Virus record (IMG/VR): IMGVR_UViG_3300046463_001154
Location: 1 to 64,000 of that record
Reading direction: 5' to 3' (one strand)
Length of the DNA stretch: 64,000 nt
From: a virus
Under the pieces are notes generated by a model, which was not told the DNA's origin, did not search any database, and was given only the letters and a program-made list of their open reading frames with translations. The position numbers and the translations under genes were made by a program. This document shows, piece by piece, positions 1 to 64,000 of the stretch. The number at the start of each line of letters is the position of its first letter. Positions within the stretch are counted from its first letter, which is position 1.

Positions 1-321
1 CAAACCCGACCGTGCCACAGCATTGCTGATTTCTGCTCGTTTGCCGCAGGAGCGACGGGCAGTGTCCGCCTGCAAGCGTTCAATCCGGGGGTGCTCGTCA
101 GCATCATCAAGGGCACGTGGTTCGGTATGGGCGCAGCCGAAATGCTGGCTGTCGCACTCGAGCATCCGCCGACCTGGCTTGCCCTTTTGATGGCTGCACA
201 CATCGAGCGCACCTACAAGAACTCCGGCCTCGCAAAGCTTGTCGAGCGTCAAGCGCATAAGGAACCGAACAAGCAGTTCCTGCGAGCTGTGCTGAATCTG
301 ACCCAATTGGCAACTGCCTAA
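1..321 (+). CDS. 3' end of an uncharacterised phage protein (partial)
   Basis: The reading frame is open from the first base of the window to a TAA at its end, so the gene begins upstream; about 106 residues are visible. The visible part is mixed hydrophobic and helical (for example ALEHPPTWLALLMAAHIE) and ends LNLTQLATA. No family is recognised. An internal GTG at 91 could be read as a start but has no ribosome binding site, so continuation from upstream is more likely. It lies 56 bp before a long structural gene on the same strand and may be the tail of the same late operon. Confidence 0.55.
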   Translation, partial: QTRPCHSIADFCSFAAGATGSVRLQAFNPGVLVSIIKGTWFGMGAAEMLAVALEHPPTWLALLMAAHIERTYKNSGLAKLVERQAHKEPNKQFLRAVLNLTQLATA

Positions 322-377
322 TCCTTACTCCTGGGGTGCCGTCCGGCCCCAGGAGTATTCACCATTGGGATTGACTC

Positions 378-2990
378 ATGTTTGATTACCTCGTCGACAA
401 CGCACTGAAGAACGTTTGGTGCGCGCCGGCGCAAGACCGGCAGGACATCTTCCAGCTGGCGAGATTGACGCCCGATGGTGGCGCGATGAACACGGTTCAG
501 GTGGGCTGGAAGCAATATGACCTGCCTTCCAAGGGCGTGTACTTTCACGTGTACCAGATCGGTCAGATCAGCCCGCACATGGTCGGCCTGCTCTCGAACG
601 CGACTACTTGGACGACGTTCTCGTCTGCCATGAACGCCAACAATCTGATCGTCGATGTCTACACGAACGAGGGCTTGCAGATGCCCCGGTTCCTGTCGTA
701 CTTCATGGTCACGAAGAACAAGAACCTCATCGTGGCAGTCCAGTTTGAATCGCCTATCGCGGTCAACTTGGACACGGATGCGCTTTTTCTCCGTCTGTAC
801 AGTAACGCCTTTTTTCAGAGCCCGCGCGCCACGCTCGGCTCGACCAAGAACTACATCGAGACTGCAGGTGTCGTTCCGGCGTTCAAGAACGACATCCTCA
901 ACCTCCAGAACAAGATCGCGGTCCTGGCCAGCAAGCCCGGCGCAGTCTACGCCTTCGTCAACGGCTACAAAGTCGATCAGGTGAACGTCCTGACGGCGCA
1001 AGTTGGGGACGTCGTTGAGTACGTCTATGACAGCTCGGTCTACAAGGTCGTCGACTTCCCGTTCCTGGATCTTCCGACGTTCAACAGCACGCTCGACAAC
1101 AAGTTCAAGTACCTGCTGCACTACAACGGCACGAGTGACAACACTGTCGACTTCGAGGACGACGTCGATGTGTGGATCTACTACACGTTTCCCAGCGGGT
1201 TCTCGAAGGGTCTTTACTACCATCACAACCGGCCGGACGCGCTTCGCAACGTCACGCATCGGGATTATTCGCTCCCGACAGCGTACGTCGCGGGCTTCGT
1301 CGCCGATCAGAATGACTGGGTAGCGGCTGCTCAGGTCACGATTCGACTGCATATCCGCAAGGCCGGTTTTGCACGCCCCCTCGCTTACGAAAGCAACCGC
1401 ATCATGGAGCTGTATAAGCTGCCCGATGCCGGGATCGTGAGTGCAATGACAGGCGCGAACGCCACGCTGGACAACTGGAAAGCCGCGACGCTGGAAGCTT
1501 CTTCGTACGTCCAGATCATGGGCGCGCAGCCGGCGACGAGAGTCACGCGTCAGCTGGTCGAGGACGCCTACGGTTACAACGCGACAAGTCAGCTGGTCGG
1601 CAACAGTCCGCTCGTTCCGACCAAGCAGTCCGGTCAATTGATCGTCACCCTGCCGTACAACCTGCAGAGCAATTCGTCCGCATGGGAGTACGACAGTGAA
1701 GGCACGCTCCTCGGTTACTACAACCATGCGAGCGGTGGCGTCTACACCTGCCACAACAGCACGTGCGCTCTTGTTGAGATGTACGCCGGCACAGCAGGGC
1801 AGCAGCTCGATGACACGTATGGGATAGCCACCCAGACGATCAATCCGGCACTCGATTACCGGATGTACACCTGCCCGATCAACCCGATCACGGGTAAGCC
1901 CACGTACGCATGGGAAGACGTCACGGGTAGCAGCCAGTATTCGATCGTTGGGACGCTGCTCACGTGGTCGACCGATCCGACGAAGGTCTACACGTGCGTG
2001 CGCAGCAACAAGGTGATGCTCGCCTACACGCTGTACATCCAGCCTCAGGAAGGCTACCTGCCTATCCAGATCCAACAGGAAGGCATCCGGAACTACATCT
2101 TGCAGCTCTTCGCGATGCAGATCCCGATGGGCCAGCTCGATGTATTCGTGAATGGTCGGTCGATGATCAGCGGCCTGGACTACGTGATGCAGTTCCCGAC
2201 CATCATGATCAACAACGTGTCGGCCCTGGATTTTCCGCAGGACAAGCAGCAGCAGATCACTATTCGTTGGAGTGGCTTTTGCAACTCGGATCTGACGCCG
2301 CGCACCTACAGCGAAGTCGGTTGGGTCCAGTACGGCCTGCTCTCGAACAACAACCGCTACAACATCCGGGACGATGATGTAACCCGGATTGTCATGGGCG
2401 GAGGCGTCTATCCGAAGAGCGCACTCAAGTTCGCGGAGAACTCGGCGGACGTGCTGGGTCCGCAGACCATCAACGGTCAGCCGTATCAGATTCAGAAGGT
2501 CGTTGTGCCGATGCTAGGCGTGACCAACGAGGACACGTACGAGTATCTGGAGAAGGCGATCGCAGTCGACAAGGCGGTGGAAGATTACATGACCTTGTAC
2601 TACCCGCTTCCCACCGCGAGCGGGCCCGACACGATCACGGAGTTATATCCCGTCTTCAGTCCGTTTTGCTGCAAGATCATTTACGACCTTGTGCTCGGGA
2701 TTATCGACGAGACGCCGCTCAAGCAGTTCTATAACGACGCGTATGTCAAGCAGGTGTGCGCGCCGTATGAGTATCTGCTGGCGTACGACCCGACGCAGAC
2801 GGCGAACCGACCGGACACGAACTTCGTCGCGATCCGGCCGCACAACCTGACCGTCTCGATCTCGCTCGATCTGTACGCCTACAACTTCCTCAACCATGTC
2901 ATCCGGATCTATCTCAACGGTCTGGTACAGCTGAACAACTTCGTCTCGATCGCAAGCATCAGCAGTTCAAGCTCGATCAGCAGCAGCTAA
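378..2990 (+). CDS. Putative virion structural protein (870 aa)
   Basis: This 870-residue protein has no signal peptide or membrane segment. It is rich in Tyr, Asn, Thr and Val in the beta-rich style common to tail, baseplate or fibre proteins. The C-terminus is a serine-rich tail (SISSSSSISSS). It starts at ATG after a weak Shine-Dalgarno region and is followed 24 bp later by a second beta-rich protein and then by the large terminase, so a virion role is inferred from context and composition. I recognise no enzymatic motif. A 585-codon frame on the opposite strand is a GC-driven shadow of this gene. Confidence 0.75.
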   Translation: MFDYLVDNALKNVWCAPAQDRQDIFQLARLTPDGGAMNTVQVGWKQYDLPSKGVYFHVYQIGQISPHMVGLLSNATTWTTFSSAMNANNLIVDVYTNEGLQMPRFLSYFMVTKNKNLIVAVQFESPIAVNLDTDALFLRLYSNAFFQSPRATLGSTKNYIETAGVVPAFKNDILNLQNKIAVLASKPGAVYAFVNGYKVDQVNVLTAQVGDVVEYVYDSSVYKVVDFPFLDLPTFNSTLDNKFKYLLHYNGTSDNTVDFEDDVDVWIYYTFPSGFSKGLYYHHNRPDALRNVTHRDYSLPTAYVAGFVADQNDWVAAAQVTIRLHIRKAGFARPLAYESNRIMELYKLPDAGIVSAMTGANATLDNWKAATLEASSYVQIMGAQPATRVTRQLVEDAYGYNATSQLVGNSPLVPTKQSGQLIVTLPYNLQSNSSAWEYDSEGTLLGYYNHASGGVYTCHNSTCALVEMYAGTAGQQLDDTYGIATQTINPALDYRMYTCPINPITGKPTYAWEDVTGSSQYSIVGTLLTWSTDPTKVYTCVRSNKVMLAYTLYIQPQEGYLPIQIQQEGIRNYILQLFAMQIPMGQLDVFVNGRSMISGLDYVMQFPTIMINNVSALDFPQDKQQQITIRWSGFCNSDLTPRTYSEVGWVQYGLLSNNNRYNIRDDDVTRIVMGGGVYPKSALKFAENSADVLGPQTINGQPYQIQKVVVPMLGVTNEDTYEYLEKAIAVDKAVEDYMTLYYPLPTASGPDTITELYPVFSPFCCKIIYDLVLGIIDETPLKQFYNDAYVKQVCAPYEYLLAYDPTQTANRPDTNFVAIRPHNLTVSISLDLYAYNFLNHVIRIYLNGLVQLNNFVSIASISSSSSISSS

Positions 2991-3014
2991 TCATTTTCAT
3001 CTCTGGAGTCGTCA

Positions 3015-4706
3015 ATGGCTGACGCAGTCAACCTGCCGACCGGCAGCGACGGAGGCGTTCCGATCTACAACCCGAATGGGCTGTGGCAGATCTGGGCGCT
3101 TCAGTCGATCTATCAAGGTCAGGCCGGCAGCAACATGTATATCCCGAAGGTCAATGACTACGTCTGCGACTACACGACCAACGACTGGTATCGCGTTGCG
3201 GTGGTCGATCCCGTGACCTACATCCCGACGCTGGTTCCGCTCACAACGGCGCCCAACGCGGTGATGACCTCTGGCGATCTGCTGCAAGGAGTTGGTCCGG
3301 GCACCCAGGCCGACACCTATCGTGTCTATCTGGACATGAGCGTCATTCCGTACTCGCTGGCGGTCGACGCACGCCTCTGGTTCACGGGTGACGAAGCCGC
3401 GTCCGTGAAGATCTTTACAGGTGCGGATTTCTCGAACAACAACAACTGCATCTCGGCGAACTACGACCAGTCGGGTAAGTTGCTCAATCAGGCGATCCCG
3501 ACGACGCCTAAGACGGTGACGTTCCCGGATGGCTCGACGGGCACCGTGATGACGGTCCCCGTTTGCTACACCAACGTGCAGGTGGCAGATGGAACGCCGG
3601 TGACGGCCGTGGCGTATTCGAGCTCGGGGATGGTCGTCTCGAAGCGCCAACTGTTGATCGAGAACACTTCGTTCATCCGTCTGGCTGACACGGGCGTCAA
3701 GTACGTGACTGGCATCCAGCTGCTCTCGCCGTTCCTGTCGACGTCCGACCCGACGCTCATCCAGTTCCCGGTCAACGTGCTGCTGTCCGGCCTCAATCTG
3801 ATGGGTGTGGTGCAGTACAGCGACGGATCGTCGGCGACGCTGCCGGTGGATGGTACAAAGTTCCAGATCTTCGGTTTCGACAGCTTTGTCTCGACGGTCG
3901 TCGGGGAGAAGTTCGACCTGGTGCTCAAGTACAACCTGTCCTCGGACGAGGCCGTGTACGGCGCCAACTCGGTCAACAACTCCAAGTTCATCACGTCGAA
4001 GTACAGCGCGGTGACGATCAACGAAGACGGCGACTACACGCTGAAGCTCTTCGCGTTCCCGGTTTGGATCGATGCGGTGAGCGGCTACCGTCTGCAGTGG
4101 TACCTGTACGAGCTGGATCGCAGCAGCTGGTGGAATGTCACGAGCCTGGTCACGTTCTCGCCGGCCTCGCCCGCCTTCCAACCACTGGGCTATGGCATCC
4201 AGCAGAACATCGAAGGCCAGGTGCAGCTGAACAAGGTGGATCCGGGATTCACGAACTACCTGTTCACCTCGACGGTGGCGATCACGCTCCTCGCGCCGGG
4301 CACGCAGTCCTCGCCGTGGGAAGTCCAGTTCGAGCCGGGTCAGCAGCCGCCTTTCGGTCCCGGCAACTTCGCAGCGACTCAGCTTCTGGCAGCGAACAAC
4401 TACACCGTCAACCTGACGAGCGGTTACGCGTCGCAGGCGGATTGGCTGAAGGCGTTCTATTACAACACCCTGCCGCTGACGGACCTGGCACAAGAAGCAA
4501 GTCTGCCGGTGCCGACGCACTTTGCGATTCAGATGCCGGACGGCAGTTCGCCGATCGTCTGTTTGCTCTCGCAGTGGAACTCGACACAGACGTCCACCGT
4601 GCCGATCGCCGATCGCAGCACGCTTTTCGTCACGTTCTTCCTGCGCACCACCACCAACGACCTCCAGCTCTCAATCGCGGGAGTACCAGTAATCCAACAA
4701 AACTGA
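3015..4706 (+). CDS. Putative virion structural protein (563 aa)
   Basis: The 563-residue product starts at ATG with a GGAG ribosome binding site about 10 bp upstream (ctctGGAGtcgtca). Like its upstream neighbour it looks beta-rich, with many Thr, Ser, Asn and Tyr, and lacks membrane segments and catalytic motifs. The N-terminal region (NPNGLWQIWALQSIYQGQAG) looks like a compact domain followed by Ig-like repetitive strands, but I cannot assign a family. It is probably co-transcribed with the preceding structural gene and the terminase. A virion part (tail or decoration) is an inference from position and composition. Confidence 0.72.
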   Translation: MADAVNLPTGSDGGVPIYNPNGLWQIWALQSIYQGQAGSNMYIPKVNDYVCDYTTNDWYRVAVVDPVTYIPTLVPLTTAPNAVMTSGDLLQGVGPGTQADTYRVYLDMSVIPYSLAVDARLWFTGDEAASVKIFTGADFSNNNNCISANYDQSGKLLNQAIPTTPKTVTFPDGSTGTVMTVPVCYTNVQVADGTPVTAVAYSSSGMVVSKRQLLIENTSFIRLADTGVKYVTGIQLLSPFLSTSDPTLIQFPVNVLLSGLNLMGVVQYSDGSSATLPVDGTKFQIFGFDSFVSTVVGEKFDLVLKYNLSSDEAVYGANSVNNSKFITSKYSAVTINEDGDYTLKLFAFPVWIDAVSGYRLQWYLYELDRSSWWNVTSLVTFSPASPAFQPLGYGIQQNIEGQVQLNKVDPGFTNYLFTSTVAITLLAPGTQSSPWEVQFEPGQQPPFGPGNFAATQLLAANNYTVNLTSGYASQADWLKAFYYNTLPLTDLAQEASLPVPTHFAIQMPDGSSPIVCLLSQWNSTQTSTVPIADRSTLFVTFFLRTTTNDLQLSIAGVPVIQQN

Positions 4707-4716
4707 TCAACCTGTC

Positions 4717-4758
4717 GTCTGTCCCGCCTTCCCAAATCAAAAGGAGGGCGGGACGGAC
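4717..4758 (+). promoter_or_regulatory. Intercistronic hairpin before the terminase gene
   Basis: A 12 bp stem (GTCTGTCCCGCC at 4717-4728 with GGCGGGACGGAC at 4747-4758, one G-T wobble) encloses an 18 nt loop, 28 bp upstream of the terminase ATG. It has no T tract, so it is more likely an RNA processing or stability element, or a translational control structure, than an intrinsic terminator. The loop and 3' arm contain AAGGAGGG, which may be sequestered. Confidence 0.5.
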
Positions 4759-4786
4759 GGCATGTTGTCGTTCACCGAGAAAGAAA

Positions 4787-7033
4787 ATGATTCTCTTCGA
4801 ACAAGACTGGCTGAAGTATCCCAACGCCATCATCGACACCAAGACCAGCAATCAAAGCTACGTCCGCCTCGCTTCCGTCTATCGGAAGATGGGCGTAAAA
4901 AATAACGCCTTCTGTCTCGCACTCATCAACCCAGCGCTTCAGGGGCTGGATCCCTTCGCCCCCGACCTGACCATCGAAGAGATGGCTGCCGTCGCCGTCG
5001 AGATCAAGAACAACCCGTGGTACTTCATGCGCGAAGTCGCGCGGGTCCCGCCGATCGGTGGTGGTGGCTCGACGCCCTTCGAAGGCAATCGCGGCAACGT
5101 AGCCTTGTTCTGGTGCTTCTTCAACCACGTCATGACGTTCCTGATTCAGATCCGTCAGACCGGTAAGTCGCTCTCGACTGACTTGCTGATGACGCTGCTG
5201 ATGAACTTCCGCTGCGAGAACACAGAAATCAACTTGCTGACGAAGGACGAAATCCTCCGCAAGACCAACATCGACCGTCTGAAGAAGTGCATCGACGAGC
5301 TGCCGCCGTATCTCATCCAGCGTAACCCCAAGGTCGACACGAACAACACCGAGGCGATCACCATCAACTCGATGGGCAACATCTACAAGACGCACGTGCC
5401 TCAGGCGTCTGAGAAAGGTGCGTATAAGCTCGGGCGCGGTCTGACGTCGCCGATCATGCACATCGACGAGTCGCCCTTCCAACCGAACGTGAAGATCGCA
5501 GTCGGTTCGGCACTGGCGGCAACGGGTGCGGCTGTGGACAAGGTGAAGGCGAACGGTGGCGACTATGGCACCATCTTCACCACGACGGCAGGCAAGATCG
5601 ATGACAAGGACGGCTCCTTCATCTACGGACTGTTGCAGGCAGCCGCTGTCTGGACGGAGAAGTTCTTCGATGCACGGAACCAGGAAGAACTGGAGTCGAT
5701 GATCCGCAAGGCGTCCCGCGGCGACAAGGGCGGCGTCTACCGGGTGAACATCACGCTCAACCATCGTCAGTTGGGTAAGACCGATGCGTGGTTGCGCGAA
5801 AAGCTCGAAGCATCGACGGCTAGCGGCGACGACGCAAACCGAGACTACTTCAACATGTGGACGGCGGGCTCGCTGACCAACCCGCTTCCGATCGCCATCC
5901 TGAAGTCAATCACCAACAGCGTGATGGACGTGAAGCATACGGAGATCAGCCCGCAAGGCTATGTCACGCGCTGGTACATCGAGGAGGAAGAGATCGAGCA
6001 GCGGATGGCGGAAGGTCGCTTTGTCATGGGCATGGACACCTCAGAAGCATCGGGTGGCGACGACATCTCGCTCTATCTGCAGGACATTGAGACGTTGGAA
6101 ACCGTGGCGGCTGGCACGTACAACGAAACCAACCTCATCACCTTCTGCGAATGGCTCTGCAGCTGGTTCGTCCGCTTCCCGAACTTCACTGCCAACATTG
6201 AGCGGCGAAGCACTGGCGCAACCGTGCTCGATTACCTGTTGCTGATGCTGCCGACGATGGGGATCGATCCATTCGTGCGTCTGTTCAACAAGGTGGTGCA
6301 GGACTACGACGAGATGCCGGATCGCTTCAAGGAAATTCAGGTGCCGATGGGTCGGCGACCGGCCGACATCTACGTGCGGTACAAGAAAATGTTCGGCTTC
6401 ACGACGTCCGGCGGCATGGGTGCAACGTCGCGTGCCCTCCTCTACTCCGAGTCGCTCCAACTTGCAGCGAAGCGCGGTTGCAGTGTCGTGTATGACAAGA
6501 CGTTGATCGATCAGGTCACCTCCCTCGTGTCGAAGAACGGCCGTATCGATCACCCGTCAGGCGGGCATGATGACATGGTGATCGGCTGGCTGCTCAGCAA
6601 CTGGCTCCTCACGAAAGGTAAGATGCTTTCCTTCTACGGCATTGACCAGCGTCGAATCGGTTCGGCACTGGGCGGCGCAACGGAAGAGCAGATCATCGAC
6701 CGTCAAACGCGTCAGGAGCAGCAGTACATCCGGGAGCAGATCGAATCGCTCTACGAGCAGTTGTCGAAGGAGTCGAACGAGTGGATCTCGCAACGCATCG
6801 AACATCAACTGCGCATGCTGGACCGCAGGCTGGTGCTTGAACAGGGCGAGATCTTCAGCCTCGATACGCTTCTCAATAACGCGCGAGAGAAGAAGCGTGA
6901 GCGAATGCGCGAGGGTGTATCGACCATGCGGAACATGCCAGTGCACTACGACAACCTGCACGGGCATTTCAGCGACCGACCACCCACCACGTCGATGAAC
7001 TCCTACGAGCGCCGCTTCCTCCGGGCAGCGTAA
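4787..7033 (+). CDS. terL: Terminase large subunit (DNA packaging ATPase/nuclease)
   Basis: This is the motor that packages DNA into proheads, with ATPase and headful-cutting nuclease activities. The N-terminal ATPase shows an adenine/Walker A signature RQTGKS (about residues 120-126) and a Walker B IMHIDE (about 223-228). The C-terminal RuvC-like nuclease shows MGMDTSE (about 414), IERRSTG (about 471) and HDDM (about 594), supplying the acidic residues. The length of 748 residues fits jumbo phage terminases. The frame is open far upstream to 4064, but that part overlaps the preceding structural gene; ATG at 4787 begins the conserved protein (MILFEQDWLKYPN), so I chose it although its ribosome binding site is weak. 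Two virion-protein genes precede it on the same strand. No intein or intron is seen. Confidence 0.93.
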   Translation: MILFEQDWLKYPNAIIDTKTSNQSYVRLASVYRKMGVKNNAFCLALINPALQGLDPFAPDLTIEEMAAVAVEIKNNPWYFMREVARVPPIGGGGSTPFEGNRGNVALFWCFFNHVMTFLIQIRQTGKSLSTDLLMTLLMNFRCENTEINLLTKDEILRKTNIDRLKKCIDELPPYLIQRNPKVDTNNTEAITINSMGNIYKTHVPQASEKGAYKLGRGLTSPIMHIDESPFQPNVKIAVGSALAATGAAVDKVKANGGDYGTIFTTTAGKIDDKDGSFIYGLLQAAAVWTEKFFDARNQEELESMIRKASRGDKGGVYRVNITLNHRQLGKTDAWLREKLEASTASGDDANRDYFNMWTAGSLTNPLPIAILKSITNSVMDVKHTEISPQGYVTRWYIEEEEIEQRMAEGRFVMGMDTSEASGGDDISLYLQDIETLETVAAGTYNETNLITFCEWLCSWFVRFPNFTANIERRSTGATVLDYLLLMLPTMGIDPFVRLFNKVVQDYDEMPDRFKEIQVPMGRRPADIYVRYKKMFGFTTSGGMGATSRALLYSESLQLAAKRGCSVVYDKTLIDQVTSLVSKNGRIDHPSGGHDDMVIGWLLSNWLLTKGKMLSFYGIDQRRIGSALGGATEEQIIDRQTRQEQQYIREQIESLYEQLSKESNEWISQRIEHQLRMLDRRLVLEQGEIFSLDTLLNNAREKKRERMREGVSTMRNMPVHYDNLHGHFSDRPPTTSMNSYERRFLRAA

Positions 7034-7042
7034 GGGCATAAG

Positions 7043-7067
7043 GGCCAGAGCGGATTCCGCTCTGGCC
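7043..7067. terminator. Terminator hairpin after terL, shared with the facing gene
   Basis: An 11 bp perfect stem GGCCAGAGCGG / CCGCTCTGGCC with a 3 nt loop is flanked by GGCATAAG upstream and CTCTATGACG downstream. It lies between convergent genes and so can serve both. The GGCATA / TATGNCG flanks recur at most phage-type terminators in this window. Confidence 0.82.
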
Positions 7068-7077
7068 TCTATGACGT

Positions 7078-7512
7078 TTACCGGTCGAAGATCAGTCCGC
7101 TCGGGCAGCGCGGTGTCCCGCGCCGGTCGAGTCGCCCGATGAGCAGGTCGAGGTACGCCTCAATGGCTCCTTGCTTCTGCATCATCTCGTTCGCCCACAC
7201 ATACTGTCGCGGCAGGTCCACACTGAACGTTCCCGCAATCAGCCGCAGTCGTTCAGGTGCCTCGGGGGGCACCAGCGTGTAGACGTGGTAAGTTGCCATG
7301 AGACGCGACGGCATATAGAACCGCTCATAGCTGCGCTCGAAGTACGTCGCCTCGACGCAGATGCTGAGATCGTATCCATGCACAGTGTGAATGGAGAGGC
7401 TGCTCACCTCCCCCTTCGTCGACTCTTGCACCCAACTCGGACCCTGCAATCGTGCAATTCCCCGTTGCACCACTGCCCGGCCCCATTCCCAGAAATCAAC
7501 TAGCAATGCCAT
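7078..7512 (-). CDS. Uncharacterised phage protein (144 aa)
   Basis: The 144-residue product has an aromatic N-terminus (LLVDFWEWGRAVVQRG) and a mixed alpha/beta body, with no membrane segment and no recognised domain. It sits directly downstream of the 409-residue gene on the same strand with a 34 bp gap, so the two probably form one transcript ending at the shared hairpin near the terminase. No function can be assigned. Confidence 0.6.
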   Translation of the reverse strand: MALLVDFWEWGRAVVQRGIARLQGPSWVQESTKGEVSSLSIHTVHGYDLSICVEATYFERSYERFYMPSRLMATYHVYTLVPPEAPERLRLIAGTFSVDLPRQYVWANEMMQKQGAIEAYLDLLIGRLDRRGTPRCPSGLIFDR

Positions 7513-7546
7513 AAGGGCGATCCTGAGAAAACAAAGGAAACAGCGC

Positions 7547-8776
7547 CTACTTGTTCGTGTAGTGCTGCATGGTCATCGTCCGAATGACCAGGTACAACAG
7601 GACTGACGTACGGACCGATGCAATGACACTGTCATTGCGATTGCCCGTCGCTTGCTTCACGCACCATTCCGCTTTCTCTCGAAGGGAGAATAGTGCTGGA
7701 TCAATGCTGCGCGAAGACGTGTAGACGCCTTTCAGCCGCGCCAAAAGCGTCGGCAGGTCCACGTGATTGCGGACCATCGTGCGCTCTTCAGCGAGATAGT
7801 CGAAGCTGTGAATCAGCACCTCGTTCAGCAGCTCCTCAATCTTTCCGGCTCCCGACTGACGATAGTTGTCCGAGAGCCACGTGAGTGTTTCCCGGAACAG
7901 CCGCGGCGGTGTCGTGTGCATCAACTTCTCGATCACGCCCATCAGTTCCTCGCGCATGAAGGACGCTTTGTCCGAAATGAGCGAATGAAGATAACGCGTG
8001 TAGGCCAGCAGGTTCTTGCTGCGGTCTTTCAAGAAGACTTCGCCGTCGTACTCCATGAGCGATGAAGTCGACTGGATCTTGATGCCCTGGTGATGGATCT
8101 GCAGAAACACATCGTAGATGTTTTTCAGCATGTCCCGAATCCGTCCCTGCGTGTCGTTCAGCAGGTAGATCACCTCAAGATCGTTGTCCATCTTGGAGAT
8201 GGCCTTGAAGTGCAGACCTTCGGGCGAGATCAGGTCTTCCGTCCGCTGTTCAAGAACGCGATTCCAGCTGCCGAGTTGCTTGATGGCAAATTTGCCGGAG
8301 AGCGCGGCATAAGTCGCTTCGGCCGTCGCCCGATCCGCCGGGTACCGGAAGTGGCGGTAGAGCCGCGATGTCAGGAACTTGTACTGGAGCACGAGGCCCA
8401 CATCCATCATTGCATCATGCTTTTGTTGCGGATTCAGCTTGGGCGAAGTGAAGAGCGCATGCATGAGCCACGCACACGACAGGTTCATCGTGTCGCTCGA
8501 CACATTGAACGTCGGGTTCACCGTCGGCAGTGCCAGCAAACTTTCGGTCAAACTATTTTGGTCCGCCTTCAAAATTTCTTCGAACCACTGATCGCGGTCT
8601 GCGTCGGTGAAACGCACTACCTCAACGCCGATTAGATTTCCACCGAAGAACTTGATGTGGTCTTCGTTTTTCATGCAGAAGCCGCCCCTGTACGTCGCCA
8701 GTTTCTTTGCGAAACCGGCGTCCATTACTAAGCTTCGACACGCTTCAGCGAAGACGCTCTGAATGGTTCCAGACAT
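7547..8776 (-). CDS. Conserved jumbo-phage-like protein of unknown function (409 aa)
   Basis: A 409-residue soluble, largely helical protein without signal peptide or catalytic motif that I recognise. It starts at ATG after a purine-rich stretch (minus strand gagggagcgacA) and contains long amphipathic helices in its second half. It resembles in size and style the long unknown proteins of phiKZ-type phages, several of which are virion components, but this is an inference. It is the first gene of a two-gene minus-strand unit next to the terminase. Confidence 0.65.
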   Translation of the reverse strand: MSGTIQSVFAEACRSLVMDAGFAKKLATYRGGFCMKNEDHIKFFGGNLIGVEVVRFTDADRDQWFEEILKADQNSLTESLLALPTVNPTFNVSSDTMNLSCAWLMHALFTSPKLNPQQKHDAMMDVGLVLQYKFLTSRLYRHFRYPADRATAEATYAALSGKFAIKQLGSWNRVLEQRTEDLISPEGLHFKAISKMDNDLEVIYLLNDTQGRIRDMLKNIYDVFLQIHHQGIKIQSTSSLMEYDGEVFLKDRSKNLLAYTRYLHSLISDKASFMREELMGVIEKLMHTTPPRLFRETLTWLSDNYRQSGAGKIEELLNEVLIHSFDYLAEERTMVRNHVDLPTLLARLKGVYTSSRSIDPALFSLREKAEWCVKQATGNRNDSVIASVRTSVLLYLVIRTMTMQHYTNK

Positions 8777-8840
8777 TGTCGCTCCCTCTGTAATTGCTCG
8801 GACCTCAACGTCCGGATCACAAGATTGGCGACGGCATAAA

Positions 8841-8863
8841 GCGTGGCGGGAACCCCGCCACGC
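8841..8863 (-). terminator. Intrinsic terminator of the 181-residue gene
   Basis: Stem GCGTGGCGGG / CCCGCCACGC with a 3 nt loop, read on the minus strand after the gene that ends at 8965. The minus-strand tail reads GCTTTATGCCGTC, the recurrent phage terminator signature, and on the plus strand the matching GACGGCATAA precedes the stem. The remaining bases between 8777 and 8964 show no convincing gene. Confidence 0.75.
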
Positions 8864-8964
8864 CCTTAACGTGACCTACCAAAGCCACCACGGTGTCATC
8901 ATCAGCTCCATCTGCGAGCGGATCATGCACTGCTGCAACATGAAGAACTGGAGCGGGAAGACCA

Positions 8965-9510
8965 TCAAGCACCCCGCTTCTTTGCCACCCAGTCGGCAGC
9001 GAAGGCTTCGAGGCTCGGATACACCTTCACGCCGTACGCTTCCGCCAGCGCTTCTAGCGCGCTTGCGAAATACTCGACGCGCTCAGTCGGCAAGCTGCTG
9101 TCGCTGCCGTTCACCGAGGGTTGCGTCGCATCGATGACGATCGCGAAGTTGTCAGCACCATCCGACAGATCCTGGCTGACTCCCACGATGTCTTCGGGCT
9201 TGACGTCATTGGCCGCGACACCATACACAGTCGTCGCGTTCCCGTCCGACGGCGTTGCTGCGTTTGACAGTTCCACGTCGTTGACGAGCTGGGCAATTGC
9301 CAGAGCGTCGTTGGCTTGGGATTCGGTTGCGACTTCGCTTTGCGGTGCGTCAGCTGACGTGGGTCGTGCATACGCCTTTTGCAGCGCTGCAGAAAATACT
9401 TCCGAGAGCGGACCTTTCAGTTCCAGCATCTCCTTGTCCGACGCGCCTTGCGCCGGGGCTTCTTGCTGGGCGACGAGTTCGCCTTCCAGCGCAGCTTTGA
9501 GCAGGGACAT
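8965..9510 (-). CDS. Acidic, partly disordered phage protein (181 aa)
   Basis: A strongly acidic protein rich in Ala, Glu, Asp and Ser, with a probably disordered middle. The C-terminus is more ordered and ends in a small helical unit (FASALEALAEAYGVKVYPS, then a short KKRGA tail). The start ATG has a good AGGAACTATG-type leader on the minus strand. No family is recognised. It is a single-gene unit with its own terminator and is divergent from the gene at 10.0 kb. The composition would suit a DNA mimic, scaffold or internal head protein, but nothing in the sequence decides this. Confidence 0.6.
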   Translation of the reverse strand: MSLLKAALEGELVAQQEAPAQGASDKEMLELKGPLSEVFSAALQKAYARPTSADAPQSEVATESQANDALAIAQLVNDVELSNAATPSDGNATTVYGVAANDVKPEDIVGVSQDLSDGADNFAIVIDATQPSVNGSDSSLPTERVEYFASALEALAEAYGVKVYPSLEAFAADWVAKKRGA

Positions 9511-9686
9511 AGTTCCTCCGGGGGAAATCGGGCGAGCACAGACCGACTGCGCTCAAACACACGATTAGGCGTCGGCGCCCGCCGTCCGCCGCGCCCCCGC
9601 CGCCCCTTTGGAGGTTTTGCTTTTAAGTCTTTGTCCTTTCGTTGATTCTGTTCTTGTTGTTGCTCTGTGTTGTCTGCCTATGCCTT

Positions 9687-9821
9687 CTTTCGATGCAAAA
9701 ATCTTAAATAATAAAGTTGGTCATCTCTCGCTAATTGACGGTCCTCTCTGGGACCGTCTTAGATACATACCACCAACCGAATAAAAAAATACAGATGCAT
9801 CCGCATTCTTTGCATCGAAAG
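9687..9821. repeat. Nested inverted repeat in a 500 bp divergent intergenic region
   Basis: A perfect 13 bp inverted repeat, CTTTCGATGCAAA (9687-9699) and TTTGCATCGAAAG (9809-9821), encloses about 110 bp. In the middle sits a second hairpin, GACGGTCC / GGACCGTC (9737-9758). The region is AT-rich and lies between divergently transcribed genes. A weak match to the window's promoter motif (CATACCAC-caacc-GAA) starts at 9766 on the plus strand. It may be a control region or replication element; I see no coding sequence from 9511 to 10018. Confidence 0.6.
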
Positions 9822-9903
9822 TCACACACAACAACACCAAGAAAAAGTGACCTTCAATTTATAAAGAATAGATAGGTTTTGGGGGAGGGGGGCCGTCGAT
9901 CCT

Positions 9904-9931
9904 AGGAGAGGGGACGAAGGTCCCCTCTCCT
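9904..9931. promoter_or_regulatory. Strong hairpin in the leader of the 10.0 kb gene
   Basis: Stem AGGAGAGGGGAC / GTCCCCTCTCCT, 12 bp perfect with a GAAG loop, followed by purine-rich runs (gggggg-a-gggggg). It sits about 90 bp before the next plus-strand start and has no gene ending into it, so it is better explained as a leader or processing element than as the end of a known transcript. Confidence 0.5.
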
Positions 9932-10018
9932 CTATCTATTGCAGGAAAAAACCCCGCTTTTTCTGGGGGGAGGGGGGACCGAGTTTTCAATCGGCCACAG
10001 TCTCGCTCTTATGCCGGT

Positions 10019-10843
10019 GTGAAGACAAGAATTACTGCGGAACCGATGGGTATGTGTCATCACCACCCTACCCTCATGATCCCATACGCAAAACCCACGG
10101 CTGCCCTCGACCAGCTGCCCAAGCAACTGCGCGAACAGGTCGAGCCGTACTTCGAGTACTTCGACAAAAAGTTCAAGGAGATCCACCTGCGGAAGAGCGC
10201 ACCTCTTGAACTGGACGACCAGAGTCGCTTGAAGCTCGAATACTCGGATGGCTCGGATGCCAACCTGGAGCCGGGCACCTACGCCACCGGCAGCTTCAAG
10301 AACGGCAAGCGCGCTGTGATGCTCGGCACGGTCGCGGGAACGGTCGCGTTGTATGAGTCGAGCGACACCATCGACGTTCCAGAAAACGTCAGCGCGGACC
10401 GCAAGCTGCAAGTCCCGAGCTTCGAACTGCACGTGCCGGAAGTCTTCTGGAAAGCCGGCCTGCTCAAGCTCACGATCCTCGGCAAGGTCGATCTGAGCAC
10501 CTTCATCGATCTCTTCGGGTACCCGAAGCAGAACAATCGAGACGATCACAACCGCAACAACATCGCCAACCGACTCGCCGTGATTGCTGACGCGCTGAAC
10601 CTTCGGCCGTCTGCCGGGTTTGCCAAGGTTGAGGAAGCGGCATTCGAACAGGCCGCAAAGATCTGCGATCTCGCCATCGAGCAGAGCGAAGCAGAGAGCA
10701 AGCAGTGTCTGCCGCATGAGTTCGTCGAAAAAGCGGTATTCCGCGGAGCAATCGCGCAGGCGAAGAAGATCGCCTCGGCAATCCGTGCGCTGAAACACGG
10801 CTCTGGGGCAAACAAGCAAGAAGACACCGAAGCACGTTTCTAA
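10019..10843 (+). CDS. Uncharacterised protein (up to 274 aa)
   Basis: A soluble protein with a charged body; I recognise no domain. The C-terminal third is helical and ends with a basic segment. The start is unclear: GTG at 10019 gives the longest product, while ATG codons at 10046 and 10076 follow, none with a strong ribosome binding site. Homology of the region from IPYAKPTAALDQL onward would decide. It is followed after 26 bp by the histone-H1-like/HTH gene and then by a 216-residue gene, so the three look like one operon. Confidence 0.6.
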   Translation: MKTRITAEPMGMCHHHPTLMIPYAKPTAALDQLPKQLREQVEPYFEYFDKKFKEIHLRKSAPLELDDQSRLKLEYSDGSDANLEPGTYATGSFKNGKRAVMLGTVAGTVALYESSDTIDVPENVSADRKLQVPSFELHVPEVFWKAGLLKLTILGKVDLSTFIDLFGYPKQNNRDDHNRNNIANRLAVIADALNLRPSAGFAKVEEAAFEQAAKICDLAIEQSEAESKQCLPHEFVEKAVFRGAIAQAKKIASAIRALKHGSGANKQEDTEARF

Positions 10844-10869
10844 ACCACAGCAACAAGGACAACACCAAC

Positions 10870-11418
10870 ATGGCCACCAAGAACACCACGAAGAAAGCAA
10901 TCGTCGCGAAGGCACCGGCAGTCAAGGCTGCAGCCGCGCCGGTGAAGGCACCCGCGAAGAAAGCTGCCGCGAAGCCGGTGAAAGCCGCTCCGGCGAAGAT
11001 CGCTGACGCAGCTCCGGTCTCGGCACCGAAAGCGATCGAGCCCAAGAAGCTTCGCGTGAAAGAAGCAATCGTCTCAAAGCCGGCGGCTGTGAAGAAGGCA
11101 GCAGCAAAGAAGCCGGCAGCAAAGAAGTCGCTGGTCGAAAAGAAGGTCGCTGCGAACGACGCCTTCAAGAAGCTCGTCTCAAAGCCGGCAGAAGAATCGG
11201 CGGTGGTCCCTGCGCACCTTGGGCGCTTGCTGCGCGAACTCCGCAAGAAGGCAGGCCTCACGCAGGCTCAGTTGGCCGCGAAGACGACTCTCTCGGCGAC
11301 GAGCATCAGCGAAATCGAGACCGGCCGTCAGGCACTGACGCTCAAGCGCCTGTACGAACTCGCGGACGCACTCGACGTCACGGTGTCGCTGCAACTGGTT
11401 GCCAAGGCGGGCAAGTAA
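10870..11418 (+). CDS. Fusion of H1-like basic tail and XRE/HipB-type HTH domain
   Basis: The first roughly 110 residues are a low-complexity Lys/Ala/Pro tract with KKAAAKP and AAKKPAAKK-type repeats, as in bacterial histone-H1-like proteins, which bind DNA through their basic tails. Residues from about 115 to 180 form a helix-turn-helix of the XRE/HipB type (LGRLLRELRKKAGLTQAQLA, then SISEIETGRQAL). The combination suggests a sequence-specific regulator with a DNA-coating tail, or a small nucleoid protein. It starts at ATG after CAAGGACAACACCAAC. No HipA-like kinase follows; the next gene is unrelated to known toxins. DNA binding is strongly supported, the biological role is inferred. Confidence 0.78.
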   Translation: MATKNTTKKAIVAKAPAVKAAAAPVKAPAKKAAAKPVKAAPAKIADAAPVSAPKAIEPKKLRVKEAIVSKPAAVKKAAAKKPAAKKSLVEKKVAANDAFKKLVSKPAEESAVVPAHLGRLLRELRKKAGLTQAQLAAKTTLSATSISEIETGRQALTLKRLYELADALDVTVSLQLVAKAGK

Positions 11419-11421
11419 GTG

Positions 11422-12069
11422 ATGAAGAACGCACACAGCCTGCTTTTTCACGGCTACGGATTCCCGCTGGAAGATCGTCCGTTCCTGAAGTCGATCGCCT
11501 ACGACCACATGGGCGATACGGCAGAGCAGAAGTTCCTCGCCGAATGGCGTGAGACGCTGCGCATTCTCTCGTCGCACCCGGGCTTCTCGGCGACGTACGG
11601 TCTGCATGTGCTGCCGAATGAGAGCGGTGGCCTGCTTCCCGAGGTCAACGAGCACGTCGCCCTTCTCGGTGATGAGGCAATGCCGTTCGCGACCTTGCAT
11701 ATGTCGACCGGACCGGTGCCCGCGCATCTTTACTTCAAGAGTGTCTCCGGGGGAATCCAGGTACTCGAGAAGCACTTGAAGGCGATGAGAAGCGCCGTAT
11801 TCCAGGAAGAATACCGACTCGGCGCGAACGCGGGTGGTGAACAACAGACGTTGCAGTTCTCGACGTTGTTCTACGAGCTGCGTCGTACCCTGCTTGCTCA
11901 TTCCGACGCCATCATGATCGATTGGAATCCCAATACCGACGGGACCATCGATCTGTTCGTCGCGCCGAGCTTTCGCGATACCTGTTCTCGTACCTACGTG
12001 GTCTTCGCGTTCATGCTGCCGGAAGACTTCAACCGTTCGGTGCGCGCAACGAGCGAAGCGTCTGCGTAA
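11422..12069 (+). CDS. Uncharacterised protein (215 aa) downstream of the HTH gene
   Basis: A soluble alpha/beta protein with no motif I recognise. It starts 3 bp after the stop of the HTH gene (GTG at 11419 or ATG at 11422; the ATG is preferred), so it is translationally coupled to it. This tight pairing with a HipB-like regulator makes a regulatory or toxin-like partner conceivable, but the sequence has no kinase, RNase or ADP-ribosyltransferase signature. The transcript ends at the hairpin at 12088-12107. Confidence 0.6.
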   Translation: MKNAHSLLFHGYGFPLEDRPFLKSIAYDHMGDTAEQKFLAEWRETLRILSSHPGFSATYGLHVLPNESGGLLPEVNEHVALLGDEAMPFATLHMSTGPVPAHLYFKSVSGGIQVLEKHLKAMRSAVFQEEYRLGANAGGEQQTLQFSTLFYELRRTLLAHSDAIMIDWNPNTDGTIDLFVAPSFRDTCSRTYVVFAFMLPEDFNRSVRATSEASA

Positions 12070-12087
12070 CTGACGTCGCGTCATAAG

Positions 12088-12107
12088 GGCCCGGGGTTTC
12101 CCGGGCC
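12088..12107. terminator. Bidirectional terminator between convergent genes
   Basis: Perfect 8 bp stem GGCCCGGG / CCCGGGCC with a GTTT loop. It is flanked by GTCATAAG before and CTCTATGCC after, again the GGCATA / TATGCC flank type. It serves the plus-strand operon from 10.0 kb and the minus-strand gene that ends at 12117. Confidence 0.8.
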
Positions 12108-12116
12108 TCTATGCCT

Positions 12117-12920
12117 TTAGCGATTTCCCCCGATCATCAGGCGCAGGTAGCGGTTGTAGCTTTCGTGATCGTTCATGAAGGCGACTTTCCGCCAACGCGT
12201 CGTCAATTGCGTTTGGTACAGCTCTTCCGCATCAGCGTAGCTTTCGATGATCTCCTTGATCTTGCCGAGCGTTTGACCGCCGCGCAGCTCACCCATATCG
12301 AGTTGCACGATGTAGGTGTTGTAGATGTAGGACTTGACCGCGTACTCGACCAGCTTCACGAAGGCGAGATAGCTGCGCAACTGGATGTTATTCAGGTTCT
12401 CGTCGTTCGCCACGGTGCAGCGCAGATATGCGTTGGCGGGCATGGTCATCACATCTCGGACAAGCACCACGTTCTCACCGATCAGTTCGAGGCGCGCGGT
12501 CGACGTCTGGGGAATCATCCCCATTGCATCCATCACGGCCTGCCCCGCCTGCAACATCATGTTGTTCTGGCCGTTCGCTGCAATACCCGCTGCCGACACA
12601 CGCGATGGATCCGCGAAGGAGATGTTGAGCACCGACATGATGGTGCGCCCGTTCGTCATCCGCTTTGGGATGCGATAGACCGATTCGTAGATGCTGCCAC
12701 CGCTTTCGCACAAACCATCGAGGCAAATCCAGATCTCGGTACCGCCAACCAGGTTGCAATCGATCAGCACACGAGGGCGCATTACCAGATTCATGATCTG
12801 GTCGTCAATGCTCTTGGGTGTATCGCGCCAACGCTCGACGCGCTGCACGAACACGGTGTGAAGGATCTCGGGCGGGATGCGGAACTTAATGTCTGCGAGG
12901 GCCTTGGTAATGGGATTCAT
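12117..12920 (-). CDS. Phage protein related to the 502-residue protein at 39.1 kb (267 aa)
   Basis: A soluble protein of unknown function. Its C-terminal third carries VANDENLNNIQLRSYLAFV, which resembles ITNNENLNMQLSRDFEQVF near the end of the protein encoded at 39086-40594, and both have a preceding segment with a similar strand pattern. I therefore regard them as divergent relatives. The start is placed at the ATG ending at 12920, which has GGGAG upstream on the minus strand; a longer frame to 12989 would run into a promoter-like element. It is a single gene divergent from the tubulin gene. If the 39.1 kb protein is an import factor, this could be a second member of that family. Confidence 0.62.
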   Translation of the reverse strand: MNPITKALADIKFRIPPEILHTVFVQRVERWRDTPKSIDDQIMNLVMRPRVLIDCNLVGGTEIWICLDGLCESGGSIYESVYRIPKRMTNGRTIMSVLNISFADPSRVSAAGIAANGQNNMMLQAGQAVMDAMGMIPQTSTARLELIGENVVLVRDVMTMPANAYLRCTVANDENLNNIQLRSYLAFVKLVEYAVKSYIYNTYIVQLDMGELRGGQTLGKIKEIIESYADAEELYQTQLTTRWRKVAFMNDHESYNRYLRLMIGGNR

Positions 12921-12960
12921 GGGGGGGATCTCCCGGGACTCAACCCAATAGAAAAATGGC

Positions 12961-12979
12961 GATATATCACTCAAATGAA
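12961..12979 (+). promoter_or_regulatory. Phage promoter-like element upstream of the tubulin gene
   Basis: The sequence GATATATCACTCAAATGAA matches the recurring element YATATSAC-N5-TGAA found upstream of several core phage genes. It lies about 135 bp before the tubulin start, and resembles the AT-rich TATATTAC-type early promoters known from phiKZ. Use by the virion RNA polymerase is an inference. Confidence 0.7.
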
Positions 12980-13004
12980 GCTGTGACATTCACAGCATTC
13001 GCCG

Positions 13005-13032
13005 AGTCCTATTGGTGCTCAGGACTTTTTTT
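13005..13032 (+). terminator. Terminator-like hairpin in the tubulin leader
   Basis: Stem AGTCCT / AGGACT with a 10 nt loop followed by seven Ts, located between the promoter-like element and the tubulin start. A second small hairpin CTGTG-acatt-CACAG (12981-12995) precedes it. It could attenuate transcription into the tubulin gene, or end an antisense-side transcript. Confidence 0.5.
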
Positions 13033-13094
13033 ATCCAGGTGGTGATTGATATGCATCACAACCACAAGTCTCAACAATCAAGGAAAACACAAAG

Positions 13095-14099
13095 ATGAAC
13101 ACGCATGAACGTGAACGCGGCCGTGTACGCCTCTATGCCTGTGGCGGAGGCGGCATCAACATGGGTCACAAGATCGACCATGTGGCACACAACAACGGCG
13201 ACTCGTTCGCGCAGCTCGACGTCGTTTACATCGACACGTCGAAGTCGAACCTGAATTCGGACATTCAGAGCGGGAGCGTGTATCTGATCGACGGTCTCGA
13301 CGGTTCGGGTCAAGTGCGCCGTGAGAACCACGGAGCCATCGCCGAGCGCGTGCGGGACATCCTGCAGACGTTTAAACCCGTCGATCTGAACATCGTGCTG
13401 TCCACCGGCGGCGGCGGTTCCGGTTCCGTGATCGCCCCCTCGATCGTGTCGGAACTGCTGGCCAAGGACTTCCCCGTCGTCGTGATCTGTGTGGGTGACG
13501 ACAGCACGAAGAAGTACGCAGAGAACACGCTCAACACGCTGAAGTCGTACGACCAGATCGCATCGTCGGTGCGTCAGCAGCCGGTCGTAATGTCGTACCT
13601 GCAGAACAGCGCAGAAATGACTCGCCCGGTGATCGACCAGCGCATCCAGCATCTGGTGCTCTCGCTTTGCCTGCTGTACTCGCGCCAGAACCGCGAACTC
13701 GATTCGAAGGACCTGTACAACTGGCTGCATTACCCGAAGGTCACTTCGTACAAGCCGGCGCTCACCGCGCTCACGCTCATCGAAGACCTCAACGCCATCG
13801 GCCTTGCGAAGCTGGGCAACCTTATCAGCATCGCCACGCTGACCTTCGACGGCACCGACGCTACTCTGCCGATTCGCCCGGAAGTGCAATACATCGGGTA
13901 CGTCGACGCGGAAATCTCGAAGGAGATGAAGATCTCCGGCGCGATCCACTACGTGACCTCGGACGGCGTCTTGACCGATGTGGCCGCCGGGCTTCACGAG
14001 GTGCTGGACGAGATGAAGGAACAGTCCGCTGCCCGTCTGACCAAGGGAGGCATTTCCAGCAGTGCTGATCAGGCTACCGATACCGGCCTGGTGTTGTAA
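13095..14099 (+). CDS. phuZ: Phage tubulin/FtsZ-like GTPase (PhuZ)
   Basis: This is a cytoskeletal GTPase whose filaments centre the phage nucleus and move capsids in phiKZ-type phages. The 334-residue protein has the N-terminal glycine-rich nucleotide loop ACGGGGINMGHKID (about residues 15-28) and the tubulin signature STGGGGSGS (about 103-111), matching GGGTGTGS of tubulins. The C-terminus is acidic and helical, as in PhuZ tails used for filament contacts. Length and motifs fit PhuZ. It is a single-gene unit with a promoter-like element upstream and a terminator-like hairpin in its leader. It starts at ATG after AAGGAAAACACAAAG. Confidence 0.92.
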   Translation: MNTHERERGRVRLYACGGGGINMGHKIDHVAHNNGDSFAQLDVVYIDTSKSNLNSDIQSGSVYLIDGLDGSGQVRRENHGAIAERVRDILQTFKPVDLNIVLSTGGGGSGSVIAPSIVSELLAKDFPVVVICVGDDSTKKYAENTLNTLKSYDQIASSVRQQPVVMSYLQNSAEMTRPVIDQRIQHLVLSLCLLYSRQNRELDSKDLYNWLHYPKVTSYKPALTALTLIEDLNAIGLAKLGNLISIATLTFDGTDATLPIRPEVQYIGYVDAEISKEMKISGAIHYVTSDGVLTDVAAGLHEVLDEMKEQSAARLTKGGISSSADQATDTGLVL

Positions 14100-14738
14100 C
14101 TGGTGGGTGGGTCTGGTGCGCAAGCTGTGGTTCACGCCCGCGCACTGGATCCTGCGCAATCTCGGATACTCGTCAAAGACGGCGCACGACGTGCACGTGC
14201 GCTCGTTCGTCCCCAAGCTAACTGCACGCCCTAAAGAGCCGGATACCGCGGTCGGTAGGAGGCCGTATGGACCCCACGCTCTGGCGGGTTTTGCCTGGGA
14301 CATGACGAGTCCGCTCGCCAGATTTCTCACCTGACATCGAACAACAAAAAGCGTCCTTCTTAGGAAGCTGGTCATCGCGAAGTGTGCTGACACGAGACTT
14401 GAGTTCGTCCATTCCCATTTGATCAAGGGGTGCGCGTTCCGAATGAGGTCGAAGGCACTGTCGCATCGATCGAGGTTCAGTGAGAGCCAACCGGTCGCTC
14501 CCGCAGGATCCGCTAGCGCGGAGGACGGGGCGATCCCAACCGCCTCTGTAGGCGGGTTTGGAATGCGTTCGTACTGAGCGTATTCCAAACCAACATCAAC
14601 AGTTACGGACGACGGCGAGCCGGTATGCGCGATACCGGGCCAGGTGAGCACGCCTAATAGGTTTGGGCATAGCAGCAGTCTGTAAAAGGGCCGGGGGTGA
14701 AAAGTCCCCACGTTGTCCACCATATACGAGAAAACTAC
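14100..14738. other. Structured non-coding region between phuZ and the ACP gene
   Basis: About 640 bp with no reading frame that has a start, a ribosome binding site and plausible composition. It contains consecutive hairpins: CCGCCT-ctgt-AGGCGG (14540-14555), GGTTTGGAAT / ATTCCAAACC (14555-14591) and CCGGTAT-gcgcg-ATACCGG (14620-14638). Two short GAGCCGG-containing segments (near 14236 and 14616) resemble each other. No tRNA fold was found. It may be the leader of the ACP gene or an RNA gene. Confidence 0.45.
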
Positions 14739-14987
14739 ATGCAAACGAGTATCGAAGACCGCGTGAAAGCGATCGTATCGGCACAGTTGTCCGTGCCGGT
14801 TACCGACATCAAAAACGAGGACACGGTCGTCGACGTACTGGGCGCTGACTCGCTCGACGAAGTGGAAATGCTGATGGTTTTCGAGGACGAGTTCCGTGTG
14901 GAGATCCTCGACGAAGAAGCTGAGGGCTTTAAGACCATCCAGAACATCGTCGATTACCTCGCGGGCGCGGCAGCACTCGCAGCCTGA
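14739..14987 (+). CDS. Acyl carrier protein
   Basis: An 82-residue acidic four-helix protein of the AcpP family, which carries acyl groups on a phosphopantetheine arm. The attachment motif is GADSLDEVEM with the modified serine at residue 38, followed by the usual helix II (LMVFEDEFRVEI) and helix III. Length and spacing match bacterial AcpP. The start at ATG 14739 gives the standard length; the frame extends upstream without a better start. No fatty acid or polyketide enzyme lies nearby, and the gene stands alone between two long non-coding stretches. In a phage it might recruit host partners of ACP or alter lipid metabolism; this is inference. Confidence 0.9.
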   Translation: MQTSIEDRVKAIVSAQLSVPVTDIKNEDTVVDVLGADSLDEVEMLMVFEDEFRVEILDEEAEGFKTIQNIVDYLAGAAALAA

Positions 14988-15810
14988 CTTTTTCAAACCG
15001 GCGCGCGCCGCTTGCGGGTTTTGGCACCCGCGCTGCGGCACTCTTTTGTGGGCAGGACGTGCGGTCTAATGGACCCCTCGTATGTGGTTGTCCGCGCCTG
15101 CCCTGCGGGCGTGATGGTGAGCTAACACTTTGTGAGGCCCGCGTTTGGAACATCACGCCCGCGTTACCTTGGCGCCGGTAGTCGCAGAGTTGATTTCAGT
15201 GCAACAAACTTAACCGTATTAGTTTAGGTTTCGATCAATCCGTTGTGGTTGACTTCTTTTCAGATCGCCTGGGGAGGTGGTGTGAGGAAGGCGCTCATTA
15301 CCTGATTTCGACTCTGCGTTTGTCCCAGTCTCCGTCACTCGCTACGCGCTAGTTGGCGCTGGCCGCGAGCGGGGAACAAATCGAGTCGAGACTGGACACC
15401 GATCAATATCCGCTATTACATCTGCGAGGGCATCATGAAGAGATAGGTCTAGCTCCCCCTCACGTTACCAGTCCGATTGACTGAAGGCATCCATCCAAGT
15501 GACCCTCTAGTGAGCGGTAAGACATTTCGCATTCAGTCTGGAACATATAGCGTCCACCTACACGGCCGCGCGGGCCGGCACGAGCTTCGACTCGGCCACT
15601 AGGCAGCGCGCGGGTTAGTGCTGGCCTAATTGCTGATCCACTGTCTGCACGACGTCGTGATGGTATATCCCAACTGCTCAGCCGGGATACAAAGCAAAGA
15701 GCGTCTGTCCCGCACTGCTCAGCCGGGTTACAGCAGAGCTAGGGCCGGTTCCCCAGGATCGCATATTCGCGAGGCGGGAGCTGGCCCCAATTTCCCTTTA
15801 TGCCGTCAAT
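14988..15810 (+). ncRNA. Candidate large structured RNA (about 800 nt)
   Basis: The stretch lacks plausible genes but has strong pairing potential: GCGGGT / ACCCGC near 15014; a perfect 12 bp stem GCGGGCGTGATG (15105-15116) with CATCACGCCCGC (15151-15162); CAGTCTC with GAGACTG (about 15326 and 15388); twin hairpins at 15673-15731; and GGGCCGG / CTGGCCC (15742-15787). The last stem is followed by CCCTTTATGCCGTC at about 15795, the tail found after other phage terminators, which suggests a transcript end. Large ornate RNAs (GOLLD, ROOL) are known from phages, but I see no specific match. The exact 5' end is unknown. Confidence 0.42.
15673..15731 (+). repeat. Two hairpins presenting the same loop
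   Basis: The 14 bp direct repeat ACTGCTCAGCCGGG occurs at 15673-15686 and 15714-15727. Each copy folds with its own 3' arm: TGCT...AGCA for the first and CTGCT...AGCAG for the second, leaving nearly identical loops CAGCCGGG(A/T)TAC. Different stems closing the same loop suggests a selected RNA feature, for example a protein-binding site. Confidence 0.55.
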
Positions 15811-15999
15811 TCGCCCGAGGCTCGACTGTGCTCCTACTTCAGCAACCGCTTTGTGACCCAAGGAGTACAGTGACAGCCGGTATCATGCCGGGCCGTCATT
15901 CCCTCAATGTCCCTAGAACCGCTCAGAAACGTCCAGGACGAGCTCGCGCTGGGAAGTTTATATCTCCGCATCAAATCGTGTAGAGACCAGGAGCCAGAA

Positions 16000-16380
16000 G
16001 TGTTTCGTCAAGCTACTCTCATCCAGGACGTGCGCGAGTTCGTCGCGGTCGTCTTACCCCCGCTGCTGGAAATATTCGAGCAGGACGACGTGTGTTTCTC
16101 GGGAGCATCAGTCGAGGACACAGTGCAATGGATCATCGCGCATGAAATCGAAGATTGCTACGGCCTATCCGTACAAGGTCATCGACGGGAGCGCTCAGTC
16201 TATAGCGCGCTTCACGACCAACTCGCGAACGTCTTGCCTTTCCCGATCTCATTGCCGGTTCGGCAGTTAATAAAGGTGCCGTTGATATACGACGATCAGT
16301 CGATAAGCCTCGAGCTGCGAGGCAACGATCTGTACGTCTTCTATTACATCGATACCGCCCTCCTCTTCACTAGACCATGA
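16000..16380 (+). CDS. Array protein A (small paralogous family, 126 aa)
   Basis: First gene of a tandem array of small proteins that share a C-terminal pattern of hydrophobic strands around a D-L/I-hydrophobic-V-F core (here GNDLYVFYYID). I chose the GTG at 16000 because AGGAG lies 6 bp upstream; an ATG at 15907 in the same frame has no ribosome binding site. The N-terminus FRQATLIQDVREFV aligns with LDTRSLIRNF-type starts of its relatives. It is soluble, acidic and of unknown function. Its stop overlaps the next start by 4 bp (ATGA). Confidence 0.6.
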   Translation: MFRQATLIQDVREFVAVVLPPLLEIFEQDDVCFSGASVEDTVQWIIAHEIEDCYGLSVQGHRRERSVYSALHDQLANVLPFPISLPVRQLIKVPLIYDDQSISLELRGNDLYVFYYIDTALLFTRP

Positions 16381-17009
16381 ACTACCCGATTATTCAAACC
16401 CTAAGGCTGGATCCGTTTCCCGTCGCTTCGATGATTGAGGCGGTCGTCGGAGACTACCTGGTCAAGCCCGCCCCGGGTATTTATGCGAAGGGGAAGTTCA
16501 ATCCGGTGATGCATTCAGGCGGTGTCTATTATCAGCAGGGACGCAACGAACGAGGCGACATCGGAAACTTCATCGTTGAGACAATCGAACAAATTCAACG
16601 TGGCACGGAAGTAAGAGACCTCGACGGCAATGTCGTCGTAACGCCGAGCCAGATTCCACTGCTCTCGAATACCCCGACCCTGCCCACGCGCGGCATGGCG
16701 ATCATCAAGCTCTTGCTGATCGATTCACTCTCGATTTACGGAGACCAGCGCTACCCGGTGGTTCGATCTTCCGACGACTTCGCTCACGTGGCGTGCCACA
16801 TCCAACCAGAATACAGATCAGACGCTGACATTGCGAACCAGATCCTCGGTATGGTGAGTCCCATTCGGGGGCAGGTGCGCGACTTCGCTGGCTCAAATCG
16901 CTGGGTGATCCATTTCCTGCGCTGCGATGGTCTTAGCATGATGGTCGAGAAGAGCATCGACTTTCGCATTGCCGATTGGCACCGAATCAAGGGATGTGCG
17001 TATGACTAA
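16377..17009 (+). CDS. Array protein B (210 aa, uncertain member)
   Basis: Translationally coupled to the first array gene through an ATGA overlap. At 210 residues it is longer than its neighbours and has an extra middle region; its C-terminal NRWVIHFLRCDGLSMMVEKSID keeps the strand pattern of the family, though weakly. No catalytic motif is visible. It is placed in the family mainly by position and by the C-terminal pattern. Confidence 0.6.
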   Translation: MNYPIIQTLRLDPFPVASMIEAVVGDYLVKPAPGIYAKGKFNPVMHSGGVYYQQGRNERGDIGNFIVETIEQIQRGTEVRDLDGNVVVTPSQIPLLSNTPTLPTRGMAIIKLLLIDSLSIYGDQRYPVVRSSDDFAHVACHIQPEYRSDADIANQILGMVSPIRGQVRDFAGSNRWVIHFLRCDGLSMMVEKSIDFRIADWHRIKGCAYD

Positions 17010-17457
17010 AGTGCCAGTGCTCGGGCAACCGCTTCCGAACTTGGTGCGGGGACCCACGCGGCATACTTGGATTGGGATGGGTCACGTAACCGGTCTGCTG
17101 CGCTTGCGCATTCGCGACTACTGGTTGCAGCATCGACGTGTTCAGTATGGGGTTCTTGCTGAAGCGCCGCGTCTCGTGGACATCAACGTCTGCCCTTTCT
17201 TCGACACGCTGGTTCAAGAAGTGTTCGGGGAGCATCGGGGTGATGTGCGAAATATGGGACAGCTCGCCCGAAGCGAGGACGAGCTAAAGAAATTGGGGAT
17301 CGATGAGCGTACCGCTCACTACTTCGCCGAGGAAGCGTTCTCCGCGTTCGTCGATACGGTGGGTCAGGCCATGCCGGACGTCTCCTTCCAGAACCGGGAA
17401 GGTCTCTCGTTCGCCATGACCGAATTCGACTTGCTCGTCACCCGTCCGTATGCCTGA
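17002..17457 (+). CDS. Array protein C (151 aa)
   Basis: It starts at ATG 17002, overlapping the previous stop by 8 bp. The C-terminus NREGLSFAMTEFDLLVTRPY carries the family pattern (F-x3-F-D-L-L-V-x-R). The middle is helical and charged (EDELKKLGIDERTAHYFAEE). A longer frame upstream to 16969 would only extend into the preceding gene. Function unknown. Confidence 0.62.
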   Translation: MTKVPVLGQPLPNLVRGPTRHTWIGMGHVTGLLRLRIRDYWLQHRRVQYGVLAEAPRLVDINVCPFFDTLVQEVFGEHRGDVRNMGQLARSEDELKKLGIDERTAHYFAEEAFSAFVDTVGQAMPDVSFQNREGLSFAMTEFDLLVTRPYA

Positions 17458-17477
17458 GGTGGCAAGGGGTATAATCC

Positions 17478-17948
17478 ATGAAACCAATAATCCTTGATAC
17501 GCGCTCGCTGATCCGGAATTTCCAAGAGTACGCGCCGTTCTTCGAGTTTTACGATTCCGGCCTGAAGGATCTGGTCCGCGAAGCAATTGTCACCCGTTCC
17601 TTCAACAGCCCGTACACGACGAACTTCCATCACGGCCACCGCTACGCTCGAGGGCTCGCAGCCAAGGTCATGGAAGACTTCGAGTACGCGGTCGACCGTC
17701 ATCATGACCTGTACGGCTCGGAAAGTCTGCGCGACATCTTGAATCAGGACCGTGCCCTTTCAAACCTGGGCGTGATTCAGTACGTCGCTGAAGAAATGGA
17801 GCAGGCTGCCGATGTACTACTTCAGCAGCACCTTCGCACGAAGCTGTTCGAGATCGCGCAAGATAACTGCGGCGATCAGATGCGGCCTCGATGGGTTGGC
17901 TCGGACCTGCTCGTCTTCATTCGCTTTCTGACGCCTCGGGAGTATTGA
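17478..17948 (+). CDS. Array protein D (156 aa)
   Basis: It opens with KPIILDTRSLIRNFQEYAPF, the clearest example of the family's N-terminal motif, and closes with RWVGSDLLVFIRFLTPREY, the clearest C-terminal motif. The body is helical. An AAGGGG ribosome binding site lies 9 bp upstream. It shares strand and close spacing with the other array genes. Function unknown. Confidence 0.65.
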   Translation: MKPIILDTRSLIRNFQEYAPFFEFYDSGLKDLVREAIVTRSFNSPYTTNFHHGHRYARGLAAKVMEDFEYAVDRHHDLYGSESLRDILNQDRALSNLGVIQYVAEEMEQAADVLLQQHLRTKLFEIAQDNCGDQMRPRWVGSDLLVFIRFLTPREY

Positions 17949-17950
17949 CC

Positions 17951-18364
17951 ATGTACTTCCGGGCGACTCGGAAGCCGCAGACGCTTGTATTGGATTCGCC
18001 ACCTGAGCTTCGGAATCTCCGGGCTTGGGTAGCGAATCCTTCTATGCCGACTGTCGACATTGACTGGATGTATTCGCAGATCTTCGATGCGATCTCGAAT
18101 TCAAGGGAAAATACTTGGAAGCAGGAACTGTATGGAGTGGCTGACCGAATGGCGTTTGGGGACATGCTCTACGGACACTCTGATATGACGCAGATGGAAC
18201 GCGACGACCTAGCTCTGAGGATCATCAGTGCCGGACAGTCCTTCGTCCACTACCTGCTTCGTATGCGAGCGTATGAGAATGACGGATATTTCCCGTACGC
18301 CTTTTCTCAGTTCAGATCGGACGGTCTGCTGGTCTTTCTCGCTCGCCAGCGAATGGCGGGTTGA
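17951..18364 (+). CDS. Array protein E (137 aa)
   Basis: It starts at ATG 17951, two bases after the previous stop; the longer frame from 17891 would overlap that gene. The N-terminus QTLVLDSPPELRNLRAW and the C-terminus YFPYAFSQFRSDGLLVFLAR match the family's two motifs. Function unknown; soluble. Confidence 0.65.
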   Translation: MYFRATRKPQTLVLDSPPELRNLRAWVANPSMPTVDIDWMYSQIFDAISNSRENTWKQELYGVADRMAFGDMLYGHSDMTQMERDDLALRIISAGQSFVHYLLRMRAYENDGYFPYAFSQFRSDGLLVFLARQRMAG

Positions 18365-18382
18365 TTTCATACACGACGAACT

Positions 18383-18913
18383 ATGGGCTATTCATTTTTC
18401 AGACCGCGCCAAGAGCCGGATAGCGTGATTCTGGAGACGCGCGCGCTGCTGGGTCCGCTCTTCAGACGACTGCCGCACCTCCGGGAAGACACCGACGAAT
18501 TCATCGGCCGGGTTCTCGACTGCCTCGCCTTCGAGAAGGAAGCACGCGACCAGCTGAGCCTTATGTGTGCCGAACTCGTCGACGACTTGTTGCATATGCC
18601 GTTGCCCGAAAGTGGTCCACGCCTTCGCCTGGGTCACTTCGATCCCGAACAAGAGCGCCAGGAACGCATTGACGTGGTTTCGCGCCATTCGAACGCGATG
18701 TATGAGTTCGGGGACGAGCTGCTGGAGCAATTGCGTGCACTACGTCTTTATCGCGGTGGCTACCTTCACTATGAGTTTGGTGAGCTGGTCGGCCATGACA
18801 TGCTGATGCATCGCCTCATGGTGCCCAAGCTCAGCACGAACGTACCCATCGACTATCTGACAGACGAAGACCTCTGGGAACGCAGCCAGGTGCACCGGAG
18901 GGGTCGTCGATAA
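18383..18913 (+). CDS. Array protein F (176 aa)
   Basis: The N-terminal DSVILETRALLGPLFRRLP and the segment GGYLHYEFGELVGHDMLM correspond to the two family motifs, but here a roughly 35-residue extension with a basic end (VHRRGRR) follows. The central helices are acidic. Its arrangement suggests divergence by a C-terminal addition. Function unknown. Confidence 0.63.
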   Translation: MGYSFFRPRQEPDSVILETRALLGPLFRRLPHLREDTDEFIGRVLDCLAFEKEARDQLSLMCAELVDDLLHMPLPESGPRLRLGHFDPEQERQERIDVVSRHSNAMYEFGDELLEQLRALRLYRGGYLHYEFGELVGHDMLMHRLMVPKLSTNVPIDYLTDEDLWERSQVHRRGRR

Positions 18914-18928
18914 ACCAAGGAGCGCAGT

Positions 18929-19336
18929 GTGCCGGAGCATGATCGAGAACTTAAAATCTCACAACGGATGGTTATCCCGGTCGCTGACCTCATCACGCAA
19001 TTCCGAGACGGTTTGGGCGGGCTGACGATCACGCCTTTCGGGTTCGAAGAACTCGTGAGGCAATGCATCGACGTCTTCATGGACTGGGAGGGAGACGAAA
19101 GCCAATTGGCGGAACTCCCGCAAATTCATCGTATAGAGATCCCAGAGTTGAGAGGGGAGGATTATCAGGCCGTGTATGAGAAAGTGACCCGCGCTACTCA
19201 GACATTCGCCTGTGAGTTGTTTGGCAGGTTGTCAGCGGCCGGCGTGTTTCTCAACAAGAACACGTACGGCAACGTCAACTACGCCTTTGACCGTTTCCTC
19301 GGCAACGACATCGTCCTCTTTCACTTTCCCTATTAG
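18929..19336 (+). CDS. Array protein G (135 aa)
   Basis: It starts at GTG with AAGGAG 6 bp upstream, a strong ribosome binding site. The C-terminus YGNVNYAFDRFLGNDIVLFHF is a close variant of the family pattern; the N-terminal motif is less clear (VADLITQFRDGL). It is the last array gene, 21 bp before an unrelated small gene. Function unknown. Confidence 0.65.
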   Translation: MPEHDRELKISQRMVIPVADLITQFRDGLGGLTITPFGFEELVRQCIDVFMDWEGDESQLAELPQIHRIEIPELRGEDYQAVYEKVTRATQTFACELFGRLSAAGVFLNKNTYGNVNYAFDRFLGNDIVLFHFPY

Positions 19337-19357
19337 CGATTCAAACGGTGAGCGTCC

Positions 19358-19774
19358 ATGTCGTACAACTATCAGATCGGTCAGGTCATTTCTTTCGACG
19401 TCTACCCCGCAGCCATCCTTGGCAACAGCTTCGAGTATGTGACGGTGCTGGCCATCATGGACCAGTCTACCGCCAACGGCATCATCGATACCGTGGGCAA
19501 CCACATCAAGATGTATCCGTACCTGAAGCCGCAGGGAACGCCCAACGATGCGAGCCAGTACAACTACATCAAGGTCCGCACGCAGTCCGGTGCGATCACG
19601 GCACTCGGAATGCCGTGGATCAATGAAAGCACCATCAAGGTCTGGACTGCACAGACCATCACCGCGGTCATTAGCGGGGTCACGGCGAGTGACATTCCCG
19701 CCGTCCAGAACGCGCTGATCAGCAATGGCTTCAACCACATCGCGGTCACCGTGTCCGCAATGCCGGGTTCCTGA
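19358..19774 (+). CDS. Small beta-rich protein, possibly structural (138 aa)
   Basis: A 138-residue protein that starts SYNYQIGQVISFDVYP and looks like a compact beta domain followed by a helix and a final strand pair (NALISNGFNHIAVTVSAM). No membrane segment, no catalytic motif. It follows the array genes and ends at a strong terminator. A small virion or decoration protein is conceivable from composition only. Confidence 0.6.
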   Translation: MSYNYQIGQVISFDVYPAAILGNSFEYVTVLAIMDQSTANGIIDTVGNHIKMYPYLKPQGTPNDASQYNYIKVRTQSGAITALGMPWINESTIKVWTAQTITAVISGVTASDIPAVQNALISNGFNHIAVTVSAMPGS

Positions 19775-19897
19775 TCGGTATATTGTGACAGAGCGCGAAT
19801 ACGCGCCGTCGCAAGACGGGAAGAACAAATGCGGTACGGGGGTTGTACGAGGAACGCAGGACCTTGGTTGTTGATTTCCTTTTCATGCTTGACCTTG

Positions 19898-19919
19898 GCC
19901 TCTCCCTTCGGGGAGAGGC
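19898..19919 (+). terminator. Intrinsic terminator of the paralog array operon
   Basis: A 9 bp perfect stem GCCTCTCCC / GGGAGAGGC closed by a stable TTCG tetraloop, followed by TTTATTT. It lies 120 bp after the last gene of the run starting at 16.0 kb and is a textbook Rho-independent terminator. Confidence 0.85.
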
Positions 19920-20099
19920 TTTATTTCCTATATTTGCTTTTTTGTATAAATTTACCAGATCGCTCCATGATCTGACTGGAAGTGATGCGCCAGTTCAACT
20001 CGTGTAGTGACGTTCCAAATGCGCGAGCATGCGGGTGGTAAAAAGGGCATGACAGTGTCCGGTTTGCCTGCTGAGTGGCTTTGGCCGATAGCGGGAACT

Positions 20100-20272
20100 C
20101 TGATGGGGATCGGAGGGGTGTCAACGAAGACGATTTGTAGCCGGTTTGCCTCGCGGCCGCCGCGCCTTTACTTCCTTGGAGGAAGCGGCGGTCGCACCCA
20201 GGGGCACACCTGGGCTCGTCATCTTTGGCTTTGTTCTGGGAAGAGGCCTTCGGGTCTCTTCCCTTTTTTTTT
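20100..20272 (+). ncRNA. Candidate small RNA ending at a Rho-independent terminator
   Basis: Between 19920 and 20276 no plus-strand gene is evident, yet a terminator with stem GGGAAGAGGCC / GGTCTCTTCCC (20238-20263), TTCG loop and nine Ts is present. Upstream are further hairpins: TTCCTTggaGGAA within CCGCC...GGCGG (about 20157-20196) and CCCAGG-ggcaca-CCTGGG. The 5' end is a guess. On the opposite strand a toxin-like gene ends just beyond the T tract, so the RNA or its read-through could also be antisense to it. Confidence 0.4.
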
Positions 20273-20276
20273 GCCG

Positions 20277-20585
20277 TCAGTTCGTATTTTTGTCCTTTCT
20301 TCCGACAAGTCTCGAAATGATGTTAAATGGCGACTTTTTGGTCGTTACCCCGAGGATCACTAGCGCATCATCAGTCGTCGTGAAAAACGCCCTAACGGGA
20401 CCTGATCGTAAAACATAGATACCCGCGTCAGAATCAGGAAGCCAGCTTATCAATTCTGTCGGATAGTCCCAATGGCCATCGGCTATCCGGTTCAGCGCGA
20501 CAAGCGTCTCCGCCACATGGTTCCTGTCCTCGTCCTGCAACTTGCGAAATTCTTGCGCCGCGTCTGGGGTCATGAGCGTTTTCAT
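20277..20585 (-). CDS. RelE/ParE-superfamily toxin-like protein
   Basis: A 102-residue protein with the RelE/ParE fold pattern: N-terminal helices (PDAAQEFRKLQDEDRNHVAE), a loop, and the strand set GIYVLRSGPVRAFFTTTDDA then VILGVTTKKS, which matches the R-x-GPxR...lgxxxKK layout of HigB/RelE-type mRNA interferases. Classical catalytic residues are variable in this family, so activity is not certain. Its ATG overlaps the stop of the upstream membrane-protein gene by 4 bp. It could be a toxin with an unusual partner, or a phage regulator of host translation. Confidence 0.68.
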   Translation of the reverse strand: MKTLMTPDAAQEFRKLQDEDRNHVAETLVALNRIADGHWDYPTELISWLPDSDAGIYVLRSGPVRAFFTTTDDALVILGVTTKKSPFNIISRLVGRKDKNTN

Positions 20586-20944
20586 AACTTCATCCCCAAT
20601 TCGTCGGCCAACTTTTTTACATCGAGAAGCTCGGCCTTTTCAGGATGCACCGCAATCAGACGAGCCATGGCCTCGAGTTTCTTCTCGCGAATGAAGCCGA
20701 GACAATACGCGTCGTCGGCAAATCTAGACAGTCTCTCGTCCCTGCGATAGAAGCCAACCTGCGAGGCGAGCAAAGCCAGAGACGTAAATGAAAGCAACCA
20801 AAAGGAAGGCATCTTAAAGCTCAAAGACCAATCCAGCTTACCGTTTGGCATGATCTGCGAAGCAAAAATGCTCGACAACACGCCGACGATAGTCGTCAAG
20901 CCTACCGTCACGCCAAGCCTGACCTTCGGGATGATATCCGCCAT
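20582..20944 (-). CDS. Membrane protein paired with the RelE-like gene
   Basis: A 120-residue protein with two predicted membrane segments (about residues 10-30, GVTVGLTTIVGVLSSIFAS, and 47-65, FWLLSFTSLALLASQVGF) followed by a cytosolic helical tail of about 55 residues ending VKKLADELGMKL. It is translationally coupled to the RelE-like gene, in the position normally held by an antitoxin, although it has no DNA-binding domain. A palindrome upstream could be its operator. A membrane-anchored neutraliser or effector is an inference. Confidence 0.65.
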   Translation of the reverse strand: MADIIPKVRLGVTVGLTTIVGVLSSIFASQIMPNGKLDWSLSFKMPSFWLLSFTSLALLASQVGFYRRDERLSRFADDAYCLGFIREKKLEAMARLIAVHPEKAELLDVKKLADELGMKL

Positions 20945-20980
20945 CGATTGCCCCGTGGATTTTCTTCGAGTTACCGGTGC

Positions 20981-20995
20981 TCTGATGTTATCAGA
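20981..20995. promoter_or_regulatory. Palindrome upstream of the membrane/RelE-like pair
   Basis: Perfect palindrome TCTGAT-gtt-ATCAGA, 37 bp upstream of the minus-strand start at 20944. The position suits an operator for the two-gene unit. Confidence 0.4.
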
Positions 20996-20999
20996 GACT

Positions 21000-21030
21000 C
21001 GGCGAGGCTTCGCCGTCCGTTCTTTTTTTT
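21000..21030 (+). terminator. Terminator-like hairpin before the DNA polymerase gene
   Basis: Stem CGGCGA / TCGCCG with a GGCT loop, followed by tccgttc and eight Ts, oriented on the plus strand and 43 bp before the polymerase start. No plus-strand gene ends here, so it may attenuate polymerase transcription or protect it from upstream read-through. Confidence 0.5.
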
Positions 21031-21072
21031 ATTCCTGCGTCGAATCGTGTACGAGAAAGCAAGGAATCCCCA

Positions 21073-23241
21073 ATGTCCAACTTCGACAATCCCTTTGTCC
21101 TGCCCGCCAACCAGTACAAGCGTGATCTGGACGTCTTCAAGCATTACATCGATCAAAGCGTCGAGTACATCTCCGCGATGACCGGCGCACCCCGCGAGCA
21201 GTGTATGGCGTTTGTGAAGAACAGTCTGCGTCCGGACGGCAAGTTTGCGTTCAAGGATCCGGCGGTGATGTATCTCCGCCGTAACGAGCACGGCGACCGC
21301 GAGCAGGTCGAGGGTACACTCGGCGGCTACCTGTCCGAGTCGATCAAGGAACACCAGCTTATCGCCCCGACACTGACGACCTACTATCACCCGACGGTGA
21401 AGAAATCGTTGCTCGCAGGCTTCATTGACGCCAACGTTAAGCGTCGCGGTGTCGCAAAGAAAGCGATGTTCCAGGCTCGCATGGATGGCAACAAGATTCT
21501 CGAGATCCTGAAGGACAATGAGCAGACGAACATGAAGCTCTCGAACAACGCATGTTCGGGCGCTCACGTCAGTGCATCGACGCCATTGTTCAACAAGACC
21601 GCACACTCGACACTGACATCTAACTGCCGGTCGACGGCGGGCTATGGCTCCGCCAACAACGAGAAGTTTCTGAACGGCAACCGTCATTATTGGTCACCGG
21701 ACATCGTCAAGAACAACATTGTCTCGATCGTGACCAACACGGACTACGAGTCAATTCAGCTCGCGATGAACGAGTTCGGGATTCTCCATCCGAGCGTCGA
21801 AGAGACGATGGAGTGCATTCGCTACTCCACCCAGCTCTACTTCCGTGACGAAGCAGCGCACCGCTTGATCGAGCAGTATGTCAGAAAGCTCACGGACATC
21901 CAGCGCAGCGCATTCGTCTATACAGGCGATCTGTACCATCTCATGAAGTTCAACCGGGAGATTGTCTACCGGTTCGTGCATGAGCTGTCGTCCCGCGTCG
22001 GTGAGGTGCATCCGGATCCGGACAGCATCATCAAAAACGCACACGAGGATCACATTGCCCTCGCCTCGCAGTTGTGTCCGAAAGAGATGAAGGGCAAGAA
22101 AGTGAAGGACGTGGTCGGTTCCGATGCATATGGCGTCCTTGCATCGACGGTTGCGCATATCGGTCAGGTCATCACGGAGTACAAGAACCTAATCAAGGCG
22201 TTCTGGGTGACAAAGAACGTCCCGGCCTCCCTCGCGCACTTTCCGGACAGCATCCGTCGCTCGGCGCTGATGGGGGATACCGACTCCACCATCTTTACGG
22301 TCCAGGACTGGGTGGTCTGGTACAACGACGGCCGTCTCGGTTACGACGACCGCTCGTCGGGCGTGGCAGCCACGATGATCTTCCTGGCCGCACAGACCAT
22401 CACGCACGTCCTCGCCCGTATGTCCGCCAACTTCGGCATCGAGGAAAGCCGCATCTTCCAGGTGGCGATGAAGAACGAGTACAAGTTCGACGTGTTTGTT
22501 CCGACGCAGGTGGCCAAGCACTACTACGCCTCGATCGGTTGTCAGGAAGGCAACCTGTACAAGGCACAGGAACCGGAGATCAAGGGCGTGCACTTGAAGT
22601 CCTCGAATGCGCCGCCGGCGGTGATGGCGAAAGCCAAAGCGATGATGATCCGGATCATGGACACCGTGATGGCGGAGAAGCCTGTGTCCCTCAGGGACAT
22701 CATGGGCGAAATCGCAGCACTGGAGCACGACATCCGGACGTCGATTCTCGAACGCTCAAGCTACGAGTATTTCCGTATGGGTCAGATCAAGCCCGCGGCG
22801 TCGTACACGCTTCCGCCGGAGCAAAGCAACTTCGCACACTACACCTTCTGGAACGCAACGTTTGGCACGAAGTATGGTGAGGTGCAGGAACCGCCGTACA
22901 ACTCCGTCAAGATTTCCGTGGACCTCAAGTCGCCTGTGAAGATCAAGGCATGGCTTGAGAAGATGGAAGACCGTGACTTGGCTGAGAAGCTGACAAACTG
23001 GTTGCTCAAGAGCGGGAAGAAAGCAATCAGCACCTTCCACGTTCCTGAACAGATCATCCAGTCGAAGGGCATCCCGAAGGAGATCAAAAGCGAGATCGCC
23101 ATTCGGAAACTGATCACCGATACGGTCACGGTCTTCTACATCGTCCTTGAATCACTTGGCATCTACATGCAGAACAAGCACATGACTCGGCTCGTGAGTG
23201 ATCACATTCCTGCGCCAACTCCGGCGCTCGAAGCAGCATAG
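21073..23241 (+). CDS. Family B-like DNA polymerase, C-terminal part (motifs B and C)
   Basis: This 722-residue protein carries the palm motif C as MGDTDSTIF (catalytic aspartates near residues 402 and 404). It also has a finger motif B-like segment KLSNNACSG (about residues 155-163), fitting K-x3-N-x-x-x-G, and a KKRYA-equivalent, VAKHYYASIGCQEG. I could not find motif A (D-x2-SLYPS) or the 3'-5' exonuclease motifs, which normally lie N-terminal. The polymerase therefore appears to be split between motifs A and B, with the N-terminal part encoded outside the window. It starts at ATG with AAGGAA upstream and is followed by a terminator. It would replicate phage DNA inside the phage nucleus. 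Confidence 0.82.
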   Translation: MSNFDNPFVLPANQYKRDLDVFKHYIDQSVEYISAMTGAPREQCMAFVKNSLRPDGKFAFKDPAVMYLRRNEHGDREQVEGTLGGYLSESIKEHQLIAPTLTTYYHPTVKKSLLAGFIDANVKRRGVAKKAMFQARMDGNKILEILKDNEQTNMKLSNNACSGAHVSASTPLFNKTAHSTLTSNCRSTAGYGSANNEKFLNGNRHYWSPDIVKNNIVSIVTNTDYESIQLAMNEFGILHPSVEETMECIRYSTQLYFRDEAAHRLIEQYVRKLTDIQRSAFVYTGDLYHLMKFNREIVYRFVHELSSRVGEVHPDPDSIIKNAHEDHIALASQLCPKEMKGKKVKDVVGSDAYGVLASTVAHIGQVITEYKNLIKAFWVTKNVPASLAHFPDSIRRSALMGDTDSTIFTVQDWVVWYNDGRLGYDDRSSGVAATMIFLAAQTITHVLARMSANFGIEESRIFQVAMKNEYKFDVFVPTQVAKHYYASIGCQEGNLYKAQEPEIKGVHLKSSNAPPAVMAKAKAMMIRIMDTVMAEKPVSLRDIMGEIAALEHDIRTSILERSSYEYFRMGQIKPAASYTLPPEQSNFAHYTFWNATFGTKYGEVQEPPYNSVKISVDLKSPVKIKAWLEKMEDRDLAEKLTNWLLKSGKKAISTFHVPEQIIQSKGIPKEIKSEIAIRKLITDTVTVFYIVLESLGIYMQNKHMTRLVSDHIPAPTPALEAA

Positions 23242-23264
23242 CGTCGAGTCTCCATTAACAAAAC

Positions 23265-23283
23265 AGCCCGCCTCGTGCGGGCT
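23265..23283 (+). terminator. Intrinsic terminator after the DNA polymerase gene
   Basis: Stem AGCCCGC / GCGGGCT with a 5 nt loop followed by TTCATTTTT, 24 bp after the polymerase stop codon. It separates the polymerase from the minigene run downstream. Confidence 0.82.
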
Positions 23284-23307
23284 TTCATTTTTGCTTCGAG
23301 GTTAGCG

Positions 23308-23511
23308 ATGCCGACATGGCTTTGGGGTGGGTTGATTTGGCTTGCACTCTGCGTGCTTTTCGTCGCGCGATGGGATTGGAGTCGAGCGACGCCTCCGGCA
23401 GCGAAAGACGAGTCCGCGGAAGCGGAAACCCGAATCGACAATTCGGATTTGCACGAACTACTTGTGAAATCGACGGCCGCAGCAACCGGTGTCGATCAGG
23501 AGCAGGCATGA
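23308..23511 (+). CDS. Small single-pass membrane protein (67 aa)
   Basis: The N-terminus is a membrane segment (PTWLWGGLIWLALCVLFVA, residues 2-20) followed by a charged soluble tail rich in Glu and Asp. ATG 23308 has GAGG 8 bp upstream and places the hydrophobic segment right at the start; a longer frame from 23275 would begin inside the terminator. It overlaps the next gene by 4 bp. Function unknown. Confidence 0.6.
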   Translation: MPTWLWGGLIWLALCVLFVARWDWSRATPPAAKDESAEAETRIDNSDLHELLVKSTAAATGVDQEQA

Positions 23512-23642
23512 GGTGGTTCGGGTTGTTCAACGACGGGCAAATGAAGTGCATGCGCTGCCCCAAAGTCACGCCTAAAAGCCAACCGCTTTGCGTGCGCTGT
23601 CAGCAGAAGGAACAGCTGCGGCGGGCGCGTTGCCGCAAGTAA
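23508..23642 (+). CDS. Zinc-ribbon minigene (44 aa)
   Basis: A 44-residue basic protein with CMRC and CVRC pairs separated by ten residues, a zinc-ribbon pattern, and an arginine-rich end (LRRARCRK). It starts by ATGA overlap with the preceding membrane protein gene and has GGAGCAGGC just upstream. It could bind nucleic acid or a host protein. Too short for most gene finders. Confidence 0.58.
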   Translation: MRWFGLFNDGQMKCMRCPKVTPKSQPLCVRCQQKEQLRRARCRK

Positions 23643-23652
23643 GCGCCATAAA

Positions 23653-23672
23653 TCCCGCTCTTCGGAGCGGGA
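23653..23672. promoter_or_regulatory. Intercistronic TTCG hairpin
   Basis: Perfect stem TCCCGCTC / GAGCGGGA with a TTCG tetraloop, preceded by GCGCCATAAA like other phage terminators here but lacking a T tract. It lies between two zinc-ribbon genes and directly before the ribosome binding site of the second. Confidence 0.55.
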
Positions 23673-23688
23673 CGATGAGGAACGTAAG

Positions 23689-23910
23689 ATGCCTGAAAAG
23701 AAGATGCCTGTACGGACCGTGCAGGTGAACTATCAATGCGACGCTGCGGGCTGCGATGGCTATATGAGTCCGACCGGAACGGCGAACCTCAGCTATCCCC
23801 CGCGGTATCCGCATCGCTGTTCGAAGTGCGGGTCAGAGGAGAGCTTCAAGGCAAGCTATCCGGTCATCCGCTATGAACCGATCGAGGAGTTAGCTCTTGA
23901 AGCGACCTAG
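23689..23910 (+). CDS. Zinc-ribbon protein (73 aa)
   Basis: A 73-residue protein with CDAAGC and CSKC as two metal-binding pairs about 25 residues apart, suggesting a treble-clef or zinc-ribbon fold. GAGGAACGTAAG provides the ribosome binding site. It overlaps the next gene by 14 bp. Role unknown; proteins like this are common among phage early genes that bind host enzymes. Confidence 0.62.
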   Translation: MPEKKMPVRTVQVNYQCDAAGCDGYMSPTGTANLSYPPRYPHRCSKCGSEESFKASYPVIRYEPIEELALEAT

Positions 23911-24085
23911 CCCAATGATGACCCATGCCATCGAAACGGACATGGGACACCTCGTCGAGTTCATGGGAAACCATCCCCTTGAAACCAAAGCGGTGCGTAC
24001 TGAAGCGTGGCAGCAGATGCTCGTCTACGTGCCGAGGGACGAATTGCAGGTCCGTTTGGACAAGATCAAGAAGGAAGCGTCATGA
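23897..24085 (+). CDS. Small protein with a probable TTG start (62 aa)
   Basis: TTG at 23897 has GAGGAG 8 bp upstream inside the end of the previous gene, whereas the ATG codons at 23915 and 23918 have no ribosome binding site, so TTG is preferred. The product is a short soluble helical protein with a charged C-terminus (RLDKIKKEAS). It overlaps the next gene by 4 bp. Function unknown. Confidence 0.5.
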   Translation: MKRPSPMMTHAIETDMGHLVEFMGNHPLETKAVRTEAWQQMLVYVPRDELQVRLDKIKKEAS

Positions 24086-24495
24086 GCAAGATCAAGACCG
24101 CATACTCGATGCGTGAGCGTGCACCTTGGGAAGACCGGCCGTTCGAAACCGATGTCCTCGCTGGCGGCTGGGCAGAGACCATCATCACACTGATCGAGCG
24201 TGGGCCGGTTGACGACGGCGACATCCCAAGCAAGGCCGCTCGAGATGAACTCGTGTCACGCGGTTTCGCTGCACGGGTTATTGTCAATCAGAAGGAAGCA
24301 GGGAACGTTGCCACGTACGCTGGCCGCGAGCTCTACAAACAGCTGGTCGACGCTCCCTCCCTCGCCGAAGCGATCGCTAAGCGCCAGGCCAATCCCAGGT
24401 TCCTGAACGACCTCTGGAAGTCACAGCAGCCGCGGGAATGTGGTTCATGTGGTTACACCGCCGAGCCGGACTGCACAACCTGCAACGAGGCTTGA
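24082..24495 (+). CDS. Small protein with C-terminal zinc ribbon (137 aa)
   Basis: It starts at ATG 24082, coupled to the previous stop by an ATGA overlap; a longer upstream frame would overlap that gene. The first 115 residues form a helical domain. The end carries CGSC and CTTC pairs, a compact zinc ribbon. Together with the two preceding cysteine-pair proteins it forms a zinc-ribbon cluster. Function unknown. Confidence 0.62.
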   Translation: MSKIKTAYSMRERAPWEDRPFETDVLAGGWAETIITLIERGPVDDGDIPSKAARDELVSRGFAARVIVNQKEAGNVATYAGRELYKQLVDAPSLAEAIAKRQANPRFLNDLWKSQQPRECGSCGYTAEPDCTTCNEA

Positions 24496-24497
24496 AC

Positions 24498-24695
24498 ATG
24501 AAAGAAGAGAAGGCAGCCCTCATCTTCTTCGGCTCATTCGTCATCGCGAGCATCGCTGGCCTGGCGCTGGGTCAACGCCTCGGCTTCAGCGCAGACGACG
24601 GCATGACCGTCGGCCAGATCGCGTGGTGTATCACGTGGGCAATGCAGCTGTTCCGCCGTAACATGAAAAAGCGTTCGTCACACCGACGCCGTTGA
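24498..24695 (+). CDS. Small membrane protein (65 aa)
   Basis: The product has two hydrophobic stretches (AALIFFGSFVIASIAGLAL and IAWCITWAMQLF) and a strongly basic tail (NMKKRSSHRRR), consistent with one or two membrane passes and a positive cytosolic end. ATG 24498 follows the previous stop by 2 bp. Its 3' end overlaps that of the facing minus-strand gene by 18 bp. Confidence 0.58.
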   Translation: MKEEKAALIFFGSFVIASIAGLALGQRLGFSADDGMTVGQIAWCITWAMQLFRRNMKKRSSHRRR

Positions 24696-25805
24696 GCTGA
24701 ATGGAGTTCTCGTGGGGTTCGCCTTAGCGAGAATTCCGTCCAGTTCCTCTATGACGTCTTGCTGCACGAGCGGGTCCATGACGCCATCGAAGAGACGTTC
24801 CTGAGACCATCCGAGGAAGGTTCTGTTGATGAGATTGAGATCCGCCTGATTCCGTGTCTCTGGGGTATCCTTCGCCATCGTGAGTACGAAGTCCAGCGCG
24901 GGAAGACGAGAGATCGCCAGTCCCCACATCACCTGCCGGGTCGGCGCCATGTCAGGCACGTGCATCGCCTGTTCCATATTTTCCTTTACGGCGGCCGGGA
25001 CGCTCTGCAGAACGCCCACGAAGTCCTTGCCTGTCTTCACGAGATTGCTGAGCACGATCTCGTAGCAGCTATCCACCTTGGACGAGTAGTCAATCAGCGC
25101 AAACGGATGGCGCTTGATCGATTGTCCGACAGCATCGCCAGACCGCAACTTTCTGATGCGGTTGAAAAGTGCTTGGTCGAGGTGACTGAACAGCATGTTC
25201 GGCAGCAAGTACATGTGCACGAACATCATGGTCGACTTCTCGCTGTCCAGCCCCCCTGTGATGCGATCCTGCTCCCGTCTGAATGCCCGGTACTGAATCA
25301 TCAGCATCGGGACGTTGATCGCGATTACCACGAGCCCGGTCTCGGTCCCCGTCAGGTACCCATTCGGCACGTTCAGGTAGATGTCGCTTCTAGGATGGCG
25401 CAGCACCCGCACTGGCGTCACGTTCTCCCAGTCTCGGTCGGCCCGGTCGAAGTCGAACGGTTCGGTATGGGCGATTACGATCTCGTCATGCCCTGGACCG
25501 TAGAAGTCACCGTCGAACAAGCTTCCGCGATTGATGGACGAAGTCATTTTTAACGCCGTCGCCCGATTTAATGAAACAGCATCGACGTTCGCGTAGTAGC
25601 GCTCGAGATTGTGCGACAGCGGCACGTTCACCGTTTGGATGAGCTTCACCAGGAGGTGATTCCCCTTCACGGCCATCGGTGCGTTTCGATAGTAGCGGAT
25701 CACCTGCGTGATGTTGCGCATCAGCCCTTCCCGGACGTACGGCCATAAAGACGGGACTTGGATGCCTTGGAGTGCCCGAGGCACCAGATTGAAGAGCGTG
25801 TGCAT
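24678..25805 (-). CDS. Conserved phage-like protein of unknown function (375 aa)
   Basis: A 375-residue soluble protein, helical in its second half, without recognised motif. It begins MHTLFNLVPRALQGIQVPSL and contains an internal region rich in strands (about residues 90-160). Its layout is similar to the 409-residue protein at 7.5-8.8 kb, but I would not claim homology. It lies alone on the minus strand between two plus-strand minigene runs, with its start 50 bp from the next divergent gene. A long open frame on the opposite strand is a shadow. Confidence 0.62.
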   Translation of the reverse strand: MHTLFNLVPRALQGIQVPSLWPYVREGLMRNITQVIRYYRNAPMAVKGNHLLVKLIQTVNVPLSHNLERYYANVDAVSLNRATALKMTSSINRGSLFDGDFYGPGHDEIVIAHTEPFDFDRADRDWENVTPVRVLRHPRSDIYLNVPNGYLTGTETGLVVIAINVPMLMIQYRAFRREQDRITGGLDSEKSTMMFVHMYLLPNMLFSHLDQALFNRIRKLRSGDAVGQSIKRHPFALIDYSSKVDSCYEIVLSNLVKTGKDFVGVLQSVPAAVKENMEQAMHVPDMAPTRQVMWGLAISRLPALDFVLTMAKDTPETRNQADLNLINRTFLGWSQERLFDGVMDPLVQQDVIEELDGILAKANPTRTPFSSTASV

Positions 25806-25855
25806 AGCGCAGCATCCAGTTAGAAATTGATAGGTTCATAAAATTCGAGGCTGCC

Positions 25856-26110
25856 TTGAACAAGATCTTCCCTCCCCGTGCGATGCAGCCTGAGTTGCGC
25901 CGCGGCCAGAAGGTGACTATTCGACTATCGGGCGCGGAAGTCGTCCAGCAGTTGACCTTTGGCGGCTTAGAACCTGTTAGCCGTGAAAGCTATCTGGACC
26001 TGCTCGAATGCGCAGAACCGGATTCGCCGGATCAGATCCGCGCACGCGCTCGTGCGCTTGGCGACAAGAAGACACACAACGCGCGTGGGCGCCGCTGGTG
26101 GGACAGATGA
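25856..26110 (+). CDS. Small protein with WW C-terminal tail (84 aa or less)
   Basis: The product ends KKTHNARGRRWWDR, a tail shared with two other proteins within the next kilobase. The body is a short basic domain (RRGQKVTIRLSGAEVV) and an acidic helix. The start is uncertain: TTG at 25856 or ATG at 25883, neither with a strong ribosome binding site. It overlaps the next gene by 4 bp. Confidence 0.52.
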   Translation: MNKIFPPRAMQPELRRGQKVTIRLSGAEVVQQLTFGGLEPVSRESYLDLLECAEPDSPDQIRARARALGDKKTHNARGRRWWDR

Positions 26111-26589
26111 AGGCGCTCGATTCAGTGATGTTGCAGGTACTCGCCTACGGCAAACTCAAACCCGGCTGGAACACGCAGGAAAGCGTGCCGCCGACGCTGG
26201 AGGCCGTGAAGCTTGGCTGCGAATTTCTTCGCACGATTCCCGATGGCTTCCCGCTGCCCGGGACCATGTTGAGCGATAACGGATCCCTCGGCTTCTACTG
26301 GCATGCAAATCAGCGCCACTACATCGACCTAGAGATCGAAGCGGACCGGGACCTCTTCTCCTTCTTCGGAGTGAAGAAAGAGACCGGCGACGAACCTCGC
26401 GAAGAGACCTATCTTCCTGAGCTAACGATCGCGCACTTTTCCGTTCCGTTCTATATCGAGCACTTCAGTGCAATACGAGACGAATATGCGAAACAACCAG
26501 CGACAGTCCGGGATGGCGAGGCTAGCGGCGTTGACTCTCCTGACCACCGCCACCAACGGGAACGACACGACGCTTTACGGGCGGGATGA
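26107..26589 (+). CDS. Uncharacterised protein (160 aa)
   Basis: Translationally coupled to the previous gene through ATGA. The first 120 residues look like one globular domain (GSLGFYWHANQRHYIDLEIE). The last 35 residues are polar and overlap the start of the next gene, so the true end of the folded domain is probably near residue 125. No family recognised and no WW tail. Confidence 0.55.
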   Translation: MKALDSVMLQVLAYGKLKPGWNTQESVPPTLEAVKLGCEFLRTIPDGFPLPGTMLSDNGSLGFYWHANQRHYIDLEIEADRDLFSFFGVKKETGDEPREETYLPELTIAHFSVPFYIEHFSAIRDEYAKQPATVRDGEASGVDSPDHRHQRERHDALRAG

Positions 26590-26719
26590 CACTTACACCG
26601 ACATGAACGCCCGGCCCTTCGGCGAGCGGCTACCTCAGCCGACCTTCGGCAACCGCGCCGAGCGACGCGGCCAGCGCGATTCGTCGAACAAGCGGGGACA
26701 GTGGTGGAACCGAAAATAA
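26486..26719 (+). CDS. Small Arg/Asn-rich protein with WW C-terminal tail (77 aa)
   Basis: A polar, probably disordered protein that ends DSSNKRGQWWNRK, related to the NARGRxWW tails of its neighbours. I placed the start at ATG 26486; a GTG at 26468 is an alternative. It overlaps the previous gene by about 100 bp in another frame, and the next gene by 19 bp, so the region is densely packed. Function unknown. Confidence 0.5.
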   Translation: MRNNQRQSGMARLAALTLLTTATNGNDTTLYGRDDTYTDMNARPFGERLPQPTFGNRAERRGQRDSSNKRGQWWNRK

Positions 26720-27096
26720 TCATCTTTTACACGCCCGGTCGGGATGACGGGATCGTCTCGGAATTCTTGCGGACGGCGAGGCTGCCTCCCGTCTGGGTGC
26801 CGATCGAATGGTGCACTGACGAGCTGCGGCAACGCCCCCATGAAAGTACGCAGCCCACCGTGACTGCGTCCCACGAAGAGGCAGTCTCGCGCTTCGCGGG
26901 AGCCATTCAGCTAGTCGGTCGAACTACGTACCAATCCTTTCAGGGCGCGTTTAGCAGCGCGTTCGCCCTACCCGAACCGGGACCGCTGCCGGACGAGGGA
27001 GATCCGAAGACTAGAAACAAAGTCGCCCGTAAAAAGCGCGAAGCGACAAAGGCGTCGCAAAATGCCCGCGGACGTAAATGGTGGGAGCATCGATAA
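26701..27096 (+). CDS. Small protein with WW C-terminal tail (131 aa)
   Basis: It begins VEPKIIIFYTPGRDDG with a probable strand-helix start. After a Pro-rich stretch it has a Lys/Arg-rich segment (NKVARKKREATKASQ) and ends NARGRKWWEHR. The tail matches the protein encoded at 25856-26110 almost exactly although the bodies differ. GTG is the start in this frame, overlapping the previous gene by 19 bp. The last base of its stop codon is the first base of the next start. Confidence 0.55.
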   Translation: MVEPKIIIFYTPGRDDGIVSEFLRTARLPPVWVPIEWCTDELRQRPHESTQPTVTASHEEAVSRFAGAIQLVGRTTYQSFQGAFSSAFALPEPGPLPDEGDPKTRNKVARKKREATKASQNARGRKWWEHR

Positions 27097-27386
27097 TGGG
27101 CCGTCGTAAATGCGAATTGCTTTCGGGCGAATCCGAACCGGATCCGATTATTGTTAAATCGCCGGATAATCGTCCGGTTTTACGGACTCTGATTCTCGAA
27201 TTCCCGAAACCGTCGACGGGCTATTCGTATTCGCTCTTCGCGGCGGAAGTACGGCGCGACATCCGGTGGGGCATCTTCGGTCATTTGTCGGAGCGCGACT
27301 GGGAAACTGCGCTGGCCCGCCGCGAGGTCGTGATCTCGCCGAGCGGGTCGTTCGTTACAGTCAATGCAATAGTCGGTCCGCGGTAA
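27096..27386 (+). CDS. Uncharacterised protein (96 aa)
   Basis: Starts at ATG overlapping the previous stop by one base (TAATG). The product is a soluble alpha/beta protein (RTLILEFPKPSTGYSYSLFA...). It lacks the WW tail. It is the last gene of the run before an 860 bp gap without genes. Function unknown. Confidence 0.55.
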   Translation: MGRRKCELLSGESEPDPIIVKSPDNRPVLRTLILEFPKPSTGYSYSLFAAEVRRDIRWGIFGHLSERDWETALARREVVISPSGSFVTVNAIVGPR

Positions 27387-28160
27387 TACTTACTGCTTTC
27401 TTGTAACGAGCCGCAACAATCGAAGTTTGCAAATTTTGACACGATCGGGGGTGAGCACCGTTATACGGGTGTAAGGATAGCCTAAGCTTTCGCCTACGAA
27501 CGTCCGGTCTTTTTCGATCGCTGGGCCACGGCAAAAGTTCGACAAGATCGGTAAGTCAGGGTCCGCTTAAAAGTGTGCGGCAAACGCAACACCGTATCGA
27601 TCGGCACAAATTGCCGTTGAAAGCGTTTGCGTAAGGGTGAACCCTCATAAGCCATAGGTTTCGGTGTGTCAAAGGGACAGAGTCGAAAGTTACCTTACGG
27701 TTTTATTCTTTAGCCCTCGAATTTCGCAAAAAATTATTTCTTCCTTGTGAAACATTTTGTTGCAGAGTAAGAGTAGAGTTCGACTCCAACAGCGACACTT
27801 AAGAAGTCACGTGAAGCAAGCTTTACCGGTAACAGTGAGACCGCAAGATCGCTCTACGACTACGCAATACAAAAGCACCGCCAACGCACTGCCAGCACTA
27901 TTGAAATAAACACAACCTCACGCCCAGACCCATTGAGAGTTACGTTCTCGTAACGGCAACTGACTTTTGGTAAAAAATTACGCCGCTCGGTATATGTTGT
28001 AGGAGAAGATCTCGCGATCCGACCCAGCGACCAGTCGATGAGACTCGGTCGACCGGCACCCCCGTAATCCCCTTTGAAAGATTTCCTCCTCGTTGAGGAG
28101 TGCTTAAACACGTCCGTAACAAAAGCCTTTCGGCGTCGCTGATTCTAAATAGTTTCAGGC
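27387..28160. other. Long gene-free region upstream of chmA
   Basis: About 770 bp without a plausible gene, more AT-rich than its surroundings. It contains GCAAACGC / GCGTTTGC (27580-27630) enclosing CGGCA-caaat-TGCCG; AGGGTgaACCCT at 27634; palindrome TTACCGGTAA (27823-27832); hairpin GTTACG-ttct-CGTAAC (27939-27954); and CTCCTC-gtt-GAGGAG (28086-28100). It may hold RNA genes, several promoters, or a replication or packaging site. Confidence 0.45.
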
Positions 28161-28178
28161 ACATATCACCAGCCTGAC
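28161..28178 (+). promoter_or_regulatory. Phage promoter-like element upstream of chmA
   Basis: ACATATCACCAGCCTGAC matches the recurring YATATSAC-N5-TGA(A) element, about 85 bp before the chmA start. The bases before it (agtttcaggc) match those before the element at 49.28 kb. Confidence 0.7.
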
Positions 28179-28247
28179 ACTAGACAGAAAAGGATTAGTG
28201 TTCGCGCGATCATTAACCTGATTTAGAGAAGAAAAGGAAACAAAACC

Positions 28248-30215
28248 ATGGCAGTCAATACCGGCAACAACAACCGCGCAGCGGCAGCAGAAGCGACCTC
28301 GATGGCAGCAGCATTCAGCCGTCAACAGGAGCAGTCGGCACAAGGTCAGCAGCAAGCAGCACCGAGCGCATCACAGCGCCCGCAACAGCGCACCCGTCTG
28401 TCCGATCTGGGAAGCCTCGCGCGTTCGGCAATGGGCCGCAACCCGCAAAGCGAAGTGATCACGAAGCTGAGCAAGGCGCTCGAAGCCGCGTTCGCCGGCA
28501 TCGACAAGAGCTACGAAGTCACGCTCATCCCCATCGACTACAACAACACGCAGTCGCTGGTGAAGTCGGTGATCGTCGTCGCAATGCGCGACCTGATGAA
28601 CAAGGACACGGGCGTGGCCTGCCACACCCTGATCCTGGAAGGGTCGAGCGAGCCGCTGCAAGTCGGCTACCAGATGATCAACAACCAGAACGTCGAAATC
28701 CTGCGCGTGGCCGGCGACGTCAACAACAAGACGCTGTCTGACGAAGTGCTGGCAGCCGTGTCGCGCACCTTCCCCGGCATGCCGATTTGGCCGGTGGACG
28801 CATGCGTGGTGCCGCGTGACTTCAACGTCGATGACGTGACGCTGGTTCACGAGCTGGCAGCGAACGCTGCAACGGCTTGCACGACTGAACTCGAAGTGCG
28901 TCAGCCGGGCGGCTTCGCGGACCTGGACCTGGGCACCGTTGAGCAAGAGAACTCGCTGACCGTTCAGCCGACGTTCGGCAACGGCCAGTCGCGTGACATG
29001 GTCGGCGCACCGGTTCGTTCGGACATCGTGATCGACTTCCGTGCAGGCGGCCAGGAGATTCCGGGTCAGCAAGGCGTGACGCAGCGCGTGTCGCAGATCT
29101 CGCGCATCAGCGGCTACATGGACCTCGCATGGGCACCGGCCGAGCAGCAGACGCAAGCGTTCAATCCGTGGGTCGCACCGCAGGCGCAGCCGGCGTCGCC
29201 CGACGAGTTCAAGCGCTATCGTCCGCGCTTCGTGATGACCGATCTCGAGTCGGTCAAGCTGCTCACGATTCCGGCGCAACTGCTGGCACTCGTGACGGCG
29301 TTCACGCTGGCTGAGAACAACGCATGGGTTGAAGCGTTCCGTCCGGCTCCGATGAGCAACAGCGCGGAAGTGGACTGGAAGGACATCGGCGCGATCGGCA
29401 TCGAAGCGAACTTCGAGAAGAACCCGAACGGCTTCGGCTCGCGCGTCGATACGAAGTCGGATGCGTTCCAGCGCGGTCAAGGTCAAGCAGGCGATCACCT
29501 CCTGCGTCTGGTCGGCTCGGTCATCACGCCGAAACTGATCCTGTCGCTGGACGTGCCCGAGTGCGGTCCGCAGACGTGGTTCAACGGCATCTTCGCAGCA
29601 TCCGGTGAACTGACCGGCAACAACTGGCAGAAGGCGAATGAGATCATCGTCCGCGCGGCGAACGTGCTCACGCACGGCAACTTCAGCCGTTACTTCCAGG
29701 CCGGTGGCCGCGTGGCGTCCGACGAATTCAACCGCATCCATCTGGGTTGGTACGTCGACCGTCATGGCGTGAAGCGTGACCTGCGTGACATCGATTACCT
29801 GGCCGTGCTCAACATGGTCGGCGATCGTGATCCGGAAGTTGCCCGCGAATGGTCGGACTCGTTCGCACGTACGAACATGGACCTGCAAGTTCGTCTGGCG
29901 AAGCGCAAGCAGATCATCGAAGGCGTGCTCGGCAAGAACAACGTCGAGTTCACCGGCTTCGCGCGTCGCGTGACGTTCGACCCGGCGTTCATCGTCGCGC
30001 TGCTGAATGCGTGCAAGGACACGGGCCTCTCGGTCCGCACCATCGCACCGATGACGGATCTGAACCAGTACGAGCGCGCGGTGAACCCGTACGTGATCTC
30101 GGCTGGTCTGGATACGGCGTCGCTCAACGGCTCGGTGTTCAACCGCGGCTTCGCGCATTCGCAGCAACAGCAGTACGGCGCTCGCGCGGGCTTCAGCCGC
30201 TGGTCGCAGCAGTAA
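28248..30215 (+). CDS. chmA: Chimallin-like phage nuclear shell protein (ChmA)
   Basis: In phiKZ-type phages chimallin (phiKZ gp54, about 630 residues) assembles the proteinaceous nucleus that shields phage DNA. This 655-residue protein fits in size and sits directly upstream of the RNA polymerase beta' N-terminal subunit, the same pair order as phiKZ gp54-gp55. The first roughly 50 residues are a disordered Ala/Gln/Ser-rich segment (residues about 20-50), followed by an alpha/beta core and a C-terminal tail (FSRWSQQ) of the kind chimallins use to connect subunits. The codon use is strongly biased to C- and G-ending codons, as expected of an abundant protein. A promoter-like element, AAAAGGAAACAAAACC leader and a terminator make it a single-gene unit. 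The assignment rests on synteny and size rather than a catalytic motif. Confidence 0.82.
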   Translation: MAVNTGNNNRAAAAEATSMAAAFSRQQEQSAQGQQQAAPSASQRPQQRTRLSDLGSLARSAMGRNPQSEVITKLSKALEAAFAGIDKSYEVTLIPIDYNNTQSLVKSVIVVAMRDLMNKDTGVACHTLILEGSSEPLQVGYQMINNQNVEILRVAGDVNNKTLSDEVLAAVSRTFPGMPIWPVDACVVPRDFNVDDVTLVHELAANAATACTTELEVRQPGGFADLDLGTVEQENSLTVQPTFGNGQSRDMVGAPVRSDIVIDFRAGGQEIPGQQGVTQRVSQISRISGYMDLAWAPAEQQTQAFNPWVAPQAQPASPDEFKRYRPRFVMTDLESVKLLTIPAQLLALVTAFTLAENNAWVEAFRPAPMSNSAEVDWKDIGAIGIEANFEKNPNGFGSRVDTKSDAFQRGQGQAGDHLLRLVGSVITPKLILSLDVPECGPQTWFNGIFAASGELTGNNWQKANEIIVRAANVLTHGNFSRYFQAGGRVASDEFNRIHLGWYVDRHGVKRDLRDIDYLAVLNMVGDRDPEVAREWSDSFARTNMDLQVRLAKRKQIIEGVLGKNNVEFTGFARRVTFDPAFIVALLNACKDTGLSVRTIAPMTDLNQYERAVNPYVISAGLDTASLNGSVFNRGFAHSQQQQYGARAGFSRWSQQ

Positions 30216-30257
30216 GCAGTAGTGCCTGCGCCTCGCTCACGCGGGGTGCAGTTGGGC

Positions 30258-30307
30258 GGAGGGGGCGAAAGCCCTCTCCCCTCTCTTTATGCCGTCTTTC
30301 TTTTTTT
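30258..30307 (+). terminator. Intrinsic terminator of chmA
   Basis: Stem GGAGGGGGC / GCCCTCTCC (one wobble) with a GAAA tetraloop, followed by CTCTTTATGCCGTC and a long T-rich tract. It shows the phage signature tail in full. Confidence 0.85.
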
Positions 30308-30354
30308 GGTCATCACACGCGGCTAGACCACCGCAGCTGTAGAGAAAAACGAAG

Positions 30355-30495
30355 ATGAACGTGTGGATGATGGTCGGTACGGCTGGACTGACAGCCGTTT
30401 CCCTTGCCCTGGTGATCAGTGGCGTGCTCGCTTACACCTCGATCGCTCCTCAACGAGGAGTTGGAAACAAGAAGTCGATTGACTCGTCGGGTTGA
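30355..30495 (+). CDS. Small membrane protein between chmA and the beta' N gene (46 aa)
   Basis: A 46-codon frame from ATG to TGA encodes NVWMMVGTAGLTAVSLALVI and a short polar tail (IAPQRGVGNKKSIDSSG), so residues 3-27 form one membrane span. A weak GAAG lies just upstream. The frame fills the space between the chmA terminator and the next promoter-like element. It is short and could be fortuitous, but the hydrophobic-then-charged layout is typical of real small membrane proteins. Confidence 0.48.
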   Translation: MNVWMMVGTAGLTAVSLALVISGVLAYTSIAPQRGVGNKKSIDSSG

Positions 30496-30508
30496 AACGA
30501 AATTCGGC

Positions 30509-30526
30509 GATATATCACTAGCTTGA
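30509..30526 (+). promoter_or_regulatory. Phage promoter-like element before the beta' N gene
   Basis: GATATATCACTAGCTTGA fits YATATSAC-N5-TGAA (next base A), 94 bp before the start codon. The upstream bases TTGAAAC...TTCGGC are shared with the element at 37.47 kb. Confidence 0.72.
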
Positions 30527-30619
30527 ATAGATTGCAAGGCGATTTTTATTTCACCACGCAATCGTAAGAGCAGCAAAACGATCCCCAATCAAGCAGTTGC
30601 ACCAAGCAAGGAGAACACG

Positions 30620-32149
30620 GTGGGCGTATTCCTCCAACTCGTGAACCAGGACGAAGTTTTCAACCATTTCTCGTCCAAGGAACCGATCATCATCAACGAC
30701 CTCTCGGACACGTCCGAAGAGGAAAAAGAACACATCTACAACCTGATTTTCACGAAGTACGATCTCATCAACTCGGATCTGCTTTCGAACATCCCGTCGT
30801 GCGATTGCGGCAACACGGTCGGTGTCGACAAGCTCGGGGATGGGACGTACATCAAGGCGGTTGTTTGCCCGGACTGCCATACCGAAGTGACCGCGCCGCA
30901 TCAGCGCGATCTCGAACCGCTGATCTGGCTGCGCGCACCAAAGGGCGTGACTGCGCTGATCAACCCGACGGTCTGGACGATGATTGCGGAGCGCTTCGAG
31001 AAGAGCAACTTCGACGTGATGCGCTGGATCGTGGACGTCAATTACAAGTCGGCCGTGAAAGAGCCGCCTGTGATGGAGTACATCCGCAAGGCGAACATTC
31101 CGCGAGGCTACAACAACTTCGTGGAGAACTTCGATCAGATCATGGACTTCATGTTCAATCTGAAGTTCTACAGCAAGAAGAAGCTCGCTCCGCTCAAGCA
31201 GCTGCTGCAAGAACAGCGCGACTGCATCTTCTCAAAGTACATGCCGCTGCCCAACCGGTCGCTGCTCGTGTTGGAAGACACGAACCACGGCTCGTACACG
31301 GACGCAACCGCACCTGTCGCTGTGGACGCGATCCTGATGATGGTGGGTATCGACGCGCCCCTCTCCGTTCACTCCGAGCGAGTGAAGGAGAACCGCACGA
31401 TCAAGATGATCATCCAGACGGCGCAGTACTACGACGAGACGATGCGTACGGTCCTCGCGAAGAAGGAAGGCATTTTCCGCAAGCACGTCTATGGAACGCG
31501 CGCGCACTTCAGCTTTCGCGCAGTGATTAGCTCGCTCACGGATAGCCATGACTACGACGAAGTGCACATTCCCTGGGGCATCGGTATCGCGGTGTTCGAA
31601 CTGCATCTGAAGAACCGGATGATGCGCCAGGGCATGACGCCGTCCGAAGCGGATGCGTACCTGCTCGATCACGCGGCGAAGTACTGCCCGATGCTCGAAC
31701 AGATGTTCCACGACTTCATCGAACGTTCGCCGTACAAGGGCGTTCCAATCGTGCTGCAACGGAACCCGTCGCTCGCCCGTTCCTCGGCGCAGGCCATGTT
31801 CATCACGAAGGTGAAGAGCGAGCCGGCGATCCCCACGATCTCGATGAGTATTCTGTCGGTGGTGGGCTTCAACGCAGACTTCGACGGCGACCAGCTCAAC
31901 GCAACGTTGTCGCTCGATTTCGTGACGGCCGAAGAGCTGTATCGACTTGCACCGCACCAGAGCGTGTTCGACATGAACGCCCCGCGTACGGTGTCGCGCA
32001 ACCTGTCGATGCCGAAGACCGTGATTGCGACGATCAGCAACTGGATTCACTGGGACGAGCCGGAACAGCCCGATCCCGAAGTTCTGCGTCGCATGGCCGC
32101 TATTCCCGAAGCACCGCCTGCTTCGGAACCGGTTCCTGCTATCCATTAA
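30620..32149 (+). CDS. Phage RNA polymerase beta' subunit, N-terminal part
   Basis: This 509-residue subunit carries the catalytic loop of multisubunit RNA polymerases, FNADFDGDQLNA, with the three Mg-binding aspartates at about residues 420, 422 and 424. Near the N-terminus CDCG and CPDC form a zinc site. It corresponds to phiKZ gp55, part of the non-virion RNA polymerase that transcribes late genes. The beta' polypeptide is split; its C-terminal part is encoded at 45.0-47.0 kb. GTG is the start, with AAGGAG 7-8 bp upstream. The last 30 residues are Pro/Glu-rich and probably disordered. The following 206-residue gene is in the same transcript. Confidence 0.93.
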   Translation: MGVFLQLVNQDEVFNHFSSKEPIIINDLSDTSEEEKEHIYNLIFTKYDLINSDLLSNIPSCDCGNTVGVDKLGDGTYIKAVVCPDCHTEVTAPHQRDLEPLIWLRAPKGVTALINPTVWTMIAERFEKSNFDVMRWIVDVNYKSAVKEPPVMEYIRKANIPRGYNNFVENFDQIMDFMFNLKFYSKKKLAPLKQLLQEQRDCIFSKYMPLPNRSLLVLEDTNHGSYTDATAPVAVDAILMMVGIDAPLSVHSERVKENRTIKMIIQTAQYYDETMRTVLAKKEGIFRKHVYGTRAHFSFRAVISSLTDSHDYDEVHIPWGIGIAVFELHLKNRMMRQGMTPSEADAYLLDHAAKYCPMLEQMFHDFIERSPYKGVPIVLQRNPSLARSSAQAMFITKVKSEPAIPTISMSILSVVGFNADFDGDQLNATLSLDFVTAEELYRLAPHQSVFDMNAPRTVSRNLSMPKTVIATISNWIHWDEPEQPDPEVLRRMAAIPEAPPASEPVPAIH

Positions 32150-32162
32150 CGCGAGGTGAGAA

Positions 32163-32783
32163 ATGGTAATGATCGTTCAGGGTAATTCCCAGACGTTCAA
32201 CAGTCTCGTGTACGGCGCCCAGAAGCATCCGGGCACCCTCTCGTTTCTGGAGAACCAGGTGCAGCAGTTCAGCGGAGCGTTGACGGAGTTTGGCCAAGCG
32301 TTTTTCAACTCGGCGAAGCATCTCTACGAGAGCTTCAACAGTTCGGAAGCGATGCGGATTGCGCGTGCAGCGACGCGTAAGTTCGATAGCTTGTTCATGA
32401 GCGACAAAATCCAGAGCATCTGGGATCTGGGTCGGCTGCAGCATGCCCCGCTCACAATGCAGCGCTGGATCATGGCGCAGGAAGACGTGCGTACGCTCTA
32501 TCACCAGCAGCGATGCGACGGTTACTCGCAGACGTACTTCGACGTCGAGCCGGGTCGTCGCGGTGTGGAGCAGTACGATTGGCGCCGCATTCATCACGGC
32601 GTGGTGCAGGACACGGAAGACGGTGGCTGGGTGGTTCACCACTATCTCGACGAGATCCACGAAGGTGATCGCGAACTGGAATTCGAGGAGAAGGTTGACA
32701 TCCTGAACACCCACGACGTGATCCGTGCCTACGTCGAGATGGGGCAGGACGATCCGACCTCGAAGTGGAACGAAAGGCTGTAA
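32163..32783 (+). CDS. Uncharacterised protein downstream of the beta' N subunit (206 aa)
   Basis: A soluble, mainly helical protein with two acidic stretches (VVQDTEDGG and EIHEGDRELEFEEKVD). It starts at ATG, 13 bp after the polymerase subunit gene, with CGAGGTGAGAA as ribosome binding site. It is likely co-expressed with that subunit and might be an assembly factor, but no motif supports this. Confidence 0.62.
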   Translation: MVMIVQGNSQTFNSLVYGAQKHPGTLSFLENQVQQFSGALTEFGQAFFNSAKHLYESFNSSEAMRIARAATRKFDSLFMSDKIQSIWDLGRLQHAPLTMQRWIMAQEDVRTLYHQQRCDGYSQTYFDVEPGRRGVEQYDWRRIHHGVVQDTEDGGWVVHHYLDEIHEGDRELEFEEKVDILNTHDVIRAYVEMGQDDPTSKWNERL

Positions 32784-32792
32784 GAAGGTGAT

Positions 32793-32837
32793 CCCGGGAG
32801 ATGAAAGTCTTCCGGGCTACCCTTCGTTATCCTTTCT
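32793..32837 (+). terminator. Terminator after the beta' N operon
   Basis: Imperfect stem CCCGG...CCGGG (32793-32797 with 32812-32816), then CTACCCTTCGTTATCC and a T-rich tract (TTTCTTTTTT). The tail GTTATCC is a variant of the GTTATGCC signature. Confidence 0.6.
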
Positions 32838-32873
32838 TTTTTGCTTGGCCGAAGGTATCGATCGGCAGATTTT

Positions 32874-33338
32874 ATGTTCCCCTTTGATACTGTGAGTCCC
32901 GCCATGCCAATTCCCGTGCCGTCACTTTCTACCGGTGGTTGGGTAGTGTCACCGCAGCAGAAAGCCGACTTGCTGATGGCGCACATCTACGAGTCGATGA
33001 ACAACCAGACGTACACCTACCCGGGCAACATCACCAGTATTCAGTATGTCATCGAAAAGCATGCTGGTGACATTCCCGGCACGTGCGAGGGCGTTCAGGT
33101 CGCGATGGAGGCGTACCTCCAGCGCTACTACGACGACGTGAGCGTCCAGGTTGGAAGCGATAACAGCGACGGAACCGGTCTTGTGACGTTGATGGTCTAC
33201 GCGCAGGTAACCGAGGACGGCGTGACATATCCGTACTCCGGTCTCATCCAGGCAAGCAATTCCAAGTTCATCAAAGCCGTGAATCTGAACAACACCGGAC
33301 AGTCGGTGGCGGCCAACGTCATTCAGCAAGCACCATGA
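32874..33338 (+). CDS. Uncharacterised protein, possibly structural (154 aa)
   Basis: A beta-rich soluble protein with a helix (QQKADLLMAHIYESMNNQ) near the N-terminus and several strands after it (VSVQVGS, VTLMVYAQVTED). ATG 32874 or ATG 32904 may be the start; neither has a clear ribosome binding site. Its end overlaps the next gene by 4 bp. A virion role is possible from composition. Confidence 0.55.
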   Translation: MFPFDTVSPAMPIPVPSLSTGGWVVSPQQKADLLMAHIYESMNNQTYTYPGNITSIQYVIEKHAGDIPGTCEGVQVAMEAYLQRYYDDVSVQVGSDNSDGTGLVTLMVYAQVTEDGVTYPYSGLIQASNSKFIKAVNLNNTGQSVAANVIQQAP

Positions 33339-33931
33339 TTTCCGACATCAAACCGATCACGCCCCAGGGTCCCGCGTTCGAAGAGGTGCCCACGCCGGGT
33401 CAGGCACCGGCATGGCTCGAAAGCCTGTTCCGTCGAATCAACAAGTCGATCCTCGACGTCGTGCACTTCGAGCAACATGAATACCTCGATATCCGCAAGC
33501 TGCCGCATGCACTGAAACCCAGTGAAGTGCTGACCAAGCCGCACCTGATGCAGGACGGCTCGATCATCGTTCAGACGGTGTTCCCTATCGCGGTCGACAA
33601 CTGTTTCGTGGTCGTCTATACGCCGATCTTCGAGAACGGCGACGACGCAATGATGGGTCAGCAGCCGGACGATGTCTCCGTCATCGACTTCAAGCTCTTC
33701 TGTTATCAGGAGCGCGGCCGCTTCGCCTACGAGAACGTACCGCAGACGCCTTCACCTGCAATCGCAGCGGAACTCAAGCGTCAGTCCCATGCACTGGGAC
33801 TTCGCAACATGCAGTTCCTGTACTTCACCGTGCTCAAGCCGAACGTTGCGGAAGCTTTCGATGATCCGAACGGTTACGGCAAAGCGGCGGCCTCTGCTGT
33901 GTCGGACGGTCCGACGCCCGCAGCCGACTAA
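33335..33931 (+). CDS. Uncharacterised protein (198 aa)
   Basis: Translationally coupled (ATGA overlap) to the preceding gene. The N-terminal region is helical (PAWLESLFRRINKSILDVVHFE); the middle shows strands (SIIVQTVFPIAVDNCFVVVY). The C-terminus is an Ala/Pro-rich tail. No motif recognised. It belongs to a run of genes leading into the SbcD-like nuclease. Confidence 0.6.
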   Translation: MISDIKPITPQGPAFEEVPTPGQAPAWLESLFRRINKSILDVVHFEQHEYLDIRKLPHALKPSEVLTKPHLMQDGSIIVQTVFPIAVDNCFVVVYTPIFENGDDAMMGQQPDDVSVIDFKLFCYQERGRFAYENVPQTPSPAIAAELKRQSHALGLRNMQFLYFTVLKPNVAEAFDDPNGYGKAAASAVSDGPTPAAD

Positions 33932-33942
33932 GGAGCGCGAGC

Positions 33943-34572
33943 ATGAATCAACCCCTCAATAAGTTCGAGGCAGCGCGCGCTCGTATAACGCACGGCCGTG
34001 ACGAGGGTCAGGCGAACTTCATCAACACAATCGCTGCCAGTCTCAACGTCATCGCGTCGGAAGATGTCGCACGACTGCCCGAGGATCTTTTCTCGAAAGT
34101 CTTCCTCCCATTGCTCGCCGGCGATACCGAACTGCCGCACAAGGTCACGGTCGCAGACTGGATCTCGATCGCCGGTACGCCGTACAAGCCCGTCGACGTG
34201 TTTGATCCTGCAACCGGTGCGGTGCTGTTCCGGGTACCCCCTGTATTTGATTACCAGGGGGTGAACCCGGTCCGCGATCCAGCGGACCGGCGCCAAACGC
34301 CGATTCAGGATGTCGTGACGCTGGCCGATCAGTATTCGCATCTGCACCCGATGGCGGGCGTGAATTATTTGCGCAACGTTTTGGGTCAACGCGCGACGAT
34401 CATGAACACGAGCGACAAGCTCCGCAAACACGCTGTGGTGTGGAACGAAATCCTCACGCGTTACGGACGCCCTCCTCTTTTCGCAGCAGAGCAATCTGCC
34501 ACCACTCCTGCCGCCCCGGCAGCGGGGTCGGTGCCCGCACAGGGAGATGAGCCCGAGTATGAGGACTTCTGA
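33943..34572 (+). CDS. Uncharacterised protein (209 aa)
   Basis: AAGGAGCG lies 6 bp upstream of the ATG. The body is soluble and mixed; the last 35 residues are low complexity (SATTPAAPAAG) ending in an acidic EPEYEDF. The gene overlaps the SbcD-like nuclease start, so the two are translationally coupled. No family is recognised; a role near the nuclease is only suggested by coupling. Confidence 0.6.
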   Translation: MNQPLNKFEAARARITHGRDEGQANFINTIAASLNVIASEDVARLPEDLFSKVFLPLLAGDTELPHKVTVADWISIAGTPYKPVDVFDPATGAVLFRVPPVFDYQGVNPVRDPADRRQTPIQDVVTLADQYSHLHPMAGVNYLRNVLGQRATIMNTSDKLRKHAVVWNEILTRYGRPPLFAAEQSATTPAAPAAGSVPAQGDEPEYEDF

Positions 34573-35680
34573 CCTCAAGATCGCGACGGTTTCGGACGTG
34601 CACCTCGGTGCCAAGCGCACACCGACGCGTGACATTATCAAGAACCTGAAGGCCGCCTTCCCGGATAACGCGGAGACGGCCGAACTCGACATGATCTGCC
34701 TCGTAGGCGACGTGTTCGATACGTTGTTGTCGTTGAATGACGAAGATTTGGTAGAGATCGATTTCTGGATCGCTCACCTGCTGCGCCTGTGCAAAAAGCA
34801 CGAAATCGTGCTGTACGTCCTCGAGGGGACGCCCAGTCACGATTGGCGGCAGTCGGAGCGGTTCGTCTCTATCAATGAGATCGCAGGCATTGGCGCTAAT
34901 CTCAAATATGTTAAAGACATTTCCGTCGAGTACGAACCCTCCCTGGACATATGGGTTGGGTTCGTACCCGACGAGAGTGCGCCGACAACAGACCAAACTC
35001 TTAGCCAAATCTACGACCTGCTCCGAGACAAAGGACTCGAACAGGTAGATTTGATGTTCATGCACGGGCAATTCGAGTACCAACTCCCGCCCCACGTCAA
35101 AGCACAGAAGCACGATTCGGAAGCGTATCTGCGGATCACGCGCATGGGTGTGTTCATCGGACACGTCCATATCCAGTCGACCTACAAGTGGATCTACGCG
35201 CAGGGTTCCTTTGACCGGCTTGGCCACGGCGAAGAAGAGCCAAAGGGGCACTTCCGCGCGACCTTCCGTCCGAACGGAGACCGCGATGTCGTTTTCGTGG
35301 AGAACACCGGTGCGCGCAAGTTCATCACGGTGTACTGCATGCACATGTCAGTCGAGGACTCGCTGCTCGAAATCGAGCGTCGTGTGAAGAACTTGCCGGA
35401 CAACTCGGCGGTGCGTCTGGAAGCCAATCATGACCATCCGCTTTTCGCGGACATGGATGCGCTGATGCGGATCTATCCGCAGTTTGTCTGGAGCAAGAAT
35501 CCGAAGGACGCCGATGAGGAGGAGGCCCCGGCGCTCGAAGAAGGAACGGTGGAGTTCGTGCCTATCACGATCACACGCGAAAACATTGTCGAACTGCTCT
35601 CCGAACGCCTCGTAGCCATGGGTGTCTCGGCGGACATGATCGCCATTGCACAACAGAAAATCAACGAAGTGAGGGGATAA
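34559..35680 (+). CDS. SbcD/Mre11-like metallophosphoesterase nuclease
   Basis: A calcineurin-type phosphoesterase with all metal-binding motifs in order: SDVHLG (about residues 12-17), GDVFD (about 51-55), the EGTPSHD equivalent of GNHE/D, FMHGQFE, and IGHVHI. The family includes SbcD and T4 gp47, which resect DNA ends with an SbcC/gp46 ATPase partner during recombination-dependent replication. No SbcC-like gene is in the window. The start may be ATG 34547 or 34559; the second has the better spacing to GGGAG. The C-terminal 100 residues form a capping domain. It overlaps the previous gene and abuts the next. Confidence 0.88.
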   Translation: MRTSDLKIATVSDVHLGAKRTPTRDIIKNLKAAFPDNAETAELDMICLVGDVFDTLLSLNDEDLVEIDFWIAHLLRLCKKHEIVLYVLEGTPSHDWRQSERFVSINEIAGIGANLKYVKDISVEYEPSLDIWVGFVPDESAPTTDQTLSQIYDLLRDKGLEQVDLMFMHGQFEYQLPPHVKAQKHDSEAYLRITRMGVFIGHVHIQSTYKWIYAQGSFDRLGHGEEEPKGHFRATFRPNGDRDVVFVENTGARKFITVYCMHMSVEDSLLEIERRVKNLPDNSAVRLEANHDHPLFADMDALMRIYPQFVWSKNPKDADEEEAPALEEGTVEFVPITITRENIVELLSERLVAMGVSADMIAIAQQKINEVRG

Positions 35681-36544
35681 ATGCAGCTGATGAATGCTGG
35701 CATTGCCGAGCGTGCTGTTGGTCAGTACCCCCTCTCCGTCGCCACGTCGCTGGCGATTGAGAGCGCCAACGGAATTCACCCGGAAATCCCGGTCGACTCG
35801 CCGCCTATCCTCAAGTACGAGGAGTTGTGGGTCAACCTGAAGACCTTGTTCCGCAACTTCATTGGTGCGCTCGACAAGGTCACCGCCGGAAGTGTGGTGC
35901 CGGAAGAGATCGCCGCGAACCTTGACGATGAGATGGAGCAGATCAGCCAGATCATCGCCGAGAGCAGCAGCGGTCGCTGCAAGGTGGTGTTCTATGTGAA
36001 CAACATGACCAACCTTGCAACACGGTATCGCTACTCCACTCTGCGTAAGGACAACACGCCGAAGCAGATGGAGTACACGGCCATCCTGAAGAAGACGCTC
36101 GCGCTCATGCTGGCTGACAACAAGACCCGGCCGTTGCCGATCTTGACGTTCGATCGCCTGCTCAGTCCGCCTCAAGAAGTCACGCCGAAGATTCTGCTGT
36201 TGACGCATGTCGCGTACGACCTGCTCTCGGCCAAAAACTTTCGCAGCGTCACGCTGCTGGAATCGCATACGGGACGACTCAAGGACAGGGCCCTTTGGTA
36301 CACGAAGTACGCCAACGGTCGTGACCTTGTCATGCTGCCGTTTCGCGAAGACTTGATGCAGGTCTTCGGCGATAACGAGACGTTTGTTCCGATGCCGATC
36401 AAAGTTCGAAAGGAGGTTATCGAGATCGCCAACCGTTTCCACTGGACGAGCGTTACCACCACCGACAAGGTGCGCTTGGGACTTGAGTTCATCCAGGACC
36501 CGCTCACACGGGAAATCTTGAAGAGCATCGTAACCAGTCAATAG
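35681..36544 (+). CDS. Conserved phage-like protein between nuclease and SSB (287 aa)
   Basis: It begins directly after the nuclease stop (TAAATG overlap style). The product has an N-terminal helical part, an acidic helix (EEIAANLDDEMEQISQIIAE) and a C-terminal alpha/beta domain (KILLLTHVAYDLLSAKNF). No nucleotide-binding motif is visible. Its place between a recombination nuclease and the single-stranded DNA binding protein suggests a DNA metabolism role. Function not assigned. Confidence 0.65.
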   Translation: MQLMNAGIAERAVGQYPLSVATSLAIESANGIHPEIPVDSPPILKYEELWVNLKTLFRNFIGALDKVTAGSVVPEEIAANLDDEMEQISQIIAESSSGRCKVVFYVNNMTNLATRYRYSTLRKDNTPKQMEYTAILKKTLALMLADNKTRPLPILTFDRLLSPPQEVTPKILLLTHVAYDLLSAKNFRSVTLLESHTGRLKDRALWYTKYANGRDLVMLPFREDLMQVFGDNETFVPMPIKVRKEVIEIANRFHWTSVTTTDKVRLGLEFIQDPLTREILKSIVTSQ

Positions 36545-36630
36545 GTGCGGGGAAACACGATTCGACTGGGGATTTTTTATTCATCGTGGGTATCGTTTGT
36601 CACCCCACAGAACATCGGATTACAAAGAAA

Positions 36631-37362
36631 ATGAGCGACTTCCGCAAAGAACGAAAGAAGATTGCCTTCGACAATCGCAAGCTGCACCTGTCGACTCCCT
36701 GCCCCACGGCGAAGGGGAAGTGGTCGAGCCTGCAGGTCAATCTCTTCTCGAACAATCCCCGCATCACGGTCTACACCAACGACCCGGACGATCAGGGCGA
36801 ATCGAAGCAGTACGGCAAGATCACCGCGAACCTGGATGCACAAGTCTTCTTCGTGTTCCTCGGCAAGCTGACCGAAATCATCAACGGTCCCGCTGGCGTT
36901 GAAGACAAGGTGAAGATCGAAAACAAGAACTTCATCTTCCCGGGCGGCAAGCGCAGCGAATCGCCGGTCGTCCAGTCCGAACTCCATTTCGGTAAGGACG
37001 CTGAAGGCGTTGTGTGGGTGTCTGTCACCGCGCGTGATCGGCCCCGCATCAAGTTCGCATTCGGTCGCAGCGACTTCCACACGCTCTTCCACAAGTCGGG
37101 CGAGCAATACAGCGCCGGCGAAGCATCGGTTCTCTTCGCGCGCGGCTGGGTGCGCATCATGGAAAACATGATGACCCACTTGCTCGTGACGGAATGGGTC
37201 GAGCCCGAGAAGAAGGACAACGGTAACCGCGGCGGTGGCGGCGGCGGTGGCTTCAACCGTAACAACGGTGGTGGCAATCGTGGCAACAGCTACGGCGGTG
37301 GCGCTGCCGGCGGTGGCGGTGGCGGTTCGACCGAAGAAGTGTCGGACGACATTCCCTGGTAA
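36631..37362 (+). CDS. ssb: Single-stranded DNA binding protein with SSB-type tip
   Basis: The 243-residue product has a core of about 190 residues, a glycine-rich linker (NRGGGGGGGFNRNNGGGNRG and beyond) and an acidic tip SDDIPW. This is the architecture of bacterial SSB, whose DDIPF tip recruits replication and repair proteins; here Trp replaces Phe. The core shows beta strands compatible with an OB fold but is divergent. ATG 36631 is preferred: the longer frame from 36586 adds residues without a ribosome binding site. It follows the nuclease operon after a gap of 86 bp. It would coat single-stranded phage DNA. Confidence 0.85.
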   Translation: MSDFRKERKKIAFDNRKLHLSTPCPTAKGKWSSLQVNLFSNNPRITVYTNDPDDQGESKQYGKITANLDAQVFFVFLGKLTEIINGPAGVEDKVKIENKNFIFPGGKRSESPVVQSELHFGKDAEGVVWVSVTARDRPRIKFAFGRSDFHTLFHKSGEQYSAGEASVLFARGWVRIMENMMTHLLVTEWVEPEKKDNGNRGGGGGGGFNRNNGGGNRGNSYGGGAAGGGGGGSTEEVSDDIPW

Positions 37363-37399
37363 GTAGGTGCAAGGCAGTTGAAATGCAGAGTTAGTTGAG

Positions 37400-37432
37400 G
37401 AACCGGTCAGGCTTACAGAGCTTGGCCGGTTC
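37400..37432 (+). terminator. Terminator after ssb
   Basis: Stem GAACCGG / CCGGTTC with an inner pairing (AGGC...GCTT), followed by TTTGACC. The T tract is short, so termination may be weak. It lies between ssb and the next promoter-like element. Confidence 0.55.
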
Positions 37433-37466
37433 TTTGACCCCAGACCGCATTGAAACTGGCTTCGGT

Positions 37467-37484
37467 GATATATCACCACCCTGA
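37467..37484 (+). promoter_or_regulatory. Phage promoter-like element before the gp68-like gene
   Basis: GATATATCACCACCCTGA fits YATATSAC-N5-TGAA. The core GGTGATATATCACC is a perfect palindrome, so it could also act on the other strand. It lies 55 bp before the start codon. Confidence 0.72.
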
Positions 37485-37520
37485 AGCTTTAGAGTTAGGT
37501 GCTCCTTAGGAGATTGAGTT

Positions 37521-39083
37521 TTGGAACTGCAAATCAGCAAAATCGGTCTGGTCGACAACAGTCGGACCGAGGTGACACTTACGCATCAGGGACAAAGTAT
37601 CGATTGGAATATTTCGGAATTCAAAGGCATAATTAAGGATCTCGAATATGACATCTTCGAGCAGATCAACGCGTTCTGGAAGCATCTGCCGATGGAGCGG
37701 CAGAACGAGATTTTTGCGATCTACCGTCAGCTGAAGGACGTGTTCGGGATGTACTACGGCACGAGCCAACTGACCCTCTATTTGTACGAATTGGTGGCCA
37801 AGCTTTACCAGCTGCACGAGCTCGAAGACGTCAAGCACTGGATCGACTTCCGCGCGAACATCTACTACCCGGCTGACCTCAAAGAGCATTTCGTCATGCA
37901 CGAGATGCCGGGCACGCGTGAAGGCACGTATCTCCGTGAAGACTACGGTTGGCTTATCGCAATCTCTGTCGCGCTGCGCGTGATTTTCCCGATCTGGGGC
38001 GAATTCATCGCGCAAGTGAAGGAAGAGTGCGGGACTAACTGGAAAGAGTTTCACGCGTATCAACTGCTGTCGCAAACGCGCATGGCGCAATCGCCGCACA
38101 TGGAGCGGCTGCGCACGTACGTTGAGTCGATGATCCCGAGCGATCCCAAGAAGATGGATGTCGCCAATAGTGCGCACATTTTCAAGGGCATTAGCGTCGA
38201 AGACTTTCCTGCGTTGATCATGGGTCAGGTGCTCGTTCGCAAGCTCGCCTTTGGCGACGTGCGCGGCGTGGATCCGAACTCGCACTTGGTGAGCCGCATC
38301 TTCAACTTCATCAAGTACAAGACGCGCGGCGGTTCCGATAGCGGTTTCAGCGGAATCGTGAAAGAAAAGAAAGTCGAGGGTCAGAACCAAGACACCGAGA
38401 ACCAGCAGTCGAAACTCGAAAGCTGCAAGGTTAAGTTGCCCGTTGCGGAAGGCAAGATCGCGCCCATCCGCATGTATGCGCGCGACATGCGTCACATCGT
38501 CAAGCAGATTGCCCCGGACATGCCGCCGGAGTATCTGGAGATGTCGTTCGAATCCGTGAAAGCGCTCGAGAACGAGATCCATTTCAAGCCGCAGACTCTG
38601 CTCGTGATGTACGCGCTCCGGAGTCAAAAGCAGCTACAACCGCGTGGTATCCATCACCTGAAGATCTCCTCCAAGCTTCAGGCGGTCGCTGCTGCGCAAG
38701 CCATTTATTGGCACAAGGGCTATCCCGAGCTCGCCGGCCTCGTGAGTGCAATCGCACGATCGAACGAGGACGTGATGCATCTGACGAGTACCGATTCGAA
38801 GGCGAAAATCCCCACGCCGATGATCGAGCAACTCGCAGCGCTCTACAAGCATCCGCGGCGTCAGCCCGGTAAGCAAAAAGCACCCCGACTTCCGACCTCT
38901 GCCGAGATCGCGATTGACCTTGTCTCGAAGCAGCTGAGCGAGCACGACTGGCGACTCACGTTGCCTGCCGAATGGGTTGGTCAACTCACTGGTAACCAGC
39001 ACGACCGTTTCTACGCCGTGCCCGGCAACATCAAAATTAAACTTGCGCAACTATCAATTGCGCTCGCATCAAGGAGTTTCTAA
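37521..39083 (+). CDS. gp68-like subunit of the phage RNA polymerase (520 aa)
   Basis: The length of 520 residues and the position two genes upstream of the beta and beta' C subunits match phiKZ gp68, the fifth subunit of the non-virion RNA polymerase, which has no clear bacterial counterpart and is needed for promoter recognition. The sequence is helical and basic toward the C-terminus and lacks sigma motifs I can recognise. The start is TTG, with TTAGGAG 8 bp upstream. The assignment rests on synteny and length; an unrelated polymerase accessory protein is the alternative. Confidence 0.68.
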   Translation: MELQISKIGLVDNSRTEVTLTHQGQSIDWNISEFKGIIKDLEYDIFEQINAFWKHLPMERQNEIFAIYRQLKDVFGMYYGTSQLTLYLYELVAKLYQLHELEDVKHWIDFRANIYYPADLKEHFVMHEMPGTREGTYLREDYGWLIAISVALRVIFPIWGEFIAQVKEECGTNWKEFHAYQLLSQTRMAQSPHMERLRTYVESMIPSDPKKMDVANSAHIFKGISVEDFPALIMGQVLVRKLAFGDVRGVDPNSHLVSRIFNFIKYKTRGGSDSGFSGIVKEKKVEGQNQDTENQQSKLESCKVKLPVAEGKIAPIRMYARDMRHIVKQIAPDMPPEYLEMSFESVKALENEIHFKPQTLLVMYALRSQKQLQPRGIHHLKISSKLQAVAAAQAIYWHKGYPELAGLVSAIARSNEDVMHLTSTDSKAKIPTPMIEQLAALYKHPRRQPGKQKAPRLPTSAEIAIDLVSKQLSEHDWRLTLPAEWVGQLTGNQHDRFYAVPGNIKIKLAQLSIALASRSF

Positions 39084-39085
39084 TA

Positions 39086-40594
39086 ATGAACGCATCCGCC
39101 CGCATGCACGTCAAACGCCTGTTCCTGATGGAGACCGGCACCTACAACACGCAGTATCGTCGTCCTTACGAGACGAACCTTCAGGGCCATACGCTCAACC
39201 AGCTCGGTGAGGCGCTGGCTGGTACGCAGAAGTACACGCCGGCGCTGTTGGCAGGTGTGGCGAATCAGGTGATCGCGCCGTCGGCCACGGCCGAACAAGC
39301 GGCCGGCATTGTGAACGGCTGGAACGAGCGCCGCATGCGTTTCATGATGGAAGTGGAAACGAAGTTTATGGCGGGCGGCACGTCCACGAGCATCATCTTG
39401 GGCTACACGAACTATCCCGGCGTGATCTTCCAGACGCGGGCTATTGACCCGAGAATGGAATTCTTCGTGAACTCCATCGTCACCGTTCGCACCACGCTCG
39501 AACATACGCCGTTCGGAAATCAGGCGTACACGAATGTCGCCGAGAATGCACACGTACTCGTGGACCCGTCATTCATCGACGCTTACACACCGAACCGGAC
39601 TCACCGCATGCGTCCGGAAGATGTGTACTCGACGATGCAGCTGAACCATCTTTCCGGCCTGGGCGATGTGGTCGATTGCCGTACGGTGTTGTCGGGAACC
39701 CCCGTCGCGTCACGTCGGGGCAACAACCTCGCAGCGGACTACGCAGCGAGCCTCCTCGACAACTACAAGAAGGCGACCGTGGACAACGCGTTCGGCGTGC
39801 AGCAAGAAACCGATGTGCTGGAGACCGCACGCGGCTTTGCGCAAGAACAGCCGCTCGGCTACAACTCGTTCTTTTCGGCGATGACCAAGTTCCGGGACGG
39901 CGTCGTGTCGAACTTCTTCACGTGGCAAGATCTGCAGCGCTTCGATCCGAATGTCGACAACGTGACGGTCGTCGCGGCAACTGGGCAAACGAACCACGCG
40001 GCACCGGCGCTGGGTGAGGTGCACGTCGCAGGCTCCGGCATGTCGCAGGATTGGGGCGGATCGGATCGCCTCACGCAAGTAGCGACCATTCTCAGCCAGG
40101 CAGTTCCGGCATTGATGATGGAGCTCACGTTGACGCAGATCGCGTTCACCACGACCAACCGTCGGGTATTGGCCGGCGCGATGCACACGGGTCTTTCGCT
40201 GGATTCCAGTTCTCCGGTTAATACGGTCATCGGCAATGCGGAGGGTTTCAGCTCGAACGACCTGGGTCCGTATCTGCAGCACTTCATCGTGAAGCTCGAG
40301 CACATGGTCCTGAACGACATCTCGTTCAAGAATGCCGTCGACTTCTACATCGAAATGCGTGCCGACCTGCTGGGCGAGACATGGATCAAGATTTCGCTCG
40401 ACGGAGGTCCGCTGATCGATTACGTAACGCCGAGCTTCGCGGACGCCCTGATGGTGCCCGTCATCACGAACAACGAGAACCTCAACATGCAGCTCTCACG
40501 CGACTTCGAACAGGTGTTCCATCACCTGAACGACCACGCCGGGATGCCCGGAACGTCGGAAGGACTCGCAACGCCGCAGTTCGGTCTCATCTAA
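39086..40594 (+). CDS. Conserved jumbo-phage protein in the gp69 (Imp1/PicA) slot (502 aa)
   Basis: Two genes separate the gp68-like and beta genes here, as gp69 and gp70 do in phiKZ, where gp69 (Imp1/PicA) licenses protein import into the phage nucleus. This product, 502 residues, is soluble, beta-rich and without membrane segments. Near its end ITNNENLNMQLSRDFEQVF resembles a stretch in the 267-residue protein at 12.1-12.9 kb. The start is ATG, 2 bp after the preceding stop, with AAGGAG 9 bp upstream. The import role is an inference from synteny only. Confidence 0.55.
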   Translation: MNASARMHVKRLFLMETGTYNTQYRRPYETNLQGHTLNQLGEALAGTQKYTPALLAGVANQVIAPSATAEQAAGIVNGWNERRMRFMMEVETKFMAGGTSTSIILGYTNYPGVIFQTRAIDPRMEFFVNSIVTVRTTLEHTPFGNQAYTNVAENAHVLVDPSFIDAYTPNRTHRMRPEDVYSTMQLNHLSGLGDVVDCRTVLSGTPVASRRGNNLAADYAASLLDNYKKATVDNAFGVQQETDVLETARGFAQEQPLGYNSFFSAMTKFRDGVVSNFFTWQDLQRFDPNVDNVTVVAATGQTNHAAPALGEVHVAGSGMSQDWGGSDRLTQVATILSQAVPALMMELTLTQIAFTTTNRRVLAGAMHTGLSLDSSSPVNTVIGNAEGFSSNDLGPYLQHFIVKLEHMVLNDISFKNAVDFYIEMRADLLGETWIKISLDGGPLIDYVTPSFADALMVPVITNNENLNMQLSRDFEQVFHHLNDHAGMPGTSEGLATPQFGLI

Positions 40595-40630
40595 CAAGGA
40601 AGGGGCTCGCCAACGAGCCCTGAATAAACC

Positions 40631-42142
40631 ATGACAAGTCCCAATCTGATCGATCTGTACAAGTGGCTCATGCAGACCGCGAACCTGGTCGTCACAAGCG
40701 ACAACCTGGTGTCCGGGAAGCTCATGAAGCAGGCGATGCCTGTTCTGATCAAGGGCAAGCGTCTCGCGCTGCCGACGCCGGAGCACCTCGCGAATCCGGA
40801 CAAGAGCCAGATCGTACTGTTCCACCCGCTGGCAGAATCGATCACGCGCGGCGAATCCGAAGTGCTCGAGAAGTTCCGGGCACTGCTGATGGTGCGCTTC
40901 AACTTGGTCGCGGCCGAGCTGATGCTGCAATTGATCTCCATCGCAATCTCGACGGACCTGCACGCGCAGCTTGCACCCGATCAGTCGGAATTCCTGTCGA
41001 AGGTGAAGAACGCCGATGACAAGACCTACGACTTGTTCAAGAAGGTGCTGGCAGCAATGCCGTCCGATCAGACCGCGCGTCGCATCATCACCATCTTCCT
41101 CAAGAAGACGGGCTCGGTCGGCGGAAAGCGTCACAAGCGTGTCGGTGTCGTGACCTTCCCGCTGTATCAGGAACTCAAGAAAGACGGCAACGACATCTAC
41201 GGTATCAAGTGCCGCGTGAAGGACAAGGAGACGCTGGTCGCACTGATGGAATTCATGTTCCCTCAGATCGACGTCGAAGGTTCATATCACCGTGGATCGG
41301 ATTCGGACGTAGCACCGAACCTGGATGCGCTGATGCAGGCTTCGCTCGCCGTGATTGCGCCGTTGAACGACTTGACGACCACTTTCGAGAATCAGCTCGG
41401 TGACGAAACCAACCCGGGATCTGACCTGATGATCAACTGCGAGTGGGAGCGCACCTTCGACAACCTGGGCGTGATGCTGTCGGAAATCCGCAAGGTTCCG
41501 ATGCAAGCGGGCAACGAGGGATCGTCGGGCGAACCGCCGGTGACCACGCAACCCGCAGCTGCGACGGTGCCTGCTTCGTATCCGCAACCGACGCAATCTG
41601 CAGCACCTGCTCCGGTCGTGCATGCTGCGCCGGCACCGGCACCTGCCCCCGTTGCCGCACCGATCGCAGCACAGCCGGTCGCCACCACGCCTGTGAACCG
41701 TCAGCCTCTCGACGGATTCCTCGCTCAGCGCGAAGTAGAACGCATGATGCATCAGCAACATCAGCAAGCGTGGATGGCAGCAACGCATCAGGCTCCGGTT
41801 TCACCGCCACCGCATCAGCCGGTCTATCAACAGCCGACCGTTACGAATGGCTTCTACCCGAACGCAGCGATGCAACCCCCTGTACCGCAGCAGCAGCAGC
41901 CGCACATCGTGCACACGGGTCGTGGGCTGGACTTCAACTCGGTGTTGGCCTCGAATCCGTCCGTTGCCTATGCGACCGGTGGTTATCCGGCCCAGCATCA
42001 GCAAGTCCCCGCTCAGCCGCAAGGGTCGCGTTGGGCACAGCAACAGAGCCAGCCGATGTATCCGCAGCAACCGGCGTATCCGCAGCAAGGGTACCCGCAG
42101 CAAGGGGGTTACTTCCCGCCCCAGAATGGCCGCTTGGTCTAA
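40631..42142 (+). CDS. Protein with globular N-terminus and long Pro/Gln/Ala tail (503 aa)
   Basis: About 300 N-terminal residues form a helical, charged globular part. The rest is low complexity: Ala/Pro stretches (APAPVVHAAPAPAPAPVAAP), His/Gln runs (MMHQQHQQAW) and YPQQ repeats near the end. The tail is almost certainly disordered. By order it is in the phiKZ gp70 slot, but homology is unproven. GGAAGGGG upstream is a plausible ribosome binding site. A terminator follows. Confidence 0.62.
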   Translation: MTSPNLIDLYKWLMQTANLVVTSDNLVSGKLMKQAMPVLIKGKRLALPTPEHLANPDKSQIVLFHPLAESITRGESEVLEKFRALLMVRFNLVAAELMLQLISIAISTDLHAQLAPDQSEFLSKVKNADDKTYDLFKKVLAAMPSDQTARRIITIFLKKTGSVGGKRHKRVGVVTFPLYQELKKDGNDIYGIKCRVKDKETLVALMEFMFPQIDVEGSYHRGSDSDVAPNLDALMQASLAVIAPLNDLTTTFENQLGDETNPGSDLMINCEWERTFDNLGVMLSEIRKVPMQAGNEGSSGEPPVTTQPAAATVPASYPQPTQSAAPAPVVHAAPAPAPAPVAAPIAAQPVATTPVNRQPLDGFLAQREVERMMHQQHQQAWMAATHQAPVSPPPHQPVYQQPTVTNGFYPNAAMQPPVPQQQQPHIVHTGRGLDFNSVLASNPSVAYATGGYPAQHQQVPAQPQGSRWAQQQSQPMYPQQPAYPQQGYPQQGGYFPPQNGRLV

Positions 42143-42163
42143 ACCGGACCTGACGGCATAAGC

Positions 42164-42209
42164 CGGAGAAGAGAGCTCACGCCCTCTTCTCCGACTCTTT
42201 CTTTTTTTG
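42164..42209 (+). terminator. Terminator of the gp68-like operon
   Basis: A 10 bp perfect stem CGGAGAAGAG / CTCTTCTCCG with a 10 nt loop, preceded by GACGGCATAAG and followed by ACTCTTTCTTTTTTT. It shows the upstream half of the phage terminator signature. Confidence 0.82.
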
Positions 42210-42211
42210 CG

Positions 42212-42580
42212 TTACGACGTCAAGACATTGCTGGTCATGTAGGCGGAACGCAGTTGTTCGAGGACAACGTTTGACGGAATAAGTAGTTGGGTAACGCTGG
42301 CGACAAACTCCGCCGGTGATGAAAAGTTGTTCATCCGCATGGTCACCCAATGAAACTGCGGCTGCAGATTCATTACCTGCAAGAAGCCAAAGAGATCCTG
42401 ATCGTTCTGCCAGGCGGCCTGTGGGGTCACCACCATGATGCGCGTCGACTGATGTTGGCGCAGATAGGTCATGTGGTCCTCGAGCACCTGGCGAAAGCCG
42501 TCCGTGTAATAGACGGAGGGGCCGGGATCGAACATGAGGGCGTTAATCGCGTTGCTGGAAGTGCTGGAAGTCAAGGCCAT
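42212..42580 (-). CDS. Uncharacterised protein (122 aa)
   Basis: A 122-residue soluble protein (ALTSSTSSNAINALMFDPG...) that is the only minus-strand gene in the RNA polymerase block. It may be a small baseplate or tail component by composition, but no family is recognised. It starts at ATG on the minus strand 120 bp from the beta gene's divergent promoter-like element, and its end lies in the T tract of the facing terminator. Confidence 0.55.
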   Translation of the reverse strand: MALTSSTSSNAINALMFDPGPSVYYTDGFRQVLEDHMTYLRQHQSTRIMVVTPQAAWQNDQDLFGFLQVMNLQPQFHWVTMRMNNFSSPAEFVASVTQLLIPSNVVLEQLRSAYMTSNVLTS

Positions 42581-42612
42581 TGTTAGAAATCCGTCTCAAA
42601 AGAATCACGGTT

Positions 42613-42630
42613 ACATATCACTACTCTGAA
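42613..42630 (+). promoter_or_regulatory. Phage promoter-like element before the beta gene
   Basis: ACATATCACTACTCTGAA matches YATATSAC-N5-TGAA, 70 bp before the beta start. Confidence 0.72.
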
Positions 42631-42699
42631 GCGGCGCAGCTGCTTTATCAGAGTGGAAAACACTGATAACAAATTCAAGCATCTTCACAAGGAATACGC

Positions 42700-44949
42700 A
42701 TGATGGACACCGCCAGTCTGACTGCGAGCATGAAGCCCATGGCATCCGCGATCCGTCGCTCGGGTGTGCTGTTGGAAGAACCGAATGAGCTGGACCCGGA
42801 GCTCATGAACGTTTGCGGGTTGAACCCCTGGGATGGCCATAACTCGGCAGCCCGCAAACAGATGTTTTCGTCGCACGTCGGTCAGTGTCTCGTGATCAAG
42901 GGCTCGACCGAGCGCCGCTGCCAGAGCGGTACTGAACGCGAGTTCGGCAAGTACACCTTCTCGACGAAGGTGCCGGTCGATTGCGAAGTGATCAAGGTGA
43001 TCGACCGCTATCGCGAAACGTTCGGTCAAGACACAGTGCTGAAACGCCGTCAGGACAATCCGCACAGCGTGATCATTTACGAGAACGTTCACACGAAGGA
43101 AATCGGCTGCATCAACATCACGACGCACACGTCGTACCACTCGTATTTCGGATTCCGCAACGCGATCAAGCCTGCGCTCTCCGACATCCGTGTGGGCAGC
43201 TATCTGAAGGAAGGCACGATCCTCGCTGACTCGCCGTCGGTGACGGACACGGGCGGATACAAGTACGGGCGCGAATGCAACGTCGCCTACATGAGTCATC
43301 CGGCCACCTCTGAGGACGGCATCATGATCAGTGCGGAGGTCCTCAAAGAATTCGGCTTCAAGAAGTACGAGACGCGGGTGGTGGAGTTCGGCAGCAAGGC
43401 GTATCCGCTGAACCTCTACGGCGACGAAGACAACTTCAAGGCGTTCCCGGACATCGGCGAATTTGTGCGTGAGGATGGCGTGCTGATGGCACTGCGTCCG
43501 CATGACAAAGATCCGAAGAGCTTCGACCGCGAACTGGCGATCGTCGAGCAAGGTACGTACGACCTGATGGAGATCGATCACGTCTTTGACAAGATGATTT
43601 ACGCAGACGGTGCGGGCGGACGAGTAATCGACATCCGTGTTCACCATGACACGCAGGCGAACAATTCGCCGACGCCCATTGGCATGGACGCTCAGGCAGA
43701 TCGATACGATCGGGCCCGTCGTCAGTTCTATTCGGACATCGTCTACGAATCGCGGCGCCTCGAGCGCGAGCGCAAGGAATCGCTACGCCTCACGCCCGAG
43801 TTTCATCGTCTCGTAGTTGAAGCACTGTCCGTGGTGCAGGAATCCAAGGAGCGCATCTACAAGCTGTATCGCAAGGCTCCGCTGGATGACTGGCGCATCG
43901 AGTTCACGATCGAGTACGACGTCACGCCGACGATCGGCTTCAAGCTGACCGACACGCATGGCGGTAAGGGCGTGATCTGTAACGTCGTGCCGGCGGATCA
44001 CATGCCGGTCGATGCAGACGGCAATCGTGCGGACATCGTGATGGATCCGAACTCGACGGTGTCGCGAATGAATCTTGGCCGGAAGTACGAGATCTACATC
44101 AACGCGCACTCGCGTGACGTTGCCAAGCAAATTCGCGCATGGTTCGGCATCGCGGAGAACGATCGCCAGGCTTTAGCCAAGGCGCAGGAGATCGAGGCGA
44201 CCAACAAGCCAGTGTTCGACCACGCATGGAACTACTTGATGCGCTACTACGAAATTGTGGCGCCTGTCATGCATTCGTGGTTCGACGGCGGTGCGTATCT
44301 CAAGACACGTGCTGAGCATCTGGCTCAGGTGATTCGTAACGGCATCTATCTGCATCTGCCGACGAACAATCCGCGCGAGTCCAGCGACATCGTTCGGATG
44401 CTCGAAGCCAGCTATCCGTCGACCTACGGGCCCGTGACTTACGTCGGCAACTCCGGGCGTCGCGTGACGACTAAGGTCCCGGTCCGTATTGGCAGCGTCT
44501 ACATCATCCTGCTGGAAAAGATCGCGGACGACTGGACGGCAGTCTCGTCTGGCAAGACGCAGCACTACGGCGTCCTGTCTCAGGTGACCAACGCAGACAA
44601 GCACGCCCTGCCCTACCGCGCTCAATCGATTCGTGCATGGGGTGAAGCAGAAAAGCGGATCTTGGCGTCCTATGTTGGACCGCGTGCATCGGCCGAGGTC
44701 ATGGACCGCAACAACAACCCGCAAACGCACGAGATGGTGTGCAACGCGATTCTCGATGCCGACCAACCGACCAACATCCACAGCGCCGTGGATCGCTCGG
44801 TCATTCCGTATGGCAACTCTCGTCCGTTGCAGCTGGTGAAGCACATCCTCGCGTGTGCGGGCGTCCAGTTCGTCTATCGACCCTACTCACCCCCCTGGAA
44901 AGGGCGGAGCGGGAACCTGGCACAAGAGCAAGCAGCACTCAATCATTGA
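42700..44949 (+). CDS. Phage RNA polymerase beta subunit, C-terminal part
   Basis: The 749-residue product contains beta-subunit motifs in order: SHPATSEDGIMIS (about residue 200, equivalent to YNFEDAIVIS), DTHGGKGVI (about 418-426, with the catalytic-site lysine) and DPNSTVSRMNLGRKYEI (equivalent to NPLGVPSRMN-GQ-E). Near the C-terminus YRAQSIRAWGEAEK is equivalent to the RFGEMEVWALEA segment. It corresponds to phiKZ gp71-73; the N-terminal beta part (gp123 in phiKZ) is not in this window. ATG 42700 follows CAAGGAATACGC. The beta' C-terminal gene follows 50 bp later in the same transcript. Confidence 0.93.
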   Translation: MMDTASLTASMKPMASAIRRSGVLLEEPNELDPELMNVCGLNPWDGHNSAARKQMFSSHVGQCLVIKGSTERRCQSGTEREFGKYTFSTKVPVDCEVIKVIDRYRETFGQDTVLKRRQDNPHSVIIYENVHTKEIGCINITTHTSYHSYFGFRNAIKPALSDIRVGSYLKEGTILADSPSVTDTGGYKYGRECNVAYMSHPATSEDGIMISAEVLKEFGFKKYETRVVEFGSKAYPLNLYGDEDNFKAFPDIGEFVREDGVLMALRPHDKDPKSFDRELAIVEQGTYDLMEIDHVFDKMIYADGAGGRVIDIRVHHDTQANNSPTPIGMDAQADRYDRARRQFYSDIVYESRRLERERKESLRLTPEFHRLVVEALSVVQESKERIYKLYRKAPLDDWRIEFTIEYDVTPTIGFKLTDTHGGKGVICNVVPADHMPVDADGNRADIVMDPNSTVSRMNLGRKYEIYINAHSRDVAKQIRAWFGIAENDRQALAKAQEIEATNKPVFDHAWNYLMRYYEIVAPVMHSWFDGGAYLKTRAEHLAQVIRNGIYLHLPTNNPRESSDIVRMLEASYPSTYGPVTYVGNSGRRVTTKVPVRIGSVYIILLEKIADDWTAVSSGKTQHYGVLSQVTNADKHALPYRAQSIRAWGEAEKRILASYVGPRASAEVMDRNNNPQTHEMVCNAILDADQPTNIHSAVDRSVIPYGNSRPLQLVKHILACAGVQFVYRPYSPPWKGRSGNLAQEQAALNH

Positions 44950-44999
44950 AGACGATGTCCGGCCAGCGCATCGGCCGGACAGCTTAACAAGGAAAACAA

Positions 45000-46991
45000 A
45001 TGAGACGCATCAGCGCGCGAACTCTCATCGGCACGAGCACAGAAGAACTGTGGAACTCGCTGTGGGGGTCGTTCATCTGTGTGTTCGACGACGGGGAAAT
45101 GGAAGTCGACTTTCGGTCGACCATCTATAGCTCGTATGTTTGGCAGTTCCATCGCGAGTTTCCCCGGACTCCGGTGTTGAAGAAGCATCACGTTCTCTCG
45201 GTGCTGGGGGACAAGCGCCTAGGCTCCAACACTCACCTGGATCTTCTCGCCAGCGTGGTGTGGGATACGTTCGACGCCTATCAGGGCGATCCGGCAGTCA
45301 CACTCGATCGACTGGCGAAGCGCACGTACGAGATCACGAACGAGATGTACAACGAACTCTCGTATCGACTCGAAGAGTACGTGGTGTCGCTCGACATTAC
45401 CGACTTCATCGAAGTGCTCGACCATCCGAAGATCATCGAGGCGAAGAAGCCGTTGTTCTCTGTGCCACTGGAAAAGGTCACCGACAAGATGCTCGAGGAC
45501 AGCTATCAGGCAGTCGGTGCAGTCATCAAGGGCGGCGTCGAGTTGAAGAAGAATCCGCTCGCACTCGCAGCACGTGCAGGTACGGTGAAGTTCGACCAGT
45601 TGCTCCAGTGCGTCTCCGCTCGCGGGCGCGTCACGGAAATCGACTCGAACGTCTTCGAACTGCCGATCTTGCGCAGCTACACCGAAGGCTATCGGAACTT
45701 CCGCGACTCGCTGGTCGAATCGCGTTCGGCCGCGAAATCCTTGATCTTCTCGAAGGCACCGTTGCAGCAGGCCGAGTACTTCTCGCGTCGTCTGCAGCTC
45801 ATGTCGATGAACGTGCAGAACTTGCACAAGGGCGACTGCGGGACGACCAAGTACCTGAAGTGGCCGATGCGCAAGTCGGATCTCGGTCGTCTGGCCGGCA
45901 AGTTCTATCTGGACGAAAAGGAGAACAAGCTCAAGATCATCCGGAGGAAAGACGAGCACCTCGTCGGCAAGACGGTTCGGATTCGCTCCGTGATGCGATG
46001 CGCCCATCCCGACCCGGTCGGTGTGTGTTCGACGTGCTTTGGCGAACTCGCCAACTCGGTACCGGACTTCACGAATATCGGTCACATGTGCTGCATGTTG
46101 TTGACTGAGAAGTCGTCGCAGTCGGTGTTGTCGGTCAAACACTTGGATAGCTCCGCATCGATCGAGGCAATCGTCTTGCGGGACGCGGACAAGCTGTACC
46201 TGAAGGTTGGGTCGGACGACAACTCGTATCTGATGGCAGATCGGCTGAAGGACATGCCTGTGAAGCTCGTGATTGCGGCGGAATCGGCGCCGAATCTGAA
46301 CGACGTGAACGAGATCGACGACCCGGACAACCTCAACATCGCGCGCTTCTCCGAGCTCGAGAAAGTTGGGCTGCTGGTTGGCGAATACGGTCAGGCCGAA
46401 GGTCTAGACATCCTGACGGAGGTGAGTGGTCGCAAGGCTTCGATGACGCACTCGCTCTTGCATCACATCCGCCGCGTTGGCTGGGATCTCGATCCGGACA
46501 CTGGGAATTACGTCATCGATATGAGGGATTGGGACTGGTCGCTGCCGATTCTGGCGCTTCCCCTCAAGCACTTCAACATGTCGGACCACTCGCGGGACAT
46601 CGCGAAGATGTTGGAGTCGAGCGTCAAGATGATGCAAGACCGGGATACGAACGTCCGGGCGGATGACGCCTTGATCGAACTGTACGACCTGGTCAACAGC
46701 AAGCTTGACGTGAACCTCACGGTGCTTGATGTCGTTCTCTACGAAGCGATGATTGTTTCGGCGGAGGACGGAGACTACAGCTTGCCGAAGCCATGGACTG
46801 ATGAAGGTCTCGGCGTGATGTCGCTTTCGATGTTGCATCGATCGGGTGCCCAAACGATGGCCTTCGAAGACCATCGTGAATTCATCACCGATCCGGTGAG
46901 CTACATCAACACTAACCGGATGGACCACCCGTTTGACGTCGCGCTCTGTCCGCGCGAAGTCTTCGAGCATCTGGAGCGTGGCAGCGCATAA
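45000..46991 (+). CDS. Phage RNA polymerase beta' subunit, C-terminal part
   Basis: A 663-residue protein with beta' C-terminal features. The bridge helix/trigger loop region reads ESRSAAKSLIFSKAPLQQA then EYFSRRLQLMSMNVQNLHKG and DCGTTKYL (about residues 240-285), equivalent to [23 protein letters not shown]...EDCGT. A zinc site includes MRCAHPDPVGVCSTCFGE. It corresponds to phiKZ gp74 and pairs with the beta' N-terminal subunit at 30.6 kb. AAGGAAAACAA precedes its ATG. Confidence 0.92.
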   Translation: MRRISARTLIGTSTEELWNSLWGSFICVFDDGEMEVDFRSTIYSSYVWQFHREFPRTPVLKKHHVLSVLGDKRLGSNTHLDLLASVVWDTFDAYQGDPAVTLDRLAKRTYEITNEMYNELSYRLEEYVVSLDITDFIEVLDHPKIIEAKKPLFSVPLEKVTDKMLEDSYQAVGAVIKGGVELKKNPLALAARAGTVKFDQLLQCVSARGRVTEIDSNVFELPILRSYTEGYRNFRDSLVESRSAAKSLIFSKAPLQQAEYFSRRLQLMSMNVQNLHKGDCGTTKYLKWPMRKSDLGRLAGKFYLDEKENKLKIIRRKDEHLVGKTVRIRSVMRCAHPDPVGVCSTCFGELANSVPDFTNIGHMCCMLLTEKSSQSVLSVKHLDSSASIEAIVLRDADKLYLKVGSDDNSYLMADRLKDMPVKLVIAAESAPNLNDVNEIDDPDNLNIARFSELEKVGLLVGEYGQAEGLDILTEVSGRKASMTHSLLHHIRRVGWDLDPDTGNYVIDMRDWDWSLPILALPLKHFNMSDHSRDIAKMLESSVKMMQDRDTNVRADDALIELYDLVNSKLDVNLTVLDVVLYEAMIVSAEDGDYSLPKPWTDEGLGVMSLSMLHRSGAQTMAFEDHREFITDPVSYINTNRMDHPFDVALCPREVFEHLERGSA

Positions 46992-47059
46992 GCATCGTGG
47001 TGCGGGGGATTGCAACCGTCCGCTCAATCCCCTTCCTCCCGTTCTATGCAGGTTTGATT

Positions 47060-48586
47060 ATGGCTGAGCTTCTGATTCGTCTTCATTCGCATCACTTCGT
47101 TGTCAGCAAGGTGACGCCGCGTGCCATGCCCGCGGTGATCGGGTTCACCAAGCAATTCGTGCAACCACTTCGGACCAAGCCGAGTCCTTACTCGAAAAAG
47201 CCGCCGCCTAAGCCGGCCGTGTACGCAGCGCACTGTAGTGATACTGGGGAGTATCGCTACCACATCAACGTCTTCAAGAAGTTCGAGGAACATCTCGGCT
47301 ACCACAATCTCAAGGACTCACTGATCGAAATCGAACGTCCGGAGCTGCCAGCCGTACGTGAAGTGGAGCTGCCCATTTTCGACAAGTGGGATCTTCGCGA
47401 CTATCAGGACGAGGGCGTCGAGTATGTGCTGAAACCCGATGGCTCGGTGTCGAAATTGATCGAGTTCCAGACTGGTAAGGGTAAGGGCGTGACGTCTTTG
47501 TTTGCGGTGTCGAAGACCGGTCTCGCGCCGGTCATCATCGTGAAGCCGATGTACCTCGAGAAGTGGGTCGAAGAAATCCGCGACGTCTATGACATCGCTA
47601 TCGAAGACCTCATGGTTATTCGCGGGAGCGAACACCTGATGGCACTTCTTGAGATGGCTGCCGCCGGCGAGCTCACGAGCAAGATCGTCCTCATCAGTAA
47701 CAAGACGATCCAGAACTGGCTCAAGTTGTACGAGCGGTTCGGCGATCAGACGCTTGAGATGGGTTACGTGTGCCGTCCTTCGGAGCTCATGCAGACACTG
47801 CGTTCGGGCTTTCGCTTGATTGATGAAGTGCACCAGGACTTCCATCTGAACTTCAAGCTCGACCTGTACACGCACTGCCAACGTTCGCTCTCACTGTCGG
47901 CGACGCTCGAAAAGGAAGATGCGTTCATCAACCGCATGTACGAGATCGCGTATCCGACGCCCGACCGTCACAAGGGACCGGCGTACGACCGATACACGAA
48001 TGCGACCGCCCTCTTCTACCGAATCCAGCGTCCTGAAAAGATTCGATGCGTAGAGAACGGCAACTACTCGAACCATGTGTACGAGAAGTATCTGATGAAC
48101 AATCCGCAGGTGTGCTCTAACTACCTGCATTTGATCGATCAGGTGTTGAAGGCGAAATATCTCAGGAACTACCAGCCCACCGAAAAGGCAATCATCTTCT
48201 GCGCGTCGATCGAGTTTTGCACGCTCGTGACGGAGTTCATGCGCAAGCAGTATCCGAACATGGACGTGCGGCGATACGTCGAAGATGACCCGTTCGAAAA
48301 CTGTATCGAGGCAGACATTCGCGTGACGACTCCGCAGTCGGCAGGCACGGCAGTCGACATCCCGAACTTGACCACGAACATCATGTCGGTGGCGATTTCG
48401 AGTCAGCAGTCGATCCTGCAGATCTTCGGCCGTACGCGAAAGCTGAAATCCGGTAAGACTCCCGAGTGTGTTTCGCTGTACTGCTCGGATGTCGATAAGC
48501 ACGTGAGCTATCAGCAGAAGAACCAAGAACTGCTGCGCAACCGTGCTTTGAACTACTCGTCAGTTTTCATCCCCAACGCATTGTGA
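47060..48586 (+). CDS. Superfamily 2 DNA helicase (UvsW-like)
   Basis: A 508-residue helicase of the type that remodels recombination intermediates in T4 (UvsW). It has Q/Walker A FQTGKGKGVTSL (about 134-145), a DEVH box in LIDEVHQD (about 253-260), motif III SLSATL (about 278) and motif VI QIFGRTRKLK (about 453). The N-terminal 110 residues form an accessory domain. ATG 47060 is chosen because the frame upstream to 46997 has no ribosome binding site and begins in the spacer after the polymerase gene. It ends the beta-beta'-helicase operon. Confidence 0.88.
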   Translation: MAELLIRLHSHHFVVSKVTPRAMPAVIGFTKQFVQPLRTKPSPYSKKPPPKPAVYAAHCSDTGEYRYHINVFKKFEEHLGYHNLKDSLIEIERPELPAVREVELPIFDKWDLRDYQDEGVEYVLKPDGSVSKLIEFQTGKGKGVTSLFAVSKTGLAPVIIVKPMYLEKWVEEIRDVYDIAIEDLMVIRGSEHLMALLEMAAAGELTSKIVLISNKTIQNWLKLYERFGDQTLEMGYVCRPSELMQTLRSGFRLIDEVHQDFHLNFKLDLYTHCQRSLSLSATLEKEDAFINRMYEIAYPTPDRHKGPAYDRYTNATALFYRIQRPEKIRCVENGNYSNHVYEKYLMNNPQVCSNYLHLIDQVLKAKYLRNYQPTEKAIIFCASIEFCTLVTEFMRKQYPNMDVRRYVEDDPFENCIEADIRVTTPQSAGTAVDIPNLTTNIMSVAISSQQSILQIFGRTRKLKSGKTPECVSLYCSDVDKHVSYQQKNQELLRNRALNYSSVFIPNAL

Positions 48587-48660
48587 AGCTAGGAGGTAGC
48601 AAGGAAACGTAGGAAACGAATCAAGGATCAACAAGAAAAAGAACGTAGGCCAGTACGGGG

Positions 48661-48697
48661 CCGGGCCATAGGGCGGCCCGGTTATAAATAGCTTTTT
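48661..48697 (+). terminator. Terminator of the RNA polymerase/helicase operon
   Basis: Stem CCGGGCC / GGCCCGG with a 7 nt loop (48661-48681), followed by TTATAAATAGCTTTTT. It is the first hairpin after the helicase stop codon. Confidence 0.65.
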
Positions 48698-48703
48698 CGA
48701 TAC

Positions 48704-48720
48704 GAGTATCACACTTGAAC
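48704..48720 (+). promoter_or_regulatory. Imperfect phage promoter-like element
   Basis: GAGTATCACACTTGAAC resembles the YATATSAC-N5-TGAA element but has a 3 bp spacer and a changed first half. It lies 41 bp before the next gene. Confidence 0.42.
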
Positions 48721-48760
48721 AGCAGCTGAATAACAATTCTTATAAACGAGGAAGTCAAGC

Positions 48761-49201
48761 ATGAATCGCGTTGTCATTAATCGCATCACCCCCGTCGGTA
48801 CCGCTATCGTGGAAATGTTGTATCTCATGTTCCAACATCAGGGATCACCTCGCGGCAATACGCACATCACTCAGCACACTGAGCGGAGCATGCGTGTCAC
48901 GCGCTTAAAGATGTTCGTCGAGAAGCATCCCGGAGGCCGCCACTTCGGCTGCCGTAACGCCTGGATCTGCGAGACGGACCGCAATGTGTTCAGTGTCTAT
49001 TTGACGGACTATGAGCAAACGACTGATCTCTTCAAGGATCACCAGTGCTTGGAAGATGGACTGGAGTTCTTGAACGGCTATGAGTATCAGTTGTCCGAAC
49101 TGTATCAGGCATGCCAGGACGTTCAAGATTTCCTGGTGAAAGAAAAGCTTCCGATGCGTGGTTTCCAACGCACGCCGGAGCTCGTCCAGAAAGCGGCTTA
49201 A
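48761..49201 (+). CDS. Uncharacterised protein (146 aa)
   Basis: A 146-residue soluble protein with a basic N-terminal half (HITQHTERSMRVTRLKMFVE) and a helical acidic C-terminal half. ACGAGGAAG lies upstream of the ATG. It has its own promoter-like element and terminator, so it is probably an early single-gene unit. No domain recognised. Confidence 0.6.
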   Translation: MNRVVINRITPVGTAIVEMLYLMFQHQGSPRGNTHITQHTERSMRVTRLKMFVEKHPGGRHFGCRNAWICETDRNVFSVYLTDYEQTTDLFKDHQCLEDGLEFLNGYEYQLSELYQACQDVQDFLVKEKLPMRGFQRTPELVQKAA

Positions 49202-49215
49202 TACCGTAACGCAGG

Positions 49216-49257
49216 CTGCCAGGGGGAGACCCCTGGCAGTTATGCCGTCTTTGTTTT
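49216..49257 (+). terminator. Terminator with full phage signature
   Basis: A 10 bp perfect stem CTGCCAGGGG / CCCCTGGCAG with a GAGA tetraloop, followed by TTATGCCGTCTTTG and seven Ts. It is the cleanest example of the signature tail. Confidence 0.88.
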
Positions 49258-49283
49258 TTTGCTGATCCTAGAAAGTTTCAGTC

Positions 49284-49301
49284 ACATATGACGTCCCTGA
49301 A
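49284..49301 (+). promoter_or_regulatory. Phage promoter-like element (CATATGAC variant)
   Basis: ACATATGACGTCCCTGAA fits YATATSAC-N5-TGAA. The preceding agtttcagtc matches the bases before the chmA element. It lies 62 bp before the next gene start. Confidence 0.68.
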
Positions 49302-49362
49302 CCAGATCGAGTGTCGCCGAGCGCGGTGGCCTCGCTTATCGATTTCTTCAGGGACGTCAATC

Positions 49363-49704
49363 ATGAACGCAGAGAACAAGAAAGTGTTGGAACACATCAA
49401 GCTTCGCGGTGCGGAAATTGGCCACGTCTATAACTGCCAGTTCGGGGAACAGGGCGAGGCTCGCTACGAGGAAAACGCGCCGTGCGAAGTGCTCGCCATC
49501 AAGAAGGACGATGTCGGCAGGCCGGTTCTTTTGGTCCGCAAGCTGCAGCAGAAAAGACATATCGGGATCGCCACGCTCGGCGATGAAGGCACACACGGTG
49601 CGGTGTACTGCGCCCGCAGCCGGGTCATCGGTGCAGAAGGACCCGGCTGGCTTCGGCTCAATGGCCTTGCAGATGCCAAGCGCGCACTGGGCTGGCAAGA
49701 CTGA
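49363..49704 (+). CDS. Uncharacterised protein (113 aa)
   Basis: The product looks like a small beta-barrel-like domain (EIGHVYNCQF, APCEVLAIKKDDVGRPVLLV, GTHGAVYCARSRVI). ATG 49363 follows the promoter-like element at suitable distance; the longer frame from 49288 starts inside that element. No family recognised. Confidence 0.58.
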   Translation: MNAENKKVLEHIKLRGAEIGHVYNCQFGEQGEARYEENAPCEVLAIKKDDVGRPVLLVRKLQQKRHIGIATLGDEGTHGAVYCARSRVIGAEGPGWLRLNGLADAKRALGWQD

Positions 49705-49761
49705 TCGACAACGTCGTCCAGCACGAATATTCTAACCACATCGAAAACAAGGAGTATCACC

Positions 49762-50250
49762 ATGAGCAAGAGAACGCCGGACCAAATCCACCGGGCAGCG
49801 GAAAGCCTTCGCGCAGAGTTGGCGGGCAAGATCGAGAAGTTCGGTTACACGCAACTCGTCATCTTCCCGACGGAAGAGGATCCTGACACCGTGAAGTTCA
49901 TGTACACCATCGGTCTGACCAAGAAGGGCTTCCCGGAGATTCTGGTCTCTGGCAACCTGACCAACCAGGGTGCAATGGACATCATTGCTGAAGTCGCAAG
50001 CGATCTGGAGCGCAACAACGGCCAGATTGAGATGGGCGTACGCGACGACCTGTTCAGCGTGCGTGTTGAACTGCGCGACGTAACCAGTCCCGTGGCACGG
50101 AACGAGTATGTCTGCCAAGCCGTGGAAATGTACGGCGAGCAGGTGCGCGTCATTCAAGTCGTTTGGGCGGATCCGAACAACTTCCTGCCAAACGAGGAGG
50201 GCTACGACTCCGCGAAGTGCGTGCAGGAATTCTTGCCGATGGTCCAGTAA
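49762..50250 (+). CDS. DUF4262-like protein (162 aa)
   Basis: The segment MYTIGLTKKGFPEILVSGNL matches the core of the DUF4262 family (YT-GL...PE-hh-G), whose biochemical role is unknown. The N-terminus is helical, the rest alpha/beta. AAGGAGTATCACC is a strong ribosome binding site. It shares its direction with three neighbours up to the terminator at 51.2 kb. Confidence 0.65.
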   Translation: MSKRTPDQIHRAAESLRAELAGKIEKFGYTQLVIFPTEEDPDTVKFMYTIGLTKKGFPEILVSGNLTNQGAMDIIAEVASDLERNNGQIEMGVRDDLFSVRVELRDVTSPVARNEYVCQAVEMYGEQVRVIQVVWADPNNFLPNEEGYDSAKCVQEFLPMVQ

Positions 50251-50307
50251 AACGACTGCGGCGGGAAGACCATCCGTGTCCGATCTAACCTGAGAGAGGG
50301 TAAAATC

Positions 50308-50628
50308 ATGCGTGAGAAGCAGTTCAGCGCTACACAGCGCACAGTGTTGAATATGCTGTTGATGGACCCACCGACCTGCGCGGTCGAGATCAAAGCGGCG
50401 GCCGAGTATCTGACCGTACTCGCTGACCACATCAAGTTAGAAACGGAAGTTCGCAAACACGTCTGGTCCGAACGAGATCTTGAACTCGTCGCGAGCCTGT
50501 CGCAATCACTGGTCTCATCCACGTCGCAGCACATCGATCAAGAACAGCGTAACGCGCTGATTACTCACGCCCAGCTTGCGCTCATTCATCCCCGACTTGT
50601 CGTCTGTCTGGGCGACGAAATCGAATAA
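50308..50628 (+). CDS. Uncharacterised helical protein (106 aa)
   Basis: An all-helical soluble protein (AVEIKAAAEYLTVLADHIKL...). The leader GAGAGGGTAAAATC gives a usable ribosome binding site. It sits 12 bp before the next gene. Function unknown. Confidence 0.58.
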   Translation: MREKQFSATQRTVLNMLLMDPPTCAVEIKAAAEYLTVLADHIKLETEVRKHVWSERDLELVASLSQSLVSSTSQHIDQEQRNALITHAQLALIHPRLVVCLGDEIE

Positions 50629-50640
50629 GGCATTACCTCC

Positions 50641-51168
50641 ATGAACGATACATTTGGCGAGGACATTCTCGCAATCAATCAACGCGCTTTCAATGAGCTG
50701 CGCGAATATCTCGCTGGACAGACTACTGACCATAAAGGCGTGGTGCTTGTCCCGTCGACGTCTGTCGCTCGCATCGGTAATGTGAAAGACGCGGCTGAAC
50801 AGATCCTGCTCGTGGCGAAGTATCTGAAGTTGAAGGTCTGGTCAGGCCTCATGGCCTGCTGCCTCGTCAACGGCGTGCTTCCCGTCGAGGGCAGTCTCGA
50901 TGCGGTCGATGCACTCACGACGTTCGACGGCCGTCAGCTCTCTGTCGCGAGCACGACAGCACATCGGATCCGCAGGGACCTGAGCGAATGGCGGACGTCC
51001 GAGCGCAACGTTGGGTTAGTAGATCCAGTTTCCTTCTTCGCGTGGTGCGAGGAAGAGGACATCGATACCAACTACGTTCGACTGTTCCGCGAGGTTGCCG
51101 GGTGCGGTGCAGGAAAGATGATCGGTGTCCTTCCGCTCGTCGACGTCGTGCGCTACAGCTACGATTGA
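50641..51168 (+). CDS. Uncharacterised protein (175 aa)
   Basis: A soluble alpha/beta protein. A hydrophobic stretch (LMACCLVNGVL) is too short for a membrane span. It is the last gene before a strong terminator and the last clearly phage-style gene before the plasmid-like block. No family recognised. Confidence 0.58.
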   Translation: MNDTFGEDILAINQRAFNELREYLAGQTTDHKGVVLVPSTSVARIGNVKDAAEQILLVAKYLKLKVWSGLMACCLVNGVLPVEGSLDAVDALTTFDGRQLSVASTTAHRIRRDLSEWRTSERNVGLVDPVSFFAWCEEEDIDTNYVRLFREVAGCGAGKMIGVLPLVDVVRYSYD

Positions 51169-51190
51169 TCTCCCCTGCTTGGGGGCATAG

Positions 51191-51219
51191 ACGGCCTGGG
51201 AAAACCCAGGCCGTTTTTT
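51191..51219 (+). terminator. Intrinsic terminator at the left edge of the plasmid-like block
   Basis: Stem ACGGCCTGGG / CCCAGGCCGT with an AAAA loop, followed by TTTTTATTT. GGGGGCATAG precedes it, a variant of the phage flank. It marks the end of the phage operon beginning at 49.3 kb. Confidence 0.85.
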
Positions 51220-51340
51220 ATTTGTCAGTTTCCTAAAGATTTGCTTCAGCGTTCCGATAACCGTCTGAGATGCGGCGGCCTCCGACTCCCTGTGTCCCCT
51301 GCCCTTTCGGGCAAACGTTTTCAAATAGAAAGGAACGAAC

Positions 51341-51994
51341 ATGTTGATTAAGTGCGCCGGCATTGGCCGGCTGGCTCTGTGTGCCTCACTGATTACCGCC
51401 TTGGCTGCCTGCTCGCATTCGCCGTCGGAGAGCGACGCGAAAGCGGTTATCAAGAGTCGTCTGGAAAACTGCGATTACCTTTCGCTCGATAGCTTCGATC
51501 GCGTGAACGGCATCGCTCAGGGAGACCAGTACTACAACGTCGCCGTCGCGTATTCCATTTCGCTTTCGAAGCCCGACAGCGACATCCGTGATCGGTTCAA
51601 GGAGCAGGCCAAGCTCACCAATCGAATTGCTGAGTTGCAGAAGGAATCTGCGGACAGCATGAAGGCGAGCCAGGAACAGTTCCACGAATACGAGCAGGCT
51701 CACCCTGACGATACCGATGCATCCGTCCACTTTGACGCAGAGGACTCGGGCAAGACCCTACGGGACAAGAACCGCGATGAAATCAACGAACTGAGCACCC
51801 AGCTCGCACAGGACAATGCCGCAGCGACCTGGTTGAATCGGCTTCGGAGCAGCTGCCCTCGCGCTGCAGACTCGTGGTTGTACACCATCAAACAGGTCCC
51901 GATGCAGGCTCTCCTCGATGGTGATGGCAAGATGAACTTCACGGAGACCATCGCAATGATCAAGACCGACAACGGGTGGCAGGCAGCACGCTGA
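51341..51994 (+). CDS. Lipoprotein with coiled-coil-like middle (217 aa)
   Basis: The N-terminus is a signal peptide with a lipobox LAAC (cysteine 24), so the protein should be lipid-anchored in the outer or inner membrane. The middle (about residues 85-150) is charged and helical, perhaps a coiled coil (TNRIAELQKESADSMKASQE); the C-terminus has a small alpha/beta end (GDGKMNFTETIAMIKTDNGW). AAAGGAACGAAC precedes the ATG. It has ordinary terminators on both sides and looks host- or plasmid-derived. A surface role such as superinfection exclusion is possible but unproven. Confidence 0.75.
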   Translation: MLIKCAGIGRLALCASLITALAACSHSPSESDAKAVIKSRLENCDYLSLDSFDRVNGIAQGDQYYNVAVAYSISLSKPDSDIRDRFKEQAKLTNRIAELQKESADSMKASQEQFHEYEQAHPDDTDASVHFDAEDSGKTLRDKNRDEINELSTQLAQDNAAATWLNRLRSSCPRAADSWLYTIKQVPMQALLDGDGKMNFTETIAMIKTDNGWQAAR

Positions 51995-52004
51995 GTGAAA
52001 CACG

Positions 52005-52029
52005 ACGGGTCTCCGGACCCGTTTTTTTT
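52005..52029 (+). terminator. Terminator between the lipoprotein and rep genes
   Basis: Stem ACGGGTC / GACCCGT with a 4 nt loop and eight Ts. It lacks the TATGCCGTC flank of the phage terminators. Confidence 0.85.
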
Positions 52030-52038
52030 GCTCAAAAA

Positions 52039-53187
52039 CTAAGCAGTCCTCATTAGATGCTTGGCTTCCAACAGGCTCCGCAGGCCGGCGATGTGTTCCC
52101 GAATCTGTGCCGTCACCGGCGGCCGTGCGCGTTCCTCGTTCGGCTTCGTGTACGAGTTGAGCGCTGGCTGGAACAAGTCGAGATCTGATGGCGTGGCGAG
52201 ACGGATCTGTCCGCGGGTGATCGCGTCAGCAAAGCCTGCCTTCCATGCAGCGGCCTGACGTCCGATGCCCTCATCGCGGTTGTAGATGACCATGCCCTCG
52301 CCTTCCGCGTCGATCACGTACTTGCGCTGACCGGAGACGTCGACAAAGGTCTGGCCTGCGCTATGACGAGCGATCTGGTCTGCCTCAAACTTGCGCTTGA
52401 GCTGGACCTCTGCCCTCACCTTCGCTTCATTGCGGTGGCGGAGCAGGTGACCGAAGTCCACTGTGCCGCGTAGGAGGCTCCGGAGATAGTTGATCGGGGC
52501 CTTGGCGCGCTTCAGGTGCTCCCACGTTACCTCGACCACATCGGAAAGTCGCTTGCCGTGCTCGCCCGCTTCCCGCATGAGTTTGAAAATCAAGAAATCA
52601 AAAAAACCCAGGGACCGCAGGCGTTGAAGATCCTCAGGCACTTGCCCCGGTTGTCTCTTTTGAAAAACAGAAGGGCTTAGATCCTTATATATACCACCGT
52701 CTGCCAACTTGGCAGACGGGTGCTCAAACGAAGGTGAGGGCGCTTGTGCGGGCTGCACTACCTTCGCTTCCATGGGCTCAACGAGGCCCAGCAAAGCGGC
52801 AGCGTGCTCTGTGAGATGGATGTAGGCACGGCCGAAGAGACCGGCTTCTACGTAGCGCGCTTGGGCGCGGCGATCGATTAGACCGGCAGACTCCAGATCG
52901 TCGAGGCTCCGGTAGAACGTCCGCATGGATTGCAACGCGCGCCCCGTCAGCAACTCGCGACGGGCGAAGATTGCAGCGTAGGGTTTAGCGGCGTCCACGG
53001 TGCGGGCGAGGGCGGATAGAACCGCTCGGGCACGAGGAGGGATCTCTTCGATGTGCGAGGCCCGGAACGCTGCACGGAAGATAACCCAGGGCAGGTTGGT
53101 CGTGTCGCAGCGAAAGGCGGTAAGGGCGGCTGAATCGTCGGGGTGTGTGTCACCCTCGCCAGCAACGAACTGTTGCGCGATAGACAT
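52039..53187 (-). CDS. Plasmid replication initiator (winged-helix Rep)
   Basis: The 382-residue protein resembles replication proteins of betaproteobacterial plasmids. A winged-helix domain lies at about residues 48-105 (PRARAVLSALARTVDAA through SLDDLESAGLIDR). A linker of about 80 residues follows, then a second helical domain (RLRSLGFFDFLIFKLMREAG, VTWEHLKRAKAPINYLRSLL). It would bind the plasmid origin and load the host replisome. The ATG at 53187 is the first in frame. Rep, ParB and ParA are in the same direction, as is usual on low-copy plasmids. A regulator of another type is possible, but the neighbours favour a plasmid Rep. Confidence 0.75.
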   Translation of the reverse strand: MSIAQQFVAGEGDTHPDDSAALTAFRCDTTNLPWVIFRAAFRASHIEEIPPRARAVLSALARTVDAAKPYAAIFARRELLTGRALQSMRTFYRSLDDLESAGLIDRRAQARYVEAGLFGRAYIHLTEHAAALLGLVEPMEAKVVQPAQAPSPSFEHPSAKLADGGIYKDLSPSVFQKRQPGQVPEDLQRLRSLGFFDFLIFKLMREAGEHGKRLSDVVEVTWEHLKRAKAPINYLRSLLRGTVDFGHLLRHRNEAKVRAEVQLKRKFEADQIARHSAGQTFVDVSGQRKYVIDAEGEGMVIYNRDEGIGRQAAAWKAGFADAITRGQIRLATPSDLDLFQPALNSYTKPNEERARPPVTAQIREHIAGLRSLLEAKHLMRTA

Positions 53188-53324
53188 GTCGAGCGGTCCA
53201 TTTTCAAAAATGGATTGAAGACGCTTGACTGTCTCTCGCTATCCGTTACACTCGGGTCTGTTGAGGTCCGCTACCGGTTGGCGCCGGGAGTGTGACGGGT
53301 GAGGTTGAGTCAACCAAGCCCTCG

Positions 53325-53360
53325 AAAGCCTTCGGTTCGCCCCGAAGGCTTTTGTTTTTT
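53325..53360. terminator. Terminator between rep and parB
   Basis: Stem AAAGCCTTCGG / CCGAAGGCTTT with a 6 nt loop, followed on the plus strand by TGTTTTTT. The minus strand has no T tract after it but the stem alone may reduce read-through from parB into rep. No gene is seen between 53188 and 53410; the region could hold the rep promoter or a counter-transcribed RNA. Confidence 0.7.
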
Positions 53361-53410
53361 CTACGTGGGTTAGTGCATGGCGGTTCCGTTTAAGTTAAAC
53401 GCCGTTGAAT

Positions 53411-54409
53411 TTAAAGGGTTTTATTTTCAGAACCCTCTTGCAGCACCTTCTGAATGGCTGCCTGAAGACGTTCTGCTTCCGCTTCCGACGCGAATTGCAG
53501 GCGCATGACATTCTTAGCGCGCCTCAGTTCGCAATACACCGACTTCCCTTGCTTTACTTTGACCGTGACCGGTACGGCTGCCGGCGACGCGGCTTTGGTC
53601 GGCTCAGCCGCCGCGAGCTTGACCGTCTGGCCTTGGTCGATTTCTCCAGCCGCCAGTCGCTTAAATGCCGCTGTTACTTGTTCGCCCCTGCCCTTCTTGG
53701 TCAGTCCAGCAAGCTGAAAAGCAGCCGCGGAGCCGAGGAGGGTGGGGCGTTCCGCGACCGAAGCCAAGACTTCCGTCGGCAGGTTCTCGAAGGCCAAAAG
53801 AAACGAGATGACGGTCTCAGAAACGCCCGTCCGCTCGGAGAGCTGCCCTCTGGTGAGATTGGGCTGCCTCGCAAGGATCCCCTTCAGTCCGACGTACTTC
53901 TCGTAATCCGTTAAGTCCGACTGCATCAAGTTGGCGAAGAACGCGCTGTCTGTGACCTCAGGATCAGTGCCTTCCAAGATGACCGCTTGAATGCTGGATC
54001 GCCCTAGTTCCCGGTAAGCATCGATTCGGTGGTGACCGGAGACGATTTCGTATCGTCCTTCGGCACCACGGCGCACGACGACAGGATGCACGAGCTGGTT
54101 ATGCCGGAGGTTCTCACGCAGTTCGGCGAACTTTTCTGGCGGCATGTGACGCCGCCGCCCCGCTACCTCCACGAGCTCTTGCAACTTAACTTCCATCGCC
54201 GCGTTTCCACCGTTTGCCACCTGGTCACGCAGCGCGGCCATTTCCGCAGACATCGCGTCGATTTCCGCTTGCTTCTCCTTGAGAAGTGGCATGGCGTGCA
54301 ACATCGCGCCTGGTGCTGTTTTCGGCTGGCGCGGTAGCGGCGGGTTCGGAAGGTCGACCACCGGAGCGATCAGTGCGGTTTTTGCCGCTAGCCTATCTTT
54401 GATGCTCAC
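53411..54409 (-). CDS. parB: ParB-like partition protein
   Basis: A centromere-binding CTPase-family protein that works with ParA to segregate low-copy replicons. The ParB box SGHHRIDAYRELGRS (about residues 125-140) is followed by a helix-turn-helix (LTRGQLSERTGVSETVISFL). The N-terminal part has a coiled-coil-like stretch (KEKQAEIDAMSAEMAALRD) and the C-terminus a dimerisation-like end. GTG at 54409 is preferred because GAAGGAG lies 5 bp upstream and the start overlaps the parA stop by 4 bp (GTGA). Confidence 0.9.
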   Translation of the reverse strand: MSIKDRLAAKTALIAPVVDLPNPPLPRQPKTAPGAMLHAMPLLKEKQAEIDAMSAEMAALRDQVANGGNAAMEVKLQELVEVAGRRRHMPPEKFAELRENLRHNQLVHPVVVRRGAEGRYEIVSGHHRIDAYRELGRSSIQAVILEGTDPEVTDSAFFANLMQSDLTDYEKYVGLKGILARQPNLTRGQLSERTGVSETVISFLLAFENLPTEVLASVAERPTLLGSAAAFQLAGLTKKGRGEQVTAAFKRLAAGEIDQGQTVKLAAAEPTKAASPAAVPVTVKVKQGKSVYCELRRAKNVMRLQFASEAEAERLQAAIQKVLQEGSENKTL

Positions 54410-55641
54410 AATGACTCCTTCTGCGCTTCCCACAGCGCTACGATTTCTTGATCGATCATTTCAGCGAACCGATCGTACGCCTCGCGGGCCCGTTGGTAAG
54501 TTCTAGTGCTTCCGTCGTACTTGGCTATGTCATAAACCGTCCCGAACTCTGCCGCAGCACTCGCTGTCACCGTTGTCGTCGGGATCTCAACCGGAAGAAC
54601 GAAGGATTCATAGGTCCGATTAATCCAGTCACGGACGGCGTGCGTCGAGGCCAGGCTGGAATCGACCTTCGACAGAAGCACATGGATGAAGTCGAACCGT
54701 TTGTTATCGACCTCAGGTACCAACCCCTTCATGCTGTCGGCAAGGTCCGCGAAGAGATTCCAAAATTGGGTCGACGAGGCGTAGTCCAGCGCGCTCGGGG
54801 GCGTGGGCACGATAAGAGCATCGGCCGCCATAAACGCATTGATGGTCATGTACGACAGTGCGGGCGGCGTATCAATGATGACGACGTCGTAATCATCCAA
54901 GCACGGCTCGAGCCCTTTGTTTAGGACGTTCCAAAATTCGAAGGTAGGATCCTTCGACTGCTTGAAAGGTAGGAAGAATTCGGCCCCAAACAGCGCGGCA
55001 CTCGCCGAGATTAGATCAATTCCGTCCCAGTACGTCGATTTGATCGCGTACTCCACGCTCTGATGTTCTCCGTAGACGAGGGGTAGGACGGTCTGGTCTT
55101 CCTCCACCTCGCTGTCCGCCAAGATACCCGTGAGCGCCGTCAGCGAAGCTTGCGGGTCCAGGTCAATCAGCAACACACGTCGCCCGTAGAGAGACAGGCC
55201 TTGGGCCAACGTCATCGCAGTGGTAGTCTTGCTGACTCCGCCCTTGAAGTTGCCGATGGCGATCTTTTTGCCCTTCACGCCCGGGGGCCGTTTGGTGAAC
55301 GGTCCGAGCTTTGCGATCCATTCGCGCGTTTCTGTTAGAGTGAACTCACGCGTCCGGTTCGCTGCAGTCCCCGGCGGAAGTCCGAGCTCGGGCTTGTCCC
55401 ACGAGTAAATAACTTTTTTGCGGTCCACCCGACAGAGCGCCGCTACCTGCGAAGTCGTAAAGACCGGAGAGCGCTTGCGGGGGTGGGGCGCGAGCATGCT
55501 TTCACGGACGTTGACCAGCATCTGGCTTGCGTGATCCGCAACCTTTCGAAGGTCGCTTAGCGGAACCCCTGGCAGAACGTGTTTCACCGCGGGTGCGATG
55601 GAAACGATTGGTTTATCAACACGGAGACGTGCGTCAGCCAT
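54406..55641 (-). CDS. parA: ParA-like partition ATPase (type Ia)
   Basis: A 411-residue Walker-type ATPase with the deviant P-loop KGGVSKTTT (lysine near residue 138), the A' motif LLIDLDPQASLT and the B motif VVIIDTPPAL. The N-terminal 110 residues include a DNA-binding helix-turn-helix (TTSQVAALCRVDRKKVIYSW), as in P1-type ParA, which usually represses its own operon. ATG at 55641 is chosen over a longer frame to 55686. It is coupled to parB downstream, and an intergenic region with repeats lies upstream. Confidence 0.92.
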   Translation of the reverse strand: MADARLRVDKPIVSIAPAVKHVLPGVPLSDLRKVADHASQMLVNVRESMLAPHPRKRSPVFTTSQVAALCRVDRKKVIYSWDKPELGLPPGTAANRTREFTLTETREWIAKLGPFTKRPPGVKGKKIAIGNFKGGVSKTTTAMTLAQGLSLYGRRVLLIDLDPQASLTALTGILADSEVEEDQTVLPLVYGEHQSVEYAIKSTYWDGIDLISASAALFGAEFFLPFKQSKDPTFEFWNVLNKGLEPCLDDYDVVIIDTPPALSYMTINAFMAADALIVPTPPSALDYASSTQFWNLFADLADSMKGLVPEVDNKRFDFIHVLLSKVDSSLASTHAVRDWINRTYESFVLPVEIPTTTVTASAAAEFGTVYDIAKYDGSTRTYQRAREAYDRFAEMIDQEIVALWEAQKESL

Positions 55642-56121
55642 AATTGGCGCCTCTGTCCTTCGGACACAATAAAGCGATTCGTTCAAGTCGGTTTGTTTTC
55701 GCCAAAAACGCGTACCAAAGACAGAACATTGGCGAAAGTGCTTCGAACTGTAAACGGTAAACCGGAAGGTGACAAGGTAAACCGTTGTTGCGAAGCCGCG
55801 CCGGGACTAGCTTTCGCGGATAAACCTCGAATCAGTCTTAAGATGGATCGCCGACGTGAAACAACGACTGTCAAGGTTGAAGGCTGTCGATGTCGTGCCA
55901 AATCAAAGACTTAGGTCCCCGGCGGCGATTTTGTTTCACGAGTTCGGAACCGAACTCCGCCGGGCGGCAGCATATTCGGCATCCAGACCACCCGTAGCGT
56001 GCCCAAGAGGGCTACAGAGCTAGAAACGTAACGAACAGTACGTTTTTTGTAGTGCAAGGGCTTGCAACTAACCGTCTACCAATTTGAGGCGCGCAACGAC
56101 GGTCGACGAAAGCGTGTAGGA
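55642..56121. other. Probable par control/centromere region
   Basis: About 480 bp upstream of parA without a plausible gene. It holds GGTAAACCG twice, 20 bp apart (55756-55764 and 55776-55784), next to a related TAAACGG; half-sites of the chromosomal parS type, GTGAAAC (about 55856) and GTTTCAC (about 55933); and a palindrome GAGTTCGG-aa-CCGAACTC (55940-55957). These are candidate ParA operators and ParB centromere sites. Confidence 0.5.
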
Positions 56122-56141
56122 TACTGTTCACCCATACAGTG
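56122..56141 (+). promoter_or_regulatory. LexA (SOS) box upstream of imuA
   Basis: TACTGTTCACCCATACAGTG contains CTGT-N8-ACAG with matching flanking TA and TG, the LexA consensus. It is 13 bp before the imuA start, so DNA damage should induce this gene. Confidence 0.85.
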
Positions 56142-56153
56142 CTTGTTGCCGTC

Positions 56154-56867
56154 ATGTCCGCACTACCGAAAAACATTGAAGAGATCCATCCGTCGTTGTG
56201 GCGAGCCAATCAACTGGCTCGCAGGGCAGGGCGCACCGTGGACACCGGTTACGAGAAGCTCTCCGCCGAGTTGCCCGGTGGTGGATGGCCAGTTGGCAAT
56301 CTCGTCGAGTTGTTAGTTCAGCAGCCGGGGATAGGGGAGATCCGGATGCTCCAGCCCGCGCTCGCAGCCGTAGCGAAAAGGCCGGTCGTCTTCGTCAAAC
56401 CGCCGCATGTCCCTGACGCAATGGGTCTCTCGTATATTGGCCTGCCCATCGATAAGCTAATTCGGCTGGAAGTCGGTAGGACCGCCGATGTGCTGTGGGC
56501 GACCGAGCAGATACTGAAGGCCAACACGTGCGGGGCAGTGTTGCTTTGGCAGCAGCACATTCGCCCTGAGTCTCTCCGCCGACTTCTGCTTTGCTCGCAA
56601 TCGTCGGAGATGCTGTTCTTTGTCCTGCGCCCGCTCGTCGCTGAGAACGACACATCGCCCGCGGTCCTACGACTGGCTATTCGTCCGGCCGCAGGTGGCG
56701 TATCGGTCGACATCGTAAAGCGCAAAGGCCCGGTCGGCGTTGAACCCTTCAACCTTGCGTTGAGGCCTTCGCCCATTCTACTGAGCCCATATGGTCGCTC
56801 GAACAAGCCTGCTCGAAAGCTAGAACCTGTGGCGATCCTGGCAAACACGCAAGCAACGGTGGAGTGA
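56154..56867 (+). CDS. imuA: ImuA-like SOS mutagenesis protein
   Basis: A 237-residue RecA/SulA-like protein of the ImuA family, which in many bacteria is encoded with ImuB and DnaE2 and takes part in damage-induced mutagenesis. Typical features are the N-terminal HPSLWRANQLARR, the VPTGY-like region replaced by VDTGYEKLSAELPGGGWPVG and LVELLV, and the conserved RRLLLCSQSSEMLFFVLRP. ATG 56154 lies just after the LexA box; an upstream GTG/TTG would fall inside the operator. No imuB or dnaE2 follows, only a 106-residue gene; they may have been lost. Confidence 0.82.
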   Translation: MSALPKNIEEIHPSLWRANQLARRAGRTVDTGYEKLSAELPGGGWPVGNLVELLVQQPGIGEIRMLQPALAAVAKRPVVFVKPPHVPDAMGLSYIGLPIDKLIRLEVGRTADVLWATEQILKANTCGAVLLWQQHIRPESLRRLLLCSQSSEMLFFVLRPLVAENDTSPAVLRLAIRPAAGGVSVDIVKRKGPVGVEPFNLALRPSPILLSPYGRSNKPARKLEPVAILANTQATVE

Positions 56868-56868
56868 G

Positions 56869-57189
56869 ATGCCGCGCAAGTTGCCGCGCTTTGAGCCCGT
56901 AGGCGTGGAGGAGGGCAGGGCGCTCTGGAAGAAGTACCGCAATAATGCAGACATCCAGCGTCTGCTCTTGGAGATAGCACACGGCCGGCAGGTCTTCGCG
57001 GATCTCGACGGCTACTTTTCCGTGGTGCAAAAAGTCTGGCAAGAACAAGGTCTCGGGCAGCTCGTTGCCATGGAGAAGATGCGGTTACTGCTCGTCGAAC
57101 AGAGCCTGCGTCAGCGCACACTCACGGGGCTGAAACCAGCGCCCAGGAAAGATGAACCTGGAGAACCTGAGCCCGCGCTAGTCGACTAG
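56869..57189 (+). CDS. Uncharacterised protein in the SOS operon (106 aa)
   Basis: It begins one base after the imuA stop, so both are under the LexA box. The product is a helical soluble protein (EEGRALWKKYRNNADIQRLL...QVFADLDGYFSVVQKVWQE) with a charged Pro-rich end. It occupies the place of imuB but is far too short and has no Y-family polymerase motif. Convergent with the ligase gene. Confidence 0.62.
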   Translation: MPRKLPRFEPVGVEEGRALWKKYRNNADIQRLLLEIAHGRQVFADLDGYFSVVQKVWQEQGLGQLVAMEKMRLLLVEQSLRQRTLTGLKPAPRKDEPGEPEPALVD

Positions 57190-57190
57190 T

Positions 57191-57844
57191 TCAATGACCG
57201 GAAGATCTGCGTCCAAAACCGAGAGCGGCAGGGCGGCTGTACTTCGAATTCTTTACTTTGAGCCAGTCGCGAGAACGCCCCGCTTGGTAGGGCGAGTCTA
57301 GACGCTTCGCCATCAGACCCTCGAGGTCGTGCGCGATGGCTTGCTCGAATACCCACTCTCCCGCGGTTTCAATGCCGACTGGACAAACCAGCACTGGCGT
57401 GTCATCGAAGGTCTCTCGAAGAATCTTTTTGCGCTCGTTGAGCGGCATGCCACGGAGGTCATCGTTCCCCGCCGCAAGGATGTCGAAAACGTAGAGACGG
57501 GCAGGGTGCTCGCGAGCAGCCGCCCGCACGCGCATCGGGATGCGAGTCCGGGCACGTGTCTGGAGTCGTTCGAATGAAGGGCGCCCGTTCTGTTCGTCAA
57601 CGGTCAGTTCAGCGTCCCAAATGAAATTGCCCGGCACTGCCTCAACGGCCTCGATTATGTCTGGAAAGGTCGAATTGAGCGGCGTGCCGTGACGGGAGAA
57701 AAGATCCACCCTTTCCTCGCACTTTCGTACGAACGCCCTGTATCCATCGTATTTGATTTCAAAAATCCATCCTTCGCGAGAGAAGGGTGCACGCGCAAGA
57801 ACGCCATGCATCAGGTCGCTTGGCTCGATCACCGGCAGACCCAC
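57191..57844 (-). CDS. Minimal ATP-dependent DNA ligase (adenylation domain only)
   Basis: A LigD/LigC-type ligase domain. Motif I is FEIKYDGYRA (adenylated lysine about residue 31); motif III region is WDAELTVDE; FDILAAGNDDLRGMPL and motif IV EGLMAKR (about 175-181) follow, and motif V is DWLKVK. At 217 residues it stops right after motif V and lacks the OB-fold domain that completes the reaction in most ligases of about 310 residues. It may work as a very small ligase, with a partner, or be a truncated remnant. It starts 3 bp after the upstream gene's stop. Confidence 0.82.
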   Translation of the reverse strand: MGLPVIEPSDLMHGVLARAPFSREGWIFEIKYDGYRAFVRKCEERVDLFSRHGTPLNSTFPDIIEAVEAVPGNFIWDAELTVDEQNGRPSFERLQTRARTRIPMRVRAAAREHPARLYVFDILAAGNDDLRGMPLNERKKILRETFDDTPVLVCPVGIETAGEWVFEQAIAHDLEGLMAKRLDSPYQAGRSRDWLKVKNSKYSRPAALGFGRRSSGH

Positions 57845-57846
57845 GC

Positions 57847-58344
57847 CTAGCCGCCCGCTTCGTGCGGGGGCGCGTCCTTAAGCCAAGTGAGGATTGTCGG
57901 CCTAAGCGTGAACGCGGGCGCTTTCAGCCAATCTTCAACGGCTTCCGGAATCTCCGGCAGTACCTCGTCGACGTCGAACGGCTCGTCCGGTTCACCCGGC
58001 TGATCGACGGAAAGATGGGCACCAGCCAACCGGTCACCGTCCCAGTACAGCACGCAATACTCCGCGATGTCGGCCGTTGTTCCAGGCGGATGGTCGCGCA
58101 GCAGCATGCTGATATTCGAGCATTGCTTCTTGAGATCGTCGCTCATTGCGTAGCCGCTAGGGTTCGCCGGTGGAAAGCTGGCTGTCACGAACGCTAGCTT
58201 GGCCCAAGCGTTGTCTGGATGGCAGCCCGAGTAGGCGCAGAAATGCTCGAAGTCGTCGAGCGCATTATGACCATATTGGTTCGCCTTAAGTGGGCGCGCT
58301 CGCAGAAGCTCCGCAAGCATCTCGTCAGGTTTTCCGTAGCACAT
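57847..58344 (-). CDS. Uncharacterised protein upstream of the ligase (165 aa)
   Basis: A soluble acidic protein with a Pro/Glu-rich C-terminal half (DQPGEPDEPFDVDEVLPEIP). GAGGGAGG lies 6 bp upstream of the ATG at 58344, which excludes the longer frame to 58392. It is coupled to the ligase gene. No domain recognised. Confidence 0.6.
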   Translation of the reverse strand: MCYGKPDEMLAELLRARPLKANQYGHNALDDFEHFCAYSGCHPDNAWAKLAFVTASFPPANPSGYAMSDDLKKQCSNISMLLRDHPPGTTADIAEYCVLYWDGDRLAGAHLSVDQPGEPDEPFDVDEVLPEIPEAVEDWLKAPAFTLRPTILTWLKDAPPHEAGG

Positions 58345-58403
58345 GTCGACCTCCCTCTGATAATCTGCCCGCAGCAAGGCTGATACCCGCAACGGAGACA
58401 GCG

Positions 58404-58658
58404 ATGGTCAAGGTTGAGTTAGATCTGAGCGACGACATATATCGCAGCTTGGTCATGGTCGCCGAGGCTTGCAGCGTCGCAAATAAGCAACGCGACGGCG
58501 CGACCACTCACGGTCCACTGGATGTCAAAGCGCTGCTTATGATGCTTGCCGAGGATGCAGCCATGGTTCACAGCCGGCCCGGCTCATGGGAAGGTTCGAA
58601 TGCGTCCGAGCTCTTGGCGTCACACGGCTACTGCGTGTCAAGAAATAGGGACAGGTAA
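58404..58658 (+). CDS. Uncharacterised small protein (84 aa)
   Basis: The product starts KVELDLSDDIYRSLVMVAEA, a strand-helix pattern often seen in small ribbon-helix-helix-like or plasmid accessory proteins, but the match is not strong. AACGGAGACAGCG precedes the ATG. It is divergent from the ligase pair and 19 bp upstream of the potassium channel gene. Confidence 0.55.
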   Translation: MVKVELDLSDDIYRSLVMVAEACSVANKQRDGATTHGPLDVKALLMMLAEDAAMVHSRPGSWEGSNASELLASHGYCVSRNRDR

Positions 58659-58677
58659 AAGTTCGATAGAAACAATT

Positions 58678-59277
58678 ATGTCAAATCAAAGTGCGATTCT
58701 GGTTTTTCTGACATCTTCAATTGTCTTTACGCTGTGCATCTTTGCCATACTTAGAACCCAGCGAAACCTTGGCCGCCTCAGACTTTCGGTAATGCTCGCG
58801 GTCACTGCGGTTTGTTACTTCATCATTGCCACACTCTTGTGGTTCGCGATACACGACTGGCTATCATACGGCCGCGATCTCATCCCGGCGATTCTTCTGC
58901 TCATTTGGGAGTTCGTTGTACTTGCGGTCCTGTACTACAGATCGCCGCTGACAAAGCTGACTGCAATAGGCGTGATCGTAGCCTGGACCATTTTCATGTA
59001 CACCCGTTTCTACATGACCTCTGGGGTATGCAGCGACGCTGACTGTCTGGCGATCAACGTAAAGCACGACTGGCGCAGTGCGCTGTACTTTAGTGTGATC
59101 ACCTTCACCACGACCGGCTACGGCGACTACCACCCGCGCGAGCCGGATAGACTCATCGCCGCTTCCGAAGCTCTCGTCGGCTATATTTTTTTCGGCCTTT
59201 TTGTGTCGCTGCTCGCTTCATATTTCTCACGTTCGGAATCCCGCGAAGATCGAGGGGAAGGACATTTCAGCGGGTAA
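58678..59277 (+). CDS. Potassium channel with GYGD selectivity filter
   Basis: A 199-residue membrane protein with about four hydrophobic segments (residues about 5-24, 36-58, 66-90 and 95-113), a pore helix with the selectivity filter TTTGYGDYHP (about 143-152), and a last span (ASEALVGYIFFGLFVSLLAS). The filter is diagnostic for potassium channels. The voltage-sensor arginines are lacking, and no RCK domain follows. ATG 58678 follows AGGTAAAAG at some distance. Channels like this occur on plasmids and in chromosomes; its presence here is unusual for a phage. Confidence 0.85.
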   Translation: MSNQSAILVFLTSSIVFTLCIFAILRTQRNLGRLRLSVMLAVTAVCYFIIATLLWFAIHDWLSYGRDLIPAILLLIWEFVVLAVLYYRSPLTKLTAIGVIVAWTIFMYTRFYMTSGVCSDADCLAINVKHDWRSALYFSVITFTTTGYGDYHPREPDRLIAASEALVGYIFFGLFVSLLASYFSRSESREDRGEGHFSG

Positions 59278-59301
59278 TGTCTTGCTTTGTCCCGCTTGGG
59301 G

Positions 59302-59628
59302 TTACTCTGCGATCAAAAACTTCTCGCGCTTCTTTCCCTTAATCCAAAGGGGCTCACGGCCGCGGCCGCTCCAAGTCGCGCCCGTCTTCGGATCCTGATA
59401 CTTCGCTGCGACCCGTTTCTTAGCGACAGATTTCGATCCCTTCTTCGCCGGCCCTCGCTTTCCTTTCGTGTCGATGTCCGCGATCGTCAGTCCGTACTGA
59501 GCCATCAGCGAACTGATCTGTTCGAGCGCCGCCTTGCGTCGCGCCTCTTCTTCTTTAGCCACCTGTCCCTGCACCTTCGCCAATTGTTCACGCAGTTTGT
59601 CGAGCCGCGCATTCGGTTGCATTGCCAT
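59302..59628 (-). CDS. H-NS family DNA-binding protein
   Basis: A 108-residue xenogeneic silencer of the betaproteobacterial H-NS type. An N-terminal coiled-coil oligomerisation region (ARLDKLREQLAKVQGQVAKE) is followed by a basic linker (KRGPAKKGSKSVAKKR) and the DNA-binding core YQDPKTGATWSGRGREPLWI. CAGGAG lies 8 bp upstream of the ATG at 59628; the longer frame is not needed. Plasmid-borne H-NS proteins commonly mask incoming DNA from host regulation. It is the last gene of the plasmid-like block. Confidence 0.92.
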   Translation of the reverse strand: MAMQPNARLDKLREQLAKVQGQVAKEEEARRKAALEQISSLMAQYGLTIADIDTKGKRGPAKKGSKSVAKKRVAAKYQDPKTGATWSGRGREPLWIKGKKREKFLIAE

Positions 59629-59696
59629 GCTGTTTTCTCCTGAGGAATGCGGGATTGTAGCAACCGGCGGATCCGGATTCAAAACAATCTCAGACC

Positions 59697-59713
59697 TATA
59701 TGACTCGCCCGAA
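59697..59713 (+). promoter_or_regulatory. Phage promoter-like element right of the plasmid-like block
   Basis: TATATGACTCGCCCGAA fits YATATSAC-N5-(T/C)GAA and lies 47 bp before the next small gene. It is the first phage-type signal after the plasmid-like genes. Confidence 0.6.
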
Positions 59714-59760
59714 GCCATCGAGAGATCGATAGCGAAATCAATCTAACCTCGGAGCGAATC

Positions 59761-59937
59761 ATGATCGACTTTGCAAACAACAACTACCATTCTGGCAAGA
59801 AGGCAAACACGGGCTCAACGAAGCGTGGCTTCATCATTACCCTTTTCTTCATCTTCGGTGGCCTCTCGCTCGTCGTCGCTGACCACGTCGGTCACCACAT
59901 GGCGTCGCAGCGCGCGGCTGAAGTCGCGAGCCGTTAA
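59761..59937 (+). CDS. Small single-pass membrane protein (58 aa)
   Basis: A 58-codon frame from ATG to TAA encodes a polar N-terminus (IDFANNNYHSGKKANTGST), one membrane segment (FIITLFFIFGGLSLVVA) and a short tail. CGGAG lies 6-7 bp upstream. A different frame over the same DNA lacks these features. It is the first gene after the promoter-like element and probably early. Confidence 0.58.
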   Translation: MIDFANNNYHSGKKANTGSTKRGFIITLFFIFGGLSLVVADHVGHHMASQRAAEVASR

Positions 59938-59961
59938 AATCAGCGCACTTCAGGAATATCC

Positions 59962-60495
59962 ATGTTTCACAAATCCAATCCAACACCCATATCCAGGACC
60001 ATGGCTCTGATGTCCATGGTCTGCCCCATCTGCGACAGCGGCTTCACCCGATACGCTTCGAAGGTACGGCGATGCGATGTGTGTTGTTGTAGTCGAGCAT
60101 GCTCAGCCAAGGCTCGAGAAGTTCGCATATCGGTCAGCTGCGCAGTATGCGAAAAAGAGATGGAGCTGATACCGTCAAACGTCGGTAAAGTGACCACGTG
60201 CAGCAAGAAGTGCTCTAGTCTGCGGCGCCGATCCGCGAATCCTAAAGCACAATCGTTGCGCGCTTACAAGGACGCTGTCGATCGAATCGCAGCTGGACAG
60301 TTATGCGAAAAGTGCGGAAGGAAACACGGCCCGTTTGTAGTAAAGGATCTTAAAGCAACGTTTGGAGACGATGGAGAACTGGCAATCGATGATGCTCGAG
60401 CCAAACTCTGGTGTCGTCAGTGTCACCTACAGAGCATCGCGCTGGTCGGTGGCAATGCCAACGGAGCGCGTCTCGGTGGAATTAGGAAAACGTAA
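59962..60495 (+). CDS. Multi-zinc-finger protein with HNH-like C-terminus (177 aa)
   Basis: The protein has three cysteine-based modules: CPIC...CSRAC (about residues 21-48), CAVC...CSKKC (about 61-85) and CEKCGRKHGPFV...LWCRQCH (about 114-155). The last resembles the zinc-supported fold of HNH nucleases, but a clear catalytic HNH triad is not evident. It may be a degenerate or unusual HNH endonuclease or a nucleic-acid-binding protein. AGGAATATCC precedes the ATG. It ends at a bidirectional terminator. Confidence 0.65.
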   Translation: MFHKSNPTPISRTMALMSMVCPICDSGFTRYASKVRRCDVCCCSRACSAKAREVRISVSCAVCEKEMELIPSNVGKVTTCSKKCSSLRRRSANPKAQSLRAYKDAVDRIAAGQLCEKCGRKHGPFVVKDLKATFGDDGELAIDDARAKLWCRQCHLQSIALVGGNANGARLGGIRKT

Positions 60496-60513
60496 GACAT
60501 CAAACTGAGACGG

Positions 60514-60563
60514 CATATCGGGAGGGTGCGAGCCCTCCCGATATGACTTTCCTTCTTTTTTTG
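60514..60563. terminator. Bidirectional terminator with phage signature
   Basis: A 13 bp perfect stem CATATCGGGAGGG / CCCTCCCGATATG with a 6 nt loop. The plus strand continues ACTTTCCTTCTTTTTTT; the minus strand continues CCGTCTC, so ATATGCCGTC appears on that strand. It serves the zinc-finger gene and the facing macro-domain gene. Confidence 0.88.
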
Positions 60564-60566
60564 ATT

Positions 60567-61016
60567 TCAGCGTGGCGACAAGCAGATCCGAACCCGCAAC
60601 TCCAATGGGTCGAGCCACTCCACGATCAAGGGATAGACATCATCCCATCGCAGCTTGCCTTCCCCACATCCGATCATCGGCATCGCGATAGACCGGATCT
60701 GATACTTTTCGAAATCGCGCGCGAGTCGTTTTAGACCTTCGTCGATCCAGTGAAGTCGAGATGGGTTGGCCCAATGACGCTTCGTCGGAAAGCAGACAAT
60801 CAGTTTCCCGTTCTCCGCTTCCCACACAAAGAGCCCGTGGTTTGAAAACACTCGCCGGCGGCACGCATCTCGATACGCTGCTTCAAGACCTGGATACCGC
60901 AAAGCGAAGGCTCTCGCCAAACCCTTGCCCATTGTACCCACTACGTTCACCGGCACCACCAACGCCTGACATGCCGAAGTGAAGACATCTTGCACAGATA
61001 CCTGCTCGATCATCAT
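60567..61016 (-). CDS. Macro-domain (ADP-ribose-binding) protein
   Basis: A 149-residue single macro domain of the DarG/TARG1-like kind. The ADP-ribose pocket is visible as VVPVNVVGTMGKGLARAF (residues about 19-36) and SIAMPMIGCGEGKLRW (about 108-123). Members remove ADP-ribose from proteins or DNA; DarG reverses DNA modification by the DarT toxin. No DarT-like gene is nearby. In a phage this could be a counter-defence enzyme against DarTG or against other ADP-ribosylation. It overlaps the upstream gene by 4 bp. Confidence 0.87.
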   Translation of the reverse strand: MMIEQVSVQDVFTSACQALVVPVNVVGTMGKGLARAFALRYPGLEAAYRDACRRRVFSNHGLFVWEAENGKLIVCFPTKRHWANPSRLHWIDEGLKRLARDFEKYQIRSIAMPMIGCGEGKLRWDDVYPLIVEWLDPLELRVRICLSPR

Positions 61017-61369
61017 CCCTCCGCCATGCGCTGAATCTCATCGACCACGTCTTCCTGCGTCTTCGCGTTGCTCTGTTGACGCTTGAGCGACATCTCTAAA
61101 ACGAACCGTACGATGTCTGACGGCAGCTCAAGGAACTCCACCAGGTTCAGACCAAAGTGCTTGTAGACTTGCCGCTCTTCGAATCGCCGAATCTGCTCGT
61201 ACAGAAGACCGCCCGACGAACTATCTTCCGCCTCCCGCATCGCGACCAAAGAGAGCGCGTCATTGGGACCCGATCGCGAGTGATCGTAAATGCGGTAGGT
61301 GGTTTCGTAGCAGTCGCGCAGCGCCAGCTGCAGGTCCGAAGAATTGAGCACGGTGGGCGCGCGTTCCAT
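61013..61369 (-). CDS. Uncharacterised protein coupled to the macro-domain gene (118 aa)
   Basis: A helical soluble protein (LVEFLELPSDIVRFVLEMSL) with a charged C-terminus. Its stop overlaps the start of the macro-domain gene, so the two are co-translated. CTGAAGG upstream gives a modest ribosome binding site. It follows the 530-residue gene by 68 bp. No family recognised. Confidence 0.6.
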   Translation of the reverse strand: MERAPTVLNSSDLQLALRDCYETTYRIYDHSRSGPNDALSLVAMREAEDSSSGGLLYEQIRRFEERQVYKHFGLNLVEFLELPSDIVRFVLEMSLKRQQSNAKTQEDVVDEIQRMAEG

Positions 61370-61437
61370 TGCGGCCTTCAGTGGATTCTCTTCCTCGACG
61401 TGCTCGCCAAAGTCTGGCTGCGCGACGTGCCGCGGTC

Positions 61438-63030
61438 TTAGTTCCGGAGGGAGATCTGGCTGATTTTCTGTTCGAGCAGGGTAAAAAAAGTCTGCTCGAC
61501 GTTCATCGGCAGCAGATGCGGGAAGCGCGGCAACTGGTGCTCTTCCTTCGTGTTCGCCGTCGGCGTTGCGATCACAGCCATCGTCGAATCGTTGATGTAC
61601 TTCTTCACCTCGTCGAAGTACTTGCGACGAACTTCGTCGTTGCTCGACAGGTCATCGATAATCTTCTCGATGGTTTCGCGATCCACGATCGTGCCTGCGC
61701 CGGGATGAACTTCAGCCACCCAGTGGATGTACTGGCGCATGTTGGTCGCCTTGCCGTGCTGAATGATGAAGTTCGTGCGGCGCTGATCTTCCGGAGGCAA
61801 CTGGAACGCTTCATCGACCACGCGCGTGATCTCGCTGATCCACTTGTAACCCGAGAGCACGTAGTCGTTGGCCGCCGGCACCTTGAGCGTTACCGCGATA
61901 TGCTCCGACAACTGAACGCGACGCGGCTGACCCAGCGTGAACTCGGTCTTGTAACGCTTCACTGCGTCCGCCGTCATCGTGCCGCTGCCGCGATGTGCCA
62001 TGTGCGAGATCTGCCACGACGTGAGCGCCTTGGTGTCGACCCAGAGCAGCTTGCCGACCGCGAGCTTCTCACGCAGCATCTTTTCCTCGTTCGTGATCGG
62101 ATCGAGGTACGGGCGAGCGTATTGGAAACCACGCGGCCAGATGGCACATGCGAGACCCCAGAACAGCAACGGCAAGTCGGGCGTTTCGATCATCGACTTG
62201 ACGCGATTCATGTCCTTCTCTTGGAGCGACGTGTCGTACACATGTTCCATGGCGAAGTCGAGCAACGCGCCGCTGAGATAAGAAGAGGTATTCGCGAAGG
62301 CCAGGCCGTTGGTGGTCCGACCCATGACGATCTTCTCGTCGAGCATGCGACGGTTCAGTTCGAGCAGACCGATCTCGGACGGCGCCTTGACCGTGATATG
62401 GAAGCCCGAATGCCACAAGGGCACTTGGATCGTGCTGCCCATGCCGAGCAGTGCGCGGACCTGCAGGACCGCCTTCTCACCGGTGAGCAGTTCGCCGCCG
62501 ACGTTCTTGAACGACATCGCGCCCATGGCGATATTGCCGCGCTCGGACTTCACACCCTGACGCCACTCGCTGCCGGAGCGATCGACCGCGTCACGCCACT
62601 GATCTTTGTTGGGTGCGCTCATCATGCTTTCACGCATGTAGTCGACCCACTCGCGACCGCTTTCCGTATCGGTCAGATCGAGGTTCGGCATGGCGGCGAT
62701 TGCGCGCGATGCACGGTCCTGCGTGTCGGCCTGGCCGATCAGGAACACGCCGTTCGTGTCCCACTCGCCATCGAGCGCGAAGAACACCTCAGCGTCCTGC
62801 TGGGTAGTTTCCGACGGCGACAAGTGACCGATGCCGGCGATCTCCTGCTCTTCGGACTTGTCTTCAGCTTCGGCTTCCGGAGCGAACGTCGCCTCGTAGT
62901 CCGTTTCGATCGTGTCCATACCGAGGACAGGCGCGCTGTGGCTCTCGACCGCCGGAATGACCGCCGAACCGTCGATAGGCTCGGCGTGGGTGAACGATGC
63001 GTTCACCGGATGTTCTTTGTGACCACTCAC
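61438..63030 (-). CDS. Conserved phage-like protein, possibly structural (530 aa)
   Basis: The N-terminal 75 residues are acidic and disordered (APEAEAEDKSEEQE). The rest is a folded alpha/beta region, including VPLWHSGFHITVKAPSEIG, a strand pattern reminiscent of baseplate- or hub-related phage proteins, though I cannot assign it. GTG at 63030 has AGAGAGG 8-9 bp upstream. It forms a minus-strand operon with its neighbours. A long frame on the other strand is a shadow. Confidence 0.65.
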   Translation of the reverse strand: MSGHKEHPVNASFTHAEPIDGSAVIPAVESHSAPVLGMDTIETDYEATFAPEAEAEDKSEEQEIAGIGHLSPSETTQQDAEVFFALDGEWDTNGVFLIGQADTQDRASRAIAAMPNLDLTDTESGREWVDYMRESMMSAPNKDQWRDAVDRSGSEWRQGVKSERGNIAMGAMSFKNVGGELLTGEKAVLQVRALLGMGSTIQVPLWHSGFHITVKAPSEIGLLELNRRMLDEKIVMGRTTNGLAFANTSSYLSGALLDFAMEHVYDTSLQEKDMNRVKSMIETPDLPLLFWGLACAIWPRGFQYARPYLDPITNEEKMLREKLAVGKLLWVDTKALTSWQISHMAHRGSGTMTADAVKRYKTEFTLGQPRRVQLSEHIAVTLKVPAANDYVLSGYKWISEITRVVDEAFQLPPEDQRRTNFIIQHGKATNMRQYIHWVAEVHPGAGTIVDRETIEKIIDDLSSNDEVRRKYFDEVKKYINDSTMAVIATPTANTKEEHQLPRFPHLLPMNVEQTFFTLLEQKISQISLRN

Positions 63031-63058
63031 AACAGACCTCTCTTTCTTGATTGGTGAC

Positions 63059-63760
63059 TTAGACGGTCGGCACGCCGACGACCTGACCGACGTTCTCGTC
63101 GTTGAAGGTCACATCGGTGATCTGGTTCACGTCGAGCACAGCCGGATCGACTGCGAGTTCCGGCGCATCGCCGTTGAGCTGGCCGCCTGCCGCACGAGCG
63201 CGGCCGCGTGCGAGTTCTGCCTGGTTCGTCGCTTCGAGGATGTGATAGACCGTCGGCATAAGGACGCCGTCGTGCTTCGTCATCCACAGGTTGTACTGCT
63301 CGAAAATGTGGATCGAGTGCAGAACTTCTTCCGGATCATCGCTACCGCCGACCTTGCCCGCGTGGAGCGCGCGCAGCTTCTGCAGCTCATCGCTCAGTTG
63401 GCGCAGGTCGCTCGCGAACTGCTTCACGTTCGTCTTGAACGTGTCCTTTTCCTCGACGAAGGTCATCAGCTCGGCGTCGTTCAGCACGAGCGAGATGTCC
63501 GTGTGACGAAGCAGCATGCCCGACATCTGCTGGTAGACGCCGACGAGGTCGTCCCAGCAGGTGTTCTGCTCTTGCTGCGAGTTCGTGCCCGCACGGCATT
63601 CCGCAAGGATGCGATCGGCTGCCGACATCGTGAACGAGCCATCCGTGTTCTTCGTCGGCTTGATCGGCTGATTCACCGCCATGCTTACCGAATGGATGGC
63701 CGGCTTGCGCTTGCCCTTTGCGATGTCGCGCTGAATGCGTGCTTGACTCTTCTTGGTCAT
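63059..63760 (-). CDS. Uncharacterised phage-like protein (233 aa)
   Basis: The N-terminus is basic (TKKSQARIQRDIAKGKRKP), followed by a helical, charged middle (FKTNVKQFASDLRQLSDELQ) and an acidic C-terminal part (VNQITDVTFNDENVGQVVGV). It begins the minus-strand operon running to 60.6 kb. No function can be assigned. The intergenic region to its right (63761-63919) shows no clear promoter motif. Confidence 0.6.
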   Translation of the reverse strand: MTKKSQARIQRDIAKGKRKPAIHSVSMAVNQPIKPTKNTDGSFTMSAADRILAECRAGTNSQQEQNTCWDDLVGVYQQMSGMLLRHTDISLVLNDAELMTFVEEKDTFKTNVKQFASDLRQLSDELQKLRALHAGKVGGSDDPEEVLHSIHIFEQYNLWMTKHDGVLMPTVYHILEATNQAELARGRARAAGGQLNGDAPELAVDPAVLDVNQITDVTFNDENVGQVVGVPTV

Positions 63761-63919
63761 GAGTGAAACGTCCTGAAAATGTTAGTTGTACTGTTTCTGC
63801 GATCCATTATTTGACCGTTCCATTTCCCTGGCTCGATCAAAAGAGATCGGGTTGGCGTCGATGGTTTTCGCTACAGCATTAATACCGTCTGTATTTTTCT
63901 ATTTCGAGACTCGCCATTT

Positions 63920-64000
63920 ATGATTGACATCTTGCGGGACTATCTGGCGGGGGCAGCCTCGCCCGAATTCACCCAAACCATAGAAGAAGCGCACGCTGCG
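63920..64000 (+). CDS. 5' end of an unknown gene (partial)
   Basis: ATG at 63920 opens a frame that continues past the window end, giving 27 residues so far (IDILRDYLAGAASPEFTQTI and on). No clear ribosome binding site. It is divergent from the operon on its left. Too short to assign. Confidence 0.4.
   Translation, partial: MIDILRDYLAGAASPEFTQTIEEAHAA

What the first reader, a model, noticed from the sequence alone, without database searches (positions are those of the whole stretch)
51341..59628. Plasmid maintenance module inside a nucleus-forming jumbo phage
Rep, ParB and ParA with a candidate centromere, an SOS-regulated imuA, a ligase domain, a potassium channel and H-NS form a compact block with ordinary terminators. 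It is bounded on the left by phage-style genes up to 51.2 kb and on the right by a phage promoter-like element at 59.70 kb and phage-style terminators. Chimallin, PhuZ and the split RNA polymerase show that the flanking genome is phiKZ-like. phiKZ-type phages are regarded as strictly lytic; a partition system would let one persist as a low-copy plasmid. H-NS could silence the phage while resident.
Basis: partly seen in the sequence, partly recalled or inferred. Interest (0 to 1): 0.93.

Follow-up and report, generated by a model that had tools for sequence, protein, structure and literature searches.

The report
Nucleus-forming jumbo phage as plasmid
A giant bacterial virus of the kind that builds a nucleus-like shell, and that is known mainly as a cell-killer, carries a complete plasmid copying-and-inheritance kit, and relatives with the same kit at the same spot occur as circular or separate DNA molecules in bacterial genomes, so this lineage very probably also lives quietly as a plasmid.

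Summary
At 52.0-55.7 kb lie genuine plasmid rep, parB and parA genes of the Burkholderiales megaplasmid type, beside an SOS-boxed imuA, a ligase domain, a K+-channel-like gene and H-NS. The flanks are Chimalliviridae: chimallin, PhuZ, split RNA polymerase, terminase. It is not a chimera: the contig is collinear with an independent 279-kb metagenomic phage genome (127-bp end repeat) that has the same module at the same locus. Three bacterial assemblies hold related nucleus-forming phages; two clearly carry rep-parB-parA at this locus, the third by inference. One is a 284-kb separate replicon in a five-contig genome. One is a 286-kb contig with a 125-bp end repeat. The third is Caballeronia arationis LMG 29324, where the phage is split over contigs. 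The nearest deposited isolate, FLC9, lacks the module, and no record in the phage collection has this Rep or ImuA. Rep and Par are under purifying selection, and partition cassettes have been swapped between phages and plasmids. Best reading: a clade of nucleus-forming jumbo phage-plasmids. Induction, copy number and virion release are untested, and silencing by H-NS is speculative.

The parts
52039..53187 (-). Rep, plasmid initiator of the Burkholderiales 'Replication protein O' type
   Evidence: About 50-65% identity to Rep of Caballeronia/Paraburkholderia plasmids; no match in 50,697 phage records; dN/dS about 0.14 against G001
52697..52719 (.). 23-bp palindrome CCGTCTGCCAA-N-TTGGCAGACGG beside ATATATA inside rep: candidate replication origin element
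   Evidence: Palindrome kept in six elements; codons in the segment are frozen (13 of 14 conserved-residue columns identical, against 42 of 202 over the whole gene, 8 elements)
53387..53401 (.). CGTTTAACTTAAACG, candidate parS just 3' of parB, with a degenerate copy at 53403-53417
   Evidence: Palindromes within 150 bp after parB in 10 of 17 elements, 1.25 expected from shuffles; sequence differs between cassettes
53411..54433 (-). ParB
   Evidence: PF02195, TIGR00180; sequence matches to solved ParB/Spo0J/Noc structures
54406..55686 (-). ParA (RepABC/SopA-like, deviant Walker A KGGVSKTT); likely ATG start at 55641
   Evidence: TIGR03453 5e-60, AAA_31; 67-70% identity to Burkholderiales plasmid ParA
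56124..56139 (+). LexA (SOS) box CTGTTCACCCATACAG
   Evidence: Same place upstream of imuA in G001, C445, C145, C413 and G475:C11
56139..56867 (+). ImuA (likely ATG start at 56154)
   Evidence: NF033429 211 bits, cut-off 150; no match in phage records
56869..57189 (+). orf106, follows imuA in plasmids too
   Evidence: 62-64% identity next to imuA on C145, C413 and G475:C11
57191..57844 (-). ATP-dependent DNA ligase adenylation domain (NHEJ type)
   Evidence: PF01068 2e-34, TIGR02779 2e-42
57847..58392 (-). orf181, unknown, conserved in the module
   Evidence: 76% in G001, 60% in G475:C11
58678..59277 (+). K+ channel-like protein, found only in the window copy
   Evidence: PF07885 2e-14; no homologue found in L004, G475:C11 or C445
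59302..59628 (-). H-NS
   Evidence: PF00816 7e-14; kept in G001, C339 and G475:C11
51341..51994 (+). Lipoprotein-like gene at the left edge, fast evolving
   Evidence: 26-37% identity in G001, C145 and G475:C11
28248..30215 (+). Chimallin (phage nuclear shell protein)
   Evidence: phrog_4795 6e-102
13095..14099 (+). PhuZ tubulin
   Evidence: phrog_4733 8e-86

Best explanation
The window comes from a nucleus-forming (Chimalliviridae-type) jumbo phage that is also a low-copy plasmid. A rep-parB-parA replicon of Burkholderiales megaplasmid type sits between the phage helicase gene and a macrodomain gene. Between lytic cycles Rep would start replication of the circular genome, probably at the palindrome and AT-rich element inside rep. 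ParB would load at parS 3' of parB, and ParA on the nucleoid would segregate copies. imuA is placed under LexA control, and H-NS may quieten phage genes. SHOWN: gene content, synteny, conservation, and bacterial assemblies holding such phages. INFERRED: that Rep and Par work, that the resident state is non-lytic and heritable, and that it can re-enter lysis.
For: Collinear independent 279-kb genome with the same module. Complete rep-parB-parA in G332:C5, a 284-kb contig of a five-contig genome (3.38, 1.91, 0.91, 0.49, 0.28 Mb) that also carries about 68 kb of bacterial genes (T6SS, transporters, PdxA). G475:C11, 286 kb with a 125-bp end repeat, full module and SOS box. Caballeronia arationis LMG 29324 contigs. 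All three chimallin-positive Burkholderiaceae assemblies carry rep/par. FLC9 lacks the module. Purifying selection: dN/dS ParA 0.04, ParB 0.06, Rep 0.12-0.14. Frozen rep-internal DNA element. No tyrosine integrase in the window record, G001 or G475:C11.
Against: No experiment, read depth or copy number. No sequenced virion of this clade is known to me. G332 and G475 are unnamed. The C. arationis joins cross an IS element and a tandem repeat and are inferred. Lytic phages, nucleus-forming ones included, are now known to occur in bacterial assemblies (PMC12768965), so presence in an assembly alone proves little. The SOS box is on imuA, not on an obvious lysis switch, and no repressor was identified.
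Confidence: 0.86

Rival explanations
1. Carrier state: a lytic nucleus-forming phage persists in or with its host and is swept into assemblies; the plasmid genes are passengers.
For: Such phages are reported in many assemblies (PMC12768965) and phiKZ-like phages show unstable pseudolysogeny (PMC7909554).
Against: All five known members of this group carry rep/par (four clearly, one by inference), under purifying selection, including a divergent member (chimallin 40%) with bacterial genes on a separate replicon; FLC9 and all other phage records lack this rep.
Confidence: 0.08
2. The module is an anti-plasmid weapon: phage-borne Rep/ParB/parS displace resident plasmids by incompatibility during lytic infection.
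For: Cassettes match host plasmid types and are exchanged with them; the host C. arationis has several replicons with similar Rep and different ParAB.
Against: A weapon needs no complete initiator, origin-like element and conserved operon, and does not explain a 284-kb replicon in a five-contig genome.
Confidence: 0.04
3. Assembly chimera of a phage and a plasmid in a metagenome.
For: Fragmentary 80-kb contig; no reads were available.
Against: Same module and junction genes in G001 and G475:C11, same locus in G332:C5.
Confidence: 0.01

Closest known systems
pBtic235, circular jumbo prophage-plasmid of Bacillus thuringiensis (PMC9700832)
   Same: 235-kb low-copy element with phage and plasmid modules, repA, LexA-linked induction, extrachromosomal; a clear-plaque variant lost about 10 kb including repA
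   Different: Not described there as nucleus-forming; host and replicon type are unrelated
Phage-plasmids P1, N15, PY54, phiKO2
   Same: Phage with ParA/ParB partition and autonomous replication (ParA of N15, PY54 and phiKO2 31-33% identical)
   Different: About 45-100 kb; no chimallin, PhuZ or own multisubunit RNA polymerase (general knowledge)
Chimalliviridae; nearest isolate Burkholderia phage FLC9 (LC667451)
   Same: Collinear core, chimallin 45%
   Different: FLC9 has only a few kb between the macrodomain and helicase genes and no rep/par
Burkholderiales plasmids with 'Replication protein O' (pNK82, pSBC1_4, pWSGX2)
   Same: parA-parB-rep order, Rep up to 65%, ParA up to 70%
   Different: No phage genes seen near the replicon; the Reps of window, G001 and C445 group with C. 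arationis replicon Reps

Membership tests
Chimalliviridae (nucleus-forming phage) | Chimallin gene | tested here: met
   phrog_4795 6e-102
Chimalliviridae (nucleus-forming phage) | Split multisubunit RNA polymerase genes, phage DNA polymerase, terminase | tested here: met
Chimalliviridae (nucleus-forming phage) | Forms a nucleus in infected cells | not testable with these tools
   Needs microscopy
Phage-plasmid | Virion genes plus plasmid replication and partition genes on one molecule | tested here: met
   Window, G001, G332:C5 and G475:C11
Phage-plasmid | Occurs as a separate, non-integrated replicon in bacterial genomes | tested here: met
   Met for relatives G332:C5 and G475:C11; not for the window phage itself, which is a metagenomic fragment
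Phage-plasmid | Stable non-lytic inheritance and production of infectious virions | not testable with these tools
   Needs culture work
ParABS partition system (type I) | ParA with deviant Walker A, ParB with ParB_N domain, in one operon | tested here: met
ParABS partition system (type I) | parS site bound by ParB | tested here: inconclusive
   Enriched palindromes after parB; no binding data, and no perfect palindrome in G001
Burkholderiales 'Replication protein O' replicon | Rep homology and parA-parB-rep order | tested here: met

The most novel reading that the evidence does not exclude
Nucleus-forming jumbo phages include a truly temperate lineage. In the resident state the genome is an open circular ParABS plasmid, read by host machinery and possibly silenced by its own H-NS, without a nucleus. 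SOS or other signals switch it to the shell-enclosed lytic mode. Partition cassettes are swapped to escape incompatibility with host megaplasmids, and the resident form can pick up bacterial cargo such as a type VI secretion cluster.
Probability: 0.5. Interest if true: 0.94.

Novelty: new variant of a known kind. Interest (0 to 1): 0.88.

Why it matters
Nucleus-forming phages are known mainly as lytic phages; the papers read describe at most unstable pseudolysogeny or a carrier-like state. A heritable plasmid state poses new questions: how the entering genome avoids or leaves the vesicle and shell, which polymerase reads it at rest, how it is segregated when PhuZ is a lytic-cycle tool, and whether such phages move megaplasmid-scale cargo between bacteria. 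C. arationis LMG 29324 appears to be a ready test strain.

Tried and rejected
Chimera: rejected by independent syntenic genomes. Structure prediction of Rep was too poor to use (mean pLDDT 50); sequence search of solved structures gave only chance hits for Rep. Pfam, NCBIfam and PHROGs gave no Rep family. Chimallin search of PLSDB found nothing, so no such element is filed there as a plasmid. Naming G332 through its 492-kb replicon failed. Literature searches found no nucleus-forming phage-plasmid, but the library is partial. C145 was first taken as the phage module of C. arationis; C445 fits better because its end shares a tandem repeat with C339, while C145 holds only a truncated phage gene.

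Full report
WHAT IS THERE. The window is bases 1-64000 of a 79,841-base linear virus record. The flanks are those of a nucleus-forming jumbo phage: chimallin 28248-30215, PhuZ 13095-14099, several split RNA polymerase subunits, DNA polymerases and a terminase. Between the helicase gene (46997-48586) and the macrodomain gene (60567-61016) lies the block in question. Its core, in the direction of transcription, is parA (54406-55686), parB (53411-54433), rep (52039-53187), all on the minus strand. Beyond parA come imuA, orf106, a ligase domain, orf181, a K+ channel-like gene and H-NS. Rep has no curated model but is about 50-65% identical to Rep of Caballeronia, Paraburkholderia, Mycetohabitans and Pandoraea plasmids, whose operons have the same parA-parB-rep order. 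It has no match in 50,697 phage records; neither has ImuA.

NOT A CHIMERA. A protein search of viral contigs found one relative of Rep, on the 278,988-base contig IMGVR_UViG_3300047322_001237 (G001). That contig has chimallin at 91%. It is collinear with the 79.8 kb of the window's record and has an exact 127-base terminal repeat, as expected of a circular assembly. The module sits at the same place, in the same order, between the same phage genes. The nearest deposited isolate, Burkholderia phage FLC9, is collinear in this region but has only 3.4 kb between the two flanking markers (helicase and the gene at 61438) where window, G001 and G475:C11 have 12-14 kb, and no rep or par.

IN BACTERIAL GENOMES. 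One scan of species genomes with chimallin hit Caballeronia arationis LMG 29324, contig NZ_FCOG02000011.1 of 143,740 bases. That contig stops at the left border of the module in an insertion-sequence-like end that has 27 exact copies in the genome. The module lies on contig C445 and the right phage flank on C339; their ends share a tandem repeat. These joins are inferred. Sampling 398 genomes of the family gave one more: G332, whose five contigs are 3.38, 1.91, 0.91, 0.49 and 0.284 Mb. The 284-kb contig is collinear with the phage and has Rep 48%, ParB and ParA at the same locus. It also carries about 68 kb of bacterial genes, including type VI secretion genes TssF and TssM, transporters and PdxA. 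The map order is consistent with a circle. The genus of G332 gave G475:C11, 286,074 bases with a 125-base terminal repeat and the full module with its SOS box. A class-wide sample of 369 gave no other. So all three chimallin-positive assemblies carry rep/par, two of them on the same contig as chimallin and at the same locus. Neither G332 nor G475 has a name in these tools; G475 is fragmented and could be an isolate or a binned genome.

SIGNS OF FUNCTION. dN/dS is about 0.04 for ParA, 0.06 for ParB and 0.12-0.14 for Rep; some synonymous distances are large, so these values are rough. Inside rep a 23-base palindrome next to ATATATA is frozen at DNA level: 13 of 14 codons identical where the residue is conserved, against 42 of 202 over the gene, in eight plasmid and phage elements. 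It is a candidate origin element. Palindromes follow parB within 150 bases in 10 of 17 elements, 1.25 expected from shuffles, and differ between cassettes, as parS sites of different specificity would; G001 and some others show none that is perfect. The LexA box of imuA is conserved in six elements.

MOSAIC HISTORY. Between window and G001, synonymous distance is 0.87 in rep and 0.30 in chimallin. The window's ParA is only 44% identical to that of G001, but G001 and the distant G332:C5 share ParA at 90%. In the ParA tree phage sequences fall in separate, well-supported places among plasmids, at least three changes forced. C. arationis carries four further replicons or fragments with this Rep family and distinct ParAB; one, C145, also has a truncated phage gene. 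The pattern suggests repeated exchange of partition cassettes between phages and plasmids, perhaps selected by incompatibility (inference).

MECHANISM. The best reading is a phage-plasmid: Rep-driven replication and ParABS segregation of a circular genome in the resident state, then the usual shell-enclosed lytic cycle. No tyrosine integrase was found in the window record, G001 or G475:C11. What keeps lytic genes quiet is unknown; H-NS is a reasonable guess and nothing more. phiKZ relatives are reported to show unstable pseudolysogeny (PMC7909554), and lytic Chimalliviridae occur in bacterial assemblies, which the authors ascribe to a carrier-like state (PMC12768965). Neither report involves plasmid replication genes in the passages I read. 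A jumbo phage-plasmid that is not reported as nucleus-forming is known, pBtic235 (PMC9700832), so the kind is known and the variant is new.

LIMITS. No reads, depth or experiments. The window phage itself is a metagenomic fragment; its resident state is inferred from relatives. The paper library is partial, so earlier description elsewhere cannot be excluded.

Noticed in passing
G332:C5 1-50000 and 266000-284264 (L062-L064, L075-L076): About 68 kb of bacterial genes, including a type VI secretion cluster, transporters and PdxA, inside a nucleus-forming phage replicon.
   Followed up: partly
L041 (C. arationis C145) 9606-10067: A truncated copy of the phage gene next to the module, on another replicon with its own lipoprotein gene, Rep, ParAB and ImuA: a relic of phage-plasmid recombination.
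   Followed up: partly
window 60567-61016: Macrodomain protein matching DarG (PADLOC 4.7e-46), present twice in FLC9: possible counter to DarT-type defence.
   Followed up: no
G332:C5 57743-60125: Three tyrosine integrase domains in tandem (recombinase-in-trio-like) in the phage replicon.
   Followed up: no
G332:C5 184384-184399: A perfect SOS box near parA although this phage has no imuA match.
   Followed up: no
window 58678-59277: K+ channel-like gene found only in the window copy of the module; function in a phage-plasmid unknown.
   Followed up: no
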